Shown here piece by piece: positions 1-64,000 of a stretch of DNA of 64,000 nucleotides (the first letter of the stretch is position 1; each line of letters starts with the position of its first letter). Source of the DNA: Blastococcus sp. PRF04-17 (GTDB lineage Bacteria > Actinomycetota > Actinomycetes > Mycobacteriales > Geodermatophilaceae); contig NZ_CP095412.1 in assembly GCF_023016265.1 (NCBI RefSeq), positions 1,116,001 through 1,180,000 of the forward strand. The letters run 5' to 3'. Under the pieces are notes generated by a model that saw nothing but the letters and a program-made list of their open reading frames with translations, was not told the DNA's origin and ran no database searches. Made by a program: the position numbers and the translations under genes.

Positions 1-614
1 ATGTCGCGCACGAGCTCGACGTCGTCGGGCGAGCGGACGAACGACAGGGCGATGAAGTCGACGCCCAGGTGCAGGGCGAAGCGGAGGTCCTCCTCGTCCT
101 TGTCCGACAACGCCGGCACGCTCACCGCGACGCCGGGCAGTGACAGACCCTTGTTGTTGGACACCTCTCCGCCCTCGACCACGAGGCAGAACACATCCGG
201 GCCCTGGACGCGGACGACGGTCAGCGCGAGCTTGCCGTCGTCGACGAGCAGCCGGTCACCGACGCGGACGTCGTCAGCCAGGTTCTTGTAGGTCGTGGAC
301 ACGCGGGCGGCCGTGCCCTCGACCTCCTCGACGGTGATGCACACCTGCGTGCCGGTGGCCCACTCGACGGGACCCTCGGCGAAGGTGCCCAGCCGGATCT
401 TCGGCCCCTGCAGGTCGGCGAGGACGGCGACGGCGTGTCCGGTGGCATCGGAGGCCCGCCGCACCAGGTCGTAGGACGCCGCGTGGTGCTCGTGCTTGCC
501 GTGGCTGAAGTTCAGCCGGGCCACGTCCATGCCGGACTCGACGAGGGCGGTGATCTGCTCCAGCGAGCTCGTGGCCGGTCCGAGGGTGCAGACGATCTTC
601 GCGCGGCGTGGCAT
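1..614 (-). CDS. pyk: pyruvate kinase, N-terminal part (cut by window edge)
   Basis: Glycolytic enzyme that transfers phosphate from phosphoenolpyruvate to ADP in the cytoplasm. The translation opens MPRRAKIVCTLGPATSS, the standard pyruvate kinase start, followed by the GMDVARLNFSHG and ADLQGPKIRLG motifs of the first barrel strands and then the inserted B domain (residues about 70-165). The barrel resumes at the left edge with DKDEEDLRFALHLGVDFIALSF. About 204 codons are inside; the C-terminal half is outside the window. The ATG has no Shine-Dalgarno but follows a TAGCGT box by 7 nt, so the mRNA is probably leaderless. It lies 89 nt downstream of gltD and seems to have its own promoter. Confidence 0.96.
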   Translation of the reverse strand, partial: MPRRAKIVCTLGPATSSLEQITALVESGMDVARLNFSHGKHEHHAASYDLVRRASDATGHAVAVLADLQGPKIRLGTFAEGPVEWATGTQVCITVEEVEGTAARVSTTYKNLADDVRVGDRLLVDDGKLALTVVRVQGPDVFCLVVEGGEVSNNKGLSLPGVAVSVPALSDKDEEDLRFALHLGVDFIALSFVRSPDDVELVRD

Positions 615-621
615 GGGAAGA

Positions 622-627
622 ACGCTA
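622..627 (-). promoter_or_regulatory. -10 box of a leaderless pyk promoter
   Basis: TAGCGT (TANNNT class) lies exactly 7 nt before the pyk ATG on the minus strand, so transcription would start at or next to the start codon. No ribosome-binding site is present. The same geometry recurs before other genes in the window. Confidence 0.55.
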
Positions 628-703
628 TGACATGGCGTCCCTCCGGGCCGCACCGCGTCCAGGAGCCCTCCCCGTGTCCGCAGGAGCGAGCCCGTTCCGC
701 CCG

Positions 704-2194
704 CTACCTGAGAGCGATCGCCGTGGGCGTGACCGGCCGCGGGAGCATCGACTCGCCGGTGAGCCAGGTGTCGGCGGCTGCGGCGGCAGCCCGACCCTCG
801 GCGATCGCCCACACGATGAGCGACTGGCCGCGGCCCATGTCACCGGCCACGAAGACGCCCGGCACGGTCGACATGAACTCGCCGTCCCGCGCGACGTTGC
901 CCCGCCCGTCGACCTCGACCGCGAGCGCGTCGACGAGGCCCTCCCGCTGGGCTCCGGTGAAGCCCATGGCGAGGAAGACCAGGTCGGCCGGCAGCTCCCG
1001 CTCGCTGCCCTCGATCTTCTGGAAACGGCCGTCCACCCGCTCGACCTCGTGCAGCAGGATCGCGCGCACGTTCCCGGAGTCGTCGCCGAGGAAGCGCTCG
1101 GTGTTGACCGAGTAGAGCCGCTCGCCGCCCTCCTCGTGCGCGCTGGAGACACGCATGATCATCGGGTAGGTCGGCCAGGGGTTCACCGACTGGTCCCGCC
1201 GGTCCGGCGGCGCGGGCATGATCTCCAGCTGGGTCACCGAGGCGGCGCCCTGCCGGTGCGCGGTGCCCAGGCAGTCCGCGCCCGTGTCGCCGCCACCGAT
1301 GATCACCACGTGCTTGCCCTTGGCGTTGATCGGCGGGTCGTCGAGCTCGCCCAGCGCCTGCAGGTTGCCGTACGGCAGGTACTCCATCGCCAGGTGGATC
1401 CCGGCCAGCTCGCGGCCCGGGGCGGGCAGGTCGCGGCCGACCGTCGCGCCACCGGCGAGGACGACGGCGTCGTGGTCGGCGCGCAGCTGCTCGGCAGACA
1501 GGTCGCCCTCGCCGGACCCCCCGACCTCGACCCCCGTCACGAACCGCGTGCCCTCGGCGCGCATCTGGTCCAGCCGCCGGTCGAGGACGGCCTTCTCCAT
1601 CTTGAACTCGGGGATGCCGTAGCGGAGCAACCCGCCGATGCGGTCGGCCCGCTCGTACACGGTCACGTCATGACCGGCCCGCGTCAGCTGCTGCGCGGCG
1701 GCCAGGCCCGCCGGACCGGAGCCGACCACGGCGATGCGCTTGCCGGTGCGCTCGGCCGGCGTCTGCGGCTCGACCCAGCCCTCGTCCCAGGCCCGGTCGA
1801 TGATCTCCCACTCGATCTGCTTGATCGTGACCGGCGACTCCTGCAGGTTCAGCACGCAGGAGCCCTCGCACGGCGCCGGGCACAGCTTGCCGGTGAACTC
1901 CGGGAAGTTGTTGGTCGCGTGCAGCCGCTCGATGGCGTCGTGCCAGTCGTCGCGGCGGGCCAGGTCGTTCCACTCCGGGATCAGGTTCGCCACCGGGCAG
2001 GCGTGGTGGCAGAACGGGATGCCGCAGTCCATGCAGCGCGCGGCCTGCTTGCGCACCGCGGCGACCGGGAAGACCTCGTCCTCACCGTTCTGCCGGGAGA
2101 GGTAGACGTCCTTCCAGTCCATGATCCGGATGTCGACCGGTCGCCGCGGGGGCAGCTCCCGGTCGTACTTGAGGAATCCGGTGGTGTCAGCCAC
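704..2194 (-). CDS. gltD: glutamate synthase small (beta) subunit
   Basis: NADPH-oxidising, electron-input subunit of glutamate synthase, which makes two glutamates from glutamine and 2-oxoglutarate. The 496-residue protein has the N-terminal [4Fe-4S] cysteines (Cys54, 57, 62, 66 in RCMDCGIPFCHHAC), a second cluster CPAPCEGSC, the FAD-binding loop VVGSGPAGLAAAQ and the NADPH-binding loop IIGGGDTGADCLG. GTG 2194 is chosen because GGAGAAGG lies 7 nt upstream and MADTTGFLKY is the family start. The gene lies downstream of gltB, separated from it by a long inverted repeat. It is intact, unlike gltB. Confidence 0.97.
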   Translation of the reverse strand: MADTTGFLKYDRELPPRRPVDIRIMDWKDVYLSRQNGEDEVFPVAAVRKQAARCMDCGIPFCHHACPVANLIPEWNDLARRDDWHDAIERLHATNNFPEFTGKLCPAPCEGSCVLNLQESPVTIKQIEWEIIDRAWDEGWVEPQTPAERTGKRIAVVGSGPAGLAAAQQLTRAGHDVTVYERADRIGGLLRYGIPEFKMEKAVLDRRLDQMRAEGTRFVTGVEVGGSGEGDLSAEQLRADHDAVVLAGGATVGRDLPAPGRELAGIHLAMEYLPYGNLQALGELDDPPINAKGKHVVIIGGGDTGADCLGTAHRQGAASVTQLEIMPAPPDRRDQSVNPWPTYPMIMRVSSAHEEGGERLYSVNTERFLGDDSGNVRAILLHEVERVDGRFQKIEGSERELPADLVFLAMGFTGAQREGLVDALAVEVDGRGNVARDGEFMSTVPGVFVAGDMGRGQSLIVWAIAEGRAAAAAADTWLTGESMLPRPVTPTAIALR

Positions 2195-2233
2195 GAGCCT
2201 TCTCCATCGAGACGGTGCCCGGCACGCCCTTCG

Positions 2234-2287
2234 CGCTTTCTGTACCGAAAGCTGAGCGGGGACGGCGAGCTTTCGGTACAGAAAGCG
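2234..2287. repeat. long inverted repeat between gltB and gltD
   Basis: Two perfectly complementary 20-bp arms (2234-2253 and 2268-2287) are separated by 14 nt. Each arm contains its own near-palindrome, CTTTC-N6-GAAAG, so two alternative folds are possible: one long stem or two small hairpins. It fills the 104-bp gap between the gltB stop and the gltD start. It could be an intergenic REP-like repeat or an attenuating or mRNA-stability element that sets the ratio of the two subunits. Confidence 0.85.
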
Positions 2288-2298
2288 GGAGCGGGGTG

Positions 2299-6946
<4,648 letters not shown>

Positions 6947-7315
6947 GTCACTCCCGTCGTCGGCGGCCGTCCTGCCCGGGCATGGGCGCGGACGGGGGCG
7001 GTGGGCCCGGCCGGGTTGGTCAGAGGGCGGCTGTCATGGGCTGCGGGGAAGGCGGCACGGCGGAGAGCCGGGGCGCCGGGCGGAACGTGCGTCCCGTTTC
7101 CGGCGGCGGCTCGAGCCCGACGGGTGGTGACCGCCGGGCTGTCGTCCGCGGGGCGACGCTGGCCCGGTCCGACGGTGCGACCCGGCCAGGATCGCCGGCG
7201 GGTCTGCTGCGAAGGGTACACAGCGGTAACCCCGCGCCCATACGCCCGAACCGGAGTTCCGGCGCGTCGGCAGGATCACGTCGGTCGTTGGCCGGTCCCT
7301 GCCTGCGCGGACGGC
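6947..7315. promoter_or_regulatory. lgt-gltB spacer with a GlnR-like box (minus strand, 7215-7230)
   Basis: This 369-bp stretch holds no credible gene on either strand. On the minus strand it contains GTTAC-N6-GTACC (7230 down to 7215), one base from the actinobacterial GlnR half-box pair GTNAC-N6-GNAAC. The box overlaps a TANNNT sequence, TACCCT (7218-7213), that could be the -10 of a gltBD promoter about 260 nt before the gltB start. Control of glutamate synthase by the nitrogen regulator GlnR would make sense, but the match is short and only one pair was found. Confidence 0.35.
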
Positions 7316-8259
7316 TCAGCCGGGGTCGGGTGGGCGGTGATCCTCCTCACGGGGGGCCGCGGCGGACGACTCCTCCGAGGACCCAGCGGGGACCGACGTG
7401 CCCTCCTCCGGCTCCTCCTCGGCCCCGCCTCGATCGATCACCTCGCGCGGCCGCCCGCGCATGTAGAGGAAGTACGCCAGGGCGCCGAGCCCCACCACGA
7501 TCGAGGTGAACACGTTGATGCGCACCCCGAAGGGCTCCTCGGCCGGGTCGGTCCGCAGCAGCTCGATCCAGAGCCGGCCGGCGCAGTAGGACAGCACGTA
7601 CAGGGCGAACGCACGGCCGTGGCCCAGCCGGAAGCGCCGGTCGGCCCAGATGACCAGCGCCGCGGCAGCCAGGTTCCAGAGCAGCTCGTAGAGGAAGGTC
7701 GGATGGAAGGTGCCGAGCACCACCGGCTCACCATCGGGGCCGGACAGGGCCCGGCCGTTCGCCCACTCGTGGATCGTCAGGCCCCACGGCAGGTCGGTCG
7801 GCCCGCCGTAGAGCTCGTTGTTGAACCAGTTGCCCAGCCGGCCGATCGCCTGCGCCACGAGCAGGCCCGGGGCGAGGGCGTCGGCGAAGGCCGGGAGCGG
7901 GATGCCCTTGCGGCGGCAGGCGATCCACGCACCGACGCCGCCGAAGGCGATCGCCCCCCAGATGCCGAGGCCGCCCTCCCAGATGGCGAAGGCCCGCATC
8001 GGGTCGCCGCCCTCGCCGAAGTAGGCGCGGGGGCTGGAGATCACGTGGTAGATCCGGCCGCCGACGATGCCGAAGGGCACCGCCCAGACGGCGATGTCGA
8101 GGGTCTCCCCGGAGCGCCGCCGCGAGCGACCCAGCGCCGGTCGGTGAGCCAGGCAGCCGCGACGATGCCCGCCACGATGCAGAGGGCGTAGGCCCGCAAC
8201 GGCAACGGACCGAGCTCCCAGACGCCCTGCGTCGGGCTGGGGATGGCGGCGAGGATCAT
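7316..8259 (-). CDS. lgt: prolipoprotein diacylglyceryl transferase, one frameshift
   Basis: Membrane enzyme that moves diacylglycerol from phosphatidylglycerol to the lipobox cysteine of prolipoproteins, the step before LspA. Several membrane segments are visible, plus the Lgt signature [15 protein letters not shown] and [10 protein letters not shown]. The C-terminal tail is polar and Glu/Ser-rich (about 40 residues). The N-terminus [14 protein letters not shown] lies in one frame and the rest in the next; the shift falls near 8109-8122 and equals one lost base. The ATG overlaps the trpA stop (TGATG), so translation is coupled. A trpA-lgt junction is common in actinobacteria. About 314 residues once repaired. 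Confidence 0.93.
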
Positions 8260-9056
8260 CACCGCGCTCCCACGGACCGGACACCCCGGGCCAGGTCGTC
8301 GGTCAGGGCCCGGACGCCGTCGGCGCCGCGCCCCTCCAGCAGCTCCCGCACGTACGCCGAGCCCACGATCACGCCGTCGGCGAAGGCGGCCACCTCGGCG
8401 GCCTGGTCGCCGTTCGAGACGCCGAGACCGACGCAGACCGCCAGCTCGGGGGCCACCTCGCGGGTGCGCGCGACGAGCTTCTCCGCGGCGTCCCCGACCG
8501 TGGCGCGGGTGCCGGTGACGCCCATCGTGGAGGCGGCGTAGACGAAGCCCCGGCAGGCGGCGGTCGTGGACCGCAGCCGGGCGTCGGTCGACGAGGGGGC
8601 GACCAGGAACACCCGGTCGAGATCGGCGCGCTCCGCGGCGGCCAGCCACTCCCCGGCCTCCTCGGGGATGAGGTCGGGGGTGATGATCCCCGCTCCTCCG
8701 GCGGCGGCGAGGTCGGTGGCGAACCGGTCGACGCCGTAGCGCTCGATCGGGTTCCAGTAGCTCATCACCACGGGGACGGCGCCGGCGGCGGCCACCGCCT
8801 GCACCGCGCGCAGCACGTCGCGCAGGCCCACGCCCGCACGGACGGCGACGTCGACAGCCTGCTGGATCACCGGCCCGTCCATGCCCGGGTCGCTGTAGGG
8901 GACGCCGATCTCCATGATGTCGGCACCCGCCTCGACCGCGGCCGTCATGGCCTCGACGGAACCGGGGACGTCGGGGTAGCCGACCGGGACGTACGCGATC
9001 AGCGCGGCCCGGCCCTCGGCCTTGGCCTTCCCGATGCGCTCGGCCAGCTTGCTCAC
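8259..9056 (-). CDS. trpA: tryptophan synthase alpha subunit
   Basis: Cleaves indole-3-glycerol phosphate to indole, which passes through a tunnel to TrpB. The 265-residue barrel has the active-site motif [17 protein letters not shown] (catalytic Glu and Asp) and the phosphate loop [19 protein letters not shown] corresponds to the mobile loop 6 region. The start overlaps the trpB stop by 4 nt, and the stop overlaps the lgt start by one base, so all three are translationally coupled. Confidence 0.98.
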
Positions 9057-10402
9057 GCGCTCTCCCCCGCGTCGGGGCCGCTCACGGCCTCGTCGTTGCT
9101 GACCGCGCCCTCGGTGGGCTGCTGGTGCTCGTCCAGCCCGGCGCCCGGCTCCGAGTGGTCACGGTCGCCGAGACCGAACCACCTCGACGCCGTCTCGACG
9201 TCCTTGTCCCCCCGGCCGGACAGGTTGACCAGCAGCAGCGCGTCCGGTCCGAGCTCCCTGCCCAGCACCAGGGCACCGGCGAGGGCGTGCGCCGACTCGA
9301 TCGCCGGGATGATGCCCTCCGTCCGGCAGAGCAGCGCGAAGGCCTCCATGGCCTCGGCGTCGGTCACCGGGCGGTACTCGGCGCGGCCGATGTCGTGCAG
9401 GTACGAGTGCTCGGGGCCGACGCCCGGGTAGTCGAGGCCGGCGCTGATCGAGTGCGACTCGATGGTCTGCCCGTTGTCGTCCTGCAGCAGGTAGGACCGG
9501 GCGCCGTGCAGCACACCCGGCGAGCCGCCGGTGATGGTGGCGGCGTGCCGGCCGGTGCCGACCCCGTCCCCGCCGGCCTCCAGGCCGACCAGCCGCACGC
9601 CCTCGTCGGGGACGAAGGCGGTGAAGATGCCGATCGCGTTGGAACCGCCGCCGACGCAGGCGAGCACCGCGTCGGGCAGCCGGCCGACCCGCTCGAGCAC
9701 CTGCTCGCGGGCCTCGTCGCCGATCACCCGCTGGAAGTCACGGACCATCGCCGGGAAGGGGTGCGGGCCGGCGACGGTGCCGAACACGTAGTTCGTCGAC
9801 TCGACGTTGGTGACCCAGTCGCGGAACGCCTCGTTGATCGCGTCCTTGAGCGTCCGCGAGCCGGTGGTGACGGGGATGACCTCGGCGCCGAGCAGTCGCA
9901 TGCGGGCGACGTTGAGCGCCTGGCGGCGGGTGTCCTCCTCACCCATGTAGACGGTGCAGGACAGCCCCATGAGGGCCGCGGCCGTCGCCGTCGCCACCCC
10001 GTGCTGGCCGGCACCGGTCTCGGCGATGACCCGCGTCTTGCCGATGCGCCTGGTGAGCAGCGCCTGGCCGAGCACGTTGTTGATCTTGTGCGAGCCCGTG
10101 TGGTTGAGGTCCTCGCGCTTGAGCAGGACCCGTGCGCCGCCGGCGTGCTCGGCGAACTTCGGCACCTCGGTCAGCGGGCTCGGCCGGCCGGTGTAGTCGC
10201 GCTGCAGCCGGTCGAACTCCTCCAGGAACGACGGGTCGACGCGCATGGCCTCGTACGCCTCGGTCAGGTCGTCGAGCGCCGCGATCAGCGCCTCCGGCAC
10301 GAAACGCCCGCCGAAGATGCCGAAGTGGCCGGTCTCGTCCGGCCAGCCCGGGCGCGCCGGCAGGACGCGTTCTCCGGGCTGCGGCGGGCTGGTGGTCGTC
10401 AT
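9053..10402 (-). CDS. trpB: tryptophan synthase beta subunit
   Basis: PLP enzyme that joins indole and serine into tryptophan. The PLP-binding lysine is Lys106 in [12 protein letters not shown], the phosphate-binding loop is [10 protein letters not shown], and [12 protein letters not shown] lines the active site. At 449 residues it is about 50 longer than the E. coli enzyme, because of a C-terminal acidic, probably disordered tail after the last fold element (VETASRWFG), rich in Asp, Glu, Gly and Pro. It sits 22 nt downstream of trpC and overlaps trpA by 4 nt. Confidence 0.98.
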
Positions 10403-10424
10403 GCCCCCAGCGTAGGGACCGTCG

Positions 10425-11234
10425 TCAGCGACTCGTGCGCGGCGTGGCCGGGTGCGACCCGGCGGTCACCAGGTCGGCGACGGCCTGACGGGCGTCGCCG
10501 GCGGTGACCAGGCCCTCGCCGACGAGGACGGCGTCGGCGCCGGCACCGGCGTAGCTGATGAGGTCGTGCGGTCCACGCACTCCGGACTCGGCCACCTTGA
10601 CCACGCCCGAGGGCAGGCCCGGTGCGATCCGCTCGAAGGTGGAGCGGTCGACGTGCAGCGTGGTGAGGTCGCGGGCGTTGACACCGATCACCGACGCGCC
10701 GGCGTCCAGCGCCCGGTCGGCCTCGGCCTCGGTGTGCACCTCGACCAGCGCGGTCATGCCGAGGGACTCGACCCGCTCGAGCAGGCCGACCAGCGCGTTC
10801 TGCTCGAGGGCGGCGACGATCAGCAGCACGACGTCGGCGCCGTGGGCGCGCGCCTCGTGCACCTGGTAGCTGGTGACGACGAAGTCCTTGCAGAGCACGG
10901 GCACGTCGACCACCGCGCGGACCGCGTCGAGGTCCTCGTGCGAGCCGCCGAACCGGCGTCGCTCGGTCAGGACGCTGATCACCCGCGCGCCGCCGTCGGC
11001 GTACTGCGCGGCGAGTTCGGCGGGGTCGGGGATGGTCGCGAGGTCGCCCTTGGACGGGCTGCGCCGCTTGACCTCGGCGATCACGCCGACGCCGGGGGCG
11101 CGCAGGGCGGCCAGGGCGTCGAGCGCCGGGCGGGCGTCGAGGGCGGCGGCCTTCACCTCGGCCAGCGGGGTGCGGGCCTCGCGGGCGGCGAGGTCCTCGC
11201 GCACGCCGGCCACGATCTCGTCGAGCACGTTCAC
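10425..11234 (-). CDS. trpC: indole-3-glycerol phosphate synthase
   Basis: Closes the indole ring from carboxyphenylamino-deoxyribulose phosphate. The 269-residue barrel shows the family motifs [13 protein letters not shown] (catalytic Glu and Lys), LCKDFV (catalytic Lys) and [15 protein letters not shown] 11234 gives the usual start (V)[18 protein letters not shown]; longer in-frame starts lack homology. The direct upstream sequence has only a weak ribosome site. A strong AGGAGG precedes a tiny 7-codon ORF whose stop overlaps this GTG, which suggests translational coupling. Confidence 0.96.
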
Positions 11235-11374
11235 GGCGTCGTCCGCTCGCTCACGCGGCCTCCTGGATGTCGCACCGGTACGTCCCCTCACCAGCCGGAT
11301 CGGTTGGACTCACTCTAGAGGCGGCACCCCGGCGTCCCGGCCGGGGGCGGCAGAAGCGGCCCCCATCGGTTCCG

Positions 11375-11964
11375 CTAGGCGGTCGGGTCCTCGCCGCGGT
11401 CCAGCGCCTGCCACGCGTCCTGCGCGCGGTCCTCGTCGCTGCGCCGCGCAGGGGCTGGCGCACCGGCCGGGGTGCGCTCGTACCGGCGTCCCATCGCCGG
11501 CCACCGCCGGCCGCGCAGCACCACGAGCACGCCGGCACCGACGGCGAGAACCCCGGCGCCGACCGCGAGCGTGGGCCACGACGGGACGGTCGCCAGGTCG
11601 ACCACGCGCCCCCAGCCGATGCCTGCCAGCATCGCCGCGCGCTCGTCGAGGCCACCGCCGAGGGCGTGACCGCCCGACCACGCCAGCGCGCCGCCGCCAC
11701 CATCACGAGCAGGCCCACGGCGACCCGCCCCGCGCCCCGGACCGCGAGCAGCGCAACCGCCCCCGCCAGCAGCACGAGGCCGGCGGCCGGCACCAGGGGG
11801 GCGGCGTCGGTCCCGTTCAGCGCGTCGCCCACCGGGGGCAGCGGCGCCGACCGCTCGTAGGTGACCCGGGCCCACGTCTGACCCCCGGCGACCAGGGCGA
11901 GCCCACCGGCCACGGCGGCGGCCACCACGGCCGCGGTCAGCTCGCGGCGCGGCTCGCCCGTCAC
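11375..11964 (-). CDS. trpM: Trp biosynthesis-associated membrane protein, one frameshift
   Basis: Member of the actinobacterial family that sits between trpE and trpC (TIGR02234, Trp_oprn_chp); its biochemical role is unknown. Two hydrophobic segments flank a loop starting TWARVTYERSAPLPPVG near the N-terminus, and two further segments lie downstream; the tail is polar. The reading frame changes near 11688-11699 in a GCGGCG run, equivalent to one lost base. Repaired length is about 196 residues, normal for the family. GTG 11964 overlaps the trpE stop by 4 nt. A GC hairpin without a T-tract lies between this gene and trpC. Confidence 0.85.
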
Positions 11965-13472
11965 CGGACCTCCCGGAGCCTCTCCGCCGTCGCGATCGCC
12001 GACAGCACCGCGCGTGCCTTGTGGCGGGTCTCCGCCTCCTCGGTGGCGGCGTCGCTGTCGGCGACGATCCCCGCCCCGGCCTGCACGTACGCCCGCCCCT
12101 GGTGCAGGACGGCGGTGCGGATCGCGATCGCCATGTCCATGTCGCCGCTGGCGTCGACGTAGCCGACGGTGCCCGCGTAGAGCGCCCGGCGCGTGGGCTC
12201 GAGCGACTCGATGATCTCCATGGCCCGCGGCTTGGGCGCCCCCGAGACGGTGCCCGCCGGGAACGTCGCGTCGAAGACGTCGAGCGCGTCGTGACCGTCG
12301 GCCACCTCCCCGGTCACCGTCGACACCAGGTGCATGACGTGGCTGTACTGCTCGATCCGCATGAAGTCGGGCACCTCGACGGTCCCGGGGACGCACACCC
12401 GGCCCAGGTCGTTGCGGGCCAGGTCGACGAGCATGACGTGCTCGGCGCGCTCCTTGGGGTCGGCGAGCAGACTCTCGGCCAGCCGCAGGTCCTCCTCCTC
12501 CGTCGCACCCCGCGGGCGGGTGCCGGCCGGCGGGTGCACCACCGCGGACGTGCCCGTCACCGTCACCAGCGCCTCCGGCGAGGAGCCCACGACGTCGAAC
12601 GGCGTCTCGCGGCCGGCGAACCGGAGCAGGTACATGTACGGCGAGGGGTTGGTCGCCCGGAGCACCCGGTACAGGTCGAGCGCGTCGACGTCCGAGGCGA
12701 GCTCGAAGCGCTGGGCCAGCACGACCTGGAACGCGTCCCCCGCCCTGATGTGCTCGCGCACCCGCTCGACGCCGTCCTCGAAGACCCCGGGCCGCATGTT
12801 GCTCGTCACCGGTGGGGTGTCGGCACGCTCGAGGACGGCCACACCCGGCGGCACGGCCTTGGTGAGGTCGGTGGCCATCGCGTCCAGGCGCGCCACGGCG
12901 TCGTCCCACGCGACCCCCGGGTCGCCGGGTGCCGAGCGGAAGGCGTTGGCGATGAGCAGCACGGAGCCGTCGGTGTGGTCCAGCACCGCCAGGTCGGTCA
13001 CGAACATCATCGCGAGCTCGGGCATCCCGAGGTCGTCGACGCTGGTCTGCGGCAGCCGCTCGAGACGGCGGACGACGTCGTAGCCCAGGTAACCGACCAG
13101 GCCCCCGGTCAGCGGCGGGAGGTCCGGCACCCGCGGCGAGCGCAGCCGCCGGCTGAGCGTGCGGACGGCGGCCAGCGGATCGGGCGGCAGCTCGTCGGTC
13201 AGCCCCGGGACGTCGTCCCCGAGCCACTGCGTGACGCCGTCGCGTTCGGTGAGGACACCGGCGCTGCGGACGCCGACGAAGCTGTACCGCGACCAGCGCT
13301 TGCCCTGCTCGGCCGACTCCAGCAGCACCGTGCCGGGCCGGTTGCCGGCGAGCTTGCGGTAGATGCCCACGGCGGTCTCGCTGTCGGCAAGCAGCTTGCG
13401 CGTCACCGGGACGAGCGGCTGCTGGAGCGCGGCGAACTCCTCGCGCGTCGGACTCGTGACCCCGAATCTCAC
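11961..13472 (-). CDS. trpE: anthranilate synthase component I
   Basis: Converts chorismate and ammonia to anthranilate, the first committed step to tryptophan. The 503-residue protein has the N-terminal regulatory half with the LLES Trp-feedback motif, and the chorismate-binding half with [31 protein letters not shown] and GSGD-like metal residues. GTG 13472 overlaps the hisI stop by 4 nt and gives the expected [12 protein letters not shown] start. No trpG or trpD is in the window, so the glutaminase partner is encoded elsewhere. Confidence 0.97.
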
Positions 13473-13828
13473 GCGGTCACCTCCGCGGTCAGCCGACGGT
13501 GGAAGCAGCTGTGCTCGCCGGTGTGGCAGGCCGGACCCTCCTGGTCGACGAGCACGAGCAGCGCATCGCCGTCGCAGTCCAGCCGGACCTCCCGCACCCA
13601 CTGGCGGTTGCCGGAGGTCTCGCCCTTCACCCAGTACTCCCCGCGGCTGCGCGACCAGTACGTCGCGCGCCCCGTGGTCAGCGTCCGGTGCAGCGCCTCG
13701 TCGTCCATCCAGGCGAGCATGAGCACCTCGCCGGTGTCGTGCTGCTGGACGACGGCGGCCACCAGGCCGGCCGGGTCGCGGCGCAGCAGGTCGGCGACCT
13801 CCGGAGCGAGTGACGGGACTGCGGACAT
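13469..13828 (-). CDS. hisI: phosphoribosyl-AMP cyclohydrolase
   Basis: Third step of histidine biosynthesis: opens the adenine ring of phosphoribosyl-AMP. The 119-residue single-domain form carries [10 protein letters not shown], the metal motif [10 protein letters not shown] and the zinc motif CHTGEHSCF. No fused pyrophosphohydrolase (HisE) domain is present. The stop overlaps trpE by 4 nt, linking the his and trp pathways on one transcript. A CACACT sequence 6 nt before the ATG resembles the leaderless -10 boxes of the window with one base off; no Shine-Dalgarno is visible. In M. tuberculosis hisI directly follows hisF, but here hisF is 18 kb away. Confidence 0.96.
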
Positions 13829-13862
13829 GCCGCCAGTGTGCCGTGGAGCTGGTCGGCCGACC

Positions 13863-15824
13863 CTAGAAGGGTGGCGGGTCGGTGGTGGCCGTGAGCCCCG
13901 TGGGCGTGGTGACGGTGACCGTGCCGTCGGCCGTCAGACCGTAGGTCCAGCCGGGGGCCTGGTGCTTGCCGCGATGATCGCCGGTGCAGAAGCCTTCGAG
14001 GTTCTCGGCGCTGGTCGGCCCGTCGGGCCAGGGAACCTTGTGGTCGAGCTCGCATGTCCGGCGCCGGCACCCCGGGAATCGGCAGGTCCTGTCCCGGGCA
14101 CGGAGGTATCGATCCAGGGCCGCGCCGGGGTCGTGCCCCTCGCTGGCCGGCGGCGGCCTGAGTCCGGGGCGTCCGGTGAGGTCGTGGTCGCACGTCTGCG
14201 GACGGCGTCGGCAGGCCGGCCGGCCACACTGCGTCAGGCGGCGCAACTCACGGGCGTCGGTCAGGGCCAGCAGCGTTCCGGTCAGCTCGTCGACCAGCGC
14301 GATGCGCGGCCGGTCGACCAACGTGCCGCCGCCGGTGCGGTCCAGCAGCCCAGCCAGCTCCTCGCGCTGCGCCTCCGAGGCCAGCCGCAGCGCCTCCAGA
14401 TCGCTGGACGCGGCGTCGAACCGACCGGTTCCCTCCCGCCAGGCGTCCTCCTCCCGCTGATCGGCCCGCCAGGCGTTCCCGACCACGGCCGAGGCCCGGC
14501 CGACCGCCTGTTGGAAGGACAGCAGGGCAAGGCCCGCCGCCTCCACCGCGGCGTGCGCCGCCGCCCACGAGGAGTCCGCGGGCACCGCATCCGTCCCGGT
14601 CTCGGCGGTGTCCTCAGGTGGCGGCCCGACGATTCTCTCGAACTCCTCGTCCCACTGGCCTTCCTCGTCCCAGAGCCGCTGCTGCACCTCCGGGGGTGGC
14701 TCGTCCAGGCAGCCACCCCACACCCCGGCCAGCGCGCGGGCGGTGTCGGCGGCCACGGCTCGCTCCCACTTCTCGCGCAGCCGAGCCGGCCAGGCTTCCT
14801 CCGGCGCGCCCACCACCGTCGCGACGACGTTCGGCTCAGCAGCCGGCTCCGCAGCCGGCTCGGGGGCAGGCGCGGTGCCCGGTCCGCCCAGCAGGCCGAG
14901 GGCGCGGGCGACCGCACGGACCAGCTCGGCCGGCACCGGCTGCCCGCTGATCTCCCCGGGAGCGCCGCCGCCCAGGGCAGTACGCACCCCCGCCACGAGG
15001 GTCAGCTGGGCCTGCACCGGCGGGAGACCGGCCTTGCCCGGCCGCAGGACCATGTCCAGCAGCACGTCGGCCATCTTCTGCCCGCGGGTACGAGGGTCGG
15101 CCGGGTCGTCCAGGGCGTCGGCGTGCCGGCCGAGCGAGTCGACCACCGCCTGCGCTTCGGGCACCGTCAGCAGGGCCTGCAGGACGCCCATGCCCGCGCG
15201 GCGATCGGGCCGCACCCACACCCCTCGATCGTTCAGCGCGGCCAGCAGGTCGTCGGCCTCCTGCTTCGGATCGCGGCCCAGACCGGTCCGACGCAGCCGA
15301 TCGGTCAGCTGCGCCGGGGTGGTGATCTGCCGGCGGGCTGCTCGCGCGGCCACCCAGGCCAGCACGTCCCGCTCCAGTTCGGCCCGCCGGGCACCGTCGG
15401 CCACCACGGCGACCCGCTCGAGCATCGGGAACAGGTGCCCGTCGTGCAGCAAGCCCGACTCCAACGCCGCCACCGTGCCCGGCAGCCGATCGACCAGCAG
15501 CAACGACCGCTCCAGCCGCTGCTGCGGGGCCTGCTTGCTGATGGACGAGCCGATCGACAGCTCGCTCGCCGCCCACTCCGAGACGTCGGCCAGCACCGCG
15601 GGCCGGGCCGCACGACGGACCGCACTCATCGCTCCGGGCTCCCCCGGCTGCCGGTCGGCCGACGCCGGTCGCGACCGGGCGAACTCGGCGAGCGCCCGCC
15701 CTCGCACCGCCGTGAGCCGAGCGATCTCCCGATCCGCCGCCTGCACCACGCCCACCGGACCCGACGCCCGACCCGCCGGCGGCGCGAACCCACCGGTGTC
15801 CCCCCGCATCGTCGAGCCGTCCAT
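13863..15824 (-). CDS. DUF222 / HNH endonuclease (13E12 repeat family)
   Basis: Member of the large actinobacterial DUF222-HNH family; exact substrate unknown. The first ~400 residues are the helical DUF222 part with a Pro/Ala/Glu-rich linker. The C-terminus (about 581-625 of 653) is an HNH nuclease: CRFPGCRRR zinc knuckle, CELDHKVPW (general base His), then ENLEGFC and GKHQ. ATG 15824 is preferred over an upstream TTG or GTG because a LexA-type box and a TACGAT -10 element lie directly before it, consistent with a leaderless, DNA-damage-induced transcript. Several family genes in M. tuberculosis have SOS boxes. It stands between hisI and a membrane gene. Confidence 0.9.
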
Positions 15825-15828
15825 GCAT

Positions 15829-15844
15829 TCGATCGTATGTTCGA
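15829..15844 (-). promoter_or_regulatory. LexA (SOS) box over the HNH gene promoter
   Basis: On the minus strand the 16-mer TCGAACATACGATCGA matches the actinobacterial LexA consensus TCGAAC-N4-GTTCGA with one mismatch. It contains the -10 element TACGAT (15837-15832), which is 7 nt before ATG 15824. A bound LexA would block this promoter, so the HNH nuclease should be induced by DNA damage. Confidence 0.7.
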
Positions 15845-15867
15845 CCACAGACAAGTTCCGGGTGCGA

Positions 15868-16569
15868 CTACGAGGCGGGGTTCGGACCCCACGATCGGAA
15901 CCACTGGCGGGCCACTGCGGTGAGCAGCAGGCCGATCGAGACGATCGGCCCGGCGGCGAAGATCGCCGTGAACGCCAGCAGCGGGCCGCTCTCGGCGCCG
16001 TCGCCGAGGACGACGGTCAGCCGGACCGCCCAGTACAGGGACAGCGCCACCTGGACGGCGTGCGCGCCCAGGAGCAGCCGGCGGGCACCCGCGGTCCGCG
16101 CGTTGAGCGCCCGCACCCCGGCGCCGACCAGCAGCACCGCCGAGACCAGCTGGATGATCGCCAGCGCCGTCCCCTCGGTGGCCAGCGCGTTCACGACGGC
16201 CGGCGAGTAGGAGCTGTCGACGCCGGACAGAGCGAGATCGGCCAGTGAGGCGAAGAACCACAGGTAGATGGAGGCGATGACCACGATCCCGGCCTGCACG
16301 AAGGCGAGGACGGCCGCGGCGATGACCCCGCCGGGCCGCTGGGGCCGCCCGGGAGGCATCCAGTACCCGGGGTGGCCGGCGCCGTAGGGGGGCCACCCCG
16401 GGTACTGCTGCGGCGGTCCGTACGCGGTGTACGGCGCGGCGCCGTACACCGGCGGGCCGTAGGGCGAGGGCCCGCCGGGCACGCGGTACGGGTCCGACGG
16501 CGGCGGGCCGGTGTACGGGGCGCCCGGCTCGGTGGGCGTGGCCGGATCCGACCAGGGGTCCGAGGTCAC
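15868..16569 (-). CDS. membrane protein with Pro/Tyr/Gly-rich N-terminus
   Basis: Function not recognised. Of 233 residues, the first ~80 are low-complexity, rich in Pro, Tyr and Gly (repeats such as YGPP, PYGAG), probably cytoplasmic and disordered. Four hydrophobic segments follow (starting near GGVIAAAVLAF, LAIIQLVSAVLL, LLLGAHAVQVAL and IVSIGLLLTAV). Such tails on small four-helix membrane proteins are common in actinobacteria. ATG 16569 overlaps the preceding FAD dehydrogenase stop by 4 nt, suggesting co-translation. Confidence 0.8.
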   Translation of the reverse strand: MTSDPWSDPATPTEPGAPYTGPPPSDPYRVPGGPSPYGPPVYGAAPYTAYGPPQQYPGWPPYGAGHPGYWMPPGRPQRPGGVIAAAVLAFVQAGIVVIASIYLWFFASLADLALSGVDSSYSPAVVNALATEGTALAIIQLVSAVLLVGAGVRALNARTAGARRLLLGAHAVQVALSLYWAVRLTVVLGDGAESGPLLAFTAIFAAGPIVSIGLLLTAVARQWFRSWGPNPAS

Positions 16570-18232
16570 AGCGCAGCGGCGGCCGCACGCCCGGCGACGC
16601 GCCCGGAGAACAGGCAGCCACCGAGGAAGGTGCCCTCCAGCGACCGGTAGCCGTGCATGCCGCCGCCGCCGAAGCCGGCGATCTCCCCGGCCGCGTACAG
16701 CCCGGGGAACGGGTCGCCGCCCGGCCGGAGCACGCGCCCGGACAGGTCGGTCTCCAGGCCGCCGAGGGTCTTGCGGGTGATCAGGTTGAGCCGGACCGCG
16801 ATCAGCGGGCCGGCCTCCGGGTCGAGGATCCGGTGCGGCGGCGCGACGCGGATCAGCTTGTCGCCCAGGTAGTTGCGGGCGCCCCGGATCGCGGTGATCT
16901 GCAGGTCCTTGGTGAACGGGTGGGCGACCTCGCGGTCGCGGCAGACGATCTCCTGCTCGATCTGGGCCAGGTCGAGCTCCGGCGTCCCTCCGGTGATCCG
17001 GTTCATGCCGCCACGAGCTCCGGCAGGGTCGGGGCGACGACGAAGTCCTCGCCGCGGTCGAGGAACGCCTGCACGGGCGCGGCGACGCCGGCCTTCACGC
17101 GGGTGGCCAGCAGGCGGATGTCCTTGCCGGTCAGGTCGGGGTTCTGCTCCGAGCCGGAGAGCGCGAACTCCTTCTCGACGATCTTGTGGGTGGCGACGAA
17201 CCAGGTGTGCTCGTAGCCCGTCGTCCCGATGTGGGCCAGCGTGCCGAGGGTGTCGAATCCCGGGAACAGCGGGACCGGGAGCCGCTTGCCGGTGGCGTCG
17301 AGCCACATCGACGAGGGGCCGGGCAGGATCCGGATGCCGTGGTGGGCCCACACCGGGGAGTGGTTGGCGATGCCCTCGGTGTAGTGCCACATGCGGTCGC
17401 TGTTCACCACGCTGGCACCGGCCGCCTCGGTCGCCTCCAGCATGTGACCGTCGACGTGGGCGGGCACGCCGGAGAGCAGGCGCTGCGGTGCCGGCCCCAG
17501 GCGGGCCGGCCAGTTCCTGCGCACGAGCTCGTGGTTGCCGCCGATGCCGCCGGCGGTGACGACCACGGCCTGGGCCGAGACCTCGAAGTCGCCGACCTCG
17601 GTGCGCGAGCTGGCCTCGCCGCGGGCGACGGCGCTGGGCTCGAGCACCCCGCCGCGGACGCCGGTGACCGCGCCGCCGGTGACGACCAGCCCGTGCACCC
17701 GGTGGCGGAACCGCAGCTCGACCCGGCCGGCCTCGACGGCGGCGCGCACCCGCCGGGCGAACGCCTCGACGATGGCGGGCCCGGTGCCCCAGACGATGTG
17801 GAACCGCGGCACCGAGTTGCCGTGCCCGGCCGCGGTGTAGCCGCCGCGCTCGGCCCAGCCGACCACGGGGAAGAAGCCGATGCCCTGCTCCTTGAGCCAG
17901 GACCGCTTCTCCCCCGCGGCGAACTGCAGGTAGGCCTCGGCCCACTGCCGCGGCCAGTGGTCGGACTCGCGGTCGAAGCCCGCGGTGCCGAACCAGTCCT
18001 GCCGGGCGAGCTCGAGGGAGTCGTGCACCCGGAGGCGCCGCTGCTCGGGCGAGTCGACGAGGAACAGCCCGCCGAAGGACCAGAAGGCCTGCCCGCCCAG
18101 CGACGCCTCGGGCTCCTGGTCGAGCAGGACCACCCGCTTGCCGGCATCGGCGAGCTCGGCGGTGGCCACCAGGCCGGCGAGCCCGGCCCCGACCACGACG
18201 ACGTCGGCTTCGTTGCTGTTCGGGGTGCTCAC
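16566..18232 (-). CDS. FAD-binding dehydrogenase (KstD-like), one frameshift
   Basis: Flavin-dependent dehydrogenase of the fumarate reductase/3-ketosteroid dehydrogenase superfamily; the substrate cannot be fixed from sequence. N-terminal FAD loop VVVVGAGLAGLVATAELADAG, then the LDQEPEASLGGQAFWS region, and at the C-terminus GLYAAGEIAGFGGGGMHGYR, the second FAD contact. The frame changes near 17007-17012 (GCGGC), equal to one lost base; the pieces join to about 555 residues, normal for the PRK12834-type family. GTG 18232 lies 7 nt after TAGCGT, a leaderless arrangement. Its stop overlaps the downstream membrane gene. Confidence 0.88.
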
Positions 18233-18239
18233 GGAACCG

Positions 18240-18245
18240 ACGCTA
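18240..18245 (-). promoter_or_regulatory. -10 box of leaderless FAD dehydrogenase promoter
   Basis: TAGCGT lies 7 nt before GTG 18232 on the minus strand and overlaps the end of the upstream membrane gene. No Shine-Dalgarno is present. Confidence 0.5.
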
Positions 18246-18746
18246 GCGGGCCGACCCGGCTGCCCGCCGTCCCCCCGGGGAGCGATCCGCCGTCGCCGGG
18301 GTGGTCCATTCGCGGACCGGCCGCCGCAGCGCCAGCACGAGCGCGCCCAGCGGCCCGATCAGCAGCAGCATCGACGACCACATCGCCTGACCGCCGCCCA
18401 GCGCGGCGAACAGCGCGGTGAGCCCCAGCAGCCCGACCAGCGGCACGACGGCGGCCACGGCCAGCACCAGCCACCCGCGTGCCCGGCCGGTCCACACCAG
18501 GACCGCGGCGACCAGCGCCGCGACGGCCAGGAGGGCGGGGACGACGGCGAACGCGTCCCAGCCGGTCTCCGGGGTCCGCAGCAGCCAGGCCAGGTAGAGG
18601 TCCTCGGCGGCCACCAGGACGGCGAAGACGGCGGCGAACGGCACCAGGAACGGCCGCTCGGGCGCCGGGGGTGCCGCGCCCGGCCGGGCCGCCGGACGGG
18701 GTGAGCGGCGCGTCGGAACCCGGCTCCGGGAGGACGACGACGGCAT
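18243..18746 (-). CDS. small four-helix membrane protein
   Basis: Function not recognised. The 167-residue protein has an Arg/Pro/Ala-rich N-terminal tail of about 30 residues, then four hydrophobic segments (starting near LVPFAAVFAVLVAAE, VVPALLAVAALVAAVL, WLVLAVAAVVPLVGLLGL and SSMLLLIGPLGALVLAL) and a basic C-terminus. ATG 18746 is 6 nt after TAAGCT, so the mRNA is probably leaderless. It lies between the ABC exporter genes and the FAD dehydrogenase. Confidence 0.75.
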   Translation of the reverse strand: MPSSSSRSRVPTRRSPRPAARPGAAPPAPERPFLVPFAAVFAVLVAAEDLYLAWLLRTPETGWDAFAVVPALLAVAALVAAVLVWTGRARGWLVLAVAAVVPLVGLLGLTALFAALGGGQAMWSSMLLLIGPLGALVLALRRPVREWTTPATADRSPGGRRAAGSAR

Positions 18747-18752
18747 GGGGCG

Positions 18753-18758
18753 AGCTTA
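18753..18758 (-). promoter_or_regulatory. -10 box of leaderless membrane-protein promoter
   Basis: TAAGCT ends 6 nt before ATG 18746 on the minus strand; no ribosome-binding site is present. Confidence 0.5.
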
Positions 18759-18776
18759 GGACCGCGACCCGGCCGG

Positions 18777-20636
18777 TCAGGCGGGCGCGCTGGGGCGGCC
18801 GGCCGTCGCCGGCTCGCCGGCCGACGAGCGCCGCCAGGACGCGTGCAGCCGGGCGTAGGGCCCCTCGGCGTCGACGAGCTCGGCGTGGGTGCCGCGCTGG
18901 ACGACCCGGCCGGCGTCGACGACGAGCACCTCGTCGGCCCGCTCGGCGGTGGAGAGCCGGTGGGCGATGGTGAGCGTCGTCCGGCCGGTGGTCAGCGTGT
19001 CCAGCGCCCGGGTCAGGGCACGCTCGGTCGCCGGGTCGACGGCGCTGGTCGCCTCGTCCAGCACGAGCAGGTCCGGGTCGGCGACGTAGGCGCGGGCGAC
19101 CGCGACCAGCTGCCGCTCCCCCGCCGAGAGCGACTCCCCGCGCTGGCCGACGGGCGTCGTGACCCCGGCCTCCAGGCCCTCGAGCCAGGCACCGAGGCCG
19201 AGCTCCTCGAACGCCGTGGCGATCTCGCGGTCGCCCAGTCCGGGACGGCCGTACCGGACGTTCTCGGCGATCGTGGCGTCGAAGAGGAAGCCGTCCTGAG
19301 GCACCATGACGACCCGCGTGCGCAGGGAGGCGAACGCGACCTCGTCGAGCGGCACCCAGCCTCCGGCATCGGAGCCGAGCAGGACCCGGCCCTCGACCGG
19401 GTCCATCAGCCGGGTGACCAGCTTGGCGAACGTGGTCTTGCCCGAGCCGGTCTCGCCGACGATCGCCACCCGCCGCCGGGGTTCGAGGGTGAGGTCGACG
19501 CCGTCGAGCGCCCTGCGGCCGCCGGGCACGTAGCTGAACGAGACGTGCTCGAAGCGCACGCCCAGCGGTCCTGGTGGCAGCTCCCGCACCGTCCCCGGTC
19601 CGGTCAGCGCCGGGTCGCGGACGTCGGGCTCGGTGTCGATGACGTCGAGCACCCGGCGGAACCCGGCGACGGCGTTCTGCGCCTCGTTGAGCACCTCGCT
19701 CGCCGTCTGGACGGGCGCGACGAACAGCGTGACCAGGAAGAGGAACGCCACGAGCGTGCCGGCGGAGATCTCGCCGGCCAGCCCGAGGAGCACACCGGCG
19801 ACGACCACCGCGGCGTTGGCCACGGCAGCCACGAACTCACCGGTCACGAACACCGCAGCGGTCACCTTCTGGGCGTTCACCTGCGCGCGGTAGTGGCGGT
19901 CGATCGCGCCGTCGATGCGGGTCGCCGTCCGGCCCCCGACGCCGTAGGCGCGCACGGTCGGCGCGCCGACCACGGACTCGGCCACGGCACCGAGCACGTC
20001 ACCGACCCGCTCGCGGACCACGCCGTAGGCGCCGGCCAGGCGCCTGGCGAACCAGCGGACGGCGTAGCCGAGCGGCAGGAAGCACACGAGCACCAGCAGC
20101 GTGAGCTGCCAGGAGTAGAAGGCCATGACCACGGTGGCGACGACGAGCTGGCCGAGGCTGATCAGGCCGAGGACGCCGCCCCACTGCATGAACACCGACA
20201 GCTGGTCGACGTCGCTGGTGACCCGTGAGACGAGGGACCCGCGGCGCTCGCCCTGCTGGTGCAGCACCGAGAGGTCGTGCACGTGCCGGAACGCGCGCAC
20301 CCGCAGGCCGGCCAGCGCCGTCTCGGTCGTGCGGAACAGCCGCACGTTCATGCGGTAGACCGCGACCGCGGTGATCATCACGACGGCCGCGCACGCCGCG
20401 ATCAGCGCGGTGATGAGCCCCAGGTCCGGCTCGCCGGACGCCAGGCCGCGGTCGATGACCTGCTGGACGGCGATGGGGACGACCACGCGACCGGCGGTGG
20501 CCAGCAGCGCCAGCAGGAACGTGACCGGCAGCCCGCGGCGGAACTCCGGCATCATCCGCAGCCCCCGGCGGAGGGTGGCGAGCGCGCCCTCCGTACGGCG
20601 GTCGGCGGGCAGGCTCACCGCGTCGGCGGCGGTCAT
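18777..20636 (-). CDS. ABC exporter half-transporter (consensus nucleotide site)
   Basis: Fused membrane-ATPase half of a type IV exporter, 619 residues. Six transmembrane helices lie in about 40-330, the ATPase in 365-600. Seen: Walker A GETGSGKTTF, signature LSAGERQ (a variant of LSGGQ), Walker B LLVLDEATSAVD with the catalytic Glu, and H-loop His in IAHRLS. The stronger catalytic residues here pair with a degenerate partner encoded just upstream. ATG 20636 overlaps that partner's stop by 4 nt, so the two are made together, as expected for a heterodimer. Substrate unknown (drug or lipid). Confidence 0.94.
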   Translation of the reverse strand: MTAADAVSLPADRRTEGALATLRRGLRMMPEFRRGLPVTFLLALLATAGRVVVPIAVQQVIDRGLASGEPDLGLITALIAACAAVVMITAVAVYRMNVRLFRTTETALAGLRVRAFRHVHDLSVLHQQGERRGSLVSRVTSDVDQLSVFMQWGGVLGLISLGQLVVATVVMAFYSWQLTLLVLVCFLPLGYAVRWFARRLAGAYGVVRERVGDVLGAVAESVVGAPTVRAYGVGGRTATRIDGAIDRHYRAQVNAQKVTAAVFVTGEFVAAVANAAVVVAGVLLGLAGEISAGTLVAFLFLVTLFVAPVQTASEVLNEAQNAVAGFRRVLDVIDTEPDVRDPALTGPGTVRELPPGPLGVRFEHVSFSYVPGGRRALDGVDLTLEPRRRVAIVGETGSGKTTFAKLVTRLMDPVEGRVLLGSDAGGWVPLDEVAFASLRTRVVMVPQDGFLFDATIAENVRYGRPGLGDREIATAFEELGLGAWLEGLEAGVTTPVGQRGESLSAGERQLVAVARAYVADPDLLVLDEATSAVDPATERALTRALDTLTTGRTTLTIAHRLSTAERADEVLVVDAGRVVQRGTHAELVDAEGPYARLHASWRRSSAGEPATAGRPSAPA

Positions 20637-22423
20637 GCGGCCACCTCCGCCTGGGAGTACGCCCGCACGAGCGCGGCGTAGCCGGGGACCTCGTCGAGCA
20701 GCTGCTCGTGGCTGCCGCGCGCGAGCACGCGCCCCTGCTCGAGCCAGACGACCTCGTCGGCGAGGGCGATCGTGGCCTGGCGGTAGGCGACCACGACCAC
20801 GGTGGTCGGCTGCTCGCTGGGGGGCCCTTCTCTCGACTGCAGGGCGTCGAGGATCCGGGCCTCGACCGCCGGGTCGACGGCGCTGGTGGCGTCGTCCAGG
20901 ACGAGCAGCCGGGGACGGCGGACCACGGCCCGGGCGAGCGCGAGGCGCTGCCGCTGACCGCCCGACAGGGTCGCCCCGCGCTCGCCGATCCGGGTGTCGA
21001 GGCCGTCGGGCAGGTCGGCGACGAACTGGGCGGCCGCCGCGACCCGCAGGGCCGCCCACACCTCGTCGTCGCTGAAGGGCTCGTCGAGGGTGATGTTGCC
21101 GCGGACGGTGTCGTCGAACAGGAAGGTGCCCTGCGCGACGAAGGCGGCCTGCCCGCTGACCTCGCCCTCGCGCAGCCGTCGCAGGTCGACGCCGTCGAGC
21201 ACGACCGAGCCGTCGGTCGGGTCCACCAGCCGGACCAGCAGGCCGGCGAGGGTCGACTTGCCCGAGCCGGTGGGGCCGACGACGGCGACGGTGCTCCCCG
21301 CGGGGACGTCGAAGGTGACGCCCGACAGCGTGGGTCGGGTGGTGTCGGCGAAGGTGAAGTCGACGGCGGCCAGGCCCAGCGCGGCGCCGCCGGTGGCCGG
21401 GGCGGCGGCCTCGGAACCGTAGGGCGTCTCACCGGTGGCGTCGAGCACCGGGGTGACGCGGTCGAACCCGGCGAGTGCCCGCGGGAGGTCGGCCAGCACC
21501 CAGCCGATGGCCCGGATCGGCAGCGCCAGCAGGGTGAACAGGTAGGCGATGGACACGAGGCTGCCGGCGTCGGTGCTGCCGTCGGCGACCCGGCCCGCCC
21601 CGATCAGCAGGACGGCGAGGGTGCCGAGGCTGGGCAGCGCCTCCATCAGCGGGTCGAACAGGCCCCGGACGCGGCCGACGGCGACCAGCCCGTCGCGCAG
21701 CTCCTCGGCGCGCCGGCCGAAGCGCTCGGTCTCCGACGCCTCGCGGCCGAGGGTCTTCACCACCAGCGCCGCGTCGAAGCTCTCGTGGGCGATCTCGCTG
21801 ACCTCGGCCCGCAGCTGCTGGGCCCGCTGCATGCGCGGGCTCATGACCTGCGAGTAGACGACGTTGACGACGAAGACCAGCGGGAAGACCACCAGCCCGA
21901 CCAGCGCGATCAACGGATCGGTGAGGAAGAGCGCCACGACGGTGATGACGATCATGACGATGGCGCCGCAGGCGAAGGGCAGGGGCGCGACGAAGAACCA
22001 CGCCGCCTCGACGTCGGAGTTGGCGTTCGACAGCAGCTGACCGGTCGGGTGGCGCTGGTGCCAGGACAGCGGCAGCCGGAGGTACTGGCGGGTGACCCGG
22101 CGGCGGTACTCGGCCTGCAGCCGGAAGCTCATGATGCCGGCGAAGAGCCGGCGGCCGAGGATGCCGAGGATCTTGAGCAGCGCGACCCCGATGATCGCGG
22201 CGGAGGCAAGCGCGAGGGCCGCGGCGGTGGTGGCGCCCTCGGCGAACGAGGGCAGCAGCACCCGGTCGGTGACTTCGCCGATGACCCAGGCGCTGGCAAC
22301 CGTCATCGCCCCGTACAGGCTGCTGGCCAGCAGGGCGGCGGTGAACATGCCGGGCTGTTCGACGATCGCGCGCCGGATGTGTCGGAGACCGCGCCGCACC
22401 ACGGCGTCTCGGCGGCGGGCCAC
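20633..22423 (-). CDS. ABC exporter half-transporter (degenerate nucleotide site)
   Basis: Partner half-transporter, 596 residues, with six membrane helices (about 25-310) and an ATPase domain. Walker A GPTGSGKST and a canonical LSGGQRQ are present, but Walker B ends LLVLDDATSAVD (Asp in place of catalytic Glu) and the H-loop reads VVAYRQAT (no His). This is the usual asymmetry of heterodimeric exporters such as LmrCD or TmrAB: the intact LSGGQ completes the good site on the other subunit. GTG 22423 has AAGGAGA about 6 nt upstream. It is divergent from the TIGR03085 gene, across a 118-bp gap. Confidence 0.94.
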   Translation of the reverse strand: MARRRDAVVRRGLRHIRRAIVEQPGMFTAALLASSLYGAMTVASAWVIGEVTDRVLLPSFAEGATTAAALALASAAIIGVALLKILGILGRRLFAGIMSFRLQAEYRRRVTRQYLRLPLSWHQRHPTGQLLSNANSDVEAAWFFVAPLPFACGAIVMIVITVVALFLTDPLIALVGLVVFPLVFVVNVVYSQVMSPRMQRAQQLRAEVSEIAHESFDAALVVKTLGREASETERFGRRAEELRDGLVAVGRVRGLFDPLMEALPSLGTLAVLLIGAGRVADGSTDAGSLVSIAYLFTLLALPIRAIGWVLADLPRALAGFDRVTPVLDATGETPYGSEAAAPATGGAALGLAAVDFTFADTTRPTLSGVTFDVPAGSTVAVVGPTGSGKSTLAGLLVRLVDPTDGSVVLDGVDLRRLREGEVSGQAAFVAQGTFLFDDTVRGNITLDEPFSDDEVWAALRVAAAAQFVADLPDGLDTRIGERGATLSGGQRQRLALARAVVRRPRLLVLDDATSAVDPAVEARILDALQSREGPPSEQPTTVVVVAYRQATIALADEVVWLEQGRVLARGSHEQLLDEVPGYAALVRAYSQAEVAA

Positions 22424-22467
22424 AGGTCTCCTTCGGTAGAACGGCGGGCTCTCGGATGGTACGCGAT

Positions 22468-22485
22468 CGTTAGGCCTGCTAAACG
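22468..22485. promoter_or_regulatory. short inverted repeat before the ABC exporter pair
   Basis: TTAG-N5-CTAA (extended as CGTTAG/CTAAACG with one bulge) sits in the 118-bp divergent gap, 45-62 nt before the exporter start. It could be an operator for a local repressor, but the arms are short and no regulator gene is adjacent. Confidence 0.25.
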
Positions 22486-22529
22486 GTCACGCGCCGGACG
22501 ACGCACCTGTCCCATCCCGGCTGCCTGGG

Positions 22530-22535
22530 TAACCT
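22530..22535 (+). promoter_or_regulatory. -10 box of leaderless TIGR03085 promoter
   Basis: TAACCT ends 6 nt before ATG 22542 on the plus strand. No Shine-Dalgarno precedes the start. Confidence 0.55.
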
Positions 22536-22541
22536 CCGGCG

Positions 22542-23144
22542 ATGGCCACCTCTTCCTTCGCCGCCCGGGAACGTGCCGCGCTGGCCGAGCTGCTGGCCGA
22601 GCTGGGGCCCGACGCGCCGACGTGCTGCGCGGGCTGGACGACCGCCCACCTGGCGGCGCACCTCGTCGTCCGCGACCGCCGGCCCGACGCGCTGCCCGGC
22701 TTCGCGCTGGAGGTGCTGCCCGCGGCCCGCCCGCTCACCGCGCACTCCCACCGCCTCGAGGACCGGCTGCGCGCGTCCACCCGGTACGGCGAACTGGTCG
22801 CGCAGGTGCGGTCCGGTCCGCCGGTCTGGCTCCCGGGCGGCTGGCCGGTCATGTCGGTGATCGACGTCCACGAGTTCGCCATCCACCACGAGGACGTCCG
22901 GAGGGCGCAGCCCGGCTGGACGCCGCGCACCCTGTCGCGGACCGACCAGGACACCCTCTGGCCGCTGGCCAGGTTCTACGGGCGTCGGGCGGCCGGACGC
23001 CGCGGCCTGGTGCTGCGCCGCTCCGACACCGGCGCCGAGAAGCGGCTCGGCGCCGGCGGCAGGACGGTGGAGGGCGAGCCGATGGAGCTCCTGCTCTGGG
23101 CCGCCGGCCGCCGCGACGTGGCCCGGGTGGCCGTAGTCCTGACC
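22542..23144 (+). CDS. TIGR03085-family metal-binding protein, 3' end altered
   Basis: Relative of the DinB/mycothiol-dependent maleylpyruvate isomerase N-domain family; its role is unknown. The N-terminal helix (AARERAALAELLAELGPDAP), the WTTAHLAAHLVVRD motif and VIDVHEFAIHHEDVRRA (metal-ligand histidines) are clear. Homology ends about residue 200 (MELLLWAAGRRDVARV), where the frame runs into the 23144-23199 hairpin. No in-frame stop occurs before 23822, which lies well inside the opposite-strand SIS gene. The end given here is therefore the end of credible coding sequence, not a stop codon. Either a base error or the neighbouring insertion removed the normal stop. Confidence 0.75.
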
Positions 23145-23199
23145 GCCAGGACCGCGGTTTCGGCCCCCCTCCCGGGGGGCCGAAACCGCGGTTCTGGCG
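23144..23199. repeat. long hairpin, copy 1 of the CCGCGG family
   Basis: Arms 23144-23169 and 23174-23199 pair over 26 bp with one G-T wobble around a 4-nt loop. Each arm carries the self-complementary core ACCGCGGTTTCGGC. It lies between the plus-strand TIGR03085 gene and the minus-strand SIS gene, so it could end transcription from both sides. A second copy is at 31881-31950, at the other end of the intervening accessory block. Confidence 0.9.
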
Positions 23200-23233
23200 A
23201 GGAACGCGGGCTGTCCGCCCGCTGGACGCGGTC

Positions 23234-24292
23234 TCAGGTCGTGCGCGTCACCTTGGTGAGGCCCAGCGGCCGGTCCGGGTCCAGGCCCTTGCGCAGTGCG
23301 AGCTCGAGGGCCAGCGACTGGACGGGAACGATGCTCAGCACGGGCAGGAGCTCGTCCGCCACGTCCGGAGGCAGGATCCCGGCGAGTCCAGACCCCTCGG
23401 GGTCGTTGCCGATCAGGTGGACGTCGGCGCCACGCCCGTACAGGTCCGGTAGCAGCGCCTCCACCGATGCGCGGCCGGTCCGCTCCCCGACGAAGCAGAA
23501 GACAGGCGTACCCGTCGTGACGGCGGCCAGCGGGCCGTGCTTGGCGTCCGCCGCGCTCCACCCCGACGCGGCGATGCTGCTCGTCTCCATCAGCTTCAGC
23601 GCGCCTTCCCGGGCGGTCGCGGCACCGAAGGCGCGACCGATCAGGAGCGCGCGATCGGCGTCGGCCAGCCGCTCCGCCAGGTCCGGGGCCAGCCCGGCCG
23701 AGCGCCGGATCACCGTTCGCCCGTGTTCGGCCAGGGCGCGGATGTCGGCGTCCACCCGCCCGGCGGGATCCCCGGCGACGGCACGCAACCACATGTGGAG
23801 GGCGATCAGCTCCGCCGTGTAGGACTTCGTCGCCGCCACGGAGCGCTCGGGACCGGCGAGCAGGGGGACGTGGACGTCGGCAGCCAGGGCGAGGGGGCTG
23901 CCCGGATCGTTGGTGAAGGCGATCGTCGGGCCGCCGCGGGCTCGCGCGCTCTCCAGCGTCGCGATCAGATCCGGCGACGCGCCGCTCTGGGACACCGCCA
24001 CCAGGCAGCTGTTCGGGTCGTGGACGTTGCGTCCGTAGACAGTCGCGACGCTGGGCGTGGCCATCGCCGCGGGCAGCCCGAGGAGCGCCTGGGCCAAGTA
24101 CTGCGCGTAGACCGCCGCGTGGTCGCTGGTGCCCCGCGCCGCGAAGACGAGACCGGACAACCGCCCCGCGGCGAGCCGGTCACGGAGGAACTCCGCTGCT
24201 GCGTCCACGGCACGGCGGTCGGCGACGAGGTCGAGCCAGCGGTCGGGCTGCTCCGCGATCTCGCGGCGCATCAGCTCCCCGGGGGCCGTCAC
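23234..24292 (-). CDS. SIS-domain sugar isomerase/deaminase (GlmS C-half type)
   Basis: Tandem SIS protein of 352 residues, like the isomerase half of GlmS without the glutaminase part; expected to act on a phosphorylated (amino)sugar. First SIS: ARGTSDHAAVYAQYLAQ and AVSQSGASPDLIATL; second: IGRAFGAATAREGALKLMETS, then the DAKHGPLA loop typical of this family. It is the last gene of the binding protein-Php-ROK-permease-YhfX-ATPase operon and overlaps the ATPase gene by 4 nt. With the ROK kinase in the same operon, a route of import, phosphorylation and isomerisation is likely. Deaminase versus isomerase cannot be decided. Confidence 0.9.
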   Translation of the reverse strand: MTAPGELMRREIAEQPDRWLDLVADRRAVDAAAEFLRDRLAAGRLSGLVFAARGTSDHAAVYAQYLAQALLGLPAAMATPSVATVYGRNVHDPNSCLVAVSQSGASPDLIATLESARARGGPTIAFTNDPGSPLALAADVHVPLLAGPERSVAATKSYTAELIALHMWLRAVAGDPAGRVDADIRALAEHGRTVIRRSAGLAPDLAERLADADRALLIGRAFGAATAREGALKLMETSSIAASGWSAADAKHGPLAAVTTGTPVFCFVGERTGRASVEALLPDLYGRGADVHLIGNDPEGSGLAGILPPDVADELLPVLSIVPVQSLALELALRKGLDPDRPLGLTKVTRTT

Positions 24293-25038
24293 GACAGGCC
24301 CGTGATCATCGAGACGATCTCGTTGCGGCTGGTCTCCTGCACCGACCGGACCCCGACCTGCTTGCCACGTCGCAGCACCGCGATGCGGTCGGCGAGCCGG
24401 AACACCTGGTCGAGGTTGTGGCTCACCAGGAGGACGGCCGCGCCGCGCTCGCGCAGGCGGGCGATCAGCTCCTCCACCTTCGCCGTCTCGGCGACGCCGA
24501 GCGCCGCCGTCGGCTCGTCCATGAGGACCAGCCCGGTCGCCCAGTGGGTGGCGCGGCAGATCGCGATGCCCTGGCGCTGGCCACCCGAAAGGTCGCGCAG
24601 CGTGGCCCGGGCGGACGGGATGCGGACGTCGAGGGCGTCGACGAGCTCCTGCGTCTCCCTCGCCATGCGCCGCCGGTCGAGCAGCCGGAGCGGACCACGG
24701 ACCAGCTCGCGCCCGAGGAACATGTTCATGTAGACGGGCTGCTCGTCGACCAGGGCCAGGTCCTGGTAGACCACCTCCACTCCCTTCCGCCGGGCGTCGG
24801 AGGCGTCACGGAAGTGGACCTGCTCGCCGTTGAGCCAGATCTCGCCCTCGCTCGGCTGGTAGAGGCCGGAGATGATCTTCACCAGCGTCGACTTGCCGGC
24901 CCCGTTGTCGCCCACGAGCGCGACGATCTCCCCCGCGGCGACCTCGAGGTCGAAGCGCTCGACCGCGACGACACCGCCGAAGTGCTTGTGGATGCCGTTC
25001 AGTCGCAGCGGTACCTGCACGGCGGTGGCGGCGGTCAC
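24289..25038 (-). CDS. sugar ABC transporter ATP-binding protein (single domain)
   Basis: Energises import through the permease encoded two genes upstream. Of 249 residues: Walker A GDNGAGKSTL, signature LSGGQRQG, Walker B LVLMDEPTAAL, H-loop VSHNLDQ. It has one ATPase domain, like FrcA, not the fused pair of RbsA, so it probably works as a homodimer. GTG 25038 overlaps the YhfX-type gene's stop by 4 nt; earlier in-frame starts would lie within that gene and lack homology. Confidence 0.94.
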   Translation of the reverse strand: MTAATAVQVPLRLNGIHKHFGGVVAVERFDLEVAAGEIVALVGDNGAGKSTLVKIISGLYQPSEGEIWLNGEQVHFRDASDARRKGVEVVYQDLALVDEQPVYMNMFLGRELVRGPLRLLDRRRMARETQELVDALDVRIPSARATLRDLSGGQRQGIAICRATHWATGLVLMDEPTAALGVAETAKVEELIARLRERGAAVLLVSHNLDQVFRLADRIAVLRRGKQVGVRSVQETSRNEIVSMITGLS

Positions 25039-26276
25039 GGGTTCCTCCGGCGGTCGGCGAGCACGTTCGAGGTGTCTGGGGAGAGGTGCTGCGGCAGCGA
25101 GCCGTCGGCGGCCCACACGCCGACGACGTGCGGTCGGCCGGTCGACACACCGGCGATGGCCGCGGTGAGAGCCCGGGTGACGAACACCTGTGCGCGGAAG
25201 CCGAAGACCACCGTGTCGCCCACCTCGACGGAGGGCCCGTCGGAGGCGTCGACGATCGCGTAGTAGTCGATGGCCTCCGGGGCGGGCATCTCCACCGGCA
25301 GCGTCGGCGCGGTGGCCGGGTCGGCGCCGTCCCCGACGACGACGGCGCGGGTGGCCGTCCCCCCGAGTACGGGATCCACGTAGAGGCCGCCGCCGAAGAC
25401 GTACGCACCTCCGCCGTAGGTGTGCGACACCTCCGACACATAGGCGACGGCGGGCTCCTCGACCAGGTCCTCCACGGCGTGCCACGGGGTGGTGCCGGTG
25501 AGGCCGTGGCCCGGCTCGACCTGGGTCACGCCGGCCTCGGCCAGCATCGGCAGGGTCGCCGCGGAAGTGGTTCCCGGCCCGTTGACGGCGACGTCCGCCC
25601 GCCCGGCGCGCCGCAGGCGCTCCACCGCCACCTGCAGGGTCGCGAGGTTCGGGGTGGGCCGGACCGTCCGGGCGTCACTGTCGAAGAGCATCGCCGGGAA
25701 CGTCGTCACACCCGCGAAGCGCCCACCGGTCAGCCCGTCGAGCCGGTCGGCGACGCGGACGACGTCCGCGGCGTCGAACCCGCCCTCGTGGCCGCGGTAG
25801 AAGCGGTCCCCGTCGGCCACGATCCGGGCGAGCAGCGCCTGCTCCCGACCGGCGGCAGCGCTGGCAGCGGCGGCCTCGGCGGCCTTCGTCTCGTTGAACA
25901 CGGTCCAGAAGGACGGCGCCAGCGCGGCGCCTCGGGCCGCCTCGGACCGCGGGATCTGCACCAGGTGCCCCAGGTGACCGATGCGGAGACCGCCGGCCGC
26001 GTCGGCCTCAGCGTCCTGCAGGTCGACCCCCACGGCGTGCGTGATCCCCTCCTCGGCCAGCGCCCGGGAGACGTCGGGGTTGCGACCGAGCTGCTTGGTC
26101 ATGGCGAAGGCGCTCAGCCCCAGCCGCGCGGCCTCGGCCGCGATCGCCGCGGCGTTGCGGCGCACGGCGTCGAGGTCGATCGCATAGCAGTTGGCCGGCA
26201 GCTCGCCGGAGCGGTGCAGCTGCGCGGCGGCGCGCAGGAAGTCCGGGTTGCGCCTGCGGAGCAGGTCCAGGAACAC
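25035..26276 (-). CDS. YhfX-type PLP enzyme (alanine racemase-like fold)
   Basis: Resembles E. coli YhfX, an uncharacterised fold-type III PLP protein. Matching segments: RRNPDFLRAA near the start, MTKQLGRNP (PLP lysine region), GHLVQIPRSE, the TPNLATLQVAVE helix, VEPGHGLTGTTP and SEVSHTYGGGAY. GGAGGG lies before GTG 26276, giving 413 residues. In E. coli yhfX is in one operon with yhfV (php), and here a Php homologue is also in the operon, which suggests they work in one pathway. Racemase, deaminase or transaminase activity is possible; the substrate is unknown. Stop overlaps the ATPase gene. Confidence 0.85.
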   Translation of the reverse strand: MFLDLLRRRNPDFLRAAAQLHRSGELPANCYAIDLDAVRRNAAAIAAEAARLGLSAFAMTKQLGRNPDVSRALAEEGITHAVGVDLQDAEADAAGGLRIGHLGHLVQIPRSEAARGAALAPSFWTVFNETKAAEAAAASAAAGREQALLARIVADGDRFYRGHEGGFDAADVVRVADRLDGLTGGRFAGVTTFPAMLFDSDARTVRPTPNLATLQVAVERLRRAGRADVAVNGPGTTSAATLPMLAEAGVTQVEPGHGLTGTTPWHAVEDLVEEPAVAYVSEVSHTYGGGAYVFGGGLYVDPVLGGTATRAVVVGDGADPATAPTLPVEMPAPEAIDYYAIVDASDGPSVEVGDTVVFGFRAQVFVTRALTAAIAGVSTGRPHVVGVWAADGSLPQHLSPDTSNVLADRRRNP

Positions 26277-26290
26277 GTCTCTTCCCTCCG

Positions 26291-27262
26291 TCAGCTGCCG
26301 CGCTTGCCGCGGAGCGAGATCGACACGGCGATGAGGATGATCGCGGCGCGGGCGACCATCTGCTGCGACACCGACAGCCCGGCGAGGATCAGCCCGTTGT
26401 TGAGCATGGTCATGAGCAGGCTGCCGACGACCGCGCCGACGACCGAGCCCTTGCCGCCGAACAGGCTGGTGCCGCCGACGATGACGGCGGCGATCGCCGT
26501 CATGAGGTCCGCCTCGCCCAGGGTGTACCGGGCGCCCTGCAGGCGGGCGGAGTAGAGCAGCCCCACCACGGACGCGGCCATCGCGCTGCCCACGAGGACG
26601 GCGACCCGGACCCGGTCCACCTTGATCCCGCTGACCCGCGCGGCGGAGGCGTTGTTCCCCACGGCCAGCACGTGCGCGCCGTACCGGGTCTGGCGCAGCG
26701 CCACTGCGCCCAGGACGACGATGAAGGCGGCCCACCAGACGGTGGCCGGCAGCCCCAGCCACTTCGCACCGAACAGGCTGATGAAGGCGCTGTCGGTGAC
26801 GGGCACGGACTGCAGGTCGGTGAGTTCCCGGGCGAGGCCGGCGACCAGACCCATCGTCGCCAGCGTGACCAGGAAGGACGGCAGCCGTACGGCGGCGACG
26901 AAGATCCCGTTGAGCAGGCCCACACCCAGCCCCACCCCGAGCGCCGCAAGCACGGCCAGCGGCCACGACCCGGTGTTCTGCAGGACGACCGCGGCGCTCA
27001 GGGCCGACAGGGCCACCACGGATCCGATCGACAGGTCGATCTCGCCGGCCGACAGGACGAAGACCAGTCCCACGGCGAGCACCATGATCGGCGCCGCCTG
27101 CACGAGGATGTTCGTGAGGTTGGGGACGCTCAGGAAGCTCGAGGGCTGGGTGACGGCGAAGAAGAGGAAGACGACGACGAAGCCGGCGTAGACGACGTAG
27201 TCCTTCCACTGGACGCCCGCGAGCCAGCCGGGTCGCTGGGCCGGCGCTGTGGTCGTGGTCAT
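26291..27262 (-). CDS. sugar ABC transporter permease (RbsC/FrcB type)
   Basis: Inner-membrane channel of the importer, 323 residues with about nine or ten hydrophobic segments. The family motifs AGEIDLSIGSVVALSA, LPSFLVTLATMGLVAG, AVGNNASAARVSGIKV and IVGGTSLFGGKGSVVGA are all present. The start overlaps the ROK kinase stop by 4 nt; the YhfX-type gene follows 14 nt later. Together with the binding protein and single-domain ATPase, this is a complete ribose-class (CUT2) importer. Confidence 0.95.
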   Translation of the reverse strand: MTTTTAPAQRPGWLAGVQWKDYVVYAGFVVVFLFFAVTQPSSFLSVPNLTNILVQAAPIMVLAVGLVFVLSAGEIDLSIGSVVALSALSAAVVLQNTGSWPLAVLAALGVGLGVGLLNGIFVAAVRLPSFLVTLATMGLVAGLARELTDLQSVPVTDSAFISLFGAKWLGLPATVWWAAFIVVLGAVALRQTRYGAHVLAVGNNASAARVSGIKVDRVRVAVLVGSAMAASVVGLLYSARLQGARYTLGEADLMTAIAAVIVGGTSLFGGKGSVVGAVVGSLLMTMLNNGLILAGLSVSQQMVARAAIILIAVSISLRGKRGS

Positions 27263-28221
27263 TCGGAGTCCTCCGGGTCGGAGCCGAGACGGGCGGCGCG
27301 CAGCGCCAGGTCGAGGGTGCCGACGACCGACGCACGGGTCCCCAGCGTGGTGGTGCGGACGTCCACGGGCGCCTTGCCGAGCTCGGCGAGGGCGGCCCGC
27401 ACGGGGGACAGCAGTTCGGGGCGGGAGCCGACGCCCCCGCCGAGGACGACGAGCGCGGGGTCGAGCACCGCGGTCACCGCAGTGATCGTCAGGGCGAGGA
27501 GACGGCCGTGCTCGGCCACGACGGCGACGGCGGCCGGGACGCCACGGGCGGCCAGGTCGAAGACCTCGCGGGTGCTCGTGGCCGTGCCGGTCGCCGCGCT
27601 GTAGCGGGCGGCGACCGTCTCCCCCGCCGTGGCCTCCTCCAGTGCACCGCGGTGCTGGTTCACGGGGTCGAACGGGTCCGTTCCGAGCGGGAGGTAGCCG
27701 ATCTCGCCGGCGGCCCCGTGGGCGCCGCGGACGACGCGGCCACCGCTGACGATGCCCATACCGATCCCGGTCCCCACGGCGATGAAGACGAAGTCGGCGC
27801 AGCCGCGCGCCGAACCGACCCAGCGCTCGCCGACCGCGGCGGCGGTGACGTCGTTCTCGAGCACGACGGGGTGCCCGAGTTCTGCTGCCAGCTCGTCGCG
27901 CAGGCTCACACCGGACAGGCCGTCGACGTTCGGTGACAGCCCGAGGGTGCCGTTCTGCGCGTCGGGCACGCCCGGTGTGCCGACAGCGGTCGCACGGACG
28001 GCGGCGGGCACCGCGCCGGCAGAGCTCACCAGGCTCCGGCCGAGTACCGCGATCTGGTCGACGACGTGACGTCCGCCGCGCGGGTCCGTCGCGGTCGCCA
28101 TCTCGGCGAGGACTGCGCCGGACTCGTCGGCGACGGCTGCGCGGACCTTGGTCCCGCCGAGATCCACACCCAACACCAGGGCGCCGTCCCGGCCAGATGG
28201 GCCGGACGGGTCGTGAGGCAC
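27259..28221 (-). CDS. ROK-family sugar kinase without zinc-site cysteines
   Basis: Predicted kinase of the imported sugar, 320 residues. ATP/phosphate loops GVDLGGTKVRAAV and VAVGTGIGMGIVSGG and the catalytic Asp in VLENDVTAAAVGE are present. The ROK signature normally continues to a CXCGXXGCXE zinc site, but here the stretch GEIGYLPLGTDPFDPVNQHRG has no cysteine, so the zinc-stabilised loop is replaced. AAGGAGCAGACC precedes GTG 28221. It overlaps the permease gene by 4 nt and follows the phosphotriesterase homologue by 45 nt. Substrate unknown; glucose, N-acetyl-sugars or keto-sugars are all possible. Confidence 0.88.
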   Translation of the reverse strand: MPHDPSGPSGRDGALVLGVDLGGTKVRAAVADESGAVLAEMATATDPRGGRHVVDQIAVLGRSLVSSAGAVPAAVRATAVGTPGVPDAQNGTLGLSPNVDGLSGVSLRDELAAELGHPVVLENDVTAAAVGERWVGSARGCADFVFIAVGTGIGMGIVSGGRVVRGAHGAAGEIGYLPLGTDPFDPVNQHRGALEEATAGETVAARYSAATGTATSTREVFDLAARGVPAAVAVVAEHGRLLALTITAVTAVLDPALVVLGGGVGSRPELLSPVRAALAELGKAPVDVRTTTLGTRASVVGTLDLALRAARLGSDPEDSE

Positions 28222-28266
28222 GGTCTGCTCCTTCGGCGCCCCCGCCGTGCGAGGGCCGTGGGACTG

Positions 28267-29274
28267 TCAGGAAACGGTGAGCAGCCGCGCAGGGTTGCGC
28301 GCCAGCATCTGGTCCAGCGCGTGCTCCGGGACGCCGAGGTCGCGCACCATCGGCACGAAGCTCCGGCCCAGGTACGAGTAGCCGCTCTGGCCGTGGGTCG
28401 CGGCGTTGAGGTAGACCTCGGCGCCGGTCATGTCCAGGGACAGCAGGATCCGGTCGGCGTACCCCTCGGCCACGAGCGTCGCCAGCCCCTGCGCCCGGGA
28501 GCGGTCGGAGCGGTAGTACGCCCGCTTGCCGAACTCACCCTCCGGCGGGTCGGCCGGTGGCGGCGCGAGGACGAAGTCCCAGAACTGCTTGCCGATGGTG
28601 TCGAAGGCGACGCTCACGCCGGTGTCCAGGACGCGCTGGACGTACGACAGGTCGGGGTGGATGTCCATGTGCCCGATGACGACGCGGGACAGGTCCATGC
28701 CCTCCTCCCGGAGGATCTCGACCTGCTCGAGCGCCATCGTGCCGTGCGTGGTGTGCGTGTTGAGCGCCAGCCCGGTGTCCCGGCAGGCCCGCGCCGCCGC
28801 TCGGAGGCACTTCTCCTCGTGGACGGTGATCTCGTCCAGGCCGGTCGCCTGCTCACCGAGGATCCCGACCGTGATGCCGGTCCCGCCGACGCCGACGGTG
28901 GCGTCGGCGACGAACCGGGCGTGCATGGCGTCCACGTCGGCCGCCAGCGCCCACTGCGGTGAGTAGGGCTCCAGGTAGACCGACGCCCCGGCGACGACGT
29001 GCAGTCCGCTCCGACGGGAGATCTCCTGCAGCAGACCGAGGCTGTCACCTTCGGCGTCACGTCCCACCACGCCGTACGGGCTGAGGTCGACGACGGTGCC
29101 GAAGCCCAGATCACCGATTCCCCGCAGGGCCGTCACGGCGACCTCCACCGGGTCGTCGACGGTCCCGCCGGACAACCACGGACCGGGGACGAGCGAGACG
29201 AGGTGCTCGTGCGGCATGATCCGGCCGAGGTCGGCGGGGTCGACGGGGCCGAGGACGGTTTGGACGTGGCCCAT
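28267..29274 (-). CDS. phosphotriesterase-homology (Php-type) hydrolase
   Basis: Amidohydrolase-superfamily member of 335 residues; characterised relatives are lactonases, including sugar-lactone phosphate lactonases, rather than true phosphotriesterases. Metal-site motifs: the HxH-like MPHEHL near residue 21, a possible bridging Glu in VGILGEQ, histidines in LNTHTTHG and VIGHMDIHPD, and the Asp in LLSLDMTG. GGAGGAACCCG precedes ATG 29274. It is the second gene of the operon, after the binding protein and the 29298-29334 hairpin. Cleavage of a sugar lactone or of an amide bond in the imported compound is inferred from context only. Confidence 0.88.
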   Translation of the reverse strand: MGHVQTVLGPVDPADLGRIMPHEHLVSLVPGPWLSGGTVDDPVEVAVTALRGIGDLGFGTVVDLSPYGVVGRDAEGDSLGLLQEISRRSGLHVVAGASVYLEPYSPQWALAADVDAMHARFVADATVGVGGTGITVGILGEQATGLDEITVHEEKCLRAAARACRDTGLALNTHTTHGTMALEQVEILREEGMDLSRVVIGHMDIHPDLSYVQRVLDTGVSVAFDTIGKQFWDFVLAPPPADPPEGEFGKRAYYRSDRSRAQGLATLVAEGYADRILLSLDMTGAEVYLNAATHGQSGYSYLGRSFVPMVRDLGVPEHALDQMLARNPARLLTVS

Positions 29275-29297
29275 CGGGTTCCTCCGGAGGTGGGTGC

Positions 29298-29334
29298 TCC
29301 CCGGGGCCGGCGCCTGCGCGACCGGCCCCGGGGA
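29298..29334. repeat. 13-bp GC hairpin after the binding-protein gene
   Basis: Perfectly paired arms (29298-29310 and 29322-29334) with an 11-nt loop lie between the binding-protein stop and the Php-type start. There is no T-tract. Such hairpins commonly protect the upstream mRNA or cut downstream expression, so that more binding protein than permease is made. The other sugar ABC operon in the window has the same device at 63069-63103. Confidence 0.75.
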
Positions 29335-29339
29335 ACGGA

Positions 29340-30458
29340 TCAGGGAAGGACGCCGGACGGGGGCTCTTCGGCGTAGTCGCTCTCCCAGCCCTCGACGATG
29401 TTGTCCTTCGTGACGGCGAACGGCGGGTTCGCGACGAGCTCGGGAGCCTGCTTGCCGAGGACGCCATAGGCACCCACGATCGCCAGCCCTCGGCCCAGGC
29501 CGACCGACGAGTTCCCCACGATGCCCACGACGTTGCCGTCCCGCATCATGTCCGAGGCCAGATTCGCCTCGAGGTCGTTCGTGACCACCTTGACGTCGCT
29601 TCGGCCGGCCTGGCGCAGAGCGGCGAGCACGCCCTCCGCGGCGGTGGCCCAGGCGACGTAGATGCCCTTGATCTCGGGGTTGCGCGTGATCATCGCGTTG
29701 GCGATGTCCTCGGTGCGGGCCGGGTCGCTGAAGCCCTCCTCCGCGACGATCTCGATGTCGGGGTAGAGGTGGGCGGTCCAGTCCTTGAACGCCTGGTCGC
29801 GCTGGTTGGTGAACCAGAAGTCGGCGTCGTGGTACAGGTACCCGACCTCGCCCTCGCCGCCGATGGCCTCACCGAGCATCTCGGCGTTGGCCTTGCCGTA
29901 CTCGGTGAGGGCACCGGTGACGATGGAGACGATCTCGTCGCCGCTCTCGTAGCCGGCCGGCGGCGTGGTCATGACCGCGAGCTTGACGCCGGCGTCGACG
30001 GCCGGCTGGAACGCCGCGGCGGCCGACGTGGGGTCGACGGCGATCGTCACGATGATGTCGGGATCGAGCGCGAGCACGCTCTGCAGGTTGTCGGCCTGGC
30101 GGGCAGGGTCGAAGCCGGCCTCGGTGCTGGCAACGACCTCGATCCCCAGGCGCTCGAACTCCTCGCGAGCGCCCTTCTCGGTGGCGCCCACGAGCGCCGA
30201 GGACTCGTGCCACACGAAGGCGGCGGTGTAGTTGCCCGCCTTGACCTGGGCGACCTCCTCGTCGGTCAGCTCCAGTTGGTCGAGGCTCTCGGGCGTCTCG
30301 CCGTTGGGCCCGGTGAACTCCAGGCTCGGCTCCTCCGCAGGGCTTCGATCGGCGGAGGCGTCGTCGGCCTCCCCGCTGCAGGCGGTCAGCGCGAGCGACC
30401 CCGCGAGGGTGGCCGCGACGGCGAGCCGCCAGGTCTTGCCGCTGAGCATGTGCTTCAT
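29340..30458 (-). CDS. sugar ABC transporter substrate-binding lipoprotein
   Basis: Captures the substrate outside the membrane. ATG 30458 follows GAGGAGACAGCA and gives MKHMLSGKTWRL, a hydrophobic stretch and the lipobox LTAC, so the mature lipoprotein starts at the Cys and is processed by Lgt/LspA. The rest (372 residues in total) is a periplasmic binding protein type 1-like fold: VLALDPDIIVTIAVDP, DVKVVTNDLEANL and GKANAEMLGEAIGGEG. First gene of the seven-gene operon, divergent from the ROK repressor gene. Confidence 0.93.
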   Translation of the reverse strand: MKHMLSGKTWRLAVAATLAGSLALTACSGEADDASADRSPAEEPSLEFTGPNGETPESLDQLELTDEEVAQVKAGNYTAAFVWHESSALVGATEKGAREEFERLGIEVVASTEAGFDPARQADNLQSVLALDPDIIVTIAVDPTSAAAAFQPAVDAGVKLAVMTTPPAGYESGDEIVSIVTGALTEYGKANAEMLGEAIGGEGEVGYLYHDADFWFTNQRDQAFKDWTAHLYPDIEIVAEEGFSDPARTEDIANAMITRNPEIKGIYVAWATAAEGVLAALRQAGRSDVKVVTNDLEANLASDMMRDGNVVGIVGNSSVGLGRGLAIVGAYGVLGKQAPELVANPPFAVTKDNIVEGWESDYAEEPPSGVLP

Positions 30459-30522
30459 TGCTGTCTCCTCGGGCGAGTGCCGCGCTGGTAGCGGGCCAAG
30501 CGCTTTCAATTTCACGCTGAAC

Positions 30523-30555
30523 GTATTAGAACGACATCTAGCCCGTCGGTGTCAA
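30523..30555 (-). promoter_or_regulatory. promoter region of the Php/YhfX sugar operon
   Basis: On the minus strand a consensus -35 TTGACA (30555-30550) is followed by TCTAAT (30530-30525) at 19-nt spacing or TAATAC (30528-30523) at 21 nt. On the plus strand GAACG occurs twice in tandem, ten bases apart, over the -10 region, a possible site for the divergently encoded ROK repressor. This lies in the 195-bp gap between the two start codons. Confidence 0.45.
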
Positions 30556-30653
30556 GACCGCGCGGACGAAGTAGCGTCACGGTCTGGTCACGAGGTTACA
30601 TACGGCCTCGGATAGCGAACCATTGGCCTCAGTTCGCAAGGAAAGGAGGGGGC

Positions 30654-31835
30654 ATGGAGCCGGAAGTCTCGAACCGGAACCGTGCAGCCGTCCTGGCGCA
30701 CGTGCTGGAGGCCTCCCCGACCACCCGGGCCGCCGCGGCCACCGCGACGGGCCTGTCCCCTGCCACCGTCTCGCGCATGGTCGACGCGCTGATGAGCGAG
30801 GGCCTGCTGCGCGAGACCGACGAGGTCGCCAGCGGACGACGTGGGCGCCGGGCCACCCTGCTCGAGGCCGTCGCCGACCGGAGCGTGGTCGTGGGCGTGG
30901 ACCTCGGCGCCTCCAGCGCCCGCTTCATCGTCGCCGACCTGCTGGGTCAACCGCTGCATCACCGCACCTGCCCGACACCCACCGACCGCGGCCCCGCCGA
31001 GTTGGCGGCCTGGCTGGCCGAGGAGGTGGTGGCGACCGCCGGCGACCTGGCGGACCGGCTGGCGGCGGTCGCCATCGGGCTGCCGGGGGCGGTCCGCCGG
31101 CACGACCGCCGGGTCTTCAGCGCGCCGAACCTGCCGCAGGTGGAGCAGCCGGTCTTCCTCGACGTTCTCGAGGAGCGGCTCGGACCCGGACTCGACCTCG
31201 ACAACGACTCCAACTACGCCCTGCTCGGCGAGCAGCGGTTCGGCGCCGCACGGTCGGCTCCCACGGCCGTGATGCTGACGGTGGGGGCGGGGCTCGGGGC
31301 GGGCGTGGCACTGGACGGCCGGCTCCTGCGCGGACGCAACGGGCTGGTGGGCGAATTCGGTCACCTGCCTGTCGGACCCCTCGGCTCCCCTCTGGAGCAC
31401 CTGGTCACCGGGCCGGGGATCATGCGCCGAGCCGCGGAGCTGGGCGTCGACATCGCCTCGCCCGCGGCTCTGTTCTCCCCCGACGCCGACGGTCAGCTCC
31501 TGGCGATGCGCCGCCACGTCGAGCAGGCACTGCTCGTCGTCCTCACCGCCGCGGTCGTGAGCTACGAGCCGGACACGATCGTGCTCGGCGGGCGTATCGC
31601 CCGGTCCCTCGCGCCCCACCTCGACGGCCTGGGCGAGGACCTCCGGCGGACCGTGCCCTCCGCGCCGCCGGTCGTCCCAGCCCAACTGGGCGACCTCTCG
31701 GGGGCTCTGGGCGCGGTGGTGGCCGCACTGCACCGCGTCTACCTCGGCCTGGGGGTCGGTGAGCAGGACCTCGTCCGGGTGCCGCGCCCCCGGGACCTGG
31801 GCCTGGCTGAGTCGGACCTGGCGGACGCGGGCTGA
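30654..31835 (+). CDS. ROK-family (NagC/XylR-like) transcriptional repressor
   Basis: Local regulator of the divergent sugar operon. The first ~75 of 393 residues are a winged helix-turn-helix (TRAAAATATGLSPATVSRMVDALMSEG is the HTH). The remainder is the ROK ligand-binding fold with VGVDLGASSARFIVAD, DNDSNYALLGEQ and TVGAGLGAGVALDG. As in the kinase of this operon, the usual ROK zinc-binding cysteines are absent after GEFGHLPVG. AAGGAGGGGGC precedes ATG 30654. Release of repression by the substrate or its phosphate is likely. Confidence 0.92.
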   Translation: MEPEVSNRNRAAVLAHVLEASPTTRAAAATATGLSPATVSRMVDALMSEGLLRETDEVASGRRGRRATLLEAVADRSVVVGVDLGASSARFIVADLLGQPLHHRTCPTPTDRGPAELAAWLAEEVVATAGDLADRLAAVAIGLPGAVRRHDRRVFSAPNLPQVEQPVFLDVLEERLGPGLDLDNDSNYALLGEQRFGAARSAPTAVMLTVGAGLGAGVALDGRLLRGRNGLVGEFGHLPVGPLGSPLEHLVTGPGIMRRAAELGVDIASPAALFSPDADGQLLAMRRHVEQALLVVLTAAVVSYEPDTIVLGGRIARSLAPHLDGLGEDLRRTVPSAPPVVPAQLGDLSGALGAVVAALHRVYLGLGVGEQDLVRVPRPRDLGLAESDLADAG

Positions 31836-31880
31836 GGTCCCAGCGAGCCGGCCGACGCGACGTCGCGGTCGTCGACGTGT

Positions 31881-31950
31881 CCTGAGGTGCCAGAACCGCG
31901 GTTTCGGCTCCCCGCCTGGGGGGCCGAAACCGCGGTTCTGGCACCTCAGG
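31881..31950. repeat. 33-bp hairpin, copy 2 of the CCGCGG family
   Basis: Arms 31881-31913 and 31918-31950 pair over 33 bp with one G-T wobble and a 4-nt loop. The core ACCGCGGTTTCGGC is the same as in the copy at 23144-23199. It lies between the convergent ROK repressor and hisF genes, and its right arm includes the hisF stop codon, so it probably acts as a bidirectional terminator. Confidence 0.92.
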
Positions 31951-32740
31951 GGAGCGGGTGGTCGACCTCGTGGCGCACCGGGTGGCCGGCGTCGGCGAGG
32001 GCGGCCTTGACGTCGCCGACCCGCAGGACGCCGAAGTGGAAGACGCTCGCGGCGAGCACGGCGTCCGCGCCGGCGTCCACCGCGGGCGGGAAGTGCTGAG
32101 GAGCCCCCGCTCCCCCGCTGGCGATCAGCGGCACGCTCACCTCGCGCCGGACCAGCCTGATCAGCTCGGTGTCGAAGCCGGCCCGGGTGCCGTCGGCGTC
32201 CATGGAGTTGAGCAGGATCTCGCCGGCGCCGAGCTCCGCAGCGCGGACGCACCACTCGACGGCGTCCTGACCGGTGCCCCGCCGGCCGCCGTGGGTGGTG
32301 ATCTCGAAGCCGGAGTCGGTCGCGGCGCCGTCCTGCACGCGGCGCGCGTCCAGGGACAGCACCAGCACCTGGTTGCCGAACCGGTCGGCGATCTCGGCGA
32401 TCAGCTCCGGCCGCGCCACCGCGGCGGTGTTCACGCCGACCTTGTCCGCGCCGGCTCGCAGCAGCCGGTCGACGTCCTCGACGCTGCGCACGCCGCCGCC
32501 CACCGTCAGCGGGATGAACACGCTCTCGGCGGTGCGGCTGACCATGTCGTAGGTGGTGGCGCGGTCGCCGGAGCTGGCGGTGATGTCCAGGAAGGTGAGC
32601 TCGTCGGCGCCCTCGGCGTCGTACACGCGCGCCATCTCGACGGGGTCACCGGCGTCGCGCAGGTCGACGAAGTTCACCCCCTTGACAACCCGGCCGGCGT
32701 CGACGTCCAGGCACGGGATCACCCGCACGGCGAGACTCAC
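31946..32740 (-). CDS. hisF: imidazole glycerol phosphate synthase, cyclase subunit
   Basis: Uses ammonia from HisH to close the imidazole ring of histidine and release AICAR. The 264-residue barrel has the catalytic Asp in [27 protein letters not shown] and ASGGAG phosphate loops and the second catalytic Asp in [11 protein letters not shown] 32740 overlaps the ridA stop by 4 nt. The stop codon lies inside the arm of a terminator-like hairpin. In M. tuberculosis hisI follows directly; here 18 kb of other genes intervene. Confidence 0.97.
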
Positions 32741-33129
32741 GCCCCGGCTCCGCGCACGGCGTCGGCCTCGATCTCGACGAGCATCTCGGGGTCGATCAGG
32801 GCGGAGACCTCGACCATCGTGGTCGCCGGCCGGATGTCGCCGAAGAACTCGCCGTGGGCCCGCCCGACCTCCTCCCACCGGGAGATGTCGGTGACGAACA
32901 TCCGCGTGCGGACGACGTCGGCGAGGGTGAACCCGGCCCGTTCCAGAGACCGCTCGATGGTGGACAGCACCTGCCGGGTCTGTTCGGCCGCGTCGCCGGG
33001 ATGGGCCACCGCGCCGTCGACGACCGACGTCGTCCCGCTGACCCAGGCGGCGTCCCCGCGGACGACGACCCGGCTGTAGCCGACGACGCCCTCCCACGGC
33101 GCGCCCGAGCCCAGGCGGATGACGCTCAC
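32737..33129 (-). CDS. RidA-family protein inside the his operon
   Basis: Rid/YjgF/UK114 family, 130 residues. Classical members hydrolyse reactive enamine/imine products of PLP enzymes. The substrate-carboxylate Arg of the RPATTMVEV motif and the EIEADA motif are present, so it may be active. It overlaps both hisA (4 nt) and hisF (4 nt), in the place where other actinobacteria have a non-his gene between hisA and hisF. A role in clearing side products of the HisC transaminase is a guess from position. Confidence 0.9.
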
Positions 33130-33859
33130 GCGCTCGCCTCCTCGGTGACCCGCAGCGCCTCCGGGAGCGTGAACGCGCCCGCGTACAGCGCCTTGCCCAC
33201 GATCGCCCCTTCGACGCCGATCGCGGTGAGCCCGGTGAGCGCGCGGATGTCGTCCAGCGAGCTGACGCCGCCGGACGCGATGACCGGGCGGGGCGTGGCG
33301 GCGCAGACCTCGCGCAGCAGGCCGAGGTTGGGGCCCTGGAGCGTCCCGTCCTTGGTGATGTCGGTGACGACGTACCGGGCACAGCCCTCGGCGTCGAGGC
33401 GGGCCAGCGTCTCGTAGAGCTCGCCGCCCTCCTTGGTCCAGCCTCGGGCCGCCAGCCGCGTGCCCCGCACGTCGAGGCCGACGGCGATGCGGTCACCGTG
33501 CTCGGCGATCGCCCGGGCGCACCACTCCGGCGACTCCAGCGCCGCGGTGCCCAGGTTCACCCGGCGGCAGCCGGTCGCCAGGGCCGCGGCCAGCGACTCG
33601 TCGTCCCGGATGCCGCCGGAGAGCTCGACGTCGACGTCCAGCTCGCCCACGACCCGGGCGAGCAGCTCGCGGTTGGTCCCGCGGCCGAACGCCGCGTCGA
33701 GGTCGACGAGGTGGACCCACTCGGCGCCGTCGCGCTGCCACTGCAGCGCGGCCTCGAGGGGATCCCCGTAGGAGGTCTCGCTCCCGGCCTCCCCTGGACG
33801 AGACGGACGGCCTGGCCGTCGGCGACGTCGACGGCGGGGAGCAGCTGCAGCTTCGGCAC
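33126..33859 (-). CDS. hisA: ProFAR isomerase, one frameshift
   Basis: Isomerises ProFAR to PRFAR, the substrate of HisHF; in many actinobacteria the same enzyme (PriA) also serves tryptophan synthesis, and no trpF is seen here. N-terminus [23 protein letters not shown] (catalytic Asp in AVDV) is in one frame; [11 protein letters not shown] and the rest, with [11 protein letters not shown] and [12 protein letters not shown], is in the next. Restoring a G in the GGGG run at 33791-33794 repairs it, a typical homopolymer error. Length about 244. GTG 33859 is 7 nt after TAGGCT, a leaderless start. It overlaps ridA. Confidence 0.94.
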
Positions 33860-33866
33860 GGCGACC

Positions 33867-33872
33867 AGCCTA
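33867..33872 (-). promoter_or_regulatory. -10 box of leaderless hisA promoter
   Basis: TAGGCT lies 7 nt before GTG 33859 on the minus strand, in the 62-bp gap shared with the divergent nitroreductase gene. This would give hisA-ridA-hisF their own promoter. Confidence 0.5.
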
Positions 33873-33921
33873 GGGACGTCCGGCTGCTGGCCCGGCGGTG
33901 CCCTGCGGCAGGCTGGTGCGC

Positions 33922-34521
33922 GTGGAGTTCTCCGAGGTCGTCCGCCGGCGCCGCATGGTCCGCGACTACGACCCCGACCGGCCGGTGCCGCCGGAGGTCC
34001 GCGAGCGGCTGCTGGAGCACGCGATCCGCGCGCCGTCGGCCGGGTTCAGCCAGGGCTGGGCGTTCCTCGTGCTCGAGGACGCCGGTGACCGGGAGTGCTA
34101 CTGGGCGGCCACCGCACCGGACGGTCCACCCGATCCCTGGCTGAGGCGCATGAGCCGCGCGCCGCTGCTGATCGTCCCGCTGTCGAACAAGAGCGCCTAC
34201 CTGGACCGGTACGCCGAGCCGGACAAGGGATGGACCGGCCGCGACGAGGCGCGCTGGCCGGTGCCCTACTGGGACGTCGACGCCGGCATGGCGGCACTGC
34301 TCGTGCTGCTCACCGCGGTCGACGAGGGCCTCGGGGCGTGCTTCTTCGGCGTCCCGGCGGAGCGGGTGAATGCCTTCCGGGCCGCCTTCGAGGTGCCCGA
34401 CGAGTACCGCCCGGTCGGCTGCCTGTCGATCGGCTACCCGGGGGACGGCGACCGTCGCTCCCCCTCCCTGCGCCGCGGTCGGCGCCCCGTCGAGGAGGTC
34501 GTGCACCGTGGCAGCTGGTGA
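33922..34521 (+). CDS. nitroreductase-family flavoprotein
   Basis: FMN-dependent oxidoreductase-like protein of about 199 residues. MEFSEVVRRRRMVRDYDPD gives the FMN-phosphate arginines at the N-terminus, AIRAPSAGFSQGWAF the flavin loop and AVDEGLGACFFG the dimer/flavin contact. GTG 33922 gives the usual family start; GTG 33916 is possible. There is no clear Shine-Dalgarno; CAGGCT 7 nt upstream resembles the leaderless -10 boxes with one base off. It overlaps the SDR gene by 14 nt and forms a two-gene plus-strand unit between hisA and the M28 peptidase. Substrate unknown. Confidence 0.9.
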   Translation: MEFSEVVRRRRMVRDYDPDRPVPPEVRERLLEHAIRAPSAGFSQGWAFLVLEDAGDRECYWAATAPDGPPDPWLRRMSRAPLLIVPLSNKSAYLDRYAEPDKGWTGRDEARWPVPYWDVDAGMAALLVLLTAVDEGLGACFFGVPAERVNAFRAAFEVPDEYRPVGCLSIGYPGDGDRRSPSLRRGRRPVEEVVHRGSW

Positions 34522-35269
34522 GGGTCGGGCCGTGCTGGTCACCGGCGCGTCGCGGGGCATCGGTCGCGCGATCGCCCGCGCGTTCGCCGAGCGGGGCGAC
34601 CGGGTCGCCGTCCACTGGGGCCGGTCGCGGGAGCGGGCGGAGCGCACCCTGGCCGAGCTGCCCGGTGAGGGGCACGTGCTCGTGCAGGCCGACATGACCG
34701 ACGCCGACGCGGTGGGCGCGATGGTGGACGGCGCGGCCGACCAGCTCGGTGGCCTGGACGTGCTGGTCAACAACGCCGGCGTCTTCACGGCCCACCCGCC
34801 GCTCACCACGTCCTACGAGGAGTGGCAGGCCGCCTGGTCGCAGACGCTGGCGACCAACCTCGTGGGCGCCGCGAACGCCACCTTCCGCGCGGTGCCGCAC
34901 CTGATCGCGGCCGGCGGCGGCGCGGTGGTCAACGTGTCCAGCCGCGGTGCCTTCCGCGGCGAGCCGGCCAACCCGGCCTACGGCGCGTCGAAGGCGGGGC
35001 TCAACGCGTTCGCCCAGTCGATGGCCCTGGCGCTGGCGCCGCACGGCATCTCGGTGACCTGCGTGGCACCGGGCTTCGTGCAGACGGAGATGGCGCGCGA
35101 GGTGCTCGACGGCCCGGGAGGGGACGCCGTCCGGGCCCAGTCGCCGTTCGGCCGGGTGGCACGGCCGGAAGAGGTCGCCGCGGCCGTCGTCTTCCTCGCC
35201 TCGCCGGAGGCGGGGTTCTCGACCGGGACGATCGTCGACGTCAACGGGGCGTCGTACCTGCGCAGCTAA
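34508..35269 (+). CDS. short-chain dehydrogenase/reductase (FabG-like)
   Basis: NAD(P)-dependent oxidoreductase of 253 residues. TGASRGIGRAIA is the cofactor loop, NNAG at about 84 the structural motif, Ser in VNVSSRGAF and YGASK the catalytic Ser-Tyr-Lys set, and a C-terminal IVDVNGASYLR. GTG 34508 has GGAGG nine bases upstream, within the nitroreductase gene's end. Its stop overlaps the convergent M28 peptidase stop (CTAA), leaving no terminator between them. Substrate not predictable. Confidence 0.93.
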   Translation: MAAGEGRAVLVTGASRGIGRAIARAFAERGDRVAVHWGRSRERAERTLAELPGEGHVLVQADMTDADAVGAMVDGAADQLGGLDVLVNNAGVFTAHPPLTTSYEEWQAAWSQTLATNLVGAANATFRAVPHLIAAGGGAVVNVSSRGAFRGEPANPAYGASKAGLNAFAQSMALALAPHGISVTCVAPGFVQTEMAREVLDGPGGDAVRAQSPFGRVARPEEVAAAVVFLASPEAGFSTGTIVDVNGASYLRS

Positions 35270-37547
35270 CCCAGGTGGGTGGTACCGGCCACGAGGACCA
35301 GGTCGGCGCTGTGGGCCCCGGCGACGTCCACGCCGGCCGGCCGCGGGGTGAGACCGGGCAGCCCGTCGAGGCCGGTGCTGCCCTCGACCACGCGCAGGGT
35401 CACCGGCCCGTCGCCGGTGATGCTGAACGACGCCTGCAGCCCGCCGTCGGGCGGCGCGTGGAAGGTGACCTGCAACCGGTCGGTGGCCAGCGCGTCGGCC
35501 GGGACGGCCCGGCCGGCGATCCGGCCCCCGACCACCGCGCCGCCGTCCGCCGCCAGGTCGAGGGTCACGAACCGGACCTCGGACCGCTGGGAGGCCACCC
35601 GCACGGTGAGCTCCCGCCGGTCGCCGACCACCGTGTCGGTGACCGTGGTGACCGCGGCGCGGTCCAGGTCGGCCTGCTGCGCCGGCCCGGTGCGCAGCGC
35701 GCCCACCAGGTAGGGATAGCGGTCCGGGAGCGGGTCGCCGCCCGTGACGTGCGACGCCGTCCACTCCCCGGGGTGCTGCTCGGTGCTCGCCCACCAGGCC
35801 TGGGGGCGGTCGGTGTCCAGGACGTAGGCCAGGCGCGCCGGCACCGGATGCTGGGCGTCGAAGCGGTCCACGGCCAGCCCGACCAGCCCGCAGGCCACGG
35901 CGAACGCGGCGGCGACCCCGGGGAGCAGGGCGCCGCGACCGGTCCCGCCCGCCGGCAGGACCAGCTCGACGGCCGGGAGCAGCACGAGGAGCAGCACGGC
36001 GGCGAGAAGGGCGGGAGCCGCGGCGGTGCGCATCCCGAGCGCGGGGAAGAACAGCGCGATCGTCGGCGCCAGGACGGCGACTGCGACGCCGCCGCTCAGG
36101 AGAGCTCCCAGCAGCCCGGGCGCCCGCCAGCGGGTGAGGAGGAGCAGACCGGCCACTCCCCGGCCAGCGCCGGCCAGGCACCGAGGTAGGACCCGCCCGG
36201 GGCGACGAGAGCGAGGACGACGCCCAGCGTCGCCGGCCAGGCCAGCGCTCCGACGATCAGCGGGACCGCGCCGATCCGCCGTCGCAGCGCGACGTACCAG
36301 GTGAGCACGACGGCGGCGACCAGCGCGAGCACGGTCACGCGGAACCAGCCGGGCCGCCAGGGGTCGAGCATCTCCCGGTAGGCCGGCCGGACGGCGCCCA
36401 TCACCCACCACAGGCCTGTGACGGCCAGCGGGGCGAGGACGAGGGGCACGAGCGCGAGCGCCGCTCCGGCCGCCGTCCTGCCGTACGGGCTCCGCCCGCG
36501 GCGCGCGGCGACGACCGCGACGAGGACCACCGCGCCGAGGCCCGCGAGGGCGATCGGGACGACGAACCGGTCGGGATAGCGGACGAGCTCGCCGAGGACC
36601 GGGAAGTAGGTGGCGTCGTCGGCCCCCTCCTGCACCAGGGGTCCGAGGTCCCGGGTGCCGAACTCGCGGGTGAGGGCGAGGGCGTTGTCGCCGAGGGCCT
36701 GGAGGCTGCCCCGGTCCACGCGCGCCGGCTGGTCCTGCGGGGTGTGGTAGCCCGCGGAGCCGTCGACGAAGGCGGTGTCGAGGCCGGTGAAGCCGTCCCG
36801 TCCGGTCAGCACCGTGAAGTCGGTGGAGTTCGGCAGCACCCGGTGGACCTCGACCGCGACGCTGCTGGCCACCGGGTGCATCGCGGCCGCGGCGTAGGCG
36901 TCGATCAGCCCGGCGTTGCCCGGCGACGTCCGGAACATGATCGGCGGGCCGCTGCTGCCCCGGGCCTCGAAGTTGAGCATCACGCCGCCGCCCGCGGCGA
37001 GGGGGTGCACGCCGGCGAACGCCTCGGCGCCGCAGCGGCAGGCCCCCTCGGCGTCGGTGAGCACGACGACGACGTCGTTGCGCAGCGGTTCTCCCGCCCG
37101 GAGGGCGCGGACGGTCTCCAGGACGGCGGCCACGCCCGCGGCGTCGTCCGCGGCACCCGGCCCGGTCGCGACGGAGTCGTGGTGGGCGGTCAGGAAGAGC
37201 CGGCCGGTGGACCCGGTGCCCGGCAGGACGGCGACGACGTTGCGCACACGGGCCATGTGCGCCTCGCCCACGCCGGAGGCCCGGGCGCCGACGGAGTTCT
37301 GCACGCGGGTGTCGAGCCCGAGGTCGGTCAGCGTGCTGACGAGCCCGTCGACGACGTCGTCGTTCGCCGCGCTGCCGGTGGCGTGGGTCCGCGTGGCGAT
37401 GCGCTCGACGTGGCCGAAGGCGCGTTCGGCGCTGAACTCCGTCGGTGGGCCGTCCGCCGACACCGGGTCGGGCGGCTGCAAGGAGGCGACGCTCCAGCCG
37501 ATGAGCCCGAGCAGCAACGCCACCACCACGAGGCCGGCAGCGCGCAC
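35266..37547 (-). CDS. M28-family membrane metallopeptidase, one frameshift
   Basis: Zinc aminopeptidase of the ERMP1/Fxna-like type, anchored by an N-terminal helix (LVVVALLLGLIGW) and a C-terminal block of several membrane segments; the catalytic domain should face outside. Zinc-ligand motifs: TAHHDSV, GAADDAAGV, LTDAEGA and GYHTPQD. A Cys-x-Cys (CRCGAEAF) lies near the active-site Glu. The frame changes at the G run 36158-36161; adding one G joins SYLGAWPALAG to GVAGLLLLTRW. Total about 760 residues. GTG 37547 is 6 nt after TAGGGT (leaderless). It separates hisH from hisA. Confidence 0.88.
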
Positions 37548-37553
37548 GGCGTC

Positions 37554-37559
37554 ACCCTA
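37554..37559 (-). promoter_or_regulatory. -10 box of leaderless M28 peptidase promoter
   Basis: TAGGGT ends 6 nt before GTG 37547 on the minus strand, with no ribosome-binding site. Confidence 0.5.
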
Positions 37560-37598
37560 GGTGAGCTGATCGCACCGATCCGGTGACCGACCGCGGTT

Positions 37599-38237
37599 TC
37601 AGTCGAGCGTGTCGAGCCAGTTGGTGAGCAGCTGCGCGCCGGCGTCCCCGCTCTTCTCGGGGTGGAACTGGGTCGCCGACAGCGCTCCGTTCTCGACCCC
37701 CGCGACGAACCGGTCGCCGTGCTCGGCCCAGGTGACCAGCGGCTTGGCGAGAGGGCTGGGCGGCCCCTCGGCGCCGAGCGGGAACTCGCGGACGCCGTAG
37801 GAGTGCACGAAGTAGAACCGCTGGTCGGCCAGGCCGTCGAACAGCGTGCTGCCCTGCGGGACCTCCACCGTGTTCCACCCCATGTGCGGCAGGACCGGCG
37901 CCTCGAGCTGCTCGACGACGCCGGGCCACTCGCCGCAGCCCTCCGCGTCGTGGCCGTGCTCGACCCCGCGCTCGAAGAGGATCTGCATGCCGACGCAGAT
38001 GCCGAGCACCGGCCGTCCGCCGGCCAGCCGGCGGCCGATGGTGCGCGGTCCGTCGACGGCACGGAGACCGGCCATGCAGGCGGCGAAGGCGCCGACACCG
38101 GGGACGACGAGCCCGTCGGCCTCCAGCGCGACCCTCTGGTCCGACGTCACGGTGACGTCGGCGCCCACCCGTTCCAGCGCACGCTCGGCCGAGCGCAGGT
38201 TGCCCGAGCCGTAGTCGAGCACCGCCACCTTCTTCAC
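37599..38237 (-). CDS. hisH: imidazole glycerol phosphate synthase, glutaminase subunit
   Basis: Class I glutamine amidotransferase supplying ammonia to HisF. Oxyanion loop PGVGAF, nucleophile Cys in [12 protein letters not shown], and His-Glu in FHPEKSGD are in place. GTG 38237 gives [16 protein letters not shown], the family start (212 residues); a GTG 9 nt earlier overlaps the TACCGT -10 box. It lies between the M28 peptidase and accessory block 1, away from hisB and hisA, which normally flank it. Confidence 0.96.
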
Positions 38238-38244
38238 GCCTGCC

Positions 38245-38250
38245 ACGGTA
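38245..38250 (-). promoter_or_regulatory. -10 box of leaderless hisH promoter
   Basis: TACCGT lies 7 nt before GTG 38237 on the minus strand. It fits independent expression of hisH after separation from hisB. Confidence 0.45.
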
Positions 38251-38303
38251 CGTGCCAGCGATCTGCGGGCTGCTGGGATTCCCGCGCCCGCGATCAGCGG
38301 CGC

Positions 38304-39257
38304 CTACCCGGTGGGGACCGTGACCGCCTCGAGGACGGCGAGCAGTTCGGCCTCGGGGACGTCGTCGCTCAGCACGACGCAGTCGAGCCCGGCGGAGGCC
38401 AACCGCCGTATCCCGGCGCGGCAGTCGCCCAGGTCCCCCGCCACGGCCACCGCGTCCAACAGCGCGTCGTCGACCAGATCGACCCGCGGGGCACCGGCCA
38501 GCAGGCCTGCGCGGAACGCGGCGGCGAGGTCGGGGTCCACCCCGGCGCAGCGGGTGATCTGGTGCTCGCCGTGCACGCCGAGGAATCGCGCGACCAGCGG
38601 CCGGATGCGGTCACGTGCGGCCGAGGCGTCGGTGTCACAGGAGAACGCGACGTAGCTGGACACGTCTGCGTCGGGCCCGAGCACCTGCCGCGCCCAGCCG
38701 ATGTACGACGGGCCGGCCAGCAGGGACAGCAGCACGCCGTCACCGGTCTCCGCCGCGAGGGCGATCGCGTTCTCCCCCTTCACACCCAGGATGAGCGGCG
38801 GCGCCGGCCGCGCCGGCGTGAACGCGAGTTGTGCGTGCACCTGCCACGCGGACCCGTCGTGGTCGACGCGCTTGCCCGCCAGCAACGGGCGAAGGACGTC
38901 GACGCACTCGCGCAGCCGGGCCAGGGGCCGCTGGAAGGGGATGCCGAGGTCCTCCTGCATCCACCGGGCGTTGCTGGCGCCCAGCCCCAGGACGGCCCGG
39001 CCCTCCGCCAGCTCGTCGAGAGCCGCGAACTCCATCGCGAGCAGCACCGGGTGGCGCGTCCACGGGTTCACCACGCCGAGGCCGACGCGCACCCGCGACG
39101 TCGCCTGCGCGACCGCCCCGGCCAACGCGAACGCACCGCGCTCGCAGTAGTCCTCGCTGACCCACACCTCCTCGACACCCAGGTGCTCGGCCTCGACAGC
39201 GATGGCCACGGCCTCCCGGGCAGGGCGGCGTCCGGACAGGAGGAGCCCGGCCCTCAC
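38304..39257 (-). CDS. LLM-class (luciferase-like) flavin oxidoreductase A
   Basis: TIM-barrel oxidoreductase of the bacterial luciferase superfamily, using F420 or FMN; 317 residues. Seen: VEEVWVSEDYCERGAFALAG, RVRVGLGVVNPWTRHP, EGRAVLGLGASN and PPLILGVKGENAIALAAETGDG, typical of the F420-dependent branch. GTG 39257 overlaps the threonine-synthase-like gene's stop by 4 nt. It is the last gene of a five-gene operon led by an NCS1 permease. Reaction unknown; ring opening or a methylene-H4MPT-reductase-like hydride transfer are possibilities. Confidence 0.9.
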   Translation of the reverse strand: MRAGLLLSGRRPAREAVAIAVEAEHLGVEEVWVSEDYCERGAFALAGAVAQATSRVRVGLGVVNPWTRHPVLLAMEFAALDELAEGRAVLGLGASNARWMQEDLGIPFQRPLARLRECVDVLRPLLAGKRVDHDGSAWQVHAQLAFTPARPAPPLILGVKGENAIALAAETGDGVLLSLLAGPSYIGWARQVLGPDADVSSYVAFSCDTDASAARDRIRPLVARFLGVHGEHQITRCAGVDPDLAAAFRAGLLAGAPRVDLVDDALLDAVAVAGDLGDCRAGIRRLASAGLDCVVLSDDVPEAELLAVLEAVTVPTG

Positions 39258-40513
39258 CGCGTCCCCTCCTCCGCCACGGTGGCCGGCGCCCCGTCGAGGG
39301 CCGCGTCGAGGGCCGCGACGTCCGGGAGGATCGAGGAGACCTCGGGCAGCGCAGCGGCAGTCGCCGTCACGTCCTTCAGCCCCGTGGAGGTGCCCAGCAC
39401 GACCACGGTCTCGCCCGGACGCACCCACCGCTCGGCGGCGAGTTCGCGGCAGGCGACGACCGCCGCGACGCTGGCGTTCTCGAGGTAGAGACCGGTGGCC
39501 GCCGCCAGCCGGCGCTGCTCGCTGGTGAGTCGGTCGTCGGCGATGGCGCCGACGGCTGTTCCGCCGCTGCGCCGCACGACCGAGAGCCCCTGTTCGGTGG
39601 CGATGGTCGTGGCGATGGAGAACGCCAGGGTGGACCGTCCCGCCACGCGGCTCGGACGCCCTGCCGCCAGCGCAGCCCGGTAGGCCCCGAACGGATCGAC
39701 GGCGACCATCCGCGGCAGGCGGTCGGTGACACCGAGGGCCACCAGGTCCTCGAAGCCGCGCAGGATGCCGGCGAGTCCGTCGCCGTACGCCGCCGGCACG
39801 ACCACCACGTCGGGCACGGCGTCGAGGTCCTCGGCGATCTCGTAGGCGATCGTCTTGTAGCCGTCCACGCCGAACGGATTGGAACCGATGGGTGGGTCGC
39901 AGTACCCGGAGAGCGGCTCCCAGCCGCGCTGGGCGACGAGCGTGCGCATCAGGTGCCACCGGTCCGCGGGCTCCGGCAACGCCACGACCGACGCGCCGTA
40001 GACCTGCATGAGCGTCTTCATCGTCTGCGGCACGCTCGCCAGGGTGAGGGCGACGCAGCGCATTCCCGCGGCCGCCGCATAGGCGGCCGTGGCCGCGCCG
40101 TGGTTCCCGGTGGTGGCGACGACCACCGTGTCCGCGCCGCGGTCGCGCGCGCGCGTCACCGCGACGGCGGCCAGGCGGTCCTTCCACGACCACGTCGGGT
40201 TGCGCGACTCGTCCTTGAGCAGCACATCCGCGCCGCAGTCCTCGCTCAGCTGCGGCAACCGCACCAGCGGGGTGCCGCCTTCGCCGAGGCTCACCGGGGC
40301 GGCCGCCCCGACGGGCAGCAGCGAGCGGTACCGGAAGATCCCGGGCTCGTCCTCGGCCACGGGCAGCCCGGTGCCGGGGGGCAGCGCGTACTCCGGGTGC
40401 ACGTTGCTGGACACGCCGGCGGCCGCACAGGTGGGACAGCCGTCGAAGGCGCGCTCCGGCGCCACGACGGTGCCGTCACGCGGGCACCGCAGCCGGCCGG
40501 TCGCGAACGTCAC
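39254..40513 (-). CDS. threonine synthase-like PLP enzyme
   Basis: Fold-type II PLP enzyme of 419 residues, similar to threonine synthase. An N-terminal zinc ribbon (CPRDG...CPTC) is followed by EGGTPLVRLPQ, the PLP lysine in NPTWSWKDR, the phosphate-binding ATTGNHGAATAAYA and GTSTGLKD. GTG 40513 overlaps the M24 gene's stop by 4 nt and is preferred to a longer start. As it sits in a catabolic operon next to an M24 hydrolase and two LLM enzymes, it may be a beta/gamma-elimination or replacement enzyme recruited from threonine synthase. Confidence 0.88.
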   Translation of the reverse strand: MTFATGRLRCPRDGTVVAPERAFDGCPTCAAAGVSSNVHPEYALPPGTGLPVAEDEPGIFRYRSLLPVGAAAPVSLGEGGTPLVRLPQLSEDCGADVLLKDESRNPTWSWKDRLAAVAVTRARDRGADTVVVATTGNHGAATAAYAAAAGMRCVALTLASVPQTMKTLMQVYGASVVALPEPADRWHLMRTLVAQRGWEPLSGYCDPPIGSNPFGVDGYKTIAYEIAEDLDAVPDVVVVPAAYGDGLAGILRGFEDLVALGVTDRLPRMVAVDPFGAYRAALAAGRPSRVAGRSTLAFSIATTIATEQGLSVVRRSGGTAVGAIADDRLTSEQRRLAAATGLYLENASVAAVVACRELAAERWVRPGETVVVLGTSTGLKDVTATAAALPEVSSILPDVAALDAALDGAPATVAEEGTR

Positions 40514-41700
40514 GGCTCGACCACTCGCAGGTCGCGCGGGGACGCGGTCAGCCACTCGCAGCCCTCGGTCGTGACGACGACGGTGTCCTCGACCATGATC
40601 CCGCCCCAGCCGAGTTCGTAGTACGGCGTCTCGACGTTCACGGTCATGCCCTCCCGCAGGACGTCCCGGCTCGCCGGACCCACGCCGGGGGTCTCGTAGA
40701 TGTCGAGGCCGATGCCGTGGCCGCAGTGGTGCCGGCGGTAGGGCGTGATGCCTCCCGCCTCGACCGCGGCGACCGCGATCTCGAAGAGCTCGGCACCTCC
40801 CAGCCCGGGTGCGATGTTCCGGAGCTGCTGCTCCTCGCCGTCGAGGACGGCGGCGTAGCGGCGCGCGAGCGTCGCGTCCGGCTCACCGAGGACGGCGGTC
40901 CGCCCGACGTCGGACCAGTAGCCGTCCAGGACGCAGCCGACGTCGAAGCGGACGATGTCCCCCGCCTCCACCCTGCGTCCGGTCAGCGGAGCGTCGGCCA
41001 GGGCACTGCGCTCGCCGGTGGCCACCACGACGAACCTGGGTTCACCACCACCCGCCGCCATCGTCGCCGCGACCCGGGCGCCCAACTCGCGTTCGGTGAC
41101 GCCGGCGCGGAGTTCGGAGAGAGCGGCTTGGATGCCGGCCTCGGCCAGCTCGGCGGACCGGCGGAGCAGCTCCACCTCGCCGGGCAGCTTCGCGGAGCGG
41201 GCGGCTCCGGTCACCCTCCTGGCACCGCCGGACACCGACGCCGTGGGAAGGGTCGCGGCCGCGAGCTCACCGAGGTCGGCCTCCGCCAGGATCCGCCCCC
41301 GCGCCCCCGACCGCTGCAGCGCGTCGGCCACGGCCTCCGACAGGCCGGCGTAGCGCTCGGCGTGCGCCCAGCCGGGTGTGGGGCCCTCCGGTTCGTCGAA
41401 GAAGAAGCGGCCCCACCCGACGTAGCGGTCCGCGGGCAGCCCACCGGCGACCGCGGCCGGCCCGTCCGCCGCCGGACCGCACAACCACAGGTCGTCCTGG
41501 CCCACCAGCGCCACCAGCCCACCGCGACCGATGACGGCGTCGGAGACACTGCGATAGCCGCTGGCGTACAGGACGTCGGCGACCCCGGACACCACGAGCC
41601 AGTCGGCGTCGGCGTCGGCCATCACGGCGCGGAGTCGCGCCAGTCGCGCGTCCGCGAGCGCAGTCGGCCGGGTGACGGGAACGCCCGTGAGGGCGGTCAC
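40510..41700 (-). CDS. M24-family hydrolase (creatinase/Xaa-Pro peptidase fold)
   Basis: Pita-bread-fold hydrolase of 396 residues: N-terminal creatinase-type domain (1-165), then the catalytic half with metal ligands in VRFDVGCVLDGYWSDVGR, HCGHGIGLDIYE, NVETPYYELG and the final Glu in EDTVVVTTEG. All five metal ligands expected of a dinuclear site seem present. Family members cleave Xaa-Pro bonds, creatine or ectoine. It overlaps both neighbours by 4 nt, in an operon with a base-type permease, so a small C-N substrate is more likely than a peptide. Confidence 0.88.
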   Translation of the reverse strand: MTALTGVPVTRPTALADARLARLRAVMADADADWLVVSGVADVLYASGYRSVSDAVIGRGGLVALVGQDDLWLCGPAADGPAAVAGGLPADRYVGWGRFFFDEPEGPTPGWAHAERYAGLSEAVADALQRSGARGRILAEADLGELAAATLPTASVSGGARRVTGAARSAKLPGEVELLRRSAELAEAGIQAALSELRAGVTERELGARVAATMAAGGGEPRFVVVATGERSALADAPLTGRRVEAGDIVRFDVGCVLDGYWSDVGRTAVLGEPDATLARRYAAVLDGEEQQLRNIAPGLGGAELFEIAVAAVEAGGITPYRRHHCGHGIGLDIYETPGVGPASRDVLREGMTVNVETPYYELGWGGIMVEDTVVVTTEGCEWLTASPRDLRVVEP

Positions 41701-42740
41701 GCACCCACCGCCGCTGACGTCGGTGACGCGGCGAGTTCACGGCAGGGCTCGATGACCTCCTGGGCGAACAGGCGCATCGCTGCCAGCGTCTCGTCCACGG
41801 TGTTGCAGGCGAAGAGCAGGCCCGAGCACGTGTCGACCCCGGCGGCCGCGAGCTCGGCGACCCGCGCCCGCACCTGCTCAGGGGTCCCGATCAGGTTGCG
41901 CTCCGCGAAGGCCTCGGGGCGTCCCTTCAAGGTCGAGGACGCCAACGAGCGCAGGTGTGCGCAGACCTGGGACCGTTCGAACGTCGCCATCGCCTCCTCC
42001 TCGGAGCGCCCCAACGAGACCGCGAACTGCGGCGCGACCTCGAATCCGGCCGGGAGCTCGCGGCCGTTCTCGGCGGCGATCGTCCGGATCTCGGCGATCC
42101 CGTCCGCGAGCTCGGCGACGGTCAGGCAGGCGGGGAGCCAGCCCGAGGCGAACAGCGCCGCTCGTCGCCGGGAACCCGGCGCGTTGCCACCGGAGAGCAC
42201 CGGCAGCGGGGACTGGAGCGGCTTCGGGAAGCTCTCGACGTCCTCGAAGGACACCCACTTCCCCGCGTAGGACGCCCGCCGCTGGGTGAACAGCGCATCC
42301 AGGGCCTCGAGGGACTCCTGGGCGTGTTCCCCCCGGTTGAGCGCGACACCGGGCCAGCAGGCCTCGTACTCCTCCCGGTAGGCGCCGATCCCGACACCCA
42401 GCACCGCGCGCCCACCCGAGAGCTGGTCGAGGGTCGCCAGCTGCTTGGCCACCACCGCCGGGTGACGGAACGAGAGCACGAGGATGCAGGTGGCCAGCCT
42501 GATCCGCTCCGTCCTCGCGGCGACGAAGTTCAGGTAGCCGATCGGGTCGTAGAAGCGCGGCGGCTCCGCGAACTCCTCGCGCACGTACTGCTGGGTCGTG
42601 AGGTGGTCGTTGCCCCACACCGAGTCGAAGCCGAGCTCCTCCGCCGTCACGGCCAGCCGGACGGCCTGGTCCGGGCTCGCGAACGGGACGGGGTACATCA
42701 TCCCCTCGGTCGCGGTGGGGACGCCGAGTCCGAAGCGCAT
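41697..42740 (-). CDS. LLM-class flavin oxidoreductase B
   Basis: Second luciferase-like oxidoreductase of the operon, 347 residues, not a duplicate of the first. MRFGLGVPTATEG, GFDSVWGNDHL, RIRLATCILVLSFRHP, GRAVLGVGIGAYREE and PVLSGGNAPGSRRRAA fit the F420-dependent group. ATG 42740 follows GGGAGACAGCAC; the ribosome site is duplicated (GGAGACAGCA twice in tandem). It follows the NCS1 permease gene by 37 nt and overlaps the M24 gene by 4 nt. Confidence 0.9.
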   Translation of the reverse strand: MRFGLGVPTATEGMMYPVPFASPDQAVRLAVTAEELGFDSVWGNDHLTTQQYVREEFAEPPRFYDPIGYLNFVAARTERIRLATCILVLSFRHPAVVAKQLATLDQLSGGRAVLGVGIGAYREEYEACWPGVALNRGEHAQESLEALDALFTQRRASYAGKWVSFEDVESFPKPLQSPLPVLSGGNAPGSRRRAALFASGWLPACLTVAELADGIAEIRTIAAENGRELPAGFEVAPQFAVSLGRSEEEAMATFERSQVCAHLRSLASSTLKGRPEAFAERNLIGTPEQVRARVAELAAAGVDTCSGLLFACNTVDETLAAMRLFAQEVIEPCRELAASPTSAAVGA

Positions 42741-42777
42741 GTGCTGTCTCCCTGCTGTCTCCTGGTGGTCGCGGCGG

Positions 42778-44127
42778 TCAGGCGGTGGTGCCGACCCGGC
42801 CGCGGCTCTGCGTCCTGCCGGCGACGGTCTCCGCGATCACGTAGAGCACGGCACACAGGGCCAGACCGACCAGCGGCTTCAGCGGCGGCGCCCAGTAGTA
42901 CATGGTCACGGAGGTGATCACCCACGCGACCAGGGCGGACCACCGGACGACGGGTGCCGCGGCGAGCAAGGAGCCGGCCGGGCTGCGCAGGCCACCGAGC
43001 AGGAAGAAGTGCGCCAGCAGGATGCCGGCGAACGGCGGCGTCACGGTGCCGATGATCGAGAGGAACGAGAGGAAGTCCCCGGCGAACCCCCCGAAGGCCG
43101 TGATCAGGGCGATGCCGATGCCGACGAAGACCCAGATCTTCTTGTTGACGGTCCGTCCGAGCACCTTGCTCGCGTTCGTGAAGGCCAGCGAGGAGGAGTA
43201 GAGGTTGTTGTCGGTGGTCGTCCACAGGGCCAGCGCGAGGATCACCGTGGCCGGCACGAGCAGCCCCAGCTGGGTCATCACGATGACGAAGTTGGGGTTC
43301 CCCACGGCGCTGGAGGAGATCATGGCCACGGTCTCGAAGAAGCCTGCGCCCAGCACGTAGCCGCAGACCGCGCCGAGGGCGATGTGGGACGGTCGGCGCG
43401 CGTAGCGACCGATGTCGCTGGCCAGTGCCGCACCGGTGATCCACGTCGCGATGACGGCCGTGACGGCCACGTCGAAGCCGATGGGAGCGGCCGGTACGGC
43501 CTCGACGGCAGCGGAGAATCCGCCCTCGTCCCCTCCGATCCGGAAGAGGCTGTAGAGCGCGAAGACGAGCATCAGCGGGGCGGCGACGACCGAGAGCACG
43601 GCCAGGCCCTTGAACCCGAACACGGCGGTGATCGTGACCGCGACGGCGAACAGGATGACCCAGACGGTCCACGGGACGTCCGGGACCAGCCCGACCATGG
43701 CGGTGCCGAAGGCGTCCATGAGCACACCGATGAACCCCATCGCCAGGATGCCCAGGACGATCGACGGCACCGCGGAGCCGCGGACGCCGAAGATGATCCG
43801 GGACGCCAGATAGGTGGTCAGTCCGGTGCGGTAGCCGATGTAGCCGATGGCCCCACCGATGAGGGCCAGGATGGCGTTGCCCACGAGGATCGCCGTGAGG
43901 CCGGTCCCGAAGGTCGTCCCCGCACCGACGGCGCCACCGACGAGGAAGGAGCTGACGCTGATCGCCCAGCCCACCCAGACCGCGACCAGGGAGTAGAGCC
44001 CGCGCCGCCGGTCCGTGGGCACGGGGTCCAGCGCGTAGTCGTGCTGGAGACTGACCCTGGTGTCGGACTCCGTGGAGGCGGTCCGCTGGGGCGCCTCCAG
44101 GCTGTCCTCGGTGTTGTGGGAAGTCAC
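42778..44127 (-). CDS. NCS1-family nucleobase/cation symporter (CodB-like)
   Basis: Imports purines, pyrimidines, hydantoins or related rings by cation symport. The 449-residue protein has about 12 hydrophobic segments, with the family's WVGWAISVSSFLVGG helix 1, IGYIGYRTGLTTYLASR, ASDIGRYARRP (substrate-site region of helix 6) and WTTTDNNLYSSSLA. GTG 44127 has AGGAG eight bases upstream. It leads the operon with the LLM, M24, threonine-synthase-like and second LLM genes, and is divergent from the PucR-type regulator, so the imported ring compound is probably their substrate. Confidence 0.92.
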   Translation of the reverse strand: MTSHNTEDSLEAPQRTASTESDTRVSLQHDYALDPVPTDRRRGLYSLVAVWVGWAISVSSFLVGGAVGAGTTFGTGLTAILVGNAILALIGGAIGYIGYRTGLTTYLASRIIFGVRGSAVPSIVLGILAMGFIGVLMDAFGTAMVGLVPDVPWTVWVILFAVAVTITAVFGFKGLAVLSVVAAPLMLVFALYSLFRIGGDEGGFSAAVEAVPAAPIGFDVAVTAVIATWITGAALASDIGRYARRPSHIALGAVCGYVLGAGFFETVAMISSSAVGNPNFVIVMTQLGLLVPATVILALALWTTTDNNLYSSSLAFTNASKVLGRTVNKKIWVFVGIGIALITAFGGFAGDFLSFLSIIGTVTPPFAGILLAHFFLLGGLRSPAGSLLAAAPVVRWSALVAWVITSVTMYYWAPPLKPLVGLALCAVLYVIAETVAGRTQSRGRVGTTA

Positions 44128-44223
44128 AGGACACGCTCCTGGAAAGAGGCGATAGGGGTCGGCGTTGCCGTTGCGACAGCGTGGCACTCGACCTGATGAG
44201 GGACTACCTGCCCGGCGAACAAC

Positions 44224-45480
44224 GTGACAGGCTGGCAACTTGTGTCGGAACCACAAATTGTTCAGGCGCTGGGTCGGCAACGTCAGCACATGGTCTCCGA
44301 GGTCGTCTCGGCGGTCTGGGAGCAGCTGCCCGGCTACTCGACCGATCGCCTCGAGCGCACCGATCTGGAGCGGTTCGTCGCCTGGCACGTCGACCTGATC
44401 ATCACGCTCATGTCGGCCGGACGGGCACCGACGGAGGAGGAGGTGGCGCGCGCCCGCGACCTGGGGTACAGCCGGGCCCTGCAGGGAGTCCCGGTGGAGT
44501 CGGTGATGCAGTCCTTCCGGCTGGCCGAGCAGGCGGTGCTGCGGACGCTCCTCCGCAGCGCGACAGGGTCGGACCCCGCGGCCCTGGGCCGCGCCGTCGA
44601 GGCGCTCGTGTGTTCGTTCAACGCTCTCATCGCCGGCAGTACGGCGTCCTACCGGGCGGCGCAGGAGCAGGTCGCGGTGCACTACGAGCAGCTGGAGCGG
44701 GACATGGTCGCCGACCTGGCGACCGGCGGCGAGGTCGCGGCGGTCGACTCCCGCGCGCGACTGCTCGGCTCCGACCCGGACGCGCCGCACATCGCGGTCG
44801 TCCTGCGCTCCGGCGGCTCCCCCGAGTCCACCGACCGCGCCCGTCGCCAGCTGCTGGCGGCACTGGCACCCGGAGCGGCCGGGCGGATCCTGCACGGGGC
44901 GGTCGGTGGCGTCGTACTCCTGCTGCTGCCGGTGGCGGCAGGGGCCCGGACCGGGACCGGGTCCATCGAGGCGTCGGTCCGGCGAGCCACCCAGGGCAGC
45001 CCTGTCTTCCGCAACGTCGTCTGCGGCATCGGCAGCGTCGCCGGCCGGCTCGCCGCCGTCGGCGAATCGTGCCGGCAGGCGCTGGTCGCCGCGAAGGTGA
45101 CCGAAACGCTCGGGCACGTCGGCGACGGGGGGACCGGTCGCGTCGCGGCCTACGACGACGTCCTGCTGGAGGTGGCGCTGCTGTCCGACCACGGGGTGGC
45201 CGAGCGCATGGTGCAGCGGTGGCTGGGCCCGATCATGGATCAGCCGCACCTGCTGACCACGCTACGGACCTTTCTGGAGTCCGACCTCTCCCAGATCCGG
45301 ACCGCGGCCGCGCTCGTGGTCCACCCCAACACGGTGGCCTACCGGCTCGGCCGCATCAGGGAGCTCACCGGCCGCGACGCCCGTCAGGTGGGACCGGCCT
45401 TCGAACTGCTGGCCGCGTTGCGAGCGCTGGACCTGATGAGAGCCGGGGCCGCAGGACGTGCAGGCGGGCTGAGCGGCTGA
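44224..45480 (+). CDS. PucR/CdaR-type transcriptional regulator
   Basis: The 418-residue protein has an N-terminal helical sensor-like domain (RsbR-like, about 1-160), a GGDEF-like middle part and the C-terminal PucR HTH: LSQIRTAAALVVHPNTVAYRLGRIRELTG. Such regulators often activate purine or amine degradation genes. GTG 44224 is the longest start. Alternatives are GTG 44242 and ATG 44290, made plausible by a good inverted repeat at 44236-44260 that would otherwise lie inside the coding sequence. Divergent from the NCS1 operon, which it presumably controls. Confidence 0.9.
   Translation: MTGWQLVSEPQIVQALGRQRQHMVSEVVSAVWEQLPGYSTDRLERTDLERFVAWHVDLIITLMSAGRAPTEEEVARARDLGYSRALQGVPVESVMQSFRLAEQAVLRTLLRSATGSDPAALGRAVEALVCSFNALIAGSTASYRAAQEQVAVHYEQLERDMVADLATGGEVAAVDSRARLLGSDPDAPHIAVVLRSGGSPESTDRARRQLLAALAPGAAGRILHGAVGGVVLLLLPVAAGARTGTGSIEASVRRATQGSPVFRNVVCGIGSVAGRLAAVGESCRQALVAAKVTETLGHVGDGGTGRVAAYDDVLLEVALLSDHGVAERMVQRWLGPIMDQPHLLTTLRTFLESDLSQIRTAAALVVHPNTVAYRLGRIRELTGRDARQVGPAFELLAALRALDLMRAGAAGRAGGLSG
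44236..44260. promoter_or_regulatory. inverted repeat at the PucR gene start
   Basis: CAACTTGTG-N7-CACAAATTG forms 9-bp arms with one mismatch, overlapping the first codons of the longest PucR reading frame and 109-133 nt before the NCS1 permease start. It is the most AT-rich palindrome in this area and a good operator candidate. If real, translation probably begins downstream of it. Confidence 0.45.
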
Positions 45481-45537
45481 GGCCCGGGCATGCCGCAACC
45501 ACCCCCTGGGGGCGCGGGTCGCCCGCGGAGCCGGCCC

Positions 45538-45714
45538 TCAGACCAGGCGGAGGAGGCCCGCGACACTGGCCAGCAGGGCGGCGATCAGGAGGATCCCCGC
45601 CAGTGCCACCTGCGGGCCGCCGCGGTCGGGCTCGTCCTCGTCGGTCCGCCAGACGCTCCAGGCACCGCCGAGCAGGAAGCCGCCGACCAGCAGCAGGACG
45701 AGACCGAACGTCAC
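45538..45714 (-). CDS. small two-helix membrane protein downstream of hisB
   Basis: Short gene of 58 residues with no assigned function. The translation starts MTFGLVLLLVGGFLLGGAW, a first membrane helix, then an acidic loop SVWRTDEDEPDRGG, a second helix VALAGILLIAALLASVAGLL and stop. GTG 45714 is 25 nt after the hisB stop with no clear Shine-Dalgarno, so translation may be coupled. A short membrane gene at this position in the his operon suggests an old association. It is convergent with the PucR-type gene. Confidence 0.7.
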   Translation of the reverse strand: MTFGLVLLLVGGFLLGGAWSVWRTDEDEPDRGGPQVALAGILLIAALLASVAGLLRLV

Positions 45715-45739
45715 GGGCGAGGCACCGAAGCGAATGTCA

Positions 45740-46336
45740 CTACAGGGCGCCCTTGGTGGAGGGGACGTCGGTGACCCGCGGGTCGATCGCCACGGCCTGC
45801 CGCAGCGCCCGGGCCAGGGCCTTGAACTGGCCCTCGACGATGTGGTGGGCGTCCCGGCCCGCGTACAGCACGCGGACGTGCAGGCTGATGCGGGCGTTGA
45901 ACGCGAAGGACTCGAGTACGTGCCTGGTGAGGCTGGTCGGGTAGTCCGGCCCGATCATCGGCGTCATGTTCTCGGGTTCGGCATGCACGAAGTACGGCCG
46001 GCCGGACAGGTCCACCGCCGCCTGGGCCAGCACCTCGTCCATCGGGATCGTCGCGTCCCCGTAGCGGGTGATCCCCCGCTTGTCGCCCAGCGCCTCCGCG
46101 AACGCCTGGCCCAGTGCGATCGCGACGTCCTCCACGGTGTGGTGGGCGTCGATGTGCAGGTCGCCCTCGGCCTGCACCGAGATGTCGATGCCGCTGTGCT
46201 TGGCCAGCGCCGTGAGCATGTGGTCGTAGAAGCCCACGCCCGTGCTGATCGCGCCGGCGCCGGTGCCGTCGAGGTCGAGTTCGACGACCAGCTTGGTCTC
46301 GTTGGTCGCCCGCTCGACGCGTGCTGTGCGGCTCAT
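45740..46336 (-). CDS. hisB: imidazoleglycerol-phosphate dehydratase
   Basis: Removes water from imidazoleglycerol phosphate using a di-manganese site. The 198-residue single-domain form (no phosphatase fusion) has the His-rich repeats [38 protein letters not shown] and [20 protein letters not shown] 46336 overlaps the hisC stop by 4 nt. This is the last enzyme of the hisDCB unit; the usual next gene, hisH, is 7.5 kb further on beyond block 1. Confidence 0.98.
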
Positions 46337-47469
46337 GGCGCCGATTCTCCCTCATCGGCCGAGGTCTCCCGCACGACCTCCCCCAGCGCGGTGAGGAAGG
46401 CGTCGGTCTCCTGCGCGGTCCCCGCCGTCACGCGCAGCCACCCGGGCAGCCCCACGTCCCGGACGAGGACGTCGTGGTCGAGCAGCGCCTTCCAGACCGA
46501 CGGCGCATCGGCGAAGCCGCCGAACAGCACGAAGTTCGCGTCGCTCGGCACACTGGTGAGCCCCAGCCCGGGCAGGGCGGCGACGATGCGGTCGCGTTGG
46601 GCCTTGACCGCGTCGACGGTGGCCAGCAGGGCGTCGGTGTGCGCGAGCGCGGTCCGCGCCGCCGCCTGGGTGAGCGAGCTCAGGTGGTACGGCAGCCGGA
46701 CCAGCTGCAGGGCGTCCACCACCGCCGCATCGGCCGCGAGGTAGCCCAGCCGCAGCCCGGCCATGCCGAAGGCCTTGCTCATGGTCCGGCTGACGATCAG
46801 CCGCGGACGGCCGGGCAGCAGGGTGAGCGCCGACGGCGTCCCGGCGCGCGCGAACTCCGCGTAGGCCTCGTCGACCACCACCACGCCGGTGGTGGCGTCG
46901 TAGATGTCGGTGATCGTCGAGAGCGCGACCGCCGTGCCGGTCGGGTTGTTGGGGCTGGTCACGAAGACGACGTCGGGGCGCACCTCGCGCACCTGGGCGA
47001 CCGCCGCGGCGGGGTCGATGGTGAAGTCCTCGCGCCGGTGCCCGTCGACCCACCCGGTGCCGGTGCCGGCCGAGATGATCGGGTGCATCGAGTACGACGG
47101 CGTGAAGCCCAGGGCCGTGCGACCTCCGCCGCCGAAGGCCTGCAGGATCTGCTGCAGCACCTCGTTGGAGCCGTTGGCCGCCCACACCTGCGTGGCCCTG
47201 ATGTGCTCCCGGCTGCTGCGGGAGAGGTACGCGGCCAGCTCGGTGCGCAGCGCCGTCGCATCGCGGTCGGGGTAGCGGTTGAGGTCGACCGCGGCGTGCC
47301 CGAGGGCGGCGCCGAGGTCGGCGAGCAGTTCTGCCGGCAGCGGGTGCGGGTTCTCGTTCGTGTTCAGCCGGTGCCTCGCCGGCACCTGCGGGGCGCCGTA
47401 GGGCGAGCGACCACGCAGCTCCGGCCGCAGCGGGAGCCCTGCGCTGCCCTCCGGTGGCACCGTGCCCAT
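46333..47469 (-). CDS. hisC: histidinol-phosphate aminotransferase
   Basis: PLP aminotransferase of 378 residues making histidinol phosphate. [11 protein letters not shown] at the start, [22 protein letters not shown], the TSPNNPTGT loop, VVDEAYAEF and the PLP lysine in [16 protein letters not shown], then the C-terminal [16 protein letters not shown] (substrate Arg). ATG 47469 shares one base with the hisD stop (TGATG), and its stop overlaps hisB by 4 nt. Confidence 0.97.
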
Positions 47470-48773
47470 CAGCCGGTCTGCCGGATGCGCACCGCGGCGG
47501 CGTGGGCCGGCAGGTCCTCCGCGCCGGCCAGCGCGTCGATGTGCCCGGCGACCTGGGCCAGGGCCTGCTGGTCGTACTCCACGACGTGGATGCCGCGCAG
47601 GAACGACTGCACCGACAGGCCGCTGGAGAACCGGGCGCAGCCGCCGGTGGGCAGCACGTGGTTGGAGCCCGCGCAGTAGTCGCCCAGCGACACCGGCGAC
47701 CACGCGCCGACGAAGACGGCTCCCGCGTTGCGCACGCGCGCGGCCACCTCGCGGGCGTTCCTCGTCTGGATCTCCAGGTGCTCCGCGGCGTAGGCGTCGA
47801 CCACCCGCAGGCCGGCGTCGAGGTCGTCGACGAGGACGACGCCGGATTGCGTGCCGTCCAGCGCGGTGGTGATCCGGTCGGAGTGCTTGGTCGCGGCCAC
47901 CTGTCCGGGCACCAGCGAGACGACGGCGTCGGCCAGCGCCTCGCTCGGCGTCACGAGCACCGCACCGGCGAGCGGGTCGTGCTCGGCCTGGCTGATCAGG
48001 TCGGCCGCGACGTGCGCCGGATCGGCGCTGTCGTCGGCCAGGATCGCGACCTCGGTCGGGCCGGCTTCGGAGTCGATACCGATCAGCCCGCGCAGCAGCC
48101 GCTTCGCGGCGGTGACGTACACGTTGCCCGGACCGGTGACCATGTCCACCGGCTCGCAGGACCCCGCCCCGTAGCCGAACGTCGCCACCGCCTGCGCGCC
48201 GCCGACGGCGTAGACCTCGGTGATGCCGAGCAGGGCGCAGGCGGCCAGCACCCCGGGATCGGGCAGCCCGCTGTGGTCGCGCTGCGGCGGCGACGCGACG
48301 GCGATCGACTCCACGCCCGCGATCTGCGCCGGGACGACGTTCATGACCACGCTGGACAGCAGCGGGGCGAGGCCACCGGGCACGTAGAGCCCGACGCGCC
48401 GGACCGGGACCCAGCGCTCGGTGACGGTGCCACCCGGCACGACCTCGGTGGTGACGTCGGAGCGACGCTGGTCTGCGTGCACGGCCCGTACGCGGAGGAT
48501 GGCCTCCTCCAGCGCGGCGCGCAGCGCCGGGTCGCACTGGAGGAGGGCGCGGTCGAGGGCCTCTGCCGGCACGGCGAAGTCGGCGGCGTCCACGCCGTCG
48601 AGGCGGGCGGTGATCTCGCGGACCGCTTGTGCGCCGCGGATGCGCACGTCCTCGCACAACGGGCGCACGGTGGCCATGACCGAGTCGATGTCGGTCGCCG
48701 CCCGGGGCAGCAACCCGGCGAGCTCCCGTTGTGCCGGCAGCGCGGATCCACGCAGGTCGATGCGTGCGAGCAC
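47469..48773 (-). CDS. hisD: histidinol dehydrogenase
   Basis: Carries out the two final NAD-dependent oxidations to histidine, with zinc. The 434-residue protein has [58 protein letters not shown] (zinc and base residues), EHLEIQT and [22 protein letters not shown] 48773 follows GGAGGCAACCC. First gene of the hisDCB operon; a TACGCT -10 at 48814-48819 would give a short leader of about 30 nt. Confidence 0.97.
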
Positions 48774-48813
48774 GGGTTGCCTCCGGGTGGTGCGCGGGTG
48801 CTACGGGCTCTCC

Positions 48814-48819
48814 AGCGTA
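48814..48819 (-). promoter_or_regulatory. -10 box of the hisDCB promoter
   Basis: TACGCT on the minus strand, 40 nt before GTG 48773, lies in the 78-bp gap shared with the divergent LON-domain gene. The predicted leader carries the hisD Shine-Dalgarno but no His-codon-rich leader peptide. Confidence 0.45.
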
Positions 48820-48839
48820 GCCAGCGCCCGGCGAGGATC

Positions 48840-48845
48840 TACGCT
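48840..48845 (+). promoter_or_regulatory. -10 box of leaderless LON-domain gene promoter
   Basis: TACGCT on the plus strand ends 6 nt before GTG 48852. It is the same hexamer as the hisD box on the other strand, 20 bp apart. Confidence 0.55.
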
Positions 48846-48851
48846 GCCAGG

Positions 48852-49703
48852 GTGGGCGAGCTCATTCCCTTGTTCCCGCTCGGCACGCCGCTGTTTCCCG
48901 GCGTCGTCCTGCCCCTGCAGATCTTCGAGCCCCGGTACCGGCGGCTGATGCACGACCTGCTGGACCACCCCGAGGCCGGCGACCGGCGGTTCTTCGGCGT
49001 GGTCGCGATCCGCCAGGGGTGGGAGGTCGAGGCGGTCGCGCCGACCGAGGCGCTCTACGACGTCGGCTGCGCGGCCCGCGTGCAGGCGGTGCGACCGCAG
49101 GGTGACGGCGGCTTCCGGATCGTGACCGTCGGCGGGGAACGGTTCCGGCTGCTCGACGTCGTCGTCGGCGAGGACCCGCCCTATCTCCAGGGTGAGGTCG
49201 AGTGGCTGGGCGACGAGGAGGCGGCCGAGGAGGCCGCCGGCAACACCGACGGGCTGCAGGTGCCCGGCATACCCGGCTCGCCGACGGAGATCTGCGACGA
49301 GCAGCTGGACCGGGTGGTCGCCTCGGTCGCGCGCGGGTCGATGGCAGTCCTCTCCCGGGGCGTCCGCAGCGCGTTCGTCCGCTACGTCGCCGAGGTGGCC
49401 GCGCTCAACGCCGGCGGCCGGTCGGAGGAGGACGGCGGGGAGGATGCCGAACCGGTCATCGACGCCGAGACGACCGTCCTGCTCGACGCGGTCGGCGGAG
49501 ATCCGACGGCGCTGTCCTATCTCGTGGCCTCGACGGCCCTGCTCACCACCGAGGACCGCCAGGCGCTGCTCGCGGAGTCGGCCACCCGACGGCGGTTGGC
49601 GATGGAGTCCCGGCTGCTGCGCCGCGAGCTCACCCTGCTCAAGTCGCTCGGGGCGGTGCCCGCGCCGCTGCAGCAGTTCGCGACCCCGATGACGGTCAAC
49701 TAG
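48852..49703 (+). CDS. LON substrate-binding-domain protein
   Basis: Stand-alone N-terminal domain of Lon protease, without ATPase or peptidase; role unknown, perhaps protein-substrate recognition. The 283 residues begin [31 protein letters not shown], the domain signature, and end in helices ([24 protein letters not shown]). A Glu/Gly-rich stretch lies in the middle. GTG 48852 is placed by homology and by the leaderless -10 box. It is divergent from hisD, and its 3' end overlaps the convergent DUF2567 gene by 8 nt. Confidence 0.9.
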
Positions 49704-50370
49704 GGACGCCCGGGGGCGGGACGTCGACCAGCGGCCGCTGCCACCGCAGGTCGTCGTCCTCTCGCGCCTCGGCCGGAACCCGTGCGGCAGCGACGGGGGC
49801 AGTGCGCCCGAGGTCGTCGTGCGGGGTGTAGAGGGCCGCTGCCACGTAGACGAGCAGCGCGGTGAACGGCGCTATCGCCAATGCGGCCGGCGAGCCGAGG
49901 GTGAGCGACGTCGTCACGGTCGCGCCGACCTGCGCGAGGTCCGCCTCGGACGGACCGCGGCCCAGGATCTCTCCCACCTGCCAGGCCACCGCGCCGGTGG
50001 CCGAGGCGCCGACGGCCAGGGCGAGGACGGTCGCCACACCGCGACGCGTGCGCAGGAACCAGGCGCCGCCGCCGAGCAGCAGGCCGGTGACCGCCAGCAC
50101 GAGCATGAAGACCACGTCGTCGGCCAGCAGCAACTCCTCCGACGGCGCGCCGATGACCTCGGGGCCGGTGTCGGTGATGCGGTAGTCCGCACGCGGCGCC
50201 AGCGACCACCACAGCAGTCCGGCCGGCCCGCCCACGAGGGCCAGCGCCAGCACGAGCCCGAGGGAGGGCCGCAGGTCGGCGCGGACCTCGGGCCACCCAC
50301 GCCAGTACGCGGCCGCGGTCACGGGGCCGCGCCGACCCTGGTACGGCGCCGGCGGCGGGGAGCTGCTCAC
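49696..50370 (-). CDS. DUF2567-family membrane protein
   Basis: Actinobacterial membrane protein of unknown role, about 224 residues. The N-terminus is a short Pro/Ser-rich tail, followed by four hydrophobic segments (starting near LGLVLALALVGGPAGLLWW, VVFMLVLAVTGLLLGG, VATVLALAVGASATGAVAW and PAALAIAPFTALLVYVAAAL). The LAPRADYRITDTGPEVIG loop between helices 1 and 2 is characteristic. GTG 50370 (SSSPPPAP) is chosen; GTG 50388 is possible, and neither has a strong ribosome site. It lies 55 nt after dnaE on the same strand. Confidence 0.8.
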   Translation of the reverse strand: MSSSPPPAPYQGRRGPVTAAAYWRGWPEVRADLRPSLGLVLALALVGGPAGLLWWSLAPRADYRITDTGPEVIGAPSEELLLADDVVFMLVLAVTGLLLGGGAWFLRTRRGVATVLALAVGASATGAVAWQVGEILGRGPSEADLAQVGATVTTSLTLGSPAALAIAPFTALLVYVAAALYTPHDDLGRTAPVAAARVPAEAREDDDLRWQRPLVDVPPPGVPS

Positions 50371-50425
50371 CCCACCAGTGAACCGCACCGGGCCGGCCGC
50401 GGTGGGCCGGCGGCGGGGGCGGGGT

Positions 50426-53400
50426 TCAGAGGAGCGCCACGCTGGTCGGTCCGAGCAGCGCCTTGATGTCGCCCATCAGCGCGGTGCTGGGGCGCACGCG
50501 CAGGCCCTGGTCCAGGCGGAGCACCGTCTCGCGGCTGCCGTTGACCAGCTTGAGCTGGACCTCCGTCGTGCCGGGGTGGCTGCCGAGCACCTCCCGCAGT
50601 CGCTCCACCACTGGTGGCGTGCACCGCGCGGCAGGCATCGAGACGAGCACCGGCCCCCGCGGACCCTCGGTGAGCTCCGGGATGCTCACCTCCGAGGCGA
50701 ACAGCGAGGGCTGGTCGTCGCGCCGGCTGATCCGGCCCTTGATGACGACGATCTGGTCGCGGACGATCTTGTCCGAGACCTGCGCCCACGTCTTCGGGAA
50801 GAAGAGCACCTCGATGCCCGACTCGAGGTCCTCCAGCGTGGCGATGGCCCACGGCGCGCCCTGCTTGTTCGTGCGGGGCCCGACCGCGGTGAGGATGCCG
50901 GCGATGGTGACGTTGGCGCCGTCCTCGACGCCGCCGGCGTTGATCTCGGCGATCGGCGTGTCGGCGTTGGCCGCGAGGACGTGCTCCACGCCGTGCAGGG
51001 GGTGGTCGGAGACGTAGAGCCCGAGCATGTCGCGCTCGAACACCAGCCGCTCCGACTTGGACCAGTCGGCGTTCGGGATCGCGATCTCGAGGGCGCCGCC
51101 GAAGGGGTTCGTGTCCTCGCCCAGCCCCCCGCCGCCACCGTCACCGAAGCTGCCGAACAGGTCGAACTGGCCCTCGGCCTCCTTGCGCTTGAGCGCCATC
51201 GCCGAGTCCACCGCCTGGGCGTGGACGGCGACCAGGCCCTGCCGCGAATGCCCCATCGAGTCGAACGCACCGGCCTTGCACAGCGACTCGATGACCTTCT
51301 TGTTGCAGGCCACCGTGTCGATCTTGCGCATGAAGTCGGGGAAGTCCTTGAACGCGCCCTTGTCCTCGCGAGCGCGGACGATCGACTCCACCACGTTGTG
51401 CCCCACGTTGCGCACCGAGGCCAGGCCGAAGCGGATGTCGGTGCCGACCGGGGTGAAGTCCGCGGCCGACTCGTTGACGTCGGGCGGCAGCACCTTGATG
51501 CCCATGCGGCGGCACTCGGCCAGGTAGATCGGCCGCTTGTCCTTGTCGTCGCCGACGCTGGTGAGCAGCGCCGCCATGTACTCGGCCGGGTAGTTGGCCT
51601 TGAGGTAGGCCGTCCAGTACGAGATCAGGCCGTAGGCGGCCGAGTGCGCCTTGTTGAACGCGTAGTCGGCGAACGGGACCAGGATGTCCCAGAGGGTCTT
51701 GACCGCCGCCGCGGAGAACCCGTTGGCCTTCATGCCCGCCTCGAAGCCGACGAACTCGGCGTCCAGGACCGACTTCTTCTTCTTGCCCATCGCGCGGCGC
51801 AGCAGGTCGGCCTTGCCGAGCGAGTACCCGGCGACCTTCTGCGCGATCGCCATGACCTGCTCCTGGTAGACGATCAGGCCGTAGGTCTGGCCGAGGATCT
51901 CCTCGAGCGGCTCGGCGAGCTCGGGGTGGATCGGCGTGATCTCCTGCTGGCCGTTCTTGCGCAGCGCGTAGTTGGTGTGCGAGTTCGCGCCCATCGGACC
52001 AGGCCGGTAGAGCGCGCCGACCGCGGAGATGTCCTCGAAGTTGTCGGGCCGCATGAGGCGCAGCAGCGAGCGCATCGGGCCGCCGTCGAACTGGAAGACG
52101 CCGAGGGTGTCACCGCGGGCCAGCAGGTCGTAGGTGTTCTGGTCGGTGAGGTCCTTGCTGATCTCGTCGAGATCGATGGCGTCCTTGCCGTTGGCGACGA
52201 TGTTGCGCAGCGCGTCGTCGATGACCGTGAGGTTGCGCAGGCCCAGGAAGTCCATCTTCAGCAGGCCGAGCGTCTCGCAGGTCGGGTAGTCGAACTGCGT
52301 GATCACCGCCCCGTCGGACTCGCGCCGCATGATCGGGATGCTGTCGATGAGCGGGTGCCGGCCGATGATGACGCCCGCGGCGTGCACGCCCCACTGGCGC
52401 TTGAGGCCCTCGAGCTTGCGGGCCTGGTCGACGACCTCGGCGGCGCCCGGGTCGGACTCGTAGCGGGCGCGGAACTCCGCGGCCTCCCGGAAGCGCGGGT
52501 GCTCCGGGTCGAAGATGCCCGACAGCGGGATGTCCTTGCCCATGACCGAGGGCGGCATGAGCTTGGTCAGCTCGTCACCGACCGAGTAGGGCCGGTCGAG
52601 CACGCGGGCGGCGTCCTTGATCGCGGCCTTCGCCTTGATCGTGCCGTAGGTGACGATCTGGCTGACCCGCTCCTCGCCGTACTTCTCCGAGACGTACTGG
52701 ATCACCTCGCCGCGGCGGCGGTCGTCGAAGTCGATGTCGACATCGGGCATGGAGACGCGCTCGGGGTTGAGGAACCGCTCGAAGATCAGCCCGTGCGCGA
52801 GGGGGTCGAGGTCGGTGATGCCCATCGCGTAGGCGGCCAGCGACCCGGCGGCCGAGCCGCGGCCCGGGCCCACGCGGATGCCGTTGTCCTTGGCCCAGTT
52901 GATGAAGTCGGCGACCACGAGGAAGTACCCCGGGAAGCCCATCTGGCAGATGATCCCGACCTCGTACTCCGCCTGCTTGCGGACGTGGTCGGGCACTCCG
53001 TTCGGCCAGCGCTTGTGCAGCCCGCGCTCGACCTCCTTCACGAACCAGGAGGTCTCGTCCTCACCCGGCGGCAGCGGGAAGCGCGGCATCAGGTCGGCGC
53101 CCTCGGTGAAGGACACCTCGCACTGCTCGGCCACGAGCAGCGTGTTGTCGCAGGCCTCGGGCAGGTCGGTGAACAGCGCCCGCATCTCGGCGGCGCTCTT
53201 CAGGTAGTAGCCGTCTCCGTTGAAGCGGAAGCGGTTGGTCTCGTTCAGCCGCGAGCCGGTCTGGATGCACAGCAGGGCGTCGTGCGCCTCGGCGTCCTCC
53301 TTGTGCGTGTAGTGCAGGTCGTTGGTGGCCAGCAGGGGGATGCCGAGGTCCTTGGCGATGGCCAGGAGCGCCGGCTTGGTCTTCTTCTCGATGGACAGAC

Positions 53401-53998
53401 CGTGGTCCATGAGCTCGGCGTAGAAGTTCTCCTTGCCGAAGATGTCCTGGAAGTCGCCGGCCGCCTGGCGGGCACGGTCCTCCTTGCCGGCGCGCAGCCA
53501 CATGTTGACCTCGCCGGACGGGCAGCCGGTCGTGGCGATGAGCCCCTTGCCGTAGCGCTCGAGCAGGTCGCGGTCGAAGCGGGGCTTGCGGTACTGCCCT
53601 TCGAGGCTGGCCAGGGACGAGATGCGGAAGAGGTTGTGCATGCCCTCGGTCGTGCGGGCGAGCAGCGTCATGTGGGTGTACGCGGCCTTGCCGCGGTTGG
53701 ACCCACCGTCGCCCTCCTCGTCGATCAGGTTGTCGCCGAAGTCGTAGGGGGCGCGGTCGAAGCGCGAGCCGGGCGTGTAGTAGCCCTCCATGCCGATGAT
53801 CGGCTTCACGCCCGCCTTGCCGGCCTGCTTGTAGAAGTCGTAGGCGCCGAAGACGTTGCCGTGGTCGGTCATCGCCAGGGCGGGCATGCCCTGCTCCGCG
53901 GCCGCCGCCGTGACCTCGGGCAGCTTCGCCGCGCCGTCGAGCATCGAGTACTCGGTGTGCACGTGCAGGTGCACGAAGGAGTCGGACGAACTGCTCAC
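50426..53998 (-). CDS. dnaE: DNA polymerase III alpha subunit (replicative)
   Basis: Main replicative polymerase, 1,190 residues. Order: PHP domain with intact metal motifs (VHLHVHTEYSMLDGA, AMTDHGN) that in mycobacterial DnaE1 provides proofreading; palm with GPGRGSAAGSL and the catalytic aspartates in SMPDVDIDFDD; the fingers (GVFQFDGGPMRSLLR, YRPGPMGANSH); a helix-hairpin-helix; and a C-terminal OB domain (VTIAGILTAVGPRTNKQG). GTG 53998 gives SSSSDSFVHLHVHTEY, with GAGGAG upstream at long spacing. Length and PHP integrity mark it as DnaE1, not the DnaE2 mutasome enzyme. Confidence 0.97.
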   Translation of the reverse strand: MSSSSDSFVHLHVHTEYSMLDGAAKLPEVTAAAAEQGMPALAMTDHGNVFGAYDFYKQAGKAGVKPIIGMEGYYTPGSRFDRAPYDFGDNLIDEEGDGGSNRGKAAYTHMTLLARTTEGMHNLFRISSLASLEGQYRKPRFDRDLLERYGKGLIATTGCPSGEVNMWLRAGKEDRARQAAGDFQDIFGKENFYAELMDHGLSIEKKTKPALLAIAKDLGIPLLATNDLHYTHKEDAEAHDALLCIQTGSRLNETNRFRFNGDGYYLKSAAEMRALFTDLPEACDNTLLVAEQCEVSFTEGADLMPRFPLPPGEDETSWFVKEVERGLHKRWPNGVPDHVRKQAEYEVGIICQMGFPGYFLVVADFINWAKDNGIRVGPGRGSAAGSLAAYAMGITDLDPLAHGLIFERFLNPERVSMPDVDIDFDDRRRGEVIQYVSEKYGEERVSQIVTYGTIKAKAAIKDAARVLDRPYSVGDELTKLMPPSVMGKDIPLSGIFDPEHPRFREAAEFRARYESDPGAAEVVDQARKLEGLKRQWGVHAAGVIIGRHPLIDSIPIMRRESDGAVITQFDYPTCETLGLLKMDFLGLRNLTVIDDALRNIVANGKDAIDLDEISKDLTDQNTYDLLARGDTLGVFQFDGGPMRSLLRLMRPDNFEDISAVGALYRPGPMGANSHTNYALRKNGQQEITPIHPELAEPLEEILGQTYGLIVYQEQVMAIAQKVAGYSLGKADLLRRAMGKKKKSVLDAEFVGFEAGMKANGFSAAAVKTLWDILVPFADYAFNKAHSAAYGLISYWTAYLKANYPAEYMAALLTSVGDDKDKRPIYLAECRRMGIKVLPPDVNESAADFTPVGTDIRFGLASVRNVGHNVVESIVRAREDKGAFKDFPDFMRKIDTVACNKKVIESLCKAGAFDSMGHSRQGLVAVHAQAVDSAMALKRKEAEGQFDLFGSFGDGGGGGLGEDTNPFGGALEIAIPNADWSKSERLVFERDMLGLYVSDHPLHGVEHVLAANADTPIAEINAGGVEDGANVTIAGILTAVGPRTNKQGAPWAIATLEDLESGIEVLFFPKTWAQVSDKIVRDQIVVIKGRISRRDDQPSLFASEVSIPELTEGPRGPVLVSMPAARCTPPVVERLREVLGSHPGTTEVQLKLVNGSRETVLRLDQGLRVRPSTALMGDIKALLGPTSVALL

Positions 53999-54205
53999 GG
54001 CGGTGGTGCTCCTCGGTGGTCGTGCGTGCCTGCTGACGGAACTCCAGCCGGCGACCGGCGGGGAAGACCGGGTCGTGCCGCGCGGGATCGGTGACGGGTG
54101 TCGGCGGTGCTCCGATCCTCGCACTGCGAACGGTGTACTCCGAAGGTCTGACAGAACGTGTTGCGACACAGCGGACCGATCCGTCACATCCGACCCGGCC
54201 AGTCC

Positions 54206-54634
54206 CTAGGGCAGCCCCCGACGCATCGTGATGTGCGCGATACCGGCCTCCTCGTAGACCTCCCCGACGGCGACGTAGCCGGCCCGCTCGTAGAAGCGGC
54301 GCGCGGGGAGCTGGGCGTGCAGTTCCACCTCGGTGACACCGCGGAGGACCGCCTGCCGGTGCAGCTCGGCCAGGACGGCGGCGCCGTGCCCGCGACCGCG
54401 CACGGACGGGTCGGCCGCCATCCGGCCGATCGAGGCCACGGCACCGCGCACCACCAACCGGCCGGTCGCGACCACCGCTCCGCCGTCGTCCCGGCTGAGC
54501 ACGTGCACCGCGGTCTCGTCGGCCTCGTCCCGCTCGACCTCCGGCGGGACGCCCTGCTCCTCGACGAACACGCGGGTGCGCAGGGCGTGCAGCTCCGACC
54601 GCTCCTCCGGGCGGGCGACGGTGGCGGTCGGCAT
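54206..54634 (-). CDS. GNAT-family N-acetyltransferase (ElaA-like)
   Basis: Acetyl-CoA-dependent transferase of 142 residues. The acetyl-CoA loop is RMAADPSVRGRGHGAAVL (R/Q-x-x-G-x-G/A), followed by EVELHAQLPARRFYERAGYVAVGEVYEEAGIAH. The N-terminus (ALRTRVFVEEQGVPPEVERDE) matches the ElaA subgroup. ATG 54634 shares one base with the CPBP stop (TGATG); GTG 54637 is an alternative. It is followed by a 207-bp gap before dnaE in which no clear promoter could be assigned. Target unknown. Confidence 0.9.
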   Translation of the reverse strand: MPTATVARPEERSELHALRTRVFVEEQGVPPEVERDEADETAVHVLSRDDGGAVVATGRLVVRGAVASIGRMAADPSVRGRGHGAAVLAELHRQAVLRGVTEVELHAQLPARRFYERAGYVAVGEVYEEAGIAHITMRRGLP

Positions 54635-55434
54635 CACGCGGCCCCCCGTGCGGCAGGCAGCACGCGGGCGGGCACCAGGAGGAAGCGCAGGTCGATCGCC
54701 GCGTGCAGCAGGACCGGCAACAGCAGCGAGCCGGTCTGCAGGTAGAGCACGGCCATGACGCCCCCGAGCGCGCCCGTGGTCACGACACCGGCCACGCCCT
54801 GGTAGGCGTGGGCGAGTCCGAAGGCGACGGCAGCGACGAGGACGAGCACCGCCGCCGGCGCTGCACCGGTGAGCGCCGCGACCACCGCCAGGAAGAACCC
54901 GCGGTAGAGCCATTCCTCGCACACGCCCGCGGTGAGGCCGACGACCGTGAACAGCCGCCGCTCCCCCGCCGTCCGCGGCAGCAGGGCCAGGGTGGCCTGG
55001 CCGGGCGGCTCCGCGTGCCTGCCCGCGGCGGCGGCGTGGTGACGCGGCCGCACCATCGGCTCCCGGTCCTCCAGCAACGCCCCCGAGCGCAGCACCCGGG
55101 TGGAGACGACGACGAAGGCCAGGACGAGCAGCACCACCAGGGCCGTTCCCGGCCCGGGCCACTCCTGCGGCCAGCGCAGCCCCACCTGGCCGGCGTCGAC
55201 GCCGGGCGCCGACAGCCAGACGACGAGGGCGAGCAGGGCCAGCCCCCACTCCAGGACCAGCAGGCGCCGGTAGAACGACCGGCGCGCCCCCGGGTCGGTC
55301 CGCAGCCGCCCTTCGAAGCGGCGGTGCAGCACGTGACCGACCAGCGGCTCACCGACGACCAGGTACCCCGCGACGACGACCGCCGCCAGTGCCGCGGGGC
55401 CGAAGTCGGCCAGGGACGCCGGCAGCTCGCCCAC
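54634..55434 (-). CDS. CPBP-family intramembrane metalloprotease-like protein
   Basis: Membrane protein of 266 residues with about seven hydrophobic segments. The three CPBP/Abi motifs of the Rce1-type glutamic membrane proteases are present: CEEWLYRGFFLA, FGLAHAYQG and HAAIDLRF. Family members act in CAAX-like processing, bacteriocin immunity or unknown roles. GTG 55434 lies only 9 nt after the rluA-type gene's stop, so it is likely co-transcribed with it. Confidence 0.9.
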   Translation of the reverse strand: MGELPASLADFGPAALAAVVVAGYLVVGEPLVGHVLHRRFEGRLRTDPGARRSFYRRLLVLEWGLALLALVVWLSAPGVDAGQVGLRWPQEWPGPGTALVVLLVLAFVVVSTRVLRSGALLEDREPMVRPRHHAAAAGRHAEPPGQATLALLPRTAGERRLFTVVGLTAGVCEEWLYRGFFLAVVAALTGAAPAAVLVLVAAVAFGLAHAYQGVAGVVTTGALGGVMAVLYLQTGSLLLPVLLHAAIDLRFLLVPARVLPAARGAA

Positions 55435-55443
55435 GAGGACCGG

Positions 55444-56406
55444 TCAGGACTCGGCGCGCAGGACGGCCAGCGCGCCGGCGAGGTCGGGCGGGTAGTCGCT
55501 GGTGAACTCGACCCAGCCACCGTCGGCCGGGTGCGGGAAGCCGAGCCGGACCGCGTGCAGCCACTGCCGCTGGACGCCGAGCCGGGCGGCCAGCGTCGGG
55601 TCGGCACCGTAGGTCGTGTCGCCCACGCAGGGGTGGCGCAGCGCGGAGAAGTGCACGCGGATCTGGTGCGTGCGCCCCGTCTCCAGCGAGATGTCGACCA
55701 GGCTGGCGGCCGGGAAGGCCTCGATCACCTCGTAGTGCGTCACCGAGGGCCGACCACCGCTGACGACGGCGAACTTCCAGTCGTGTCGCGGGTGCCGGTC
55801 GATCGGCGCGTCGATGGTCCCCCGCGACGGGTCGGGATGCCCCTGCACCAGCGCGTGGTAGCCCTTGGCGACCGTGCGCTCCTTGAACGCCGCCTTGAGC
55901 GCGGTGTACGCGCGCTCGCTCTTCGCGACGACCATCACGCCGGTCGTCGCGGCGTCCAGCCGGTGCACCACGCCCTGCCGCTCTGCCGCGCCGGAGGTGG
56001 AGATGCGGTAGCCGGCGGCGGCGAGCCCGCCGATGACGGTCGGGCCGTCCCAGCCCGGGCTCGGATGGGCAGCGACCCCGACGGGCTTGTCGACGACCAC
56101 CAGGTCGTCGTCGTCGTGCAGGACCGCCAGCCCCTCGACCGGCTTCGGCGCAACCGGATCGCCCGGTGGCGGAGGCAGCTCCACCTCCAGCCAGCTGCCC
56201 CCGGCGAGCCGGTCGCCCTTGCCCCGGACGCGCCCGTCGACGACGACGCCGCCCGCGTCGGCCACCTCCGCGGCGGCCGTCCGGGACAGGCCGAACAGCC
56301 GGGAGAGCGCCTGGTCCACCCGCTGGCCGTCGAGCCCGTCGGGAACGGGCAGGGCACGGGTCGTCCCCGACGAGGGCAGGCCCGGAGCGGTCGTCACGGG
56401 TCCCAT
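55444..56406 (-). CDS. RluA-family pseudouridine synthase
   Basis: Converts specific uridines in rRNA or tRNA to pseudouridine. The 320-residue protein has an N-terminal S4 RNA-binding domain ([21 protein letters not shown]), the [16 protein letters not shown] strand, the catalytic Asp in [14 protein letters not shown] and the GRTHQIRVH motif. ATG 56406 is used; GTG 56397 is an alternative. It follows lspA on the same strand, the same order as in mycobacteria. Subfamily (RluD-like) is likely, but the target site is not predictable. Confidence 0.95.
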
Positions 56407-56471
56407 TGTGCAGAAGGAACTCGCCCTCCTCGCCGCTCGCACGCCCGCGGCGAGCCCCCGGACGGGACCGG

Positions 56472-56996
56472 TCAGCCGGTGGCCGTCTCCGATCCGGGCC
56501 TGGATCCGTCGAACTCGATGCCCCGCAGCGCCAGCAGGACGCCCAGGACCCCGCCGCACACGATGGCGGAGTCGGCGACGTTGAAGATCGGCCAGATCTC
56601 GCCGTTCGGCCCGAACACCGACAGGAAGTCGACGACGCCACCGCGGAGGAACCCCGGATCGCGGAACACGCGGTCGATCAGATTGCCCAGGGCGCCGCCG
56701 AGCACCAGCCCCAGGGTGACCGCCCAGCCGGTCGAGTACATCCGCCGGGCGGTGCGCACGATGACCACGGCGACCACGACCGCGACGAGGGTGAACACGA
56801 CGGTCCAGCCCTCGGCGAAGGAGAACGCGGCGCCGGTGTTGCGGTGATGGGTCAGGTAGAGCGCCCCGCCCAGGAGCCGGATGTTCTCGCCGCGCTCGAT
56901 GCCGGCGACCACGAGCACCTTGGTCACCAGGTCGGCGACCAGGACGACGGCGGCGAGCCCGAGCAGCAGCCGGGTGCGCGGCCGCCGCCCCGCCAC
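56472..56996 (-). CDS. lspA: lipoprotein signal peptidase (signal peptidase II)
   Basis: Aspartic membrane protease that removes signal peptides from diacylated prolipoproteins. Four hydrophobic helices; conserved motifs [36 protein letters not shown] (catalytic Asp) and [24 protein letters not shown] (second Asp). The only ATG/GTG/TTG start that fits is GTG 56996 (174 residues). Upstream the frame stays open through a 12-bp tandem repeat to a possible CTG start at 57083, preceded by GAGGAG and reading [11 protein letters not shown], so the true start may be CTG or be hidden by a base error. Confidence 0.93.
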
Positions 56997-57000
56997 GGCA

Positions 57001-57054
57001 GCGGAACCGGCAGCGGAACCGGCAGCGGAACCGGCAGCGGAACCGGCAGCGGAA
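57001..57054. repeat. 12-bp tandem repeat at the lspA N-terminus
   Basis: GCGGAACCGGCA is repeated four times exactly, with a fifth partial copy. Read in the lspA frame on the minus strand it encodes a Gly-Ser-Ala-Ala repeat. Because the unit is a multiple of three, copy-number change would alter the tail length without breaking the frame. Confidence 0.9.
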
Positions 57055-57139
57055 CTGGACGCGGGGTCGGACTGCTCGGACAGGAGGGGCTCCTCGGTCG
57101 ACGGGAGCAGGCGCCCCCACGGTCCGACGATAGCCGCGC

Positions 57140-58479
57140 TCAGCCGACCACCCGCTCCATGGCGTGCGCCACGAGCCCGCGCAGCCGGGCGCCGGGGCGG
57201 TCCCCGGCAATGCCGAGGGAGATCTCGCCGCCGCTCGGCCGCAGCCGGGCGGCGGCCGTCGCCCCGCCGGTGAAGAGCTCGACCACGCCGGCGTCGAGGA
57301 GCAGCCGGAGCCGAACGACGCCGTCCCCGTCCGGTCGCGACGGGAGCCGGGACCCCGACCCGCCCGGCACCGACAGCCGGACCTCGTCGGCGTCCACGGC
57401 CACCCCGAGCAGCGGCACCCCGCCCTCCGTCAGGTCGAGGACAACCCCGCCCTCGACCGCGACCTGGAGGTCCACCTGCGGCGACAGGGGGCCGACGACT
57501 ACGGGGTCCGGCGACAGGGACGCCGGGCCCACCTCCAGCTCCGCTCCGGTGCGGAGCGTGTCCACGTCGGGGTGCGGCGCCACCGTCACGCGGTCGCCGT
57601 CCCTGCCCAGCAGCCATGGCACGGAGAGCGCGCCGGCCCAGTTCCCCCGGCGGGGCCGCCCTCCTGCAGCCAGGACAGCGCACACCGGCGGCCCGCGGCG
57701 TCGGCGAAGGCCGTCGTCGCGTACACGGGGAAGCCGGCCAGCGGCTGCCAGGCACGCGGGGTGAACCGAGAGCCGTCGTAGTCCCCGACCGCGCAGGCCA
57801 CGTCACGTGGCTCCTCGTCCCAGACCGAGACGATCAGCACCCAGGCGTCGTCGAGCGCGAACAGCTGGGGGCACTCCCACACGGTGCCGCCGGGACCGTC
57901 CCGGTCCCCTGTCACGAGGACGCCGTCCGGACGCCACGAGCGCAGATCGGGCGAGGTGAACTGCAGGACCGACGGCCGCCCGTCGATGCTCCCGGCGCCG
58001 AGGAGCATCCGCCACTCCTCCCCCGCCCGCCAGACGAACGGATCGCGGACGTGCGCGAGGCCCATCTCGGGCGCAGGTGCCGGGAGCACGGGGCCGGCCG
58101 CGTCCGGGGTCCACCGCGACCACTCGGCGTCGCCGTGGGCCAGGGCGACCCGGCCCTGTCCGGGCGCGTCGGCCAGGACGCTGGTGTAGACGATCACCGG
58201 CCGGTCCTCGTCCACGACGACGGCACCGGACCAGCACCCGGTCTCCTCGGCGGCCGGCTCGAGAGCCGTCCTCGGGTCGGCCCAGTGGACCAGGTCCGGG
58301 GACGACGCCTGGCCCCAGCGGCACTCGGGCGCCCAGACCGGCGCCTCGGGATTGAACTGGTAGAAGACCTCGTACCGCGCCTCGTCCGGACGCCAGGTGA
58401 CCCCGAGGGGGTCGTTGATCCAGCCGGAGGGCGCGGTGAAGTGGAACCGGGGCCGCAGCGGATCAGCCGGCTCGGACAC
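57140..58479 (-). CDS. GH32 beta-fructosidase (levanase/invertase type), one frameshift
   Basis: Hydrolyses terminal fructosyl bonds of sucrose, raffinose or fructans. No signal peptide is seen, so it is intracellular. Active-site motifs: WINDPLG (nucleophile Asp), HVRDPFVW (transition-state Asp) and WECPQLF (acid/base Glu) in the five-blade propeller, followed by a short beta-sandwich. The frame shifts at 57652-57655, where restoring one C in a run joins LSWLQEGGP to [13 protein letters not shown]. Repaired length about 446. It overlaps the DUF4032 gene by 17 nt and closes the sugar operon. Confidence 0.92.
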
Positions 58480-59719
58480 GGGGCTCCTCCTGCTCGGTGA
58501 GGGCGGAAGCGGGTGTGACCAGGTCCTCGGGCACCTCGGGCAGCACCCGGGCGAAGTAGTCCTCGGCCGCCGCCGTCGTCCCCACGTCCGCGCCGGCGGC
58601 CTCGGAGAGGAACCACCGGTGCTCGAGGATCTCGTGGAAGATCTCGGCCTGGTCCAGCCGGGTGCGCAGGTGGTCGGGGACGGCCGCCACGACCGGCTCG
58701 TAGATCTCGGTGAGCCAGCGGCTGGCGGCGACGGTCTCGGGCACCCGGCGCTGCTCGACCTGCTCGAGCCAGCCGCGGAACGACGCGATGTCGGCCAGGA
58801 GCCGCCGCGCCTGGTTCTCCTGGACGTCGAGGCCCGTGCGCGCGAAGAGCACCCGGCGGTGGTGCCCCGGTTCGGCGACCCGCGTGGTGAGGCGGAGGCG
58901 GCTGCCGCCGCTGGGGTCGTCCACCAGCTCCACCTCGTCGACGTCGAAACCCAGCTGGTTGAGCCGGCGGATGCGCTCGGCGATCCGGTACCGCTGCTCG
59001 TGGCGCTGCAGGACCTCCTCGTCGGTCAGCTCGGCCCAGAGCCGTCGGTAGCGGTCCACGAGGTCGGCGGCGGCCGCGATCGGGTCGATGTCCTCGGCCA
59101 GCAGGTTCCCGGCCTGCAGGTCCAGCAGCTCGAGGGCCACCTTCTCGTAGGCGGTCTGGATGTCGTACTCCCGCTGGCCGTCGGAGAGCCGGGGGTGGAT
59201 CTCCGCCGTCTCCGCGTCGACCAGGTAGGCGGCCAGGGCTCCGGCGTCGAACCGGAACAGCGTGTTCGACAGGGAGCAGTCGCCCCACATGACGCCGGCG
59301 AGGTGCAGCCGGGCGAGCAGCTCGACCTGGGCGTCCATCAGCCGGTCGGTGAGGTGGGCACCCCGCGGGTTGGCGAACAGCGCCCGGAAGGACGACGAGT
59401 AGTCCAGGAACCGGGTCACCAGGATCGCGTCGAGGTCGTCCGGGCGGTCGACCACGACGCCGAGGACGTCGACCGCCGGGATGCCCAGCTGCCGCAGCTG
59501 CCGCAGCACCGAGTACTCGCGCCGCGCCGGCCGCTCCGGGATCTCCTTGAGCGCGAAGACCTCGCCGCCCTCGGAGATGAACCGGACGACGTGCCGGGAG
59601 ATGCCGCGCTGCGGGATCTCGGTGAGCCGGTCGTCGTCCCAGTCCTCGAGCGGCTGGTGCCAGGGCAGGCCGAGCAGGCCGGTGGCGGTCTCCGCCGGCG
59701 GCGTGAAGACGAAGCGCAC
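58463..59719 (-). CDS. DUF4032 protein with kinase-like N-terminal fold
   Basis: The 418-residue protein starts RFVFTPPAETATGLLGLPW. Residues about 30-230 look like an LPS-kinase/Rio-type fold: RHVVRFISEGGEVFALKEIPE (lysine strand), a catalytic-loop-like MWGDCSLSNTLFRFD, and YLVDAETAEIHP in the position of the metal-binding DFG/DxE. The C-terminal DUF4032 part is helical. Biochemical role unknown. GGGGAGGACC precedes GTG 59719. It lies between GH36 and GH32 genes and overlaps the latter, an unusual place for it. Confidence 0.85.
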   Translation of the reverse strand: MRFVFTPPAETATGLLGLPWHQPLEDWDDDRLTEIPQRGISRHVVRFISEGGEVFALKEIPERPARREYSVLRQLRQLGIPAVDVLGVVVDRPDDLDAILVTRFLDYSSSFRALFANPRGAHLTDRLMDAQVELLARLHLAGVMWGDCSLSNTLFRFDAGALAAYLVDAETAEIHPRLSDGQREYDIQTAYEKVALELLDLQAGNLLAEDIDPIAAAADLVDRYRRLWAELTDEEVLQRHEQRYRIAERIRRLNQLGFDVDEVELVDDPSGGSRLRLTTRVAEPGHHRRVLFARTGLDVQENQARRLLADIASFRGWLEQVEQRRVPETVAASRWLTEIYEPVVAAVPDHLRTRLDQAEIFHEILEHRWFLSEAAGADVGTTAAAEDYFARVLPEVPEDLVTPASALTEQEEPRVRAG

Positions 59720-59745
59720 GGTCCTCCCCGGCGGTGGGTGGGCGG

Positions 59746-61095
59746 TCAGGCCACGAACGGCGCGGTGAGCCCCGGACGCAGGAGCTCGCGCGTGGTGCGC
59801 AGTCCCCACTCGTCCAGCCGGCTCAGCCGATCGCTGCTCGACCGTAACCCGCTGTACCTGCCGACGACCTCGGCCCACTCCTCCCGCCGCTCGACGTGCG
59901 GGCCGGCCACCAGGCAGTCGGCGTCGTTGACCCAGAACCGGCCCTGCTGCCACGCTCGCCACCGGCTGTTCTGGGTCGCCGCGCGCTGCGAGGGCTGGCT
60001 GAGGTCGCCGTCCAGCGGCTCGTAGTGGTGGCCGATGTCCGGGCCGACGCGCATGGCGTCGACCAGGCCGACGCTGGGGAGGACGGGGGCTCCGCAGCCC
60101 AGCAGGTACGCCTCCGGGCCGATGGCCTCGCGGATGATGCGCAGACCCTGGCGGTACGCCTCGACGCCGCTCACCCCGGGGTCGGCCCGGGTGCCGTCGA
60201 GGGCTCCCGCGTAGACGAAGTCGACCTTGTAGTAGTCGATGCCCAGGTCGCGGAGCGCGCCGAACACCTCGCGCAGGTACGCCTCGGCCCCGGGACGGGT
60301 CACGTCGAGCGAGAAGAGTTGCTGGTCGCCCCAGCCGGTGCCGGGGTTCGCACCGGCCACCAGCCAGTCGGGGTGCTCCCGGACCAGGACCGACCGCTCC
60401 GCGGCCAGGAAGGGCGCCACCCAGATGCCGGCACGGCGGCCGGCCCTCCGGATGCGGTCGACGACCGACCCCAGGGAGGAGAACCGGTCGGACAGCCGGA
60501 GCCAGTCCCCGATCTCCGCCTGGTAGCCGTCGTCGATCTGGACCACGTCGACGGCCAGGTCGAGATCGTCGATCGCCCGCAGGTTCTCCTCGACGTCGTC
60601 CTGGGTGACCCGCTCGAAGTAGTGGTACCAGGAGCACCAGGCCGTCGGCGGCGGGCGCAGCGGCGGCACGCCCTCGGCCGCCGCGAAGCCGTCGGCCCAG
60701 CGGGCCAGAGCTCGCTGGATCCGGTCGTCCGGGTGCTGGTCGGCGGCCTCGACGACGAGGTGGGTCACCTCGGCCTCGGCGCTCACGCGCACCGAGTCGC
60801 CACGCACCTCCGCCCGGATCGACGGGACCGGCCCGCCCGCCGACGCGGCGCCGAACACGTGGACGCCGTCCCCGGTGCCGGGGTCGACGGCGAGCAGCCC
60901 CTCGCCCCAGAAGCCGTCGGCCGGCGCCGTCCGCTCGGGGCGGTAGTTGCCGATCCGGCGCAGGTCGCTGACCGGTCGGAACGGCCGCTCGTCCAGCCGG
61001 TAGGCGGTCGTGGGACTCCACGACTGCCAGCCGTGCTCGTAGACCCTCGCGCGGGATGGATCGACGGCGACCGTCGCGACGGACGAGGTCGCCAT
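59746..61095 (-). CDS. GH36-family alpha-galactosidase (short form)
   Basis: Predicted to cleave alpha-galactosyl bonds as in raffinose or melibiose. The barrel shows WCSWYHYFERVTQDDV, VVQIDDGYQAEIGDW, the nucleophile Asp in DYYKVDFVYAGA and the acid/base Asp in RVGPDIGHHY. At 449 residues it lacks most of the large N-terminal beta-sandwich of 700-residue GH36 enzymes, keeping only a short version (residues 1-125). No signal peptide. It follows the permease genes by 16 nt. Confidence 0.9.
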   Translation of the reverse strand: MATSSVATVAVDPSRARVYEHGWQSWSPTTAYRLDERPFRPVSDLRRIGNYRPERTAPADGFWGEGLLAVDPGTGDGVHVFGAASAGGPVPSIRAEVRGDSVRVSAEAEVTHLVVEAADQHPDDRIQRALARWADGFAAAEGVPPLRPPPTAWCSWYHYFERVTQDDVEENLRAIDDLDLAVDVVQIDDGYQAEIGDWLRLSDRFSSLGSVVDRIRRAGRRAGIWVAPFLAAERSVLVREHPDWLVAGANPGTGWGDQQLFSLDVTRPGAEAYLREVFGALRDLGIDYYKVDFVYAGALDGTRADPGVSGVEAYRQGLRIIREAIGPEAYLLGCGAPVLPSVGLVDAMRVGPDIGHHYEPLDGDLSQPSQRAATQNSRWRAWQQGRFWVNDADCLVAGPHVERREEWAEVVGRYSGLRSSSDRLSRLDEWGLRTTRELLRPGLTAPFVA

Positions 61096-61111
61096 CGACC
61101 CGCCGACCCCC

Positions 61112-62041
61112 TCAGCCCTTGACCGCGCCAGCCGTCATCCCACGGACGAAGTACCGCTGCAGGCTCAGGAACACAATGATCGGCACGATCATCATGAACA
61201 GGCCACCAGCAGTGAGCAGCTGCCAGCCCTGCCCCTGCTGCCCCAGCAAGGAGACCAGGGCGATCGACAGCGGGGCGTTGTTGTTGGGCCCGATGAAGAT
61301 CAGCGCGTTGAGCAGGTCGTTCCACACCCAGAGGAACTGGAAGATCGCGAACGAGGCGAGCACGGGGGTCGACATCGGCAGGATCAGCTTCCAGAACGTC
61401 TGGAAGTGGGTGGCCCCGTCGATCTTGGCCGACTCGATGACCTCACGCGGCAGGGTGGCCATGTAGTTACGGATGATGTACACGGCCAACGGCATGCCGA
61501 AGCCGATGTGCGCGATCCAGATGGCCGGGAACGTGCCGTTGATCCCCAGCTCACCGAAGATCCGCAGCAGCGGCACGAGCGCCACCTGAGTGGGCACGAC
61601 CAGCAGGCCCACGACCACGATCAGCAGCAGGTCACGGCCCGGGAACTGCATGAAGGTGAAGGCGTACGCGGCGAAGGCGGCGATCAGGATCGGGATGATC
61701 GTCGCCGGGACGGTGATCGCCAGGGTGTTGACGAAGGCCGTGTCCATGTCGGCCCGGGTGAAGAGGTCCCCGTAGTTCTCGAGCGTCAACCTCGTGAAGT
61801 TGGCCGGTGTGGTGAACAGGGTCCACCAGCCGGAGTTCGTCGCGTCGGTCTGGGGGCGGAACGACGTGAGCGCGAGCCCCAGCGTCGGGACGATCCACAC
61901 GATGCAGATGACCGCCAGGACTATCCGCACCCACAGCGGCGACTTCCCGGTCGCGTCCTTGCCCTTGGTCCGGGTGACCCCCGAGACCGGCTGCTTGGGG
62001 ACCTGGACCGGCGTGGCGGTGACCGCCTGGGTTCCGCTCAT
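61112..62041 (-). CDS. sugar ABC transporter permease (MalG type)
   Basis: Second permease of a CUT1 importer, 309 residues with six hydrophobic segments. The EAA loop that contacts the ATPase reads EVIESAKIDGATHFQTFWKLILPM. A polar N-terminal tail of about 35 residues precedes helix 1. ATG 62041 overlaps the MalF-type gene's stop by 4 nt. No ATPase gene is in the operon within the window; a shared MsiK-type ATPase, as in other actinobacteria, would be expected elsewhere. Confidence 0.95.
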   Translation of the reverse strand: MSGTQAVTATPVQVPKQPVSGVTRTKGKDATGKSPLWVRIVLAVICIVWIVPTLGLALTSFRPQTDATNSGWWTLFTTPANFTRLTLENYGDLFTRADMDTAFVNTLAITVPATIIPILIAAFAAYAFTFMQFPGRDLLLIVVVGLLVVPTQVALVPLLRIFGELGINGTFPAIWIAHIGFGMPLAVYIIRNYMATLPREVIESAKIDGATHFQTFWKLILPMSTPVLASFAIFQFLWVWNDLLNALIFIGPNNNAPLSIALVSLLGQQGQGWQLLTAGGLFMMIVPIIVFLSLQRYFVRGMTAGAVKG

Positions 62042-63021
62042 CGGGCGGCCTCCTCGGCACGGAACTGGCGGACCTGGAAGATCAGGACCGGGATCATGAT
62101 GATCAGCAGCATGACGACGATTGCGGCGGCGTAGCCGGCGTTGTTGTTGGTGAACAGCTGGTTGAAGAAGTCGACGGCGATGATGTTGGTGTTGAAGTTG
62201 CCGTTGGTCATCACGTAGACGATGTCGAAGGTCTTGAGGACACCGATCAGGACCGTGATGAACACGGTGATGAGCGTCGTCCGGATCTGCGGGATGACGA
62301 TCCGGAAGAAGATCGCACCCTCCCCCGCGCCGTCCAGACGGGCGGCCTCGAGGGTCTCGGTCGGCACGCCCTTGATGGCGGCGGAGAGCAGCACCATCGC
62401 GAAGCCGGCCTGCAACCAGAGCAGCATGACCATGAGCAGCAGGCTGTTGAACCGGAAGTCGGAGATCTGCAGCCAGTTGACCGGGTCTCCGCCGAGGCCG
62501 GTGACGATGCCGTTGAGCAAGCCGATCTGGGCGCGGCCCGGCGGGTTGGAGGCGTAGACGAACTTCCAGATGGCGCCGGCGCTGACCGCCCCGATGGCCA
62601 TCGGCAGGAAGATCAGTGTCTTGGAGAGCTTCTCGCCTCTCGCACTGAGCCGGTCCGCCAACGTCGCGATCAACAGGCCGATGGCGATCGCCCCGGCCGG
62701 CACGATCAGGATCCAGAGGAACGTGTTGAACAGCGTGTTCTGGAAGTTGGAGGATCCCAGCAGGTCGATGTAGTTCTGGAAGCCGACGAACTCGGTGGAC
62801 TGCCGGTTGGCGAAGCTGTACACGAACGTCTGGATCGTCGGGTAGATCAGCGTGAGCCCGATGGCCGCGAAGGCAGGCAGCAGGAAGAGGTAGGGCTTGA
62901 CCCGTTCCTCCCACCGCCCGGGGAGGAACTCGGCGAGCTTGTTGAGCAGGTAGTACAGGACGACCGCCCCGGCCACACCGCCGACGACGGCGATCAGGGC
63001 GTTGAGGACCTTGATTGTCAC
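62038..63021 (-). CDS. sugar ABC transporter permease (MalF type)
   Basis: First permease of the CUT1 importer, 327 residues. It has two N-terminal hydrophobic stretches followed by the usual MalF-like core: RVKPYLFLLPAFAAIGLTLIYP, FVGFQNYIDLLGS and the EAA loop ETLEAARLDGAGEGAIFFRIVIPQ. GTG 63021 gives TIKVLNALIAV; GGGAG lies ten bases upstream. It follows the binding-protein gene across a gap that contains a 13-bp hairpin. Confidence 0.94.
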   Translation of the reverse strand: MTIKVLNALIAVVGGVAGAVVLYYLLNKLAEFLPGRWEERVKPYLFLLPAFAAIGLTLIYPTIQTFVYSFANRQSTEFVGFQNYIDLLGSSNFQNTLFNTFLWILIVPAGAIAIGLLIATLADRLSARGEKLSKTLIFLPMAIGAVSAGAIWKFVYASNPPGRAQIGLLNGIVTGLGGDPVNWLQISDFRFNSLLLMVMLLWLQAGFAMVLLSAAIKGVPTETLEAARLDGAGEGAIFFRIVIPQIRTTLITVFITVLIGVLKTFDIVYVMTNGNFNTNIIAVDFFNQLFTNNNAGYAAAIVVMLLIIMIPVLIFQVRQFRAEEAAR

Positions 63022-63068
63022 GGGGAGGCTCCCGTCAGCGCGGGTGGTGACACGGGGATGGGGTGTGC

Positions 63069-63103
63069 AGGGGTGCCGGGCAGCTGGGCCGCCCGGCACC
63101 CCT
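63069..63103. repeat. 13-bp GC hairpin after the binding-protein gene
   Basis: Perfect arms 63069-63081 and 63091-63103 with a 9-nt loop lie between the binding-protein stop (63118) and the MalF-type start (63021). No T-tract follows. Likely limits read-through or protects the binding-protein mRNA, as proposed for the hairpin at 29298-29334. Confidence 0.75.
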
Positions 63104-63117
63104 CGGACCGGCCGAGG

Positions 63118-64000
63118 TCAGGCCGGCCAGCTGCTCTCGATGTTCTCCAGCGTCGCGGAGATCTCCTGACCACCGCTGATCCAGGCGACCATCTCGCGCC
63201 AGAAGGACCCGGACCCGACCTCACCGGGCATCTGGTCGGAGCCGTCGAACACGAAGGCGGTCGAGCTGTAGGCGATCTCGGCGATCTCCCGCCAGATCTC
63301 GGTCGGGTACAGGCTGACGTCGAAGTCGGTGCGCGGCGAGATCCAGTTTCCGCTCGCGCCGTACTCGAGCGTCCCGAAGTCGCTGGACGCGAGGAACCGG
63401 ACCAGCTCCTGGGCGGCCTCGTTGTCCGCCGAGAAGATGCCCGCCAGGTCACCGCCACCGAGCACCGGCCGCTCGTCGGGCGACTCCCCCGGCACCGGGA
63501 ACACGCCGACGATGTTGTCGATGTCCGCGATGATCTCGTCGGGCAGCACGCCTTCCTGGGCGACGAAGTTGCCCTGCCGGTACATGTAGCAGCCTGGCGG
63601 CTGGTCGAACACCGGGAACGCAGCGGTGCCGAAGTTGTTGCTCGCGATCGACTGGCGGCCGCCGTTGACGTGGCCCTCGGCGAGCAGGAGGGACTCCATC
63701 GTCTCCATCGCCTGCTGGACCTCAGGGGCGTCGAAGGGCACCTCGTGGTTGACCCACTGGTTGTAGAACTCCTCGCCGTTCTGGACCAGGATGATGTTCT
63801 CCAGCCAGTCGGTGGCCGCCAGCCGGTGGCCGCCTCCGACTCGATGCCGAAGCACCAGGGCGCCGTCCCCGACGCGGCGATCTCGTCGGTCAGCGTCTGG
63901 AGTTCCTCGAAGGTCTCCGGGATCTCGTACCCGGCGGCCTCCCAGTTGGCCTGGTCGTAGAAGACGATGCTCTTGACGTTGATGCTCATCGGCACCGCGT
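63118..64000 (-). CDS. sugar ABC transporter substrate-binding protein, partial, one frameshift
   Basis: C-terminal part of a CUT1 extracellular solute-binding protein; the start and signal peptide lie beyond the right edge. Visible: INVKSIVFYDQANWEAAGYEIPETFEEL (typical of family 1), WCFGIESEAATGWP, TDWLENIILVQNG, GGRQSIASNNFGTAAFPVFDQPPGCYMY and a C-terminus near DQMPGEVGSGSFWREMVAWISG. The frame changes near 63814-63822, equal to one lost base in a GGC-rich stretch. It is the first visible gene of the GH36-GH32 operon. The GH36 and GH32 neighbours suggest a raffinose/sucrose-type ligand. Confidence 0.9.
   Translation of the reverse strand, partial: RGADEHQRQEHRLLRPGQLGGRRVRDPGDLRGTPDADRRDRRVGDGALVLRHRVGGGHRLAATDWLENIILVQNGEEFYNQWVNHEVPFDAPEVQQAMETMESLLLAEGHVNGGRQSIASNNFGTAAFPVFDQPPGCYMYRQGNFVAQEGVLPDEIIADIDNIVGVFPVPGESPDERPVLGGGDLAGIFSADNEAAQELVRFLASSDFGTLEYGASGNWISPRTDFDVSLYPTEIWREIAEIAYSSTAFVFDGSDQMPGEVGSGSFWREMVAWISGGQEISATLENIESSWPA

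Follow-up and report, generated by a model that had tools for sequence, protein, structure and literature searches.

The yhf operon of Escherichia coli comprises php, yhfS, yhfT, yhfU, yhfW, yhfX and yhfZ. Structures have been solved for YhfX (PDB 4kbx) and for Php (1bf6 and 4lef), while an established function for the operon, YhfX or Php was not found in the literature searched. In the NagK/NagB-II and NagA/NagB pathways, a kinase step is followed by a deaminase. In the ong oxidative chitin pathway of Pseudoalteromonas, a sugar-like amino acid is handled by a metallo-deacylase together with a fold III PLP enzyme; its hydrolase belongs to a different family from those described here, and it has an SSS transporter, a MurR/RpiR regulator and KdgK but no NagB-type step (PMC9537276).

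We analysed a gene cluster of Blastococcus sp. PRF04-17 that lies within a window of 64,000 nucleotides. Its overlap with the yhf operon is limited to YhfX and a hydrolase of the PTE family; the hydrolase has the bridging Glu but differs from E. coli Php in loop 8 and in score. As the first-pass annotation had stated, the E. coli operon is without this transport and kinase set: no CUT2 importer, ROK or SIS protein was recognised in the E. coli stretch (L015). Conversely, no YhfS, YhfT, DUF2620 or YhfW was recognised in the window cluster, which places it outside the yhf type. The Nag pathways share with the cassette the kinase and deaminase succession, NagB-II-group SIS or NagB-type proteins and, at one locus, a NagA above its cut-off. 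The cassette differs in adding YhfX and a CUT2 importer, in having PTE or M20 in NagA's place in 73 of 78 loci, and in proteins that mostly score below equivalog cut-offs. Unlike the ong system, the window has a PTE-type hydrolase rather than an OngB-type D-aminoacylase, and its eight proteins include no KDG-kinase family in Pfam/NCBIfam searches in which OngB was not a query. A description of this gene set was not found in the literature searched, which excluded most subscription journals.

Organisation of the locus

Seven minus-strand genes and a divergent ROK regulator occupy positions 23234-31835, as first described, and all eight could be assigned to named families (Pfam, NCBIfam). The genes had been said to be mostly overlapping by 4 nt. 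This is too strong, as such overlaps occur at only three of the six junctions (SIS/ATPase, ATPase/YhfX and permease/kinase), the remaining three being gaps of 14, 45 and 65 nt. Corrected likely coding starts are GTG 26276 for YhfX, ATG 30458 for the solute-binding protein and ATG 30654 for the ROK regulator.

A conserved cassette with exchangeable enzymes

A co-occurrence survey supported the proposal that these genes form one functional unit, revealing a conserved cassette. Recurrence in named actinobacteria and alphaproteobacteria, together with the conserved order, rules out a chance neighbourhood. In 60 of 63 well-flanked loci, the permease and ATPase genes stand on either side of the YhfX gene. 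A locus was taken as well flanked if it extended 6 kb or more upstream and 3.5 kb or more downstream of YhfX, which applied to 63 of 80 loci in the order count and to 78 of 101 in the slot count. Among the 78, the hydrolase slot contains M20 in 38, PTE in 35, NagA in one and none in four, whereas the deaminase slot contains SIS in 36, NagB in 14, a NagB-like protein in one and none in 27; two families never occur at once in either slot. Enzymes were counted if encoded on the same strand as YhfX and no more than 9 kb (63-locus set) or 7 kb (78-locus set) away, so that L071, with its PTE gene on the other strand, counts as lacking a hydrolase. Related genomes contribute non-independent loci to these counts, and the short loci L001-L008 were left out of the neighbourhood comparison. 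Among the loci compared, the Bacillota are represented by L072 only. No relative was found on viral contigs.

Gene content, order and intact catalytic motifs are accompanied by a pattern of exchange: hydrolase, kinase and deaminase are each replaced by another family in some lineage. These swaps around YhfX indicate that the partner reactions point to amino-sugar chemistry.

Proposed pathway

From the sequences we infer reactions, a step order and a substrate as follows. An amide-conjugated amino sugar of the glucosamine type would be imported by the CUT2 ABC transporter, the amide-linked group probably being an amino acid. The amide would be cut in the cytosol by a metallohydrolase, which is PTE-type here and M20, NagA or perhaps M24 elsewhere. 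The freed amino sugar would be phosphorylated by the ROK kinase, and the SIS protein would deaminate the resulting amino-sugar 6-phosphate, yielding ammonia and fructose 6-phosphate. YhfX would perform PLP chemistry, most likely racemisation, on the released amino acid at the carbon that bears the amine, and the divergent ROK protein would repress the operon. Import and catabolism of such a conjugate is our best explanation of the full operon, and we give it an even chance of being correct. If true, this would constitute a route, in soil and in the sea, for an amino-sugar conjugate not recognised so far, with a PTE-family member probably acting on an amide.

The hydrolase

The hydrolase (28267..29274, minus strand) belongs to the PTE family (PF02126; 176 bits), with the HxH motif, bridging residue, two His and Asp all retained. 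The corresponding residues H22, H24, E141, H174, H202 and D281 show no variation in any of the 42 cluster homologues. Its earlier designation as a Php homologue holds in so far as the protein is a PTE-family hydrolase; the name Php is loose, given a score of 149 bits against the 486-bit cut-off of the E. coli Php equivalog (PRK09875). We regard it as a Php-like protein of its own subfamily. The bridging Glu is as in E. coli Php, but the loop-8 Arg-Arg is absent: all 42 cluster proteins have DLTGAE or DMTGAE where E. coli Php has DITRRS. A PTE tree with outside members gave a usable frame in 13 of 30 loci, with two cluster proteins dropped and several badly aligned, and we draw on the loop comparison only. 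PTE-family genes are frequent in related genomes (21 of 41).

The M20 proteins that occupy this slot elsewhere keep their putative metal ligands in at least 95% of 37 sequences; that of L009 scores best to an ArgE/DapE deacylase model, at 157 bits under a cut-off of 218. In the YhfX tree, which omits copies shorter than 330 aa as well as L019, a locus from the strain that also gave L102, the M20 loci L030 and L047 nest within the actinobacterial PTE clade. At L216, a NagA above the curated cut-off (287 versus 226 bits) overlaps the YhfX gene and adjoins a peptide-type binding protein. This locus also carries a creatininase gene, a family outside those counted. At L176, a single locus cut by the contig end and outside the 78, the PTE gene is apparently replaced by M24. 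M20, NagA and M24 are amide or peptide hydrolases.

The first-pass annotation had proposed that Php hydrolyses an imported sugar lactone or sugar-linked amino acid. A hydrolase is indeed present; these replacements and the missing loop-8 Arg-Arg make a sugar lactone or lactone phosphate less likely as its substrate. The predicted PTE-type model (pLDDT 90) is closest to PLL lactonases and PTE, which, with the Php-like bridging Glu, speaks for a protein that opens a sugar lactone or lactone phosphate. Set against this are the replacement by M20 and, once, by NagA, the DLTGAE/DMTGAE loop, and a score of 88 bits to the phospho-furanose lactonase model (NF045706) with its cut-off of 630, and we consider the lactone version very unlikely. 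Judged from these family comparisons, amide hydrolysis is somewhat favoured over lactone opening for this step.

The kinase and deaminase

The initial reading of a ROK-family protein (27259..28221, minus strand; 170 bits) as a kinase is supported: it has kept the DLGGTK and END motifs, thus both the ATP motif and catalytic Asp of ROK sugar kinases, and is predicted to be active. Its closest solved relatives are glucokinases, beta-glucoside kinase, NanK and NagK, and it is likely to act as the sugar kinase of the pathway. Other loci contain a NagK-type kinase (L072 and L176; the L072 protein scores 96 bits to NagK, cut-off 370) or a polyphosphate-glucokinase-like kinase (L213, L215 and L175).

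The SIS protein (23234..24292, minus strand) scores 186 bits to GlmS and 182 to NagB-II, compared with 40 to FrlB and 33 to MurQ. The last value led us to reject a MurNAc etherase. The NagB-II equivalog (NF046059) has a cut-off of 430 bits, and the Rhizobium SIS protein of L010 reaches 275; none of the window's SIS, PTE-type and kinase proteins reaches the curated cut-off of its named model. The four catalytic residues K233, E236, H252 and K347 correspond to the Lys, Glu, His and Lys of the isomerase site at GlmS positions 485, 488, 504 and 603, and each is conserved in 95% or more of 53 homologues.

Of 17 loci from another actinobacterial class, 16 have a NagB gene downstream of the ATPase gene; it follows directly in 14 of them, and a kinase gene intervenes in L213 and L215. 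Two alphaproteobacteria (L078 and L081) also have a downstream NagB gene. These replacement NagB proteins score below their cut-offs (212-232 versus 236.9 and 253-286 versus 326 bits), and the NagB-like proteins of L176 and L216 are weak matches (110, 62 and 47 bits). Membership of the GlmS/NagB-II group with catalytic residues in place, combined with replacement by NagB, makes deamination of an amino-sugar phosphate likelier than the isomerisation originally assigned, and a plain sugar isomerase is disfavoured on the same grounds. The SIS protein is thus probably an amino-sugar-6-phosphate deaminase. The 27 loci without a nearby deaminase gene may use one encoded elsewhere or need none. Elsewhere in the Blastococcus genome, PF01182 occurs at two places (possible GlcN6P deaminases or relatives), and a further GlmS-like SIS protein is encoded.

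In the fructoselysine pathway, the joint action of a kinase and a SIS-family deglycase yields a hexose phosphate and a free amino acid. Amadori or Heyns compounds could be processed similarly here, the hydrolase first stripping an acyl or peptide group and YhfX handling the freed amino acid, and the amino-acid permease of some clusters would fit such a route. It appears improbable in view of the far lower FrlB score of the SIS protein and its replacement by NagB in other lineages, both of which point to a free C2 amine.

YhfX

The remaining enzyme (25035..26276, minus strand) is a YhfX-type fold III PLP protein that carries both YhfX family domains above cut-off (PF21279, YhfX-like_C, 83 bits; PF01168, Ala_racemase_N, 53 bits). 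The earlier prediction of PLP chemistry on the nitrogen part is supported. It matches E. coli YhfX (4kbx) end to end (E 5.5e-69; TM 0.88/0.94 for a predicted model with pLDDT 91), with 35% identity over the model alignment and 37% by tblastn. The closest named YhfX, from Blastococcus atacamensis, is 88% identical. K61, conserved in no fewer than 98 of 99 sequences, would bind the PLP.

Following E. coli YhfX, a fold search with the model ranks D-threonine aldolases and a beta-hydroxyaspartate aldolase nearest, followed by a mixture of alanine racemases and D-serine dehydratases. The D-threonine aldolase/D-serine dehydratase group also provides the only other enzymes of the YhfX fold in the profile search (E 0.0011 and 0.02). 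That group has an H-x-C/D metal motif, in contrast to YhfX, which has no PF14031 match and no H-x-C/D among the invariant columns of 42 sequences. The direct hhalign alignment is weak (probability 6%, E 0.006) and stops where SHPC would face RAQV. YhfX hence appears to lack the metal site of D-threonine aldolases. Membership of the plain alanine racemases was rejected since aldolases rank first; YhfX may still catalyse a racemase reaction, and we hold its action as an amino-acid racemase to be tentative at best.

The aldolase-like fold is compatible with a different route, in which an N-acylated 2-amino sugar acid or lactone (for example N-acetyl-glucosaminate from oxidised chitin) is deprotected by the hydrolase and then deaminated, cleaved or epimerised at C2 by YhfX. 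OngB and OngC of Pseudoalteromonas offer a precedent (PMC12017989), and a sugar-like amino acid would suit CUT2 importer and amino-acid permease alike. We nevertheless consider this unlikely: the amino-sugar-phosphate deaminase, whether SIS or NagB, would be unneeded, the H-x-C/D motif is absent from YhfX (in a weak alignment and the invariant columns), and a KDG-kinase match is lacking in the window's eight proteins.

Alternatively, YhfX might act on amino sugars instead of amino acids, as a fold III epimerase (or aldolase) that needs no metal and works at C2, the carbon bearing the amine, of a freed 2-amino sugar, readying this sugar for the kinase and NagB-type deaminase. As a PLP-dependent 2-epimerase (for example mannosamine to glucosamine), it would place every gene in one linear route with no amino acid involved, in keeping with clusters of hydrolase, kinase and deaminase and with the NagA-YhfX overlap of L216. 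We know of no PLP epimerase of free 2-amino aldoses. Amino-acid permeases are not easily explained, nor is L082, where only ROK, YhfX and an amino-acid permease were recognised and YhfX may thus work without hydrolase or deaminase. Both the broader proposal and its 2-epimerase form seem improbable to us; an amino-sugar-acting YhfX would give PLP a new role in sugar catabolism and offer a lead for the orphan E. coli yhf operon. Given the cassette context, the YhfX reaction could be tested on a small number of compounds.

Import and regulation

The transporter set is complete, consisting of a solute-binding lipoprotein (29340..30458; Peripla_BP_4, 132 bits; lipobox-like LTAC), a permease (26291..27262; BPD_transp_2, 124 bits) and an ABC ATPase (24289..25038; ABC_tran, 106 bits), all on the minus strand. 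Described before as a full ribose-class importer, it is of the small-sugar (CUT2) type, with a single-domain ATPase of 249 aa and not a tandem RbsA-like one. These genes very probably encode an importer, as judged by family membership. The binding protein has only distant PDB relatives (best E 4.5e-14), and prediction of its ligand from sequence was rejected as a route, the matches being distant and to many CUT2 proteins. Paralogues in the YhfX-free loci L170-L174 adjoin genes read from sequence as Gfo/Idh-like and sugar-isomerase-like, neighbours that are uninformative for the ligand. An amino-acid permease lies within the cluster in L051, L061, L069, L070 and L074.

The divergent regulator (30654..31835, plus strand) has HTH and ROK matches and a degenerate kinase motif, with DLGASS at the position where the kinase has DLGGTK. 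The ATP motif is kept in none of 37 divergent regulator-type ROK homologues versus 39 of 40 kinase-type ROK proteins on the same strand as the cluster. An operator-like inverted repeat, TTCAGCGTGAA, is located in the divergent intergenic region (30510..30522, minus strand). The motif RTTCAGNNTGAAM occurs three times in the 4.6 Mb genome, this site included, and TTCAG-n1-2-TGAA is present in 6 of 36 related intergenic regions.

The cluster and its own genome

The cluster (window 23234-31835) comprises seven minus-strand genes and a divergent ROK regulator. In transcription order, the seven encode a binding protein, a PTE-type hydrolase (PTE), a ROK kinase, a permease, the fold III PLP protein YhfX, an ATPase and a SIS protein (a predicted amino-sugar-6-phosphate deaminase), with 4-nt overlaps at three of the six gene junctions. 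These family assignments were upheld by Pfam and NCBIfam; YhfX has no match among the NCBIfam models. No further PTE-family gene besides the cluster copy was found in this genome. A second SIS protein (GlmS-like, 35%) lies outside the cluster and PF01182 proteins occur at two places, and amino-sugar deamination could therefore also be served from elsewhere in the genome.

Read from sequence, other minus-strand genes of the window include two neighbours resembling ABC exporter half-transporters (18777-22423), HisF-like and HisA-like histidine biosynthesis genes with a small RidA-like gene in between (31958-33650), and an apparent alpha-galactosidase gene accompanied by a CUT1-type sugar ABC importer (59746-63995).

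Distribution and gene order of YhfX loci

YhfX is patchy among kin (5 of 98 genomes), and across 396 genomes sampled from the phylum there were nine matches at E 1e-3, five of them below 1e-30, the window's own genome being counted throughout. A YhfX alignment pattern scan of a collection holding one genome per species (84,980 species) yielded 371 relatives; the best 80 of these were analysed as loci, with gene order read by tblastn using window and reference proteins. Flanks were adequate for 63 of the 80, and in 60 of the 63 permease, YhfX and ATPase genes directly adjoin in that order. The match in L183 (G597, a draft genome) carries one in-frame TAG.

Most actinobacteria share the order divergent regulator, binding protein, PTE, ROK kinase, permease, YhfX, ATPase and often SIS. 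The alphaproteobacterial order is ROK, M20, one or two binding proteins, permease, YhfX, ATPase and, in some loci, SIS. L051, L061, L069, L070 and L074 represent a third form, with an added amino-acid permease and with PTE at the end; small forms (L013, L020, L021, L082) pair YhfX with an amino-acid permease, no CUT2 importer being recognised there by tblastn. Upstream of the Bacillota cluster lie proline racemase-like and ornithine cyclodeaminase-like genes (L072 1568-4526). Related binding proteins and permeases occur without YhfX in L170-L174, next to what, judged by sequence, appear to be Gfo/Idh-like and sugar-isomerase-like genes.

Of 36 divergent intergenic regions, 25 contain the inverted repeat TTTGATT-n6-10-AATCAAA (up to two mismatches), which was found in none of 50 shuffles; the shuffles ignore the relatedness of the regions. 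The window's own divergent region lacks it and carries a different repeat, TTCAGCGTGAA.

Interchange of hydrolases, kinases and deaminases

Among the 63 loci, PTE is present in 34 of 39 actinobacterial and none of 23 alphaproteobacterial loci, and M20 in three and 22, respectively. The two never share a locus, and the sole Bacillota locus has neither. The YhfX tree (a quick method, with SH-aLRT as the sole support measure) implies a minimum of three changes of the PTE/M20 label, M20 loci L030 and L047 being nested within the actinobacterial PTE clade. A second, distinct YhfX paralogue lies inside or beside the cluster in L030, L047 and L071, forming one clade on the tree.

Deeper actinobacterial groups, searched first with the binding protein and then with YhfX, gave L175, L176 and 18 more loci. 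Of the 17 loci L199-L215, 12 are not truncated on the upstream side, and each of these has M20. The ATPase gene is followed downstream by NagB, an alternative deaminase, in 16 of the 17 loci, with a polyphosphate-glucokinase-like gene in between in L213 and L215, and likewise in two alphaproteobacteria (L078, L081). Eight NagBs were scored, that of L175 among them, and fall below the cut-off both for a glucosamine-6-phosphate deaminase subfamily (253-286 bits against 326) and for TIGR00502 (212-232 bits against 236.9). In L216 the gene of a NagA (287 bits against a cut-off of 226) overlaps YhfX and adjoins a family-5 peptide-type binding protein; the locus also encodes an FGGY kinase, a creatininase and two NagB-like proteins with weak scores (62 and 47 bits). 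L176 encodes an M24 peptidase alongside a NagB-like protein (110 bits) and a NagK-type kinase, whose gene (about 7917-8930, minus strand) is broken by a stop in this draft genome.

Flanking sequence was sufficient for 78 of 101 loci. Among these, PTE occurs with SIS in 26 and alone in nine, M20 alone in 15, with NagB in 14 and with SIS in nine, neither in three, SIS alone in one and NagA with a NagB-like protein in one; these are not independent events, because related genomes were counted singly. Two hydrolase or two deaminase families occur together in none of the 78.

We infer that the swapped families share one chemistry per step, namely amide cleavage, amino-sugar phosphorylation and amino-sugar-phosphate deamination. 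This common chemistry suggests a route from an amide-conjugated amino sugar to fructose 6-phosphate. The hydrolase, whether PTE, M20 or another family, would cut the amide bond, the cluster kinase would phosphorylate the amino sugar and deamination of the phosphate would give fructose 6-phosphate, leaving YhfX to handle the remaining amine-bearing carbon. Its target would, on the main reading, be the released amino acid; alternatively, it may be the amino sugar itself.

Conserved residues and the YhfX fold

The PTE metal ligands are all invariant (42 of 42), and the bridging residue is Glu, as in E. coli Php. Loop 8 reads DLTGAE (36) or DMTGAE (6), in contrast to DITRRS in E. coli Php. At least 95% of 53 SIS sequences retain the catalytic-type Lys, Glu, His and Lys; the same level of conservation holds, across 37 M20 sequences, for H86, D124, E158, E159, E193 and H389, which presumably have metal roles. 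Among 99 YhfX sequences, 54 positions are identical in 98 or more, including K61, H104, E282, H285, D337, Y339, R361 and Q363.

The AlphaFold model of YhfX (pLDDT 91) is closest, after the E. coli YhfX structure 4kbx, to D-threonine aldolases and beta-hydroxyaspartate aldolase, with E values of 1e-17 to 1e-15, followed by alanine racemases and D-serine dehydratases at about 1e-14 to 1e-12. Besides 4kbx, a YhfX profile search recovered just two enzymes of this fold, 6qkb (E 0.0011) and 7yqa (E 0.02), plus two unrelated chains (E 0.1 and 0.6). YhfX does not conserve the metal motif of the D-threonine aldolase/D-serine dehydratase group, as read from its invariant columns and a weak alignment.

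ROK kinases and regulators

An ATP motif is present in 71 of 81 same-strand ROK copies and one of 45 divergent copies. The Aminobacter ROK (L009 3285-4499) has both an HTH and intact kinase motifs, and same-strand copies of its type keep the ATP motif in 32 of 39 cases, a count of that motif alone. These genes are possibly kinase-regulator fusions; the motifs in L009 and the 32 of 39 count suggest that in alphaproteobacteria a single protein may serve as both kinase and regulator. The L009 ROK and similar same-strand genes resemble the actinobacterial stand-alone kinase most closely.
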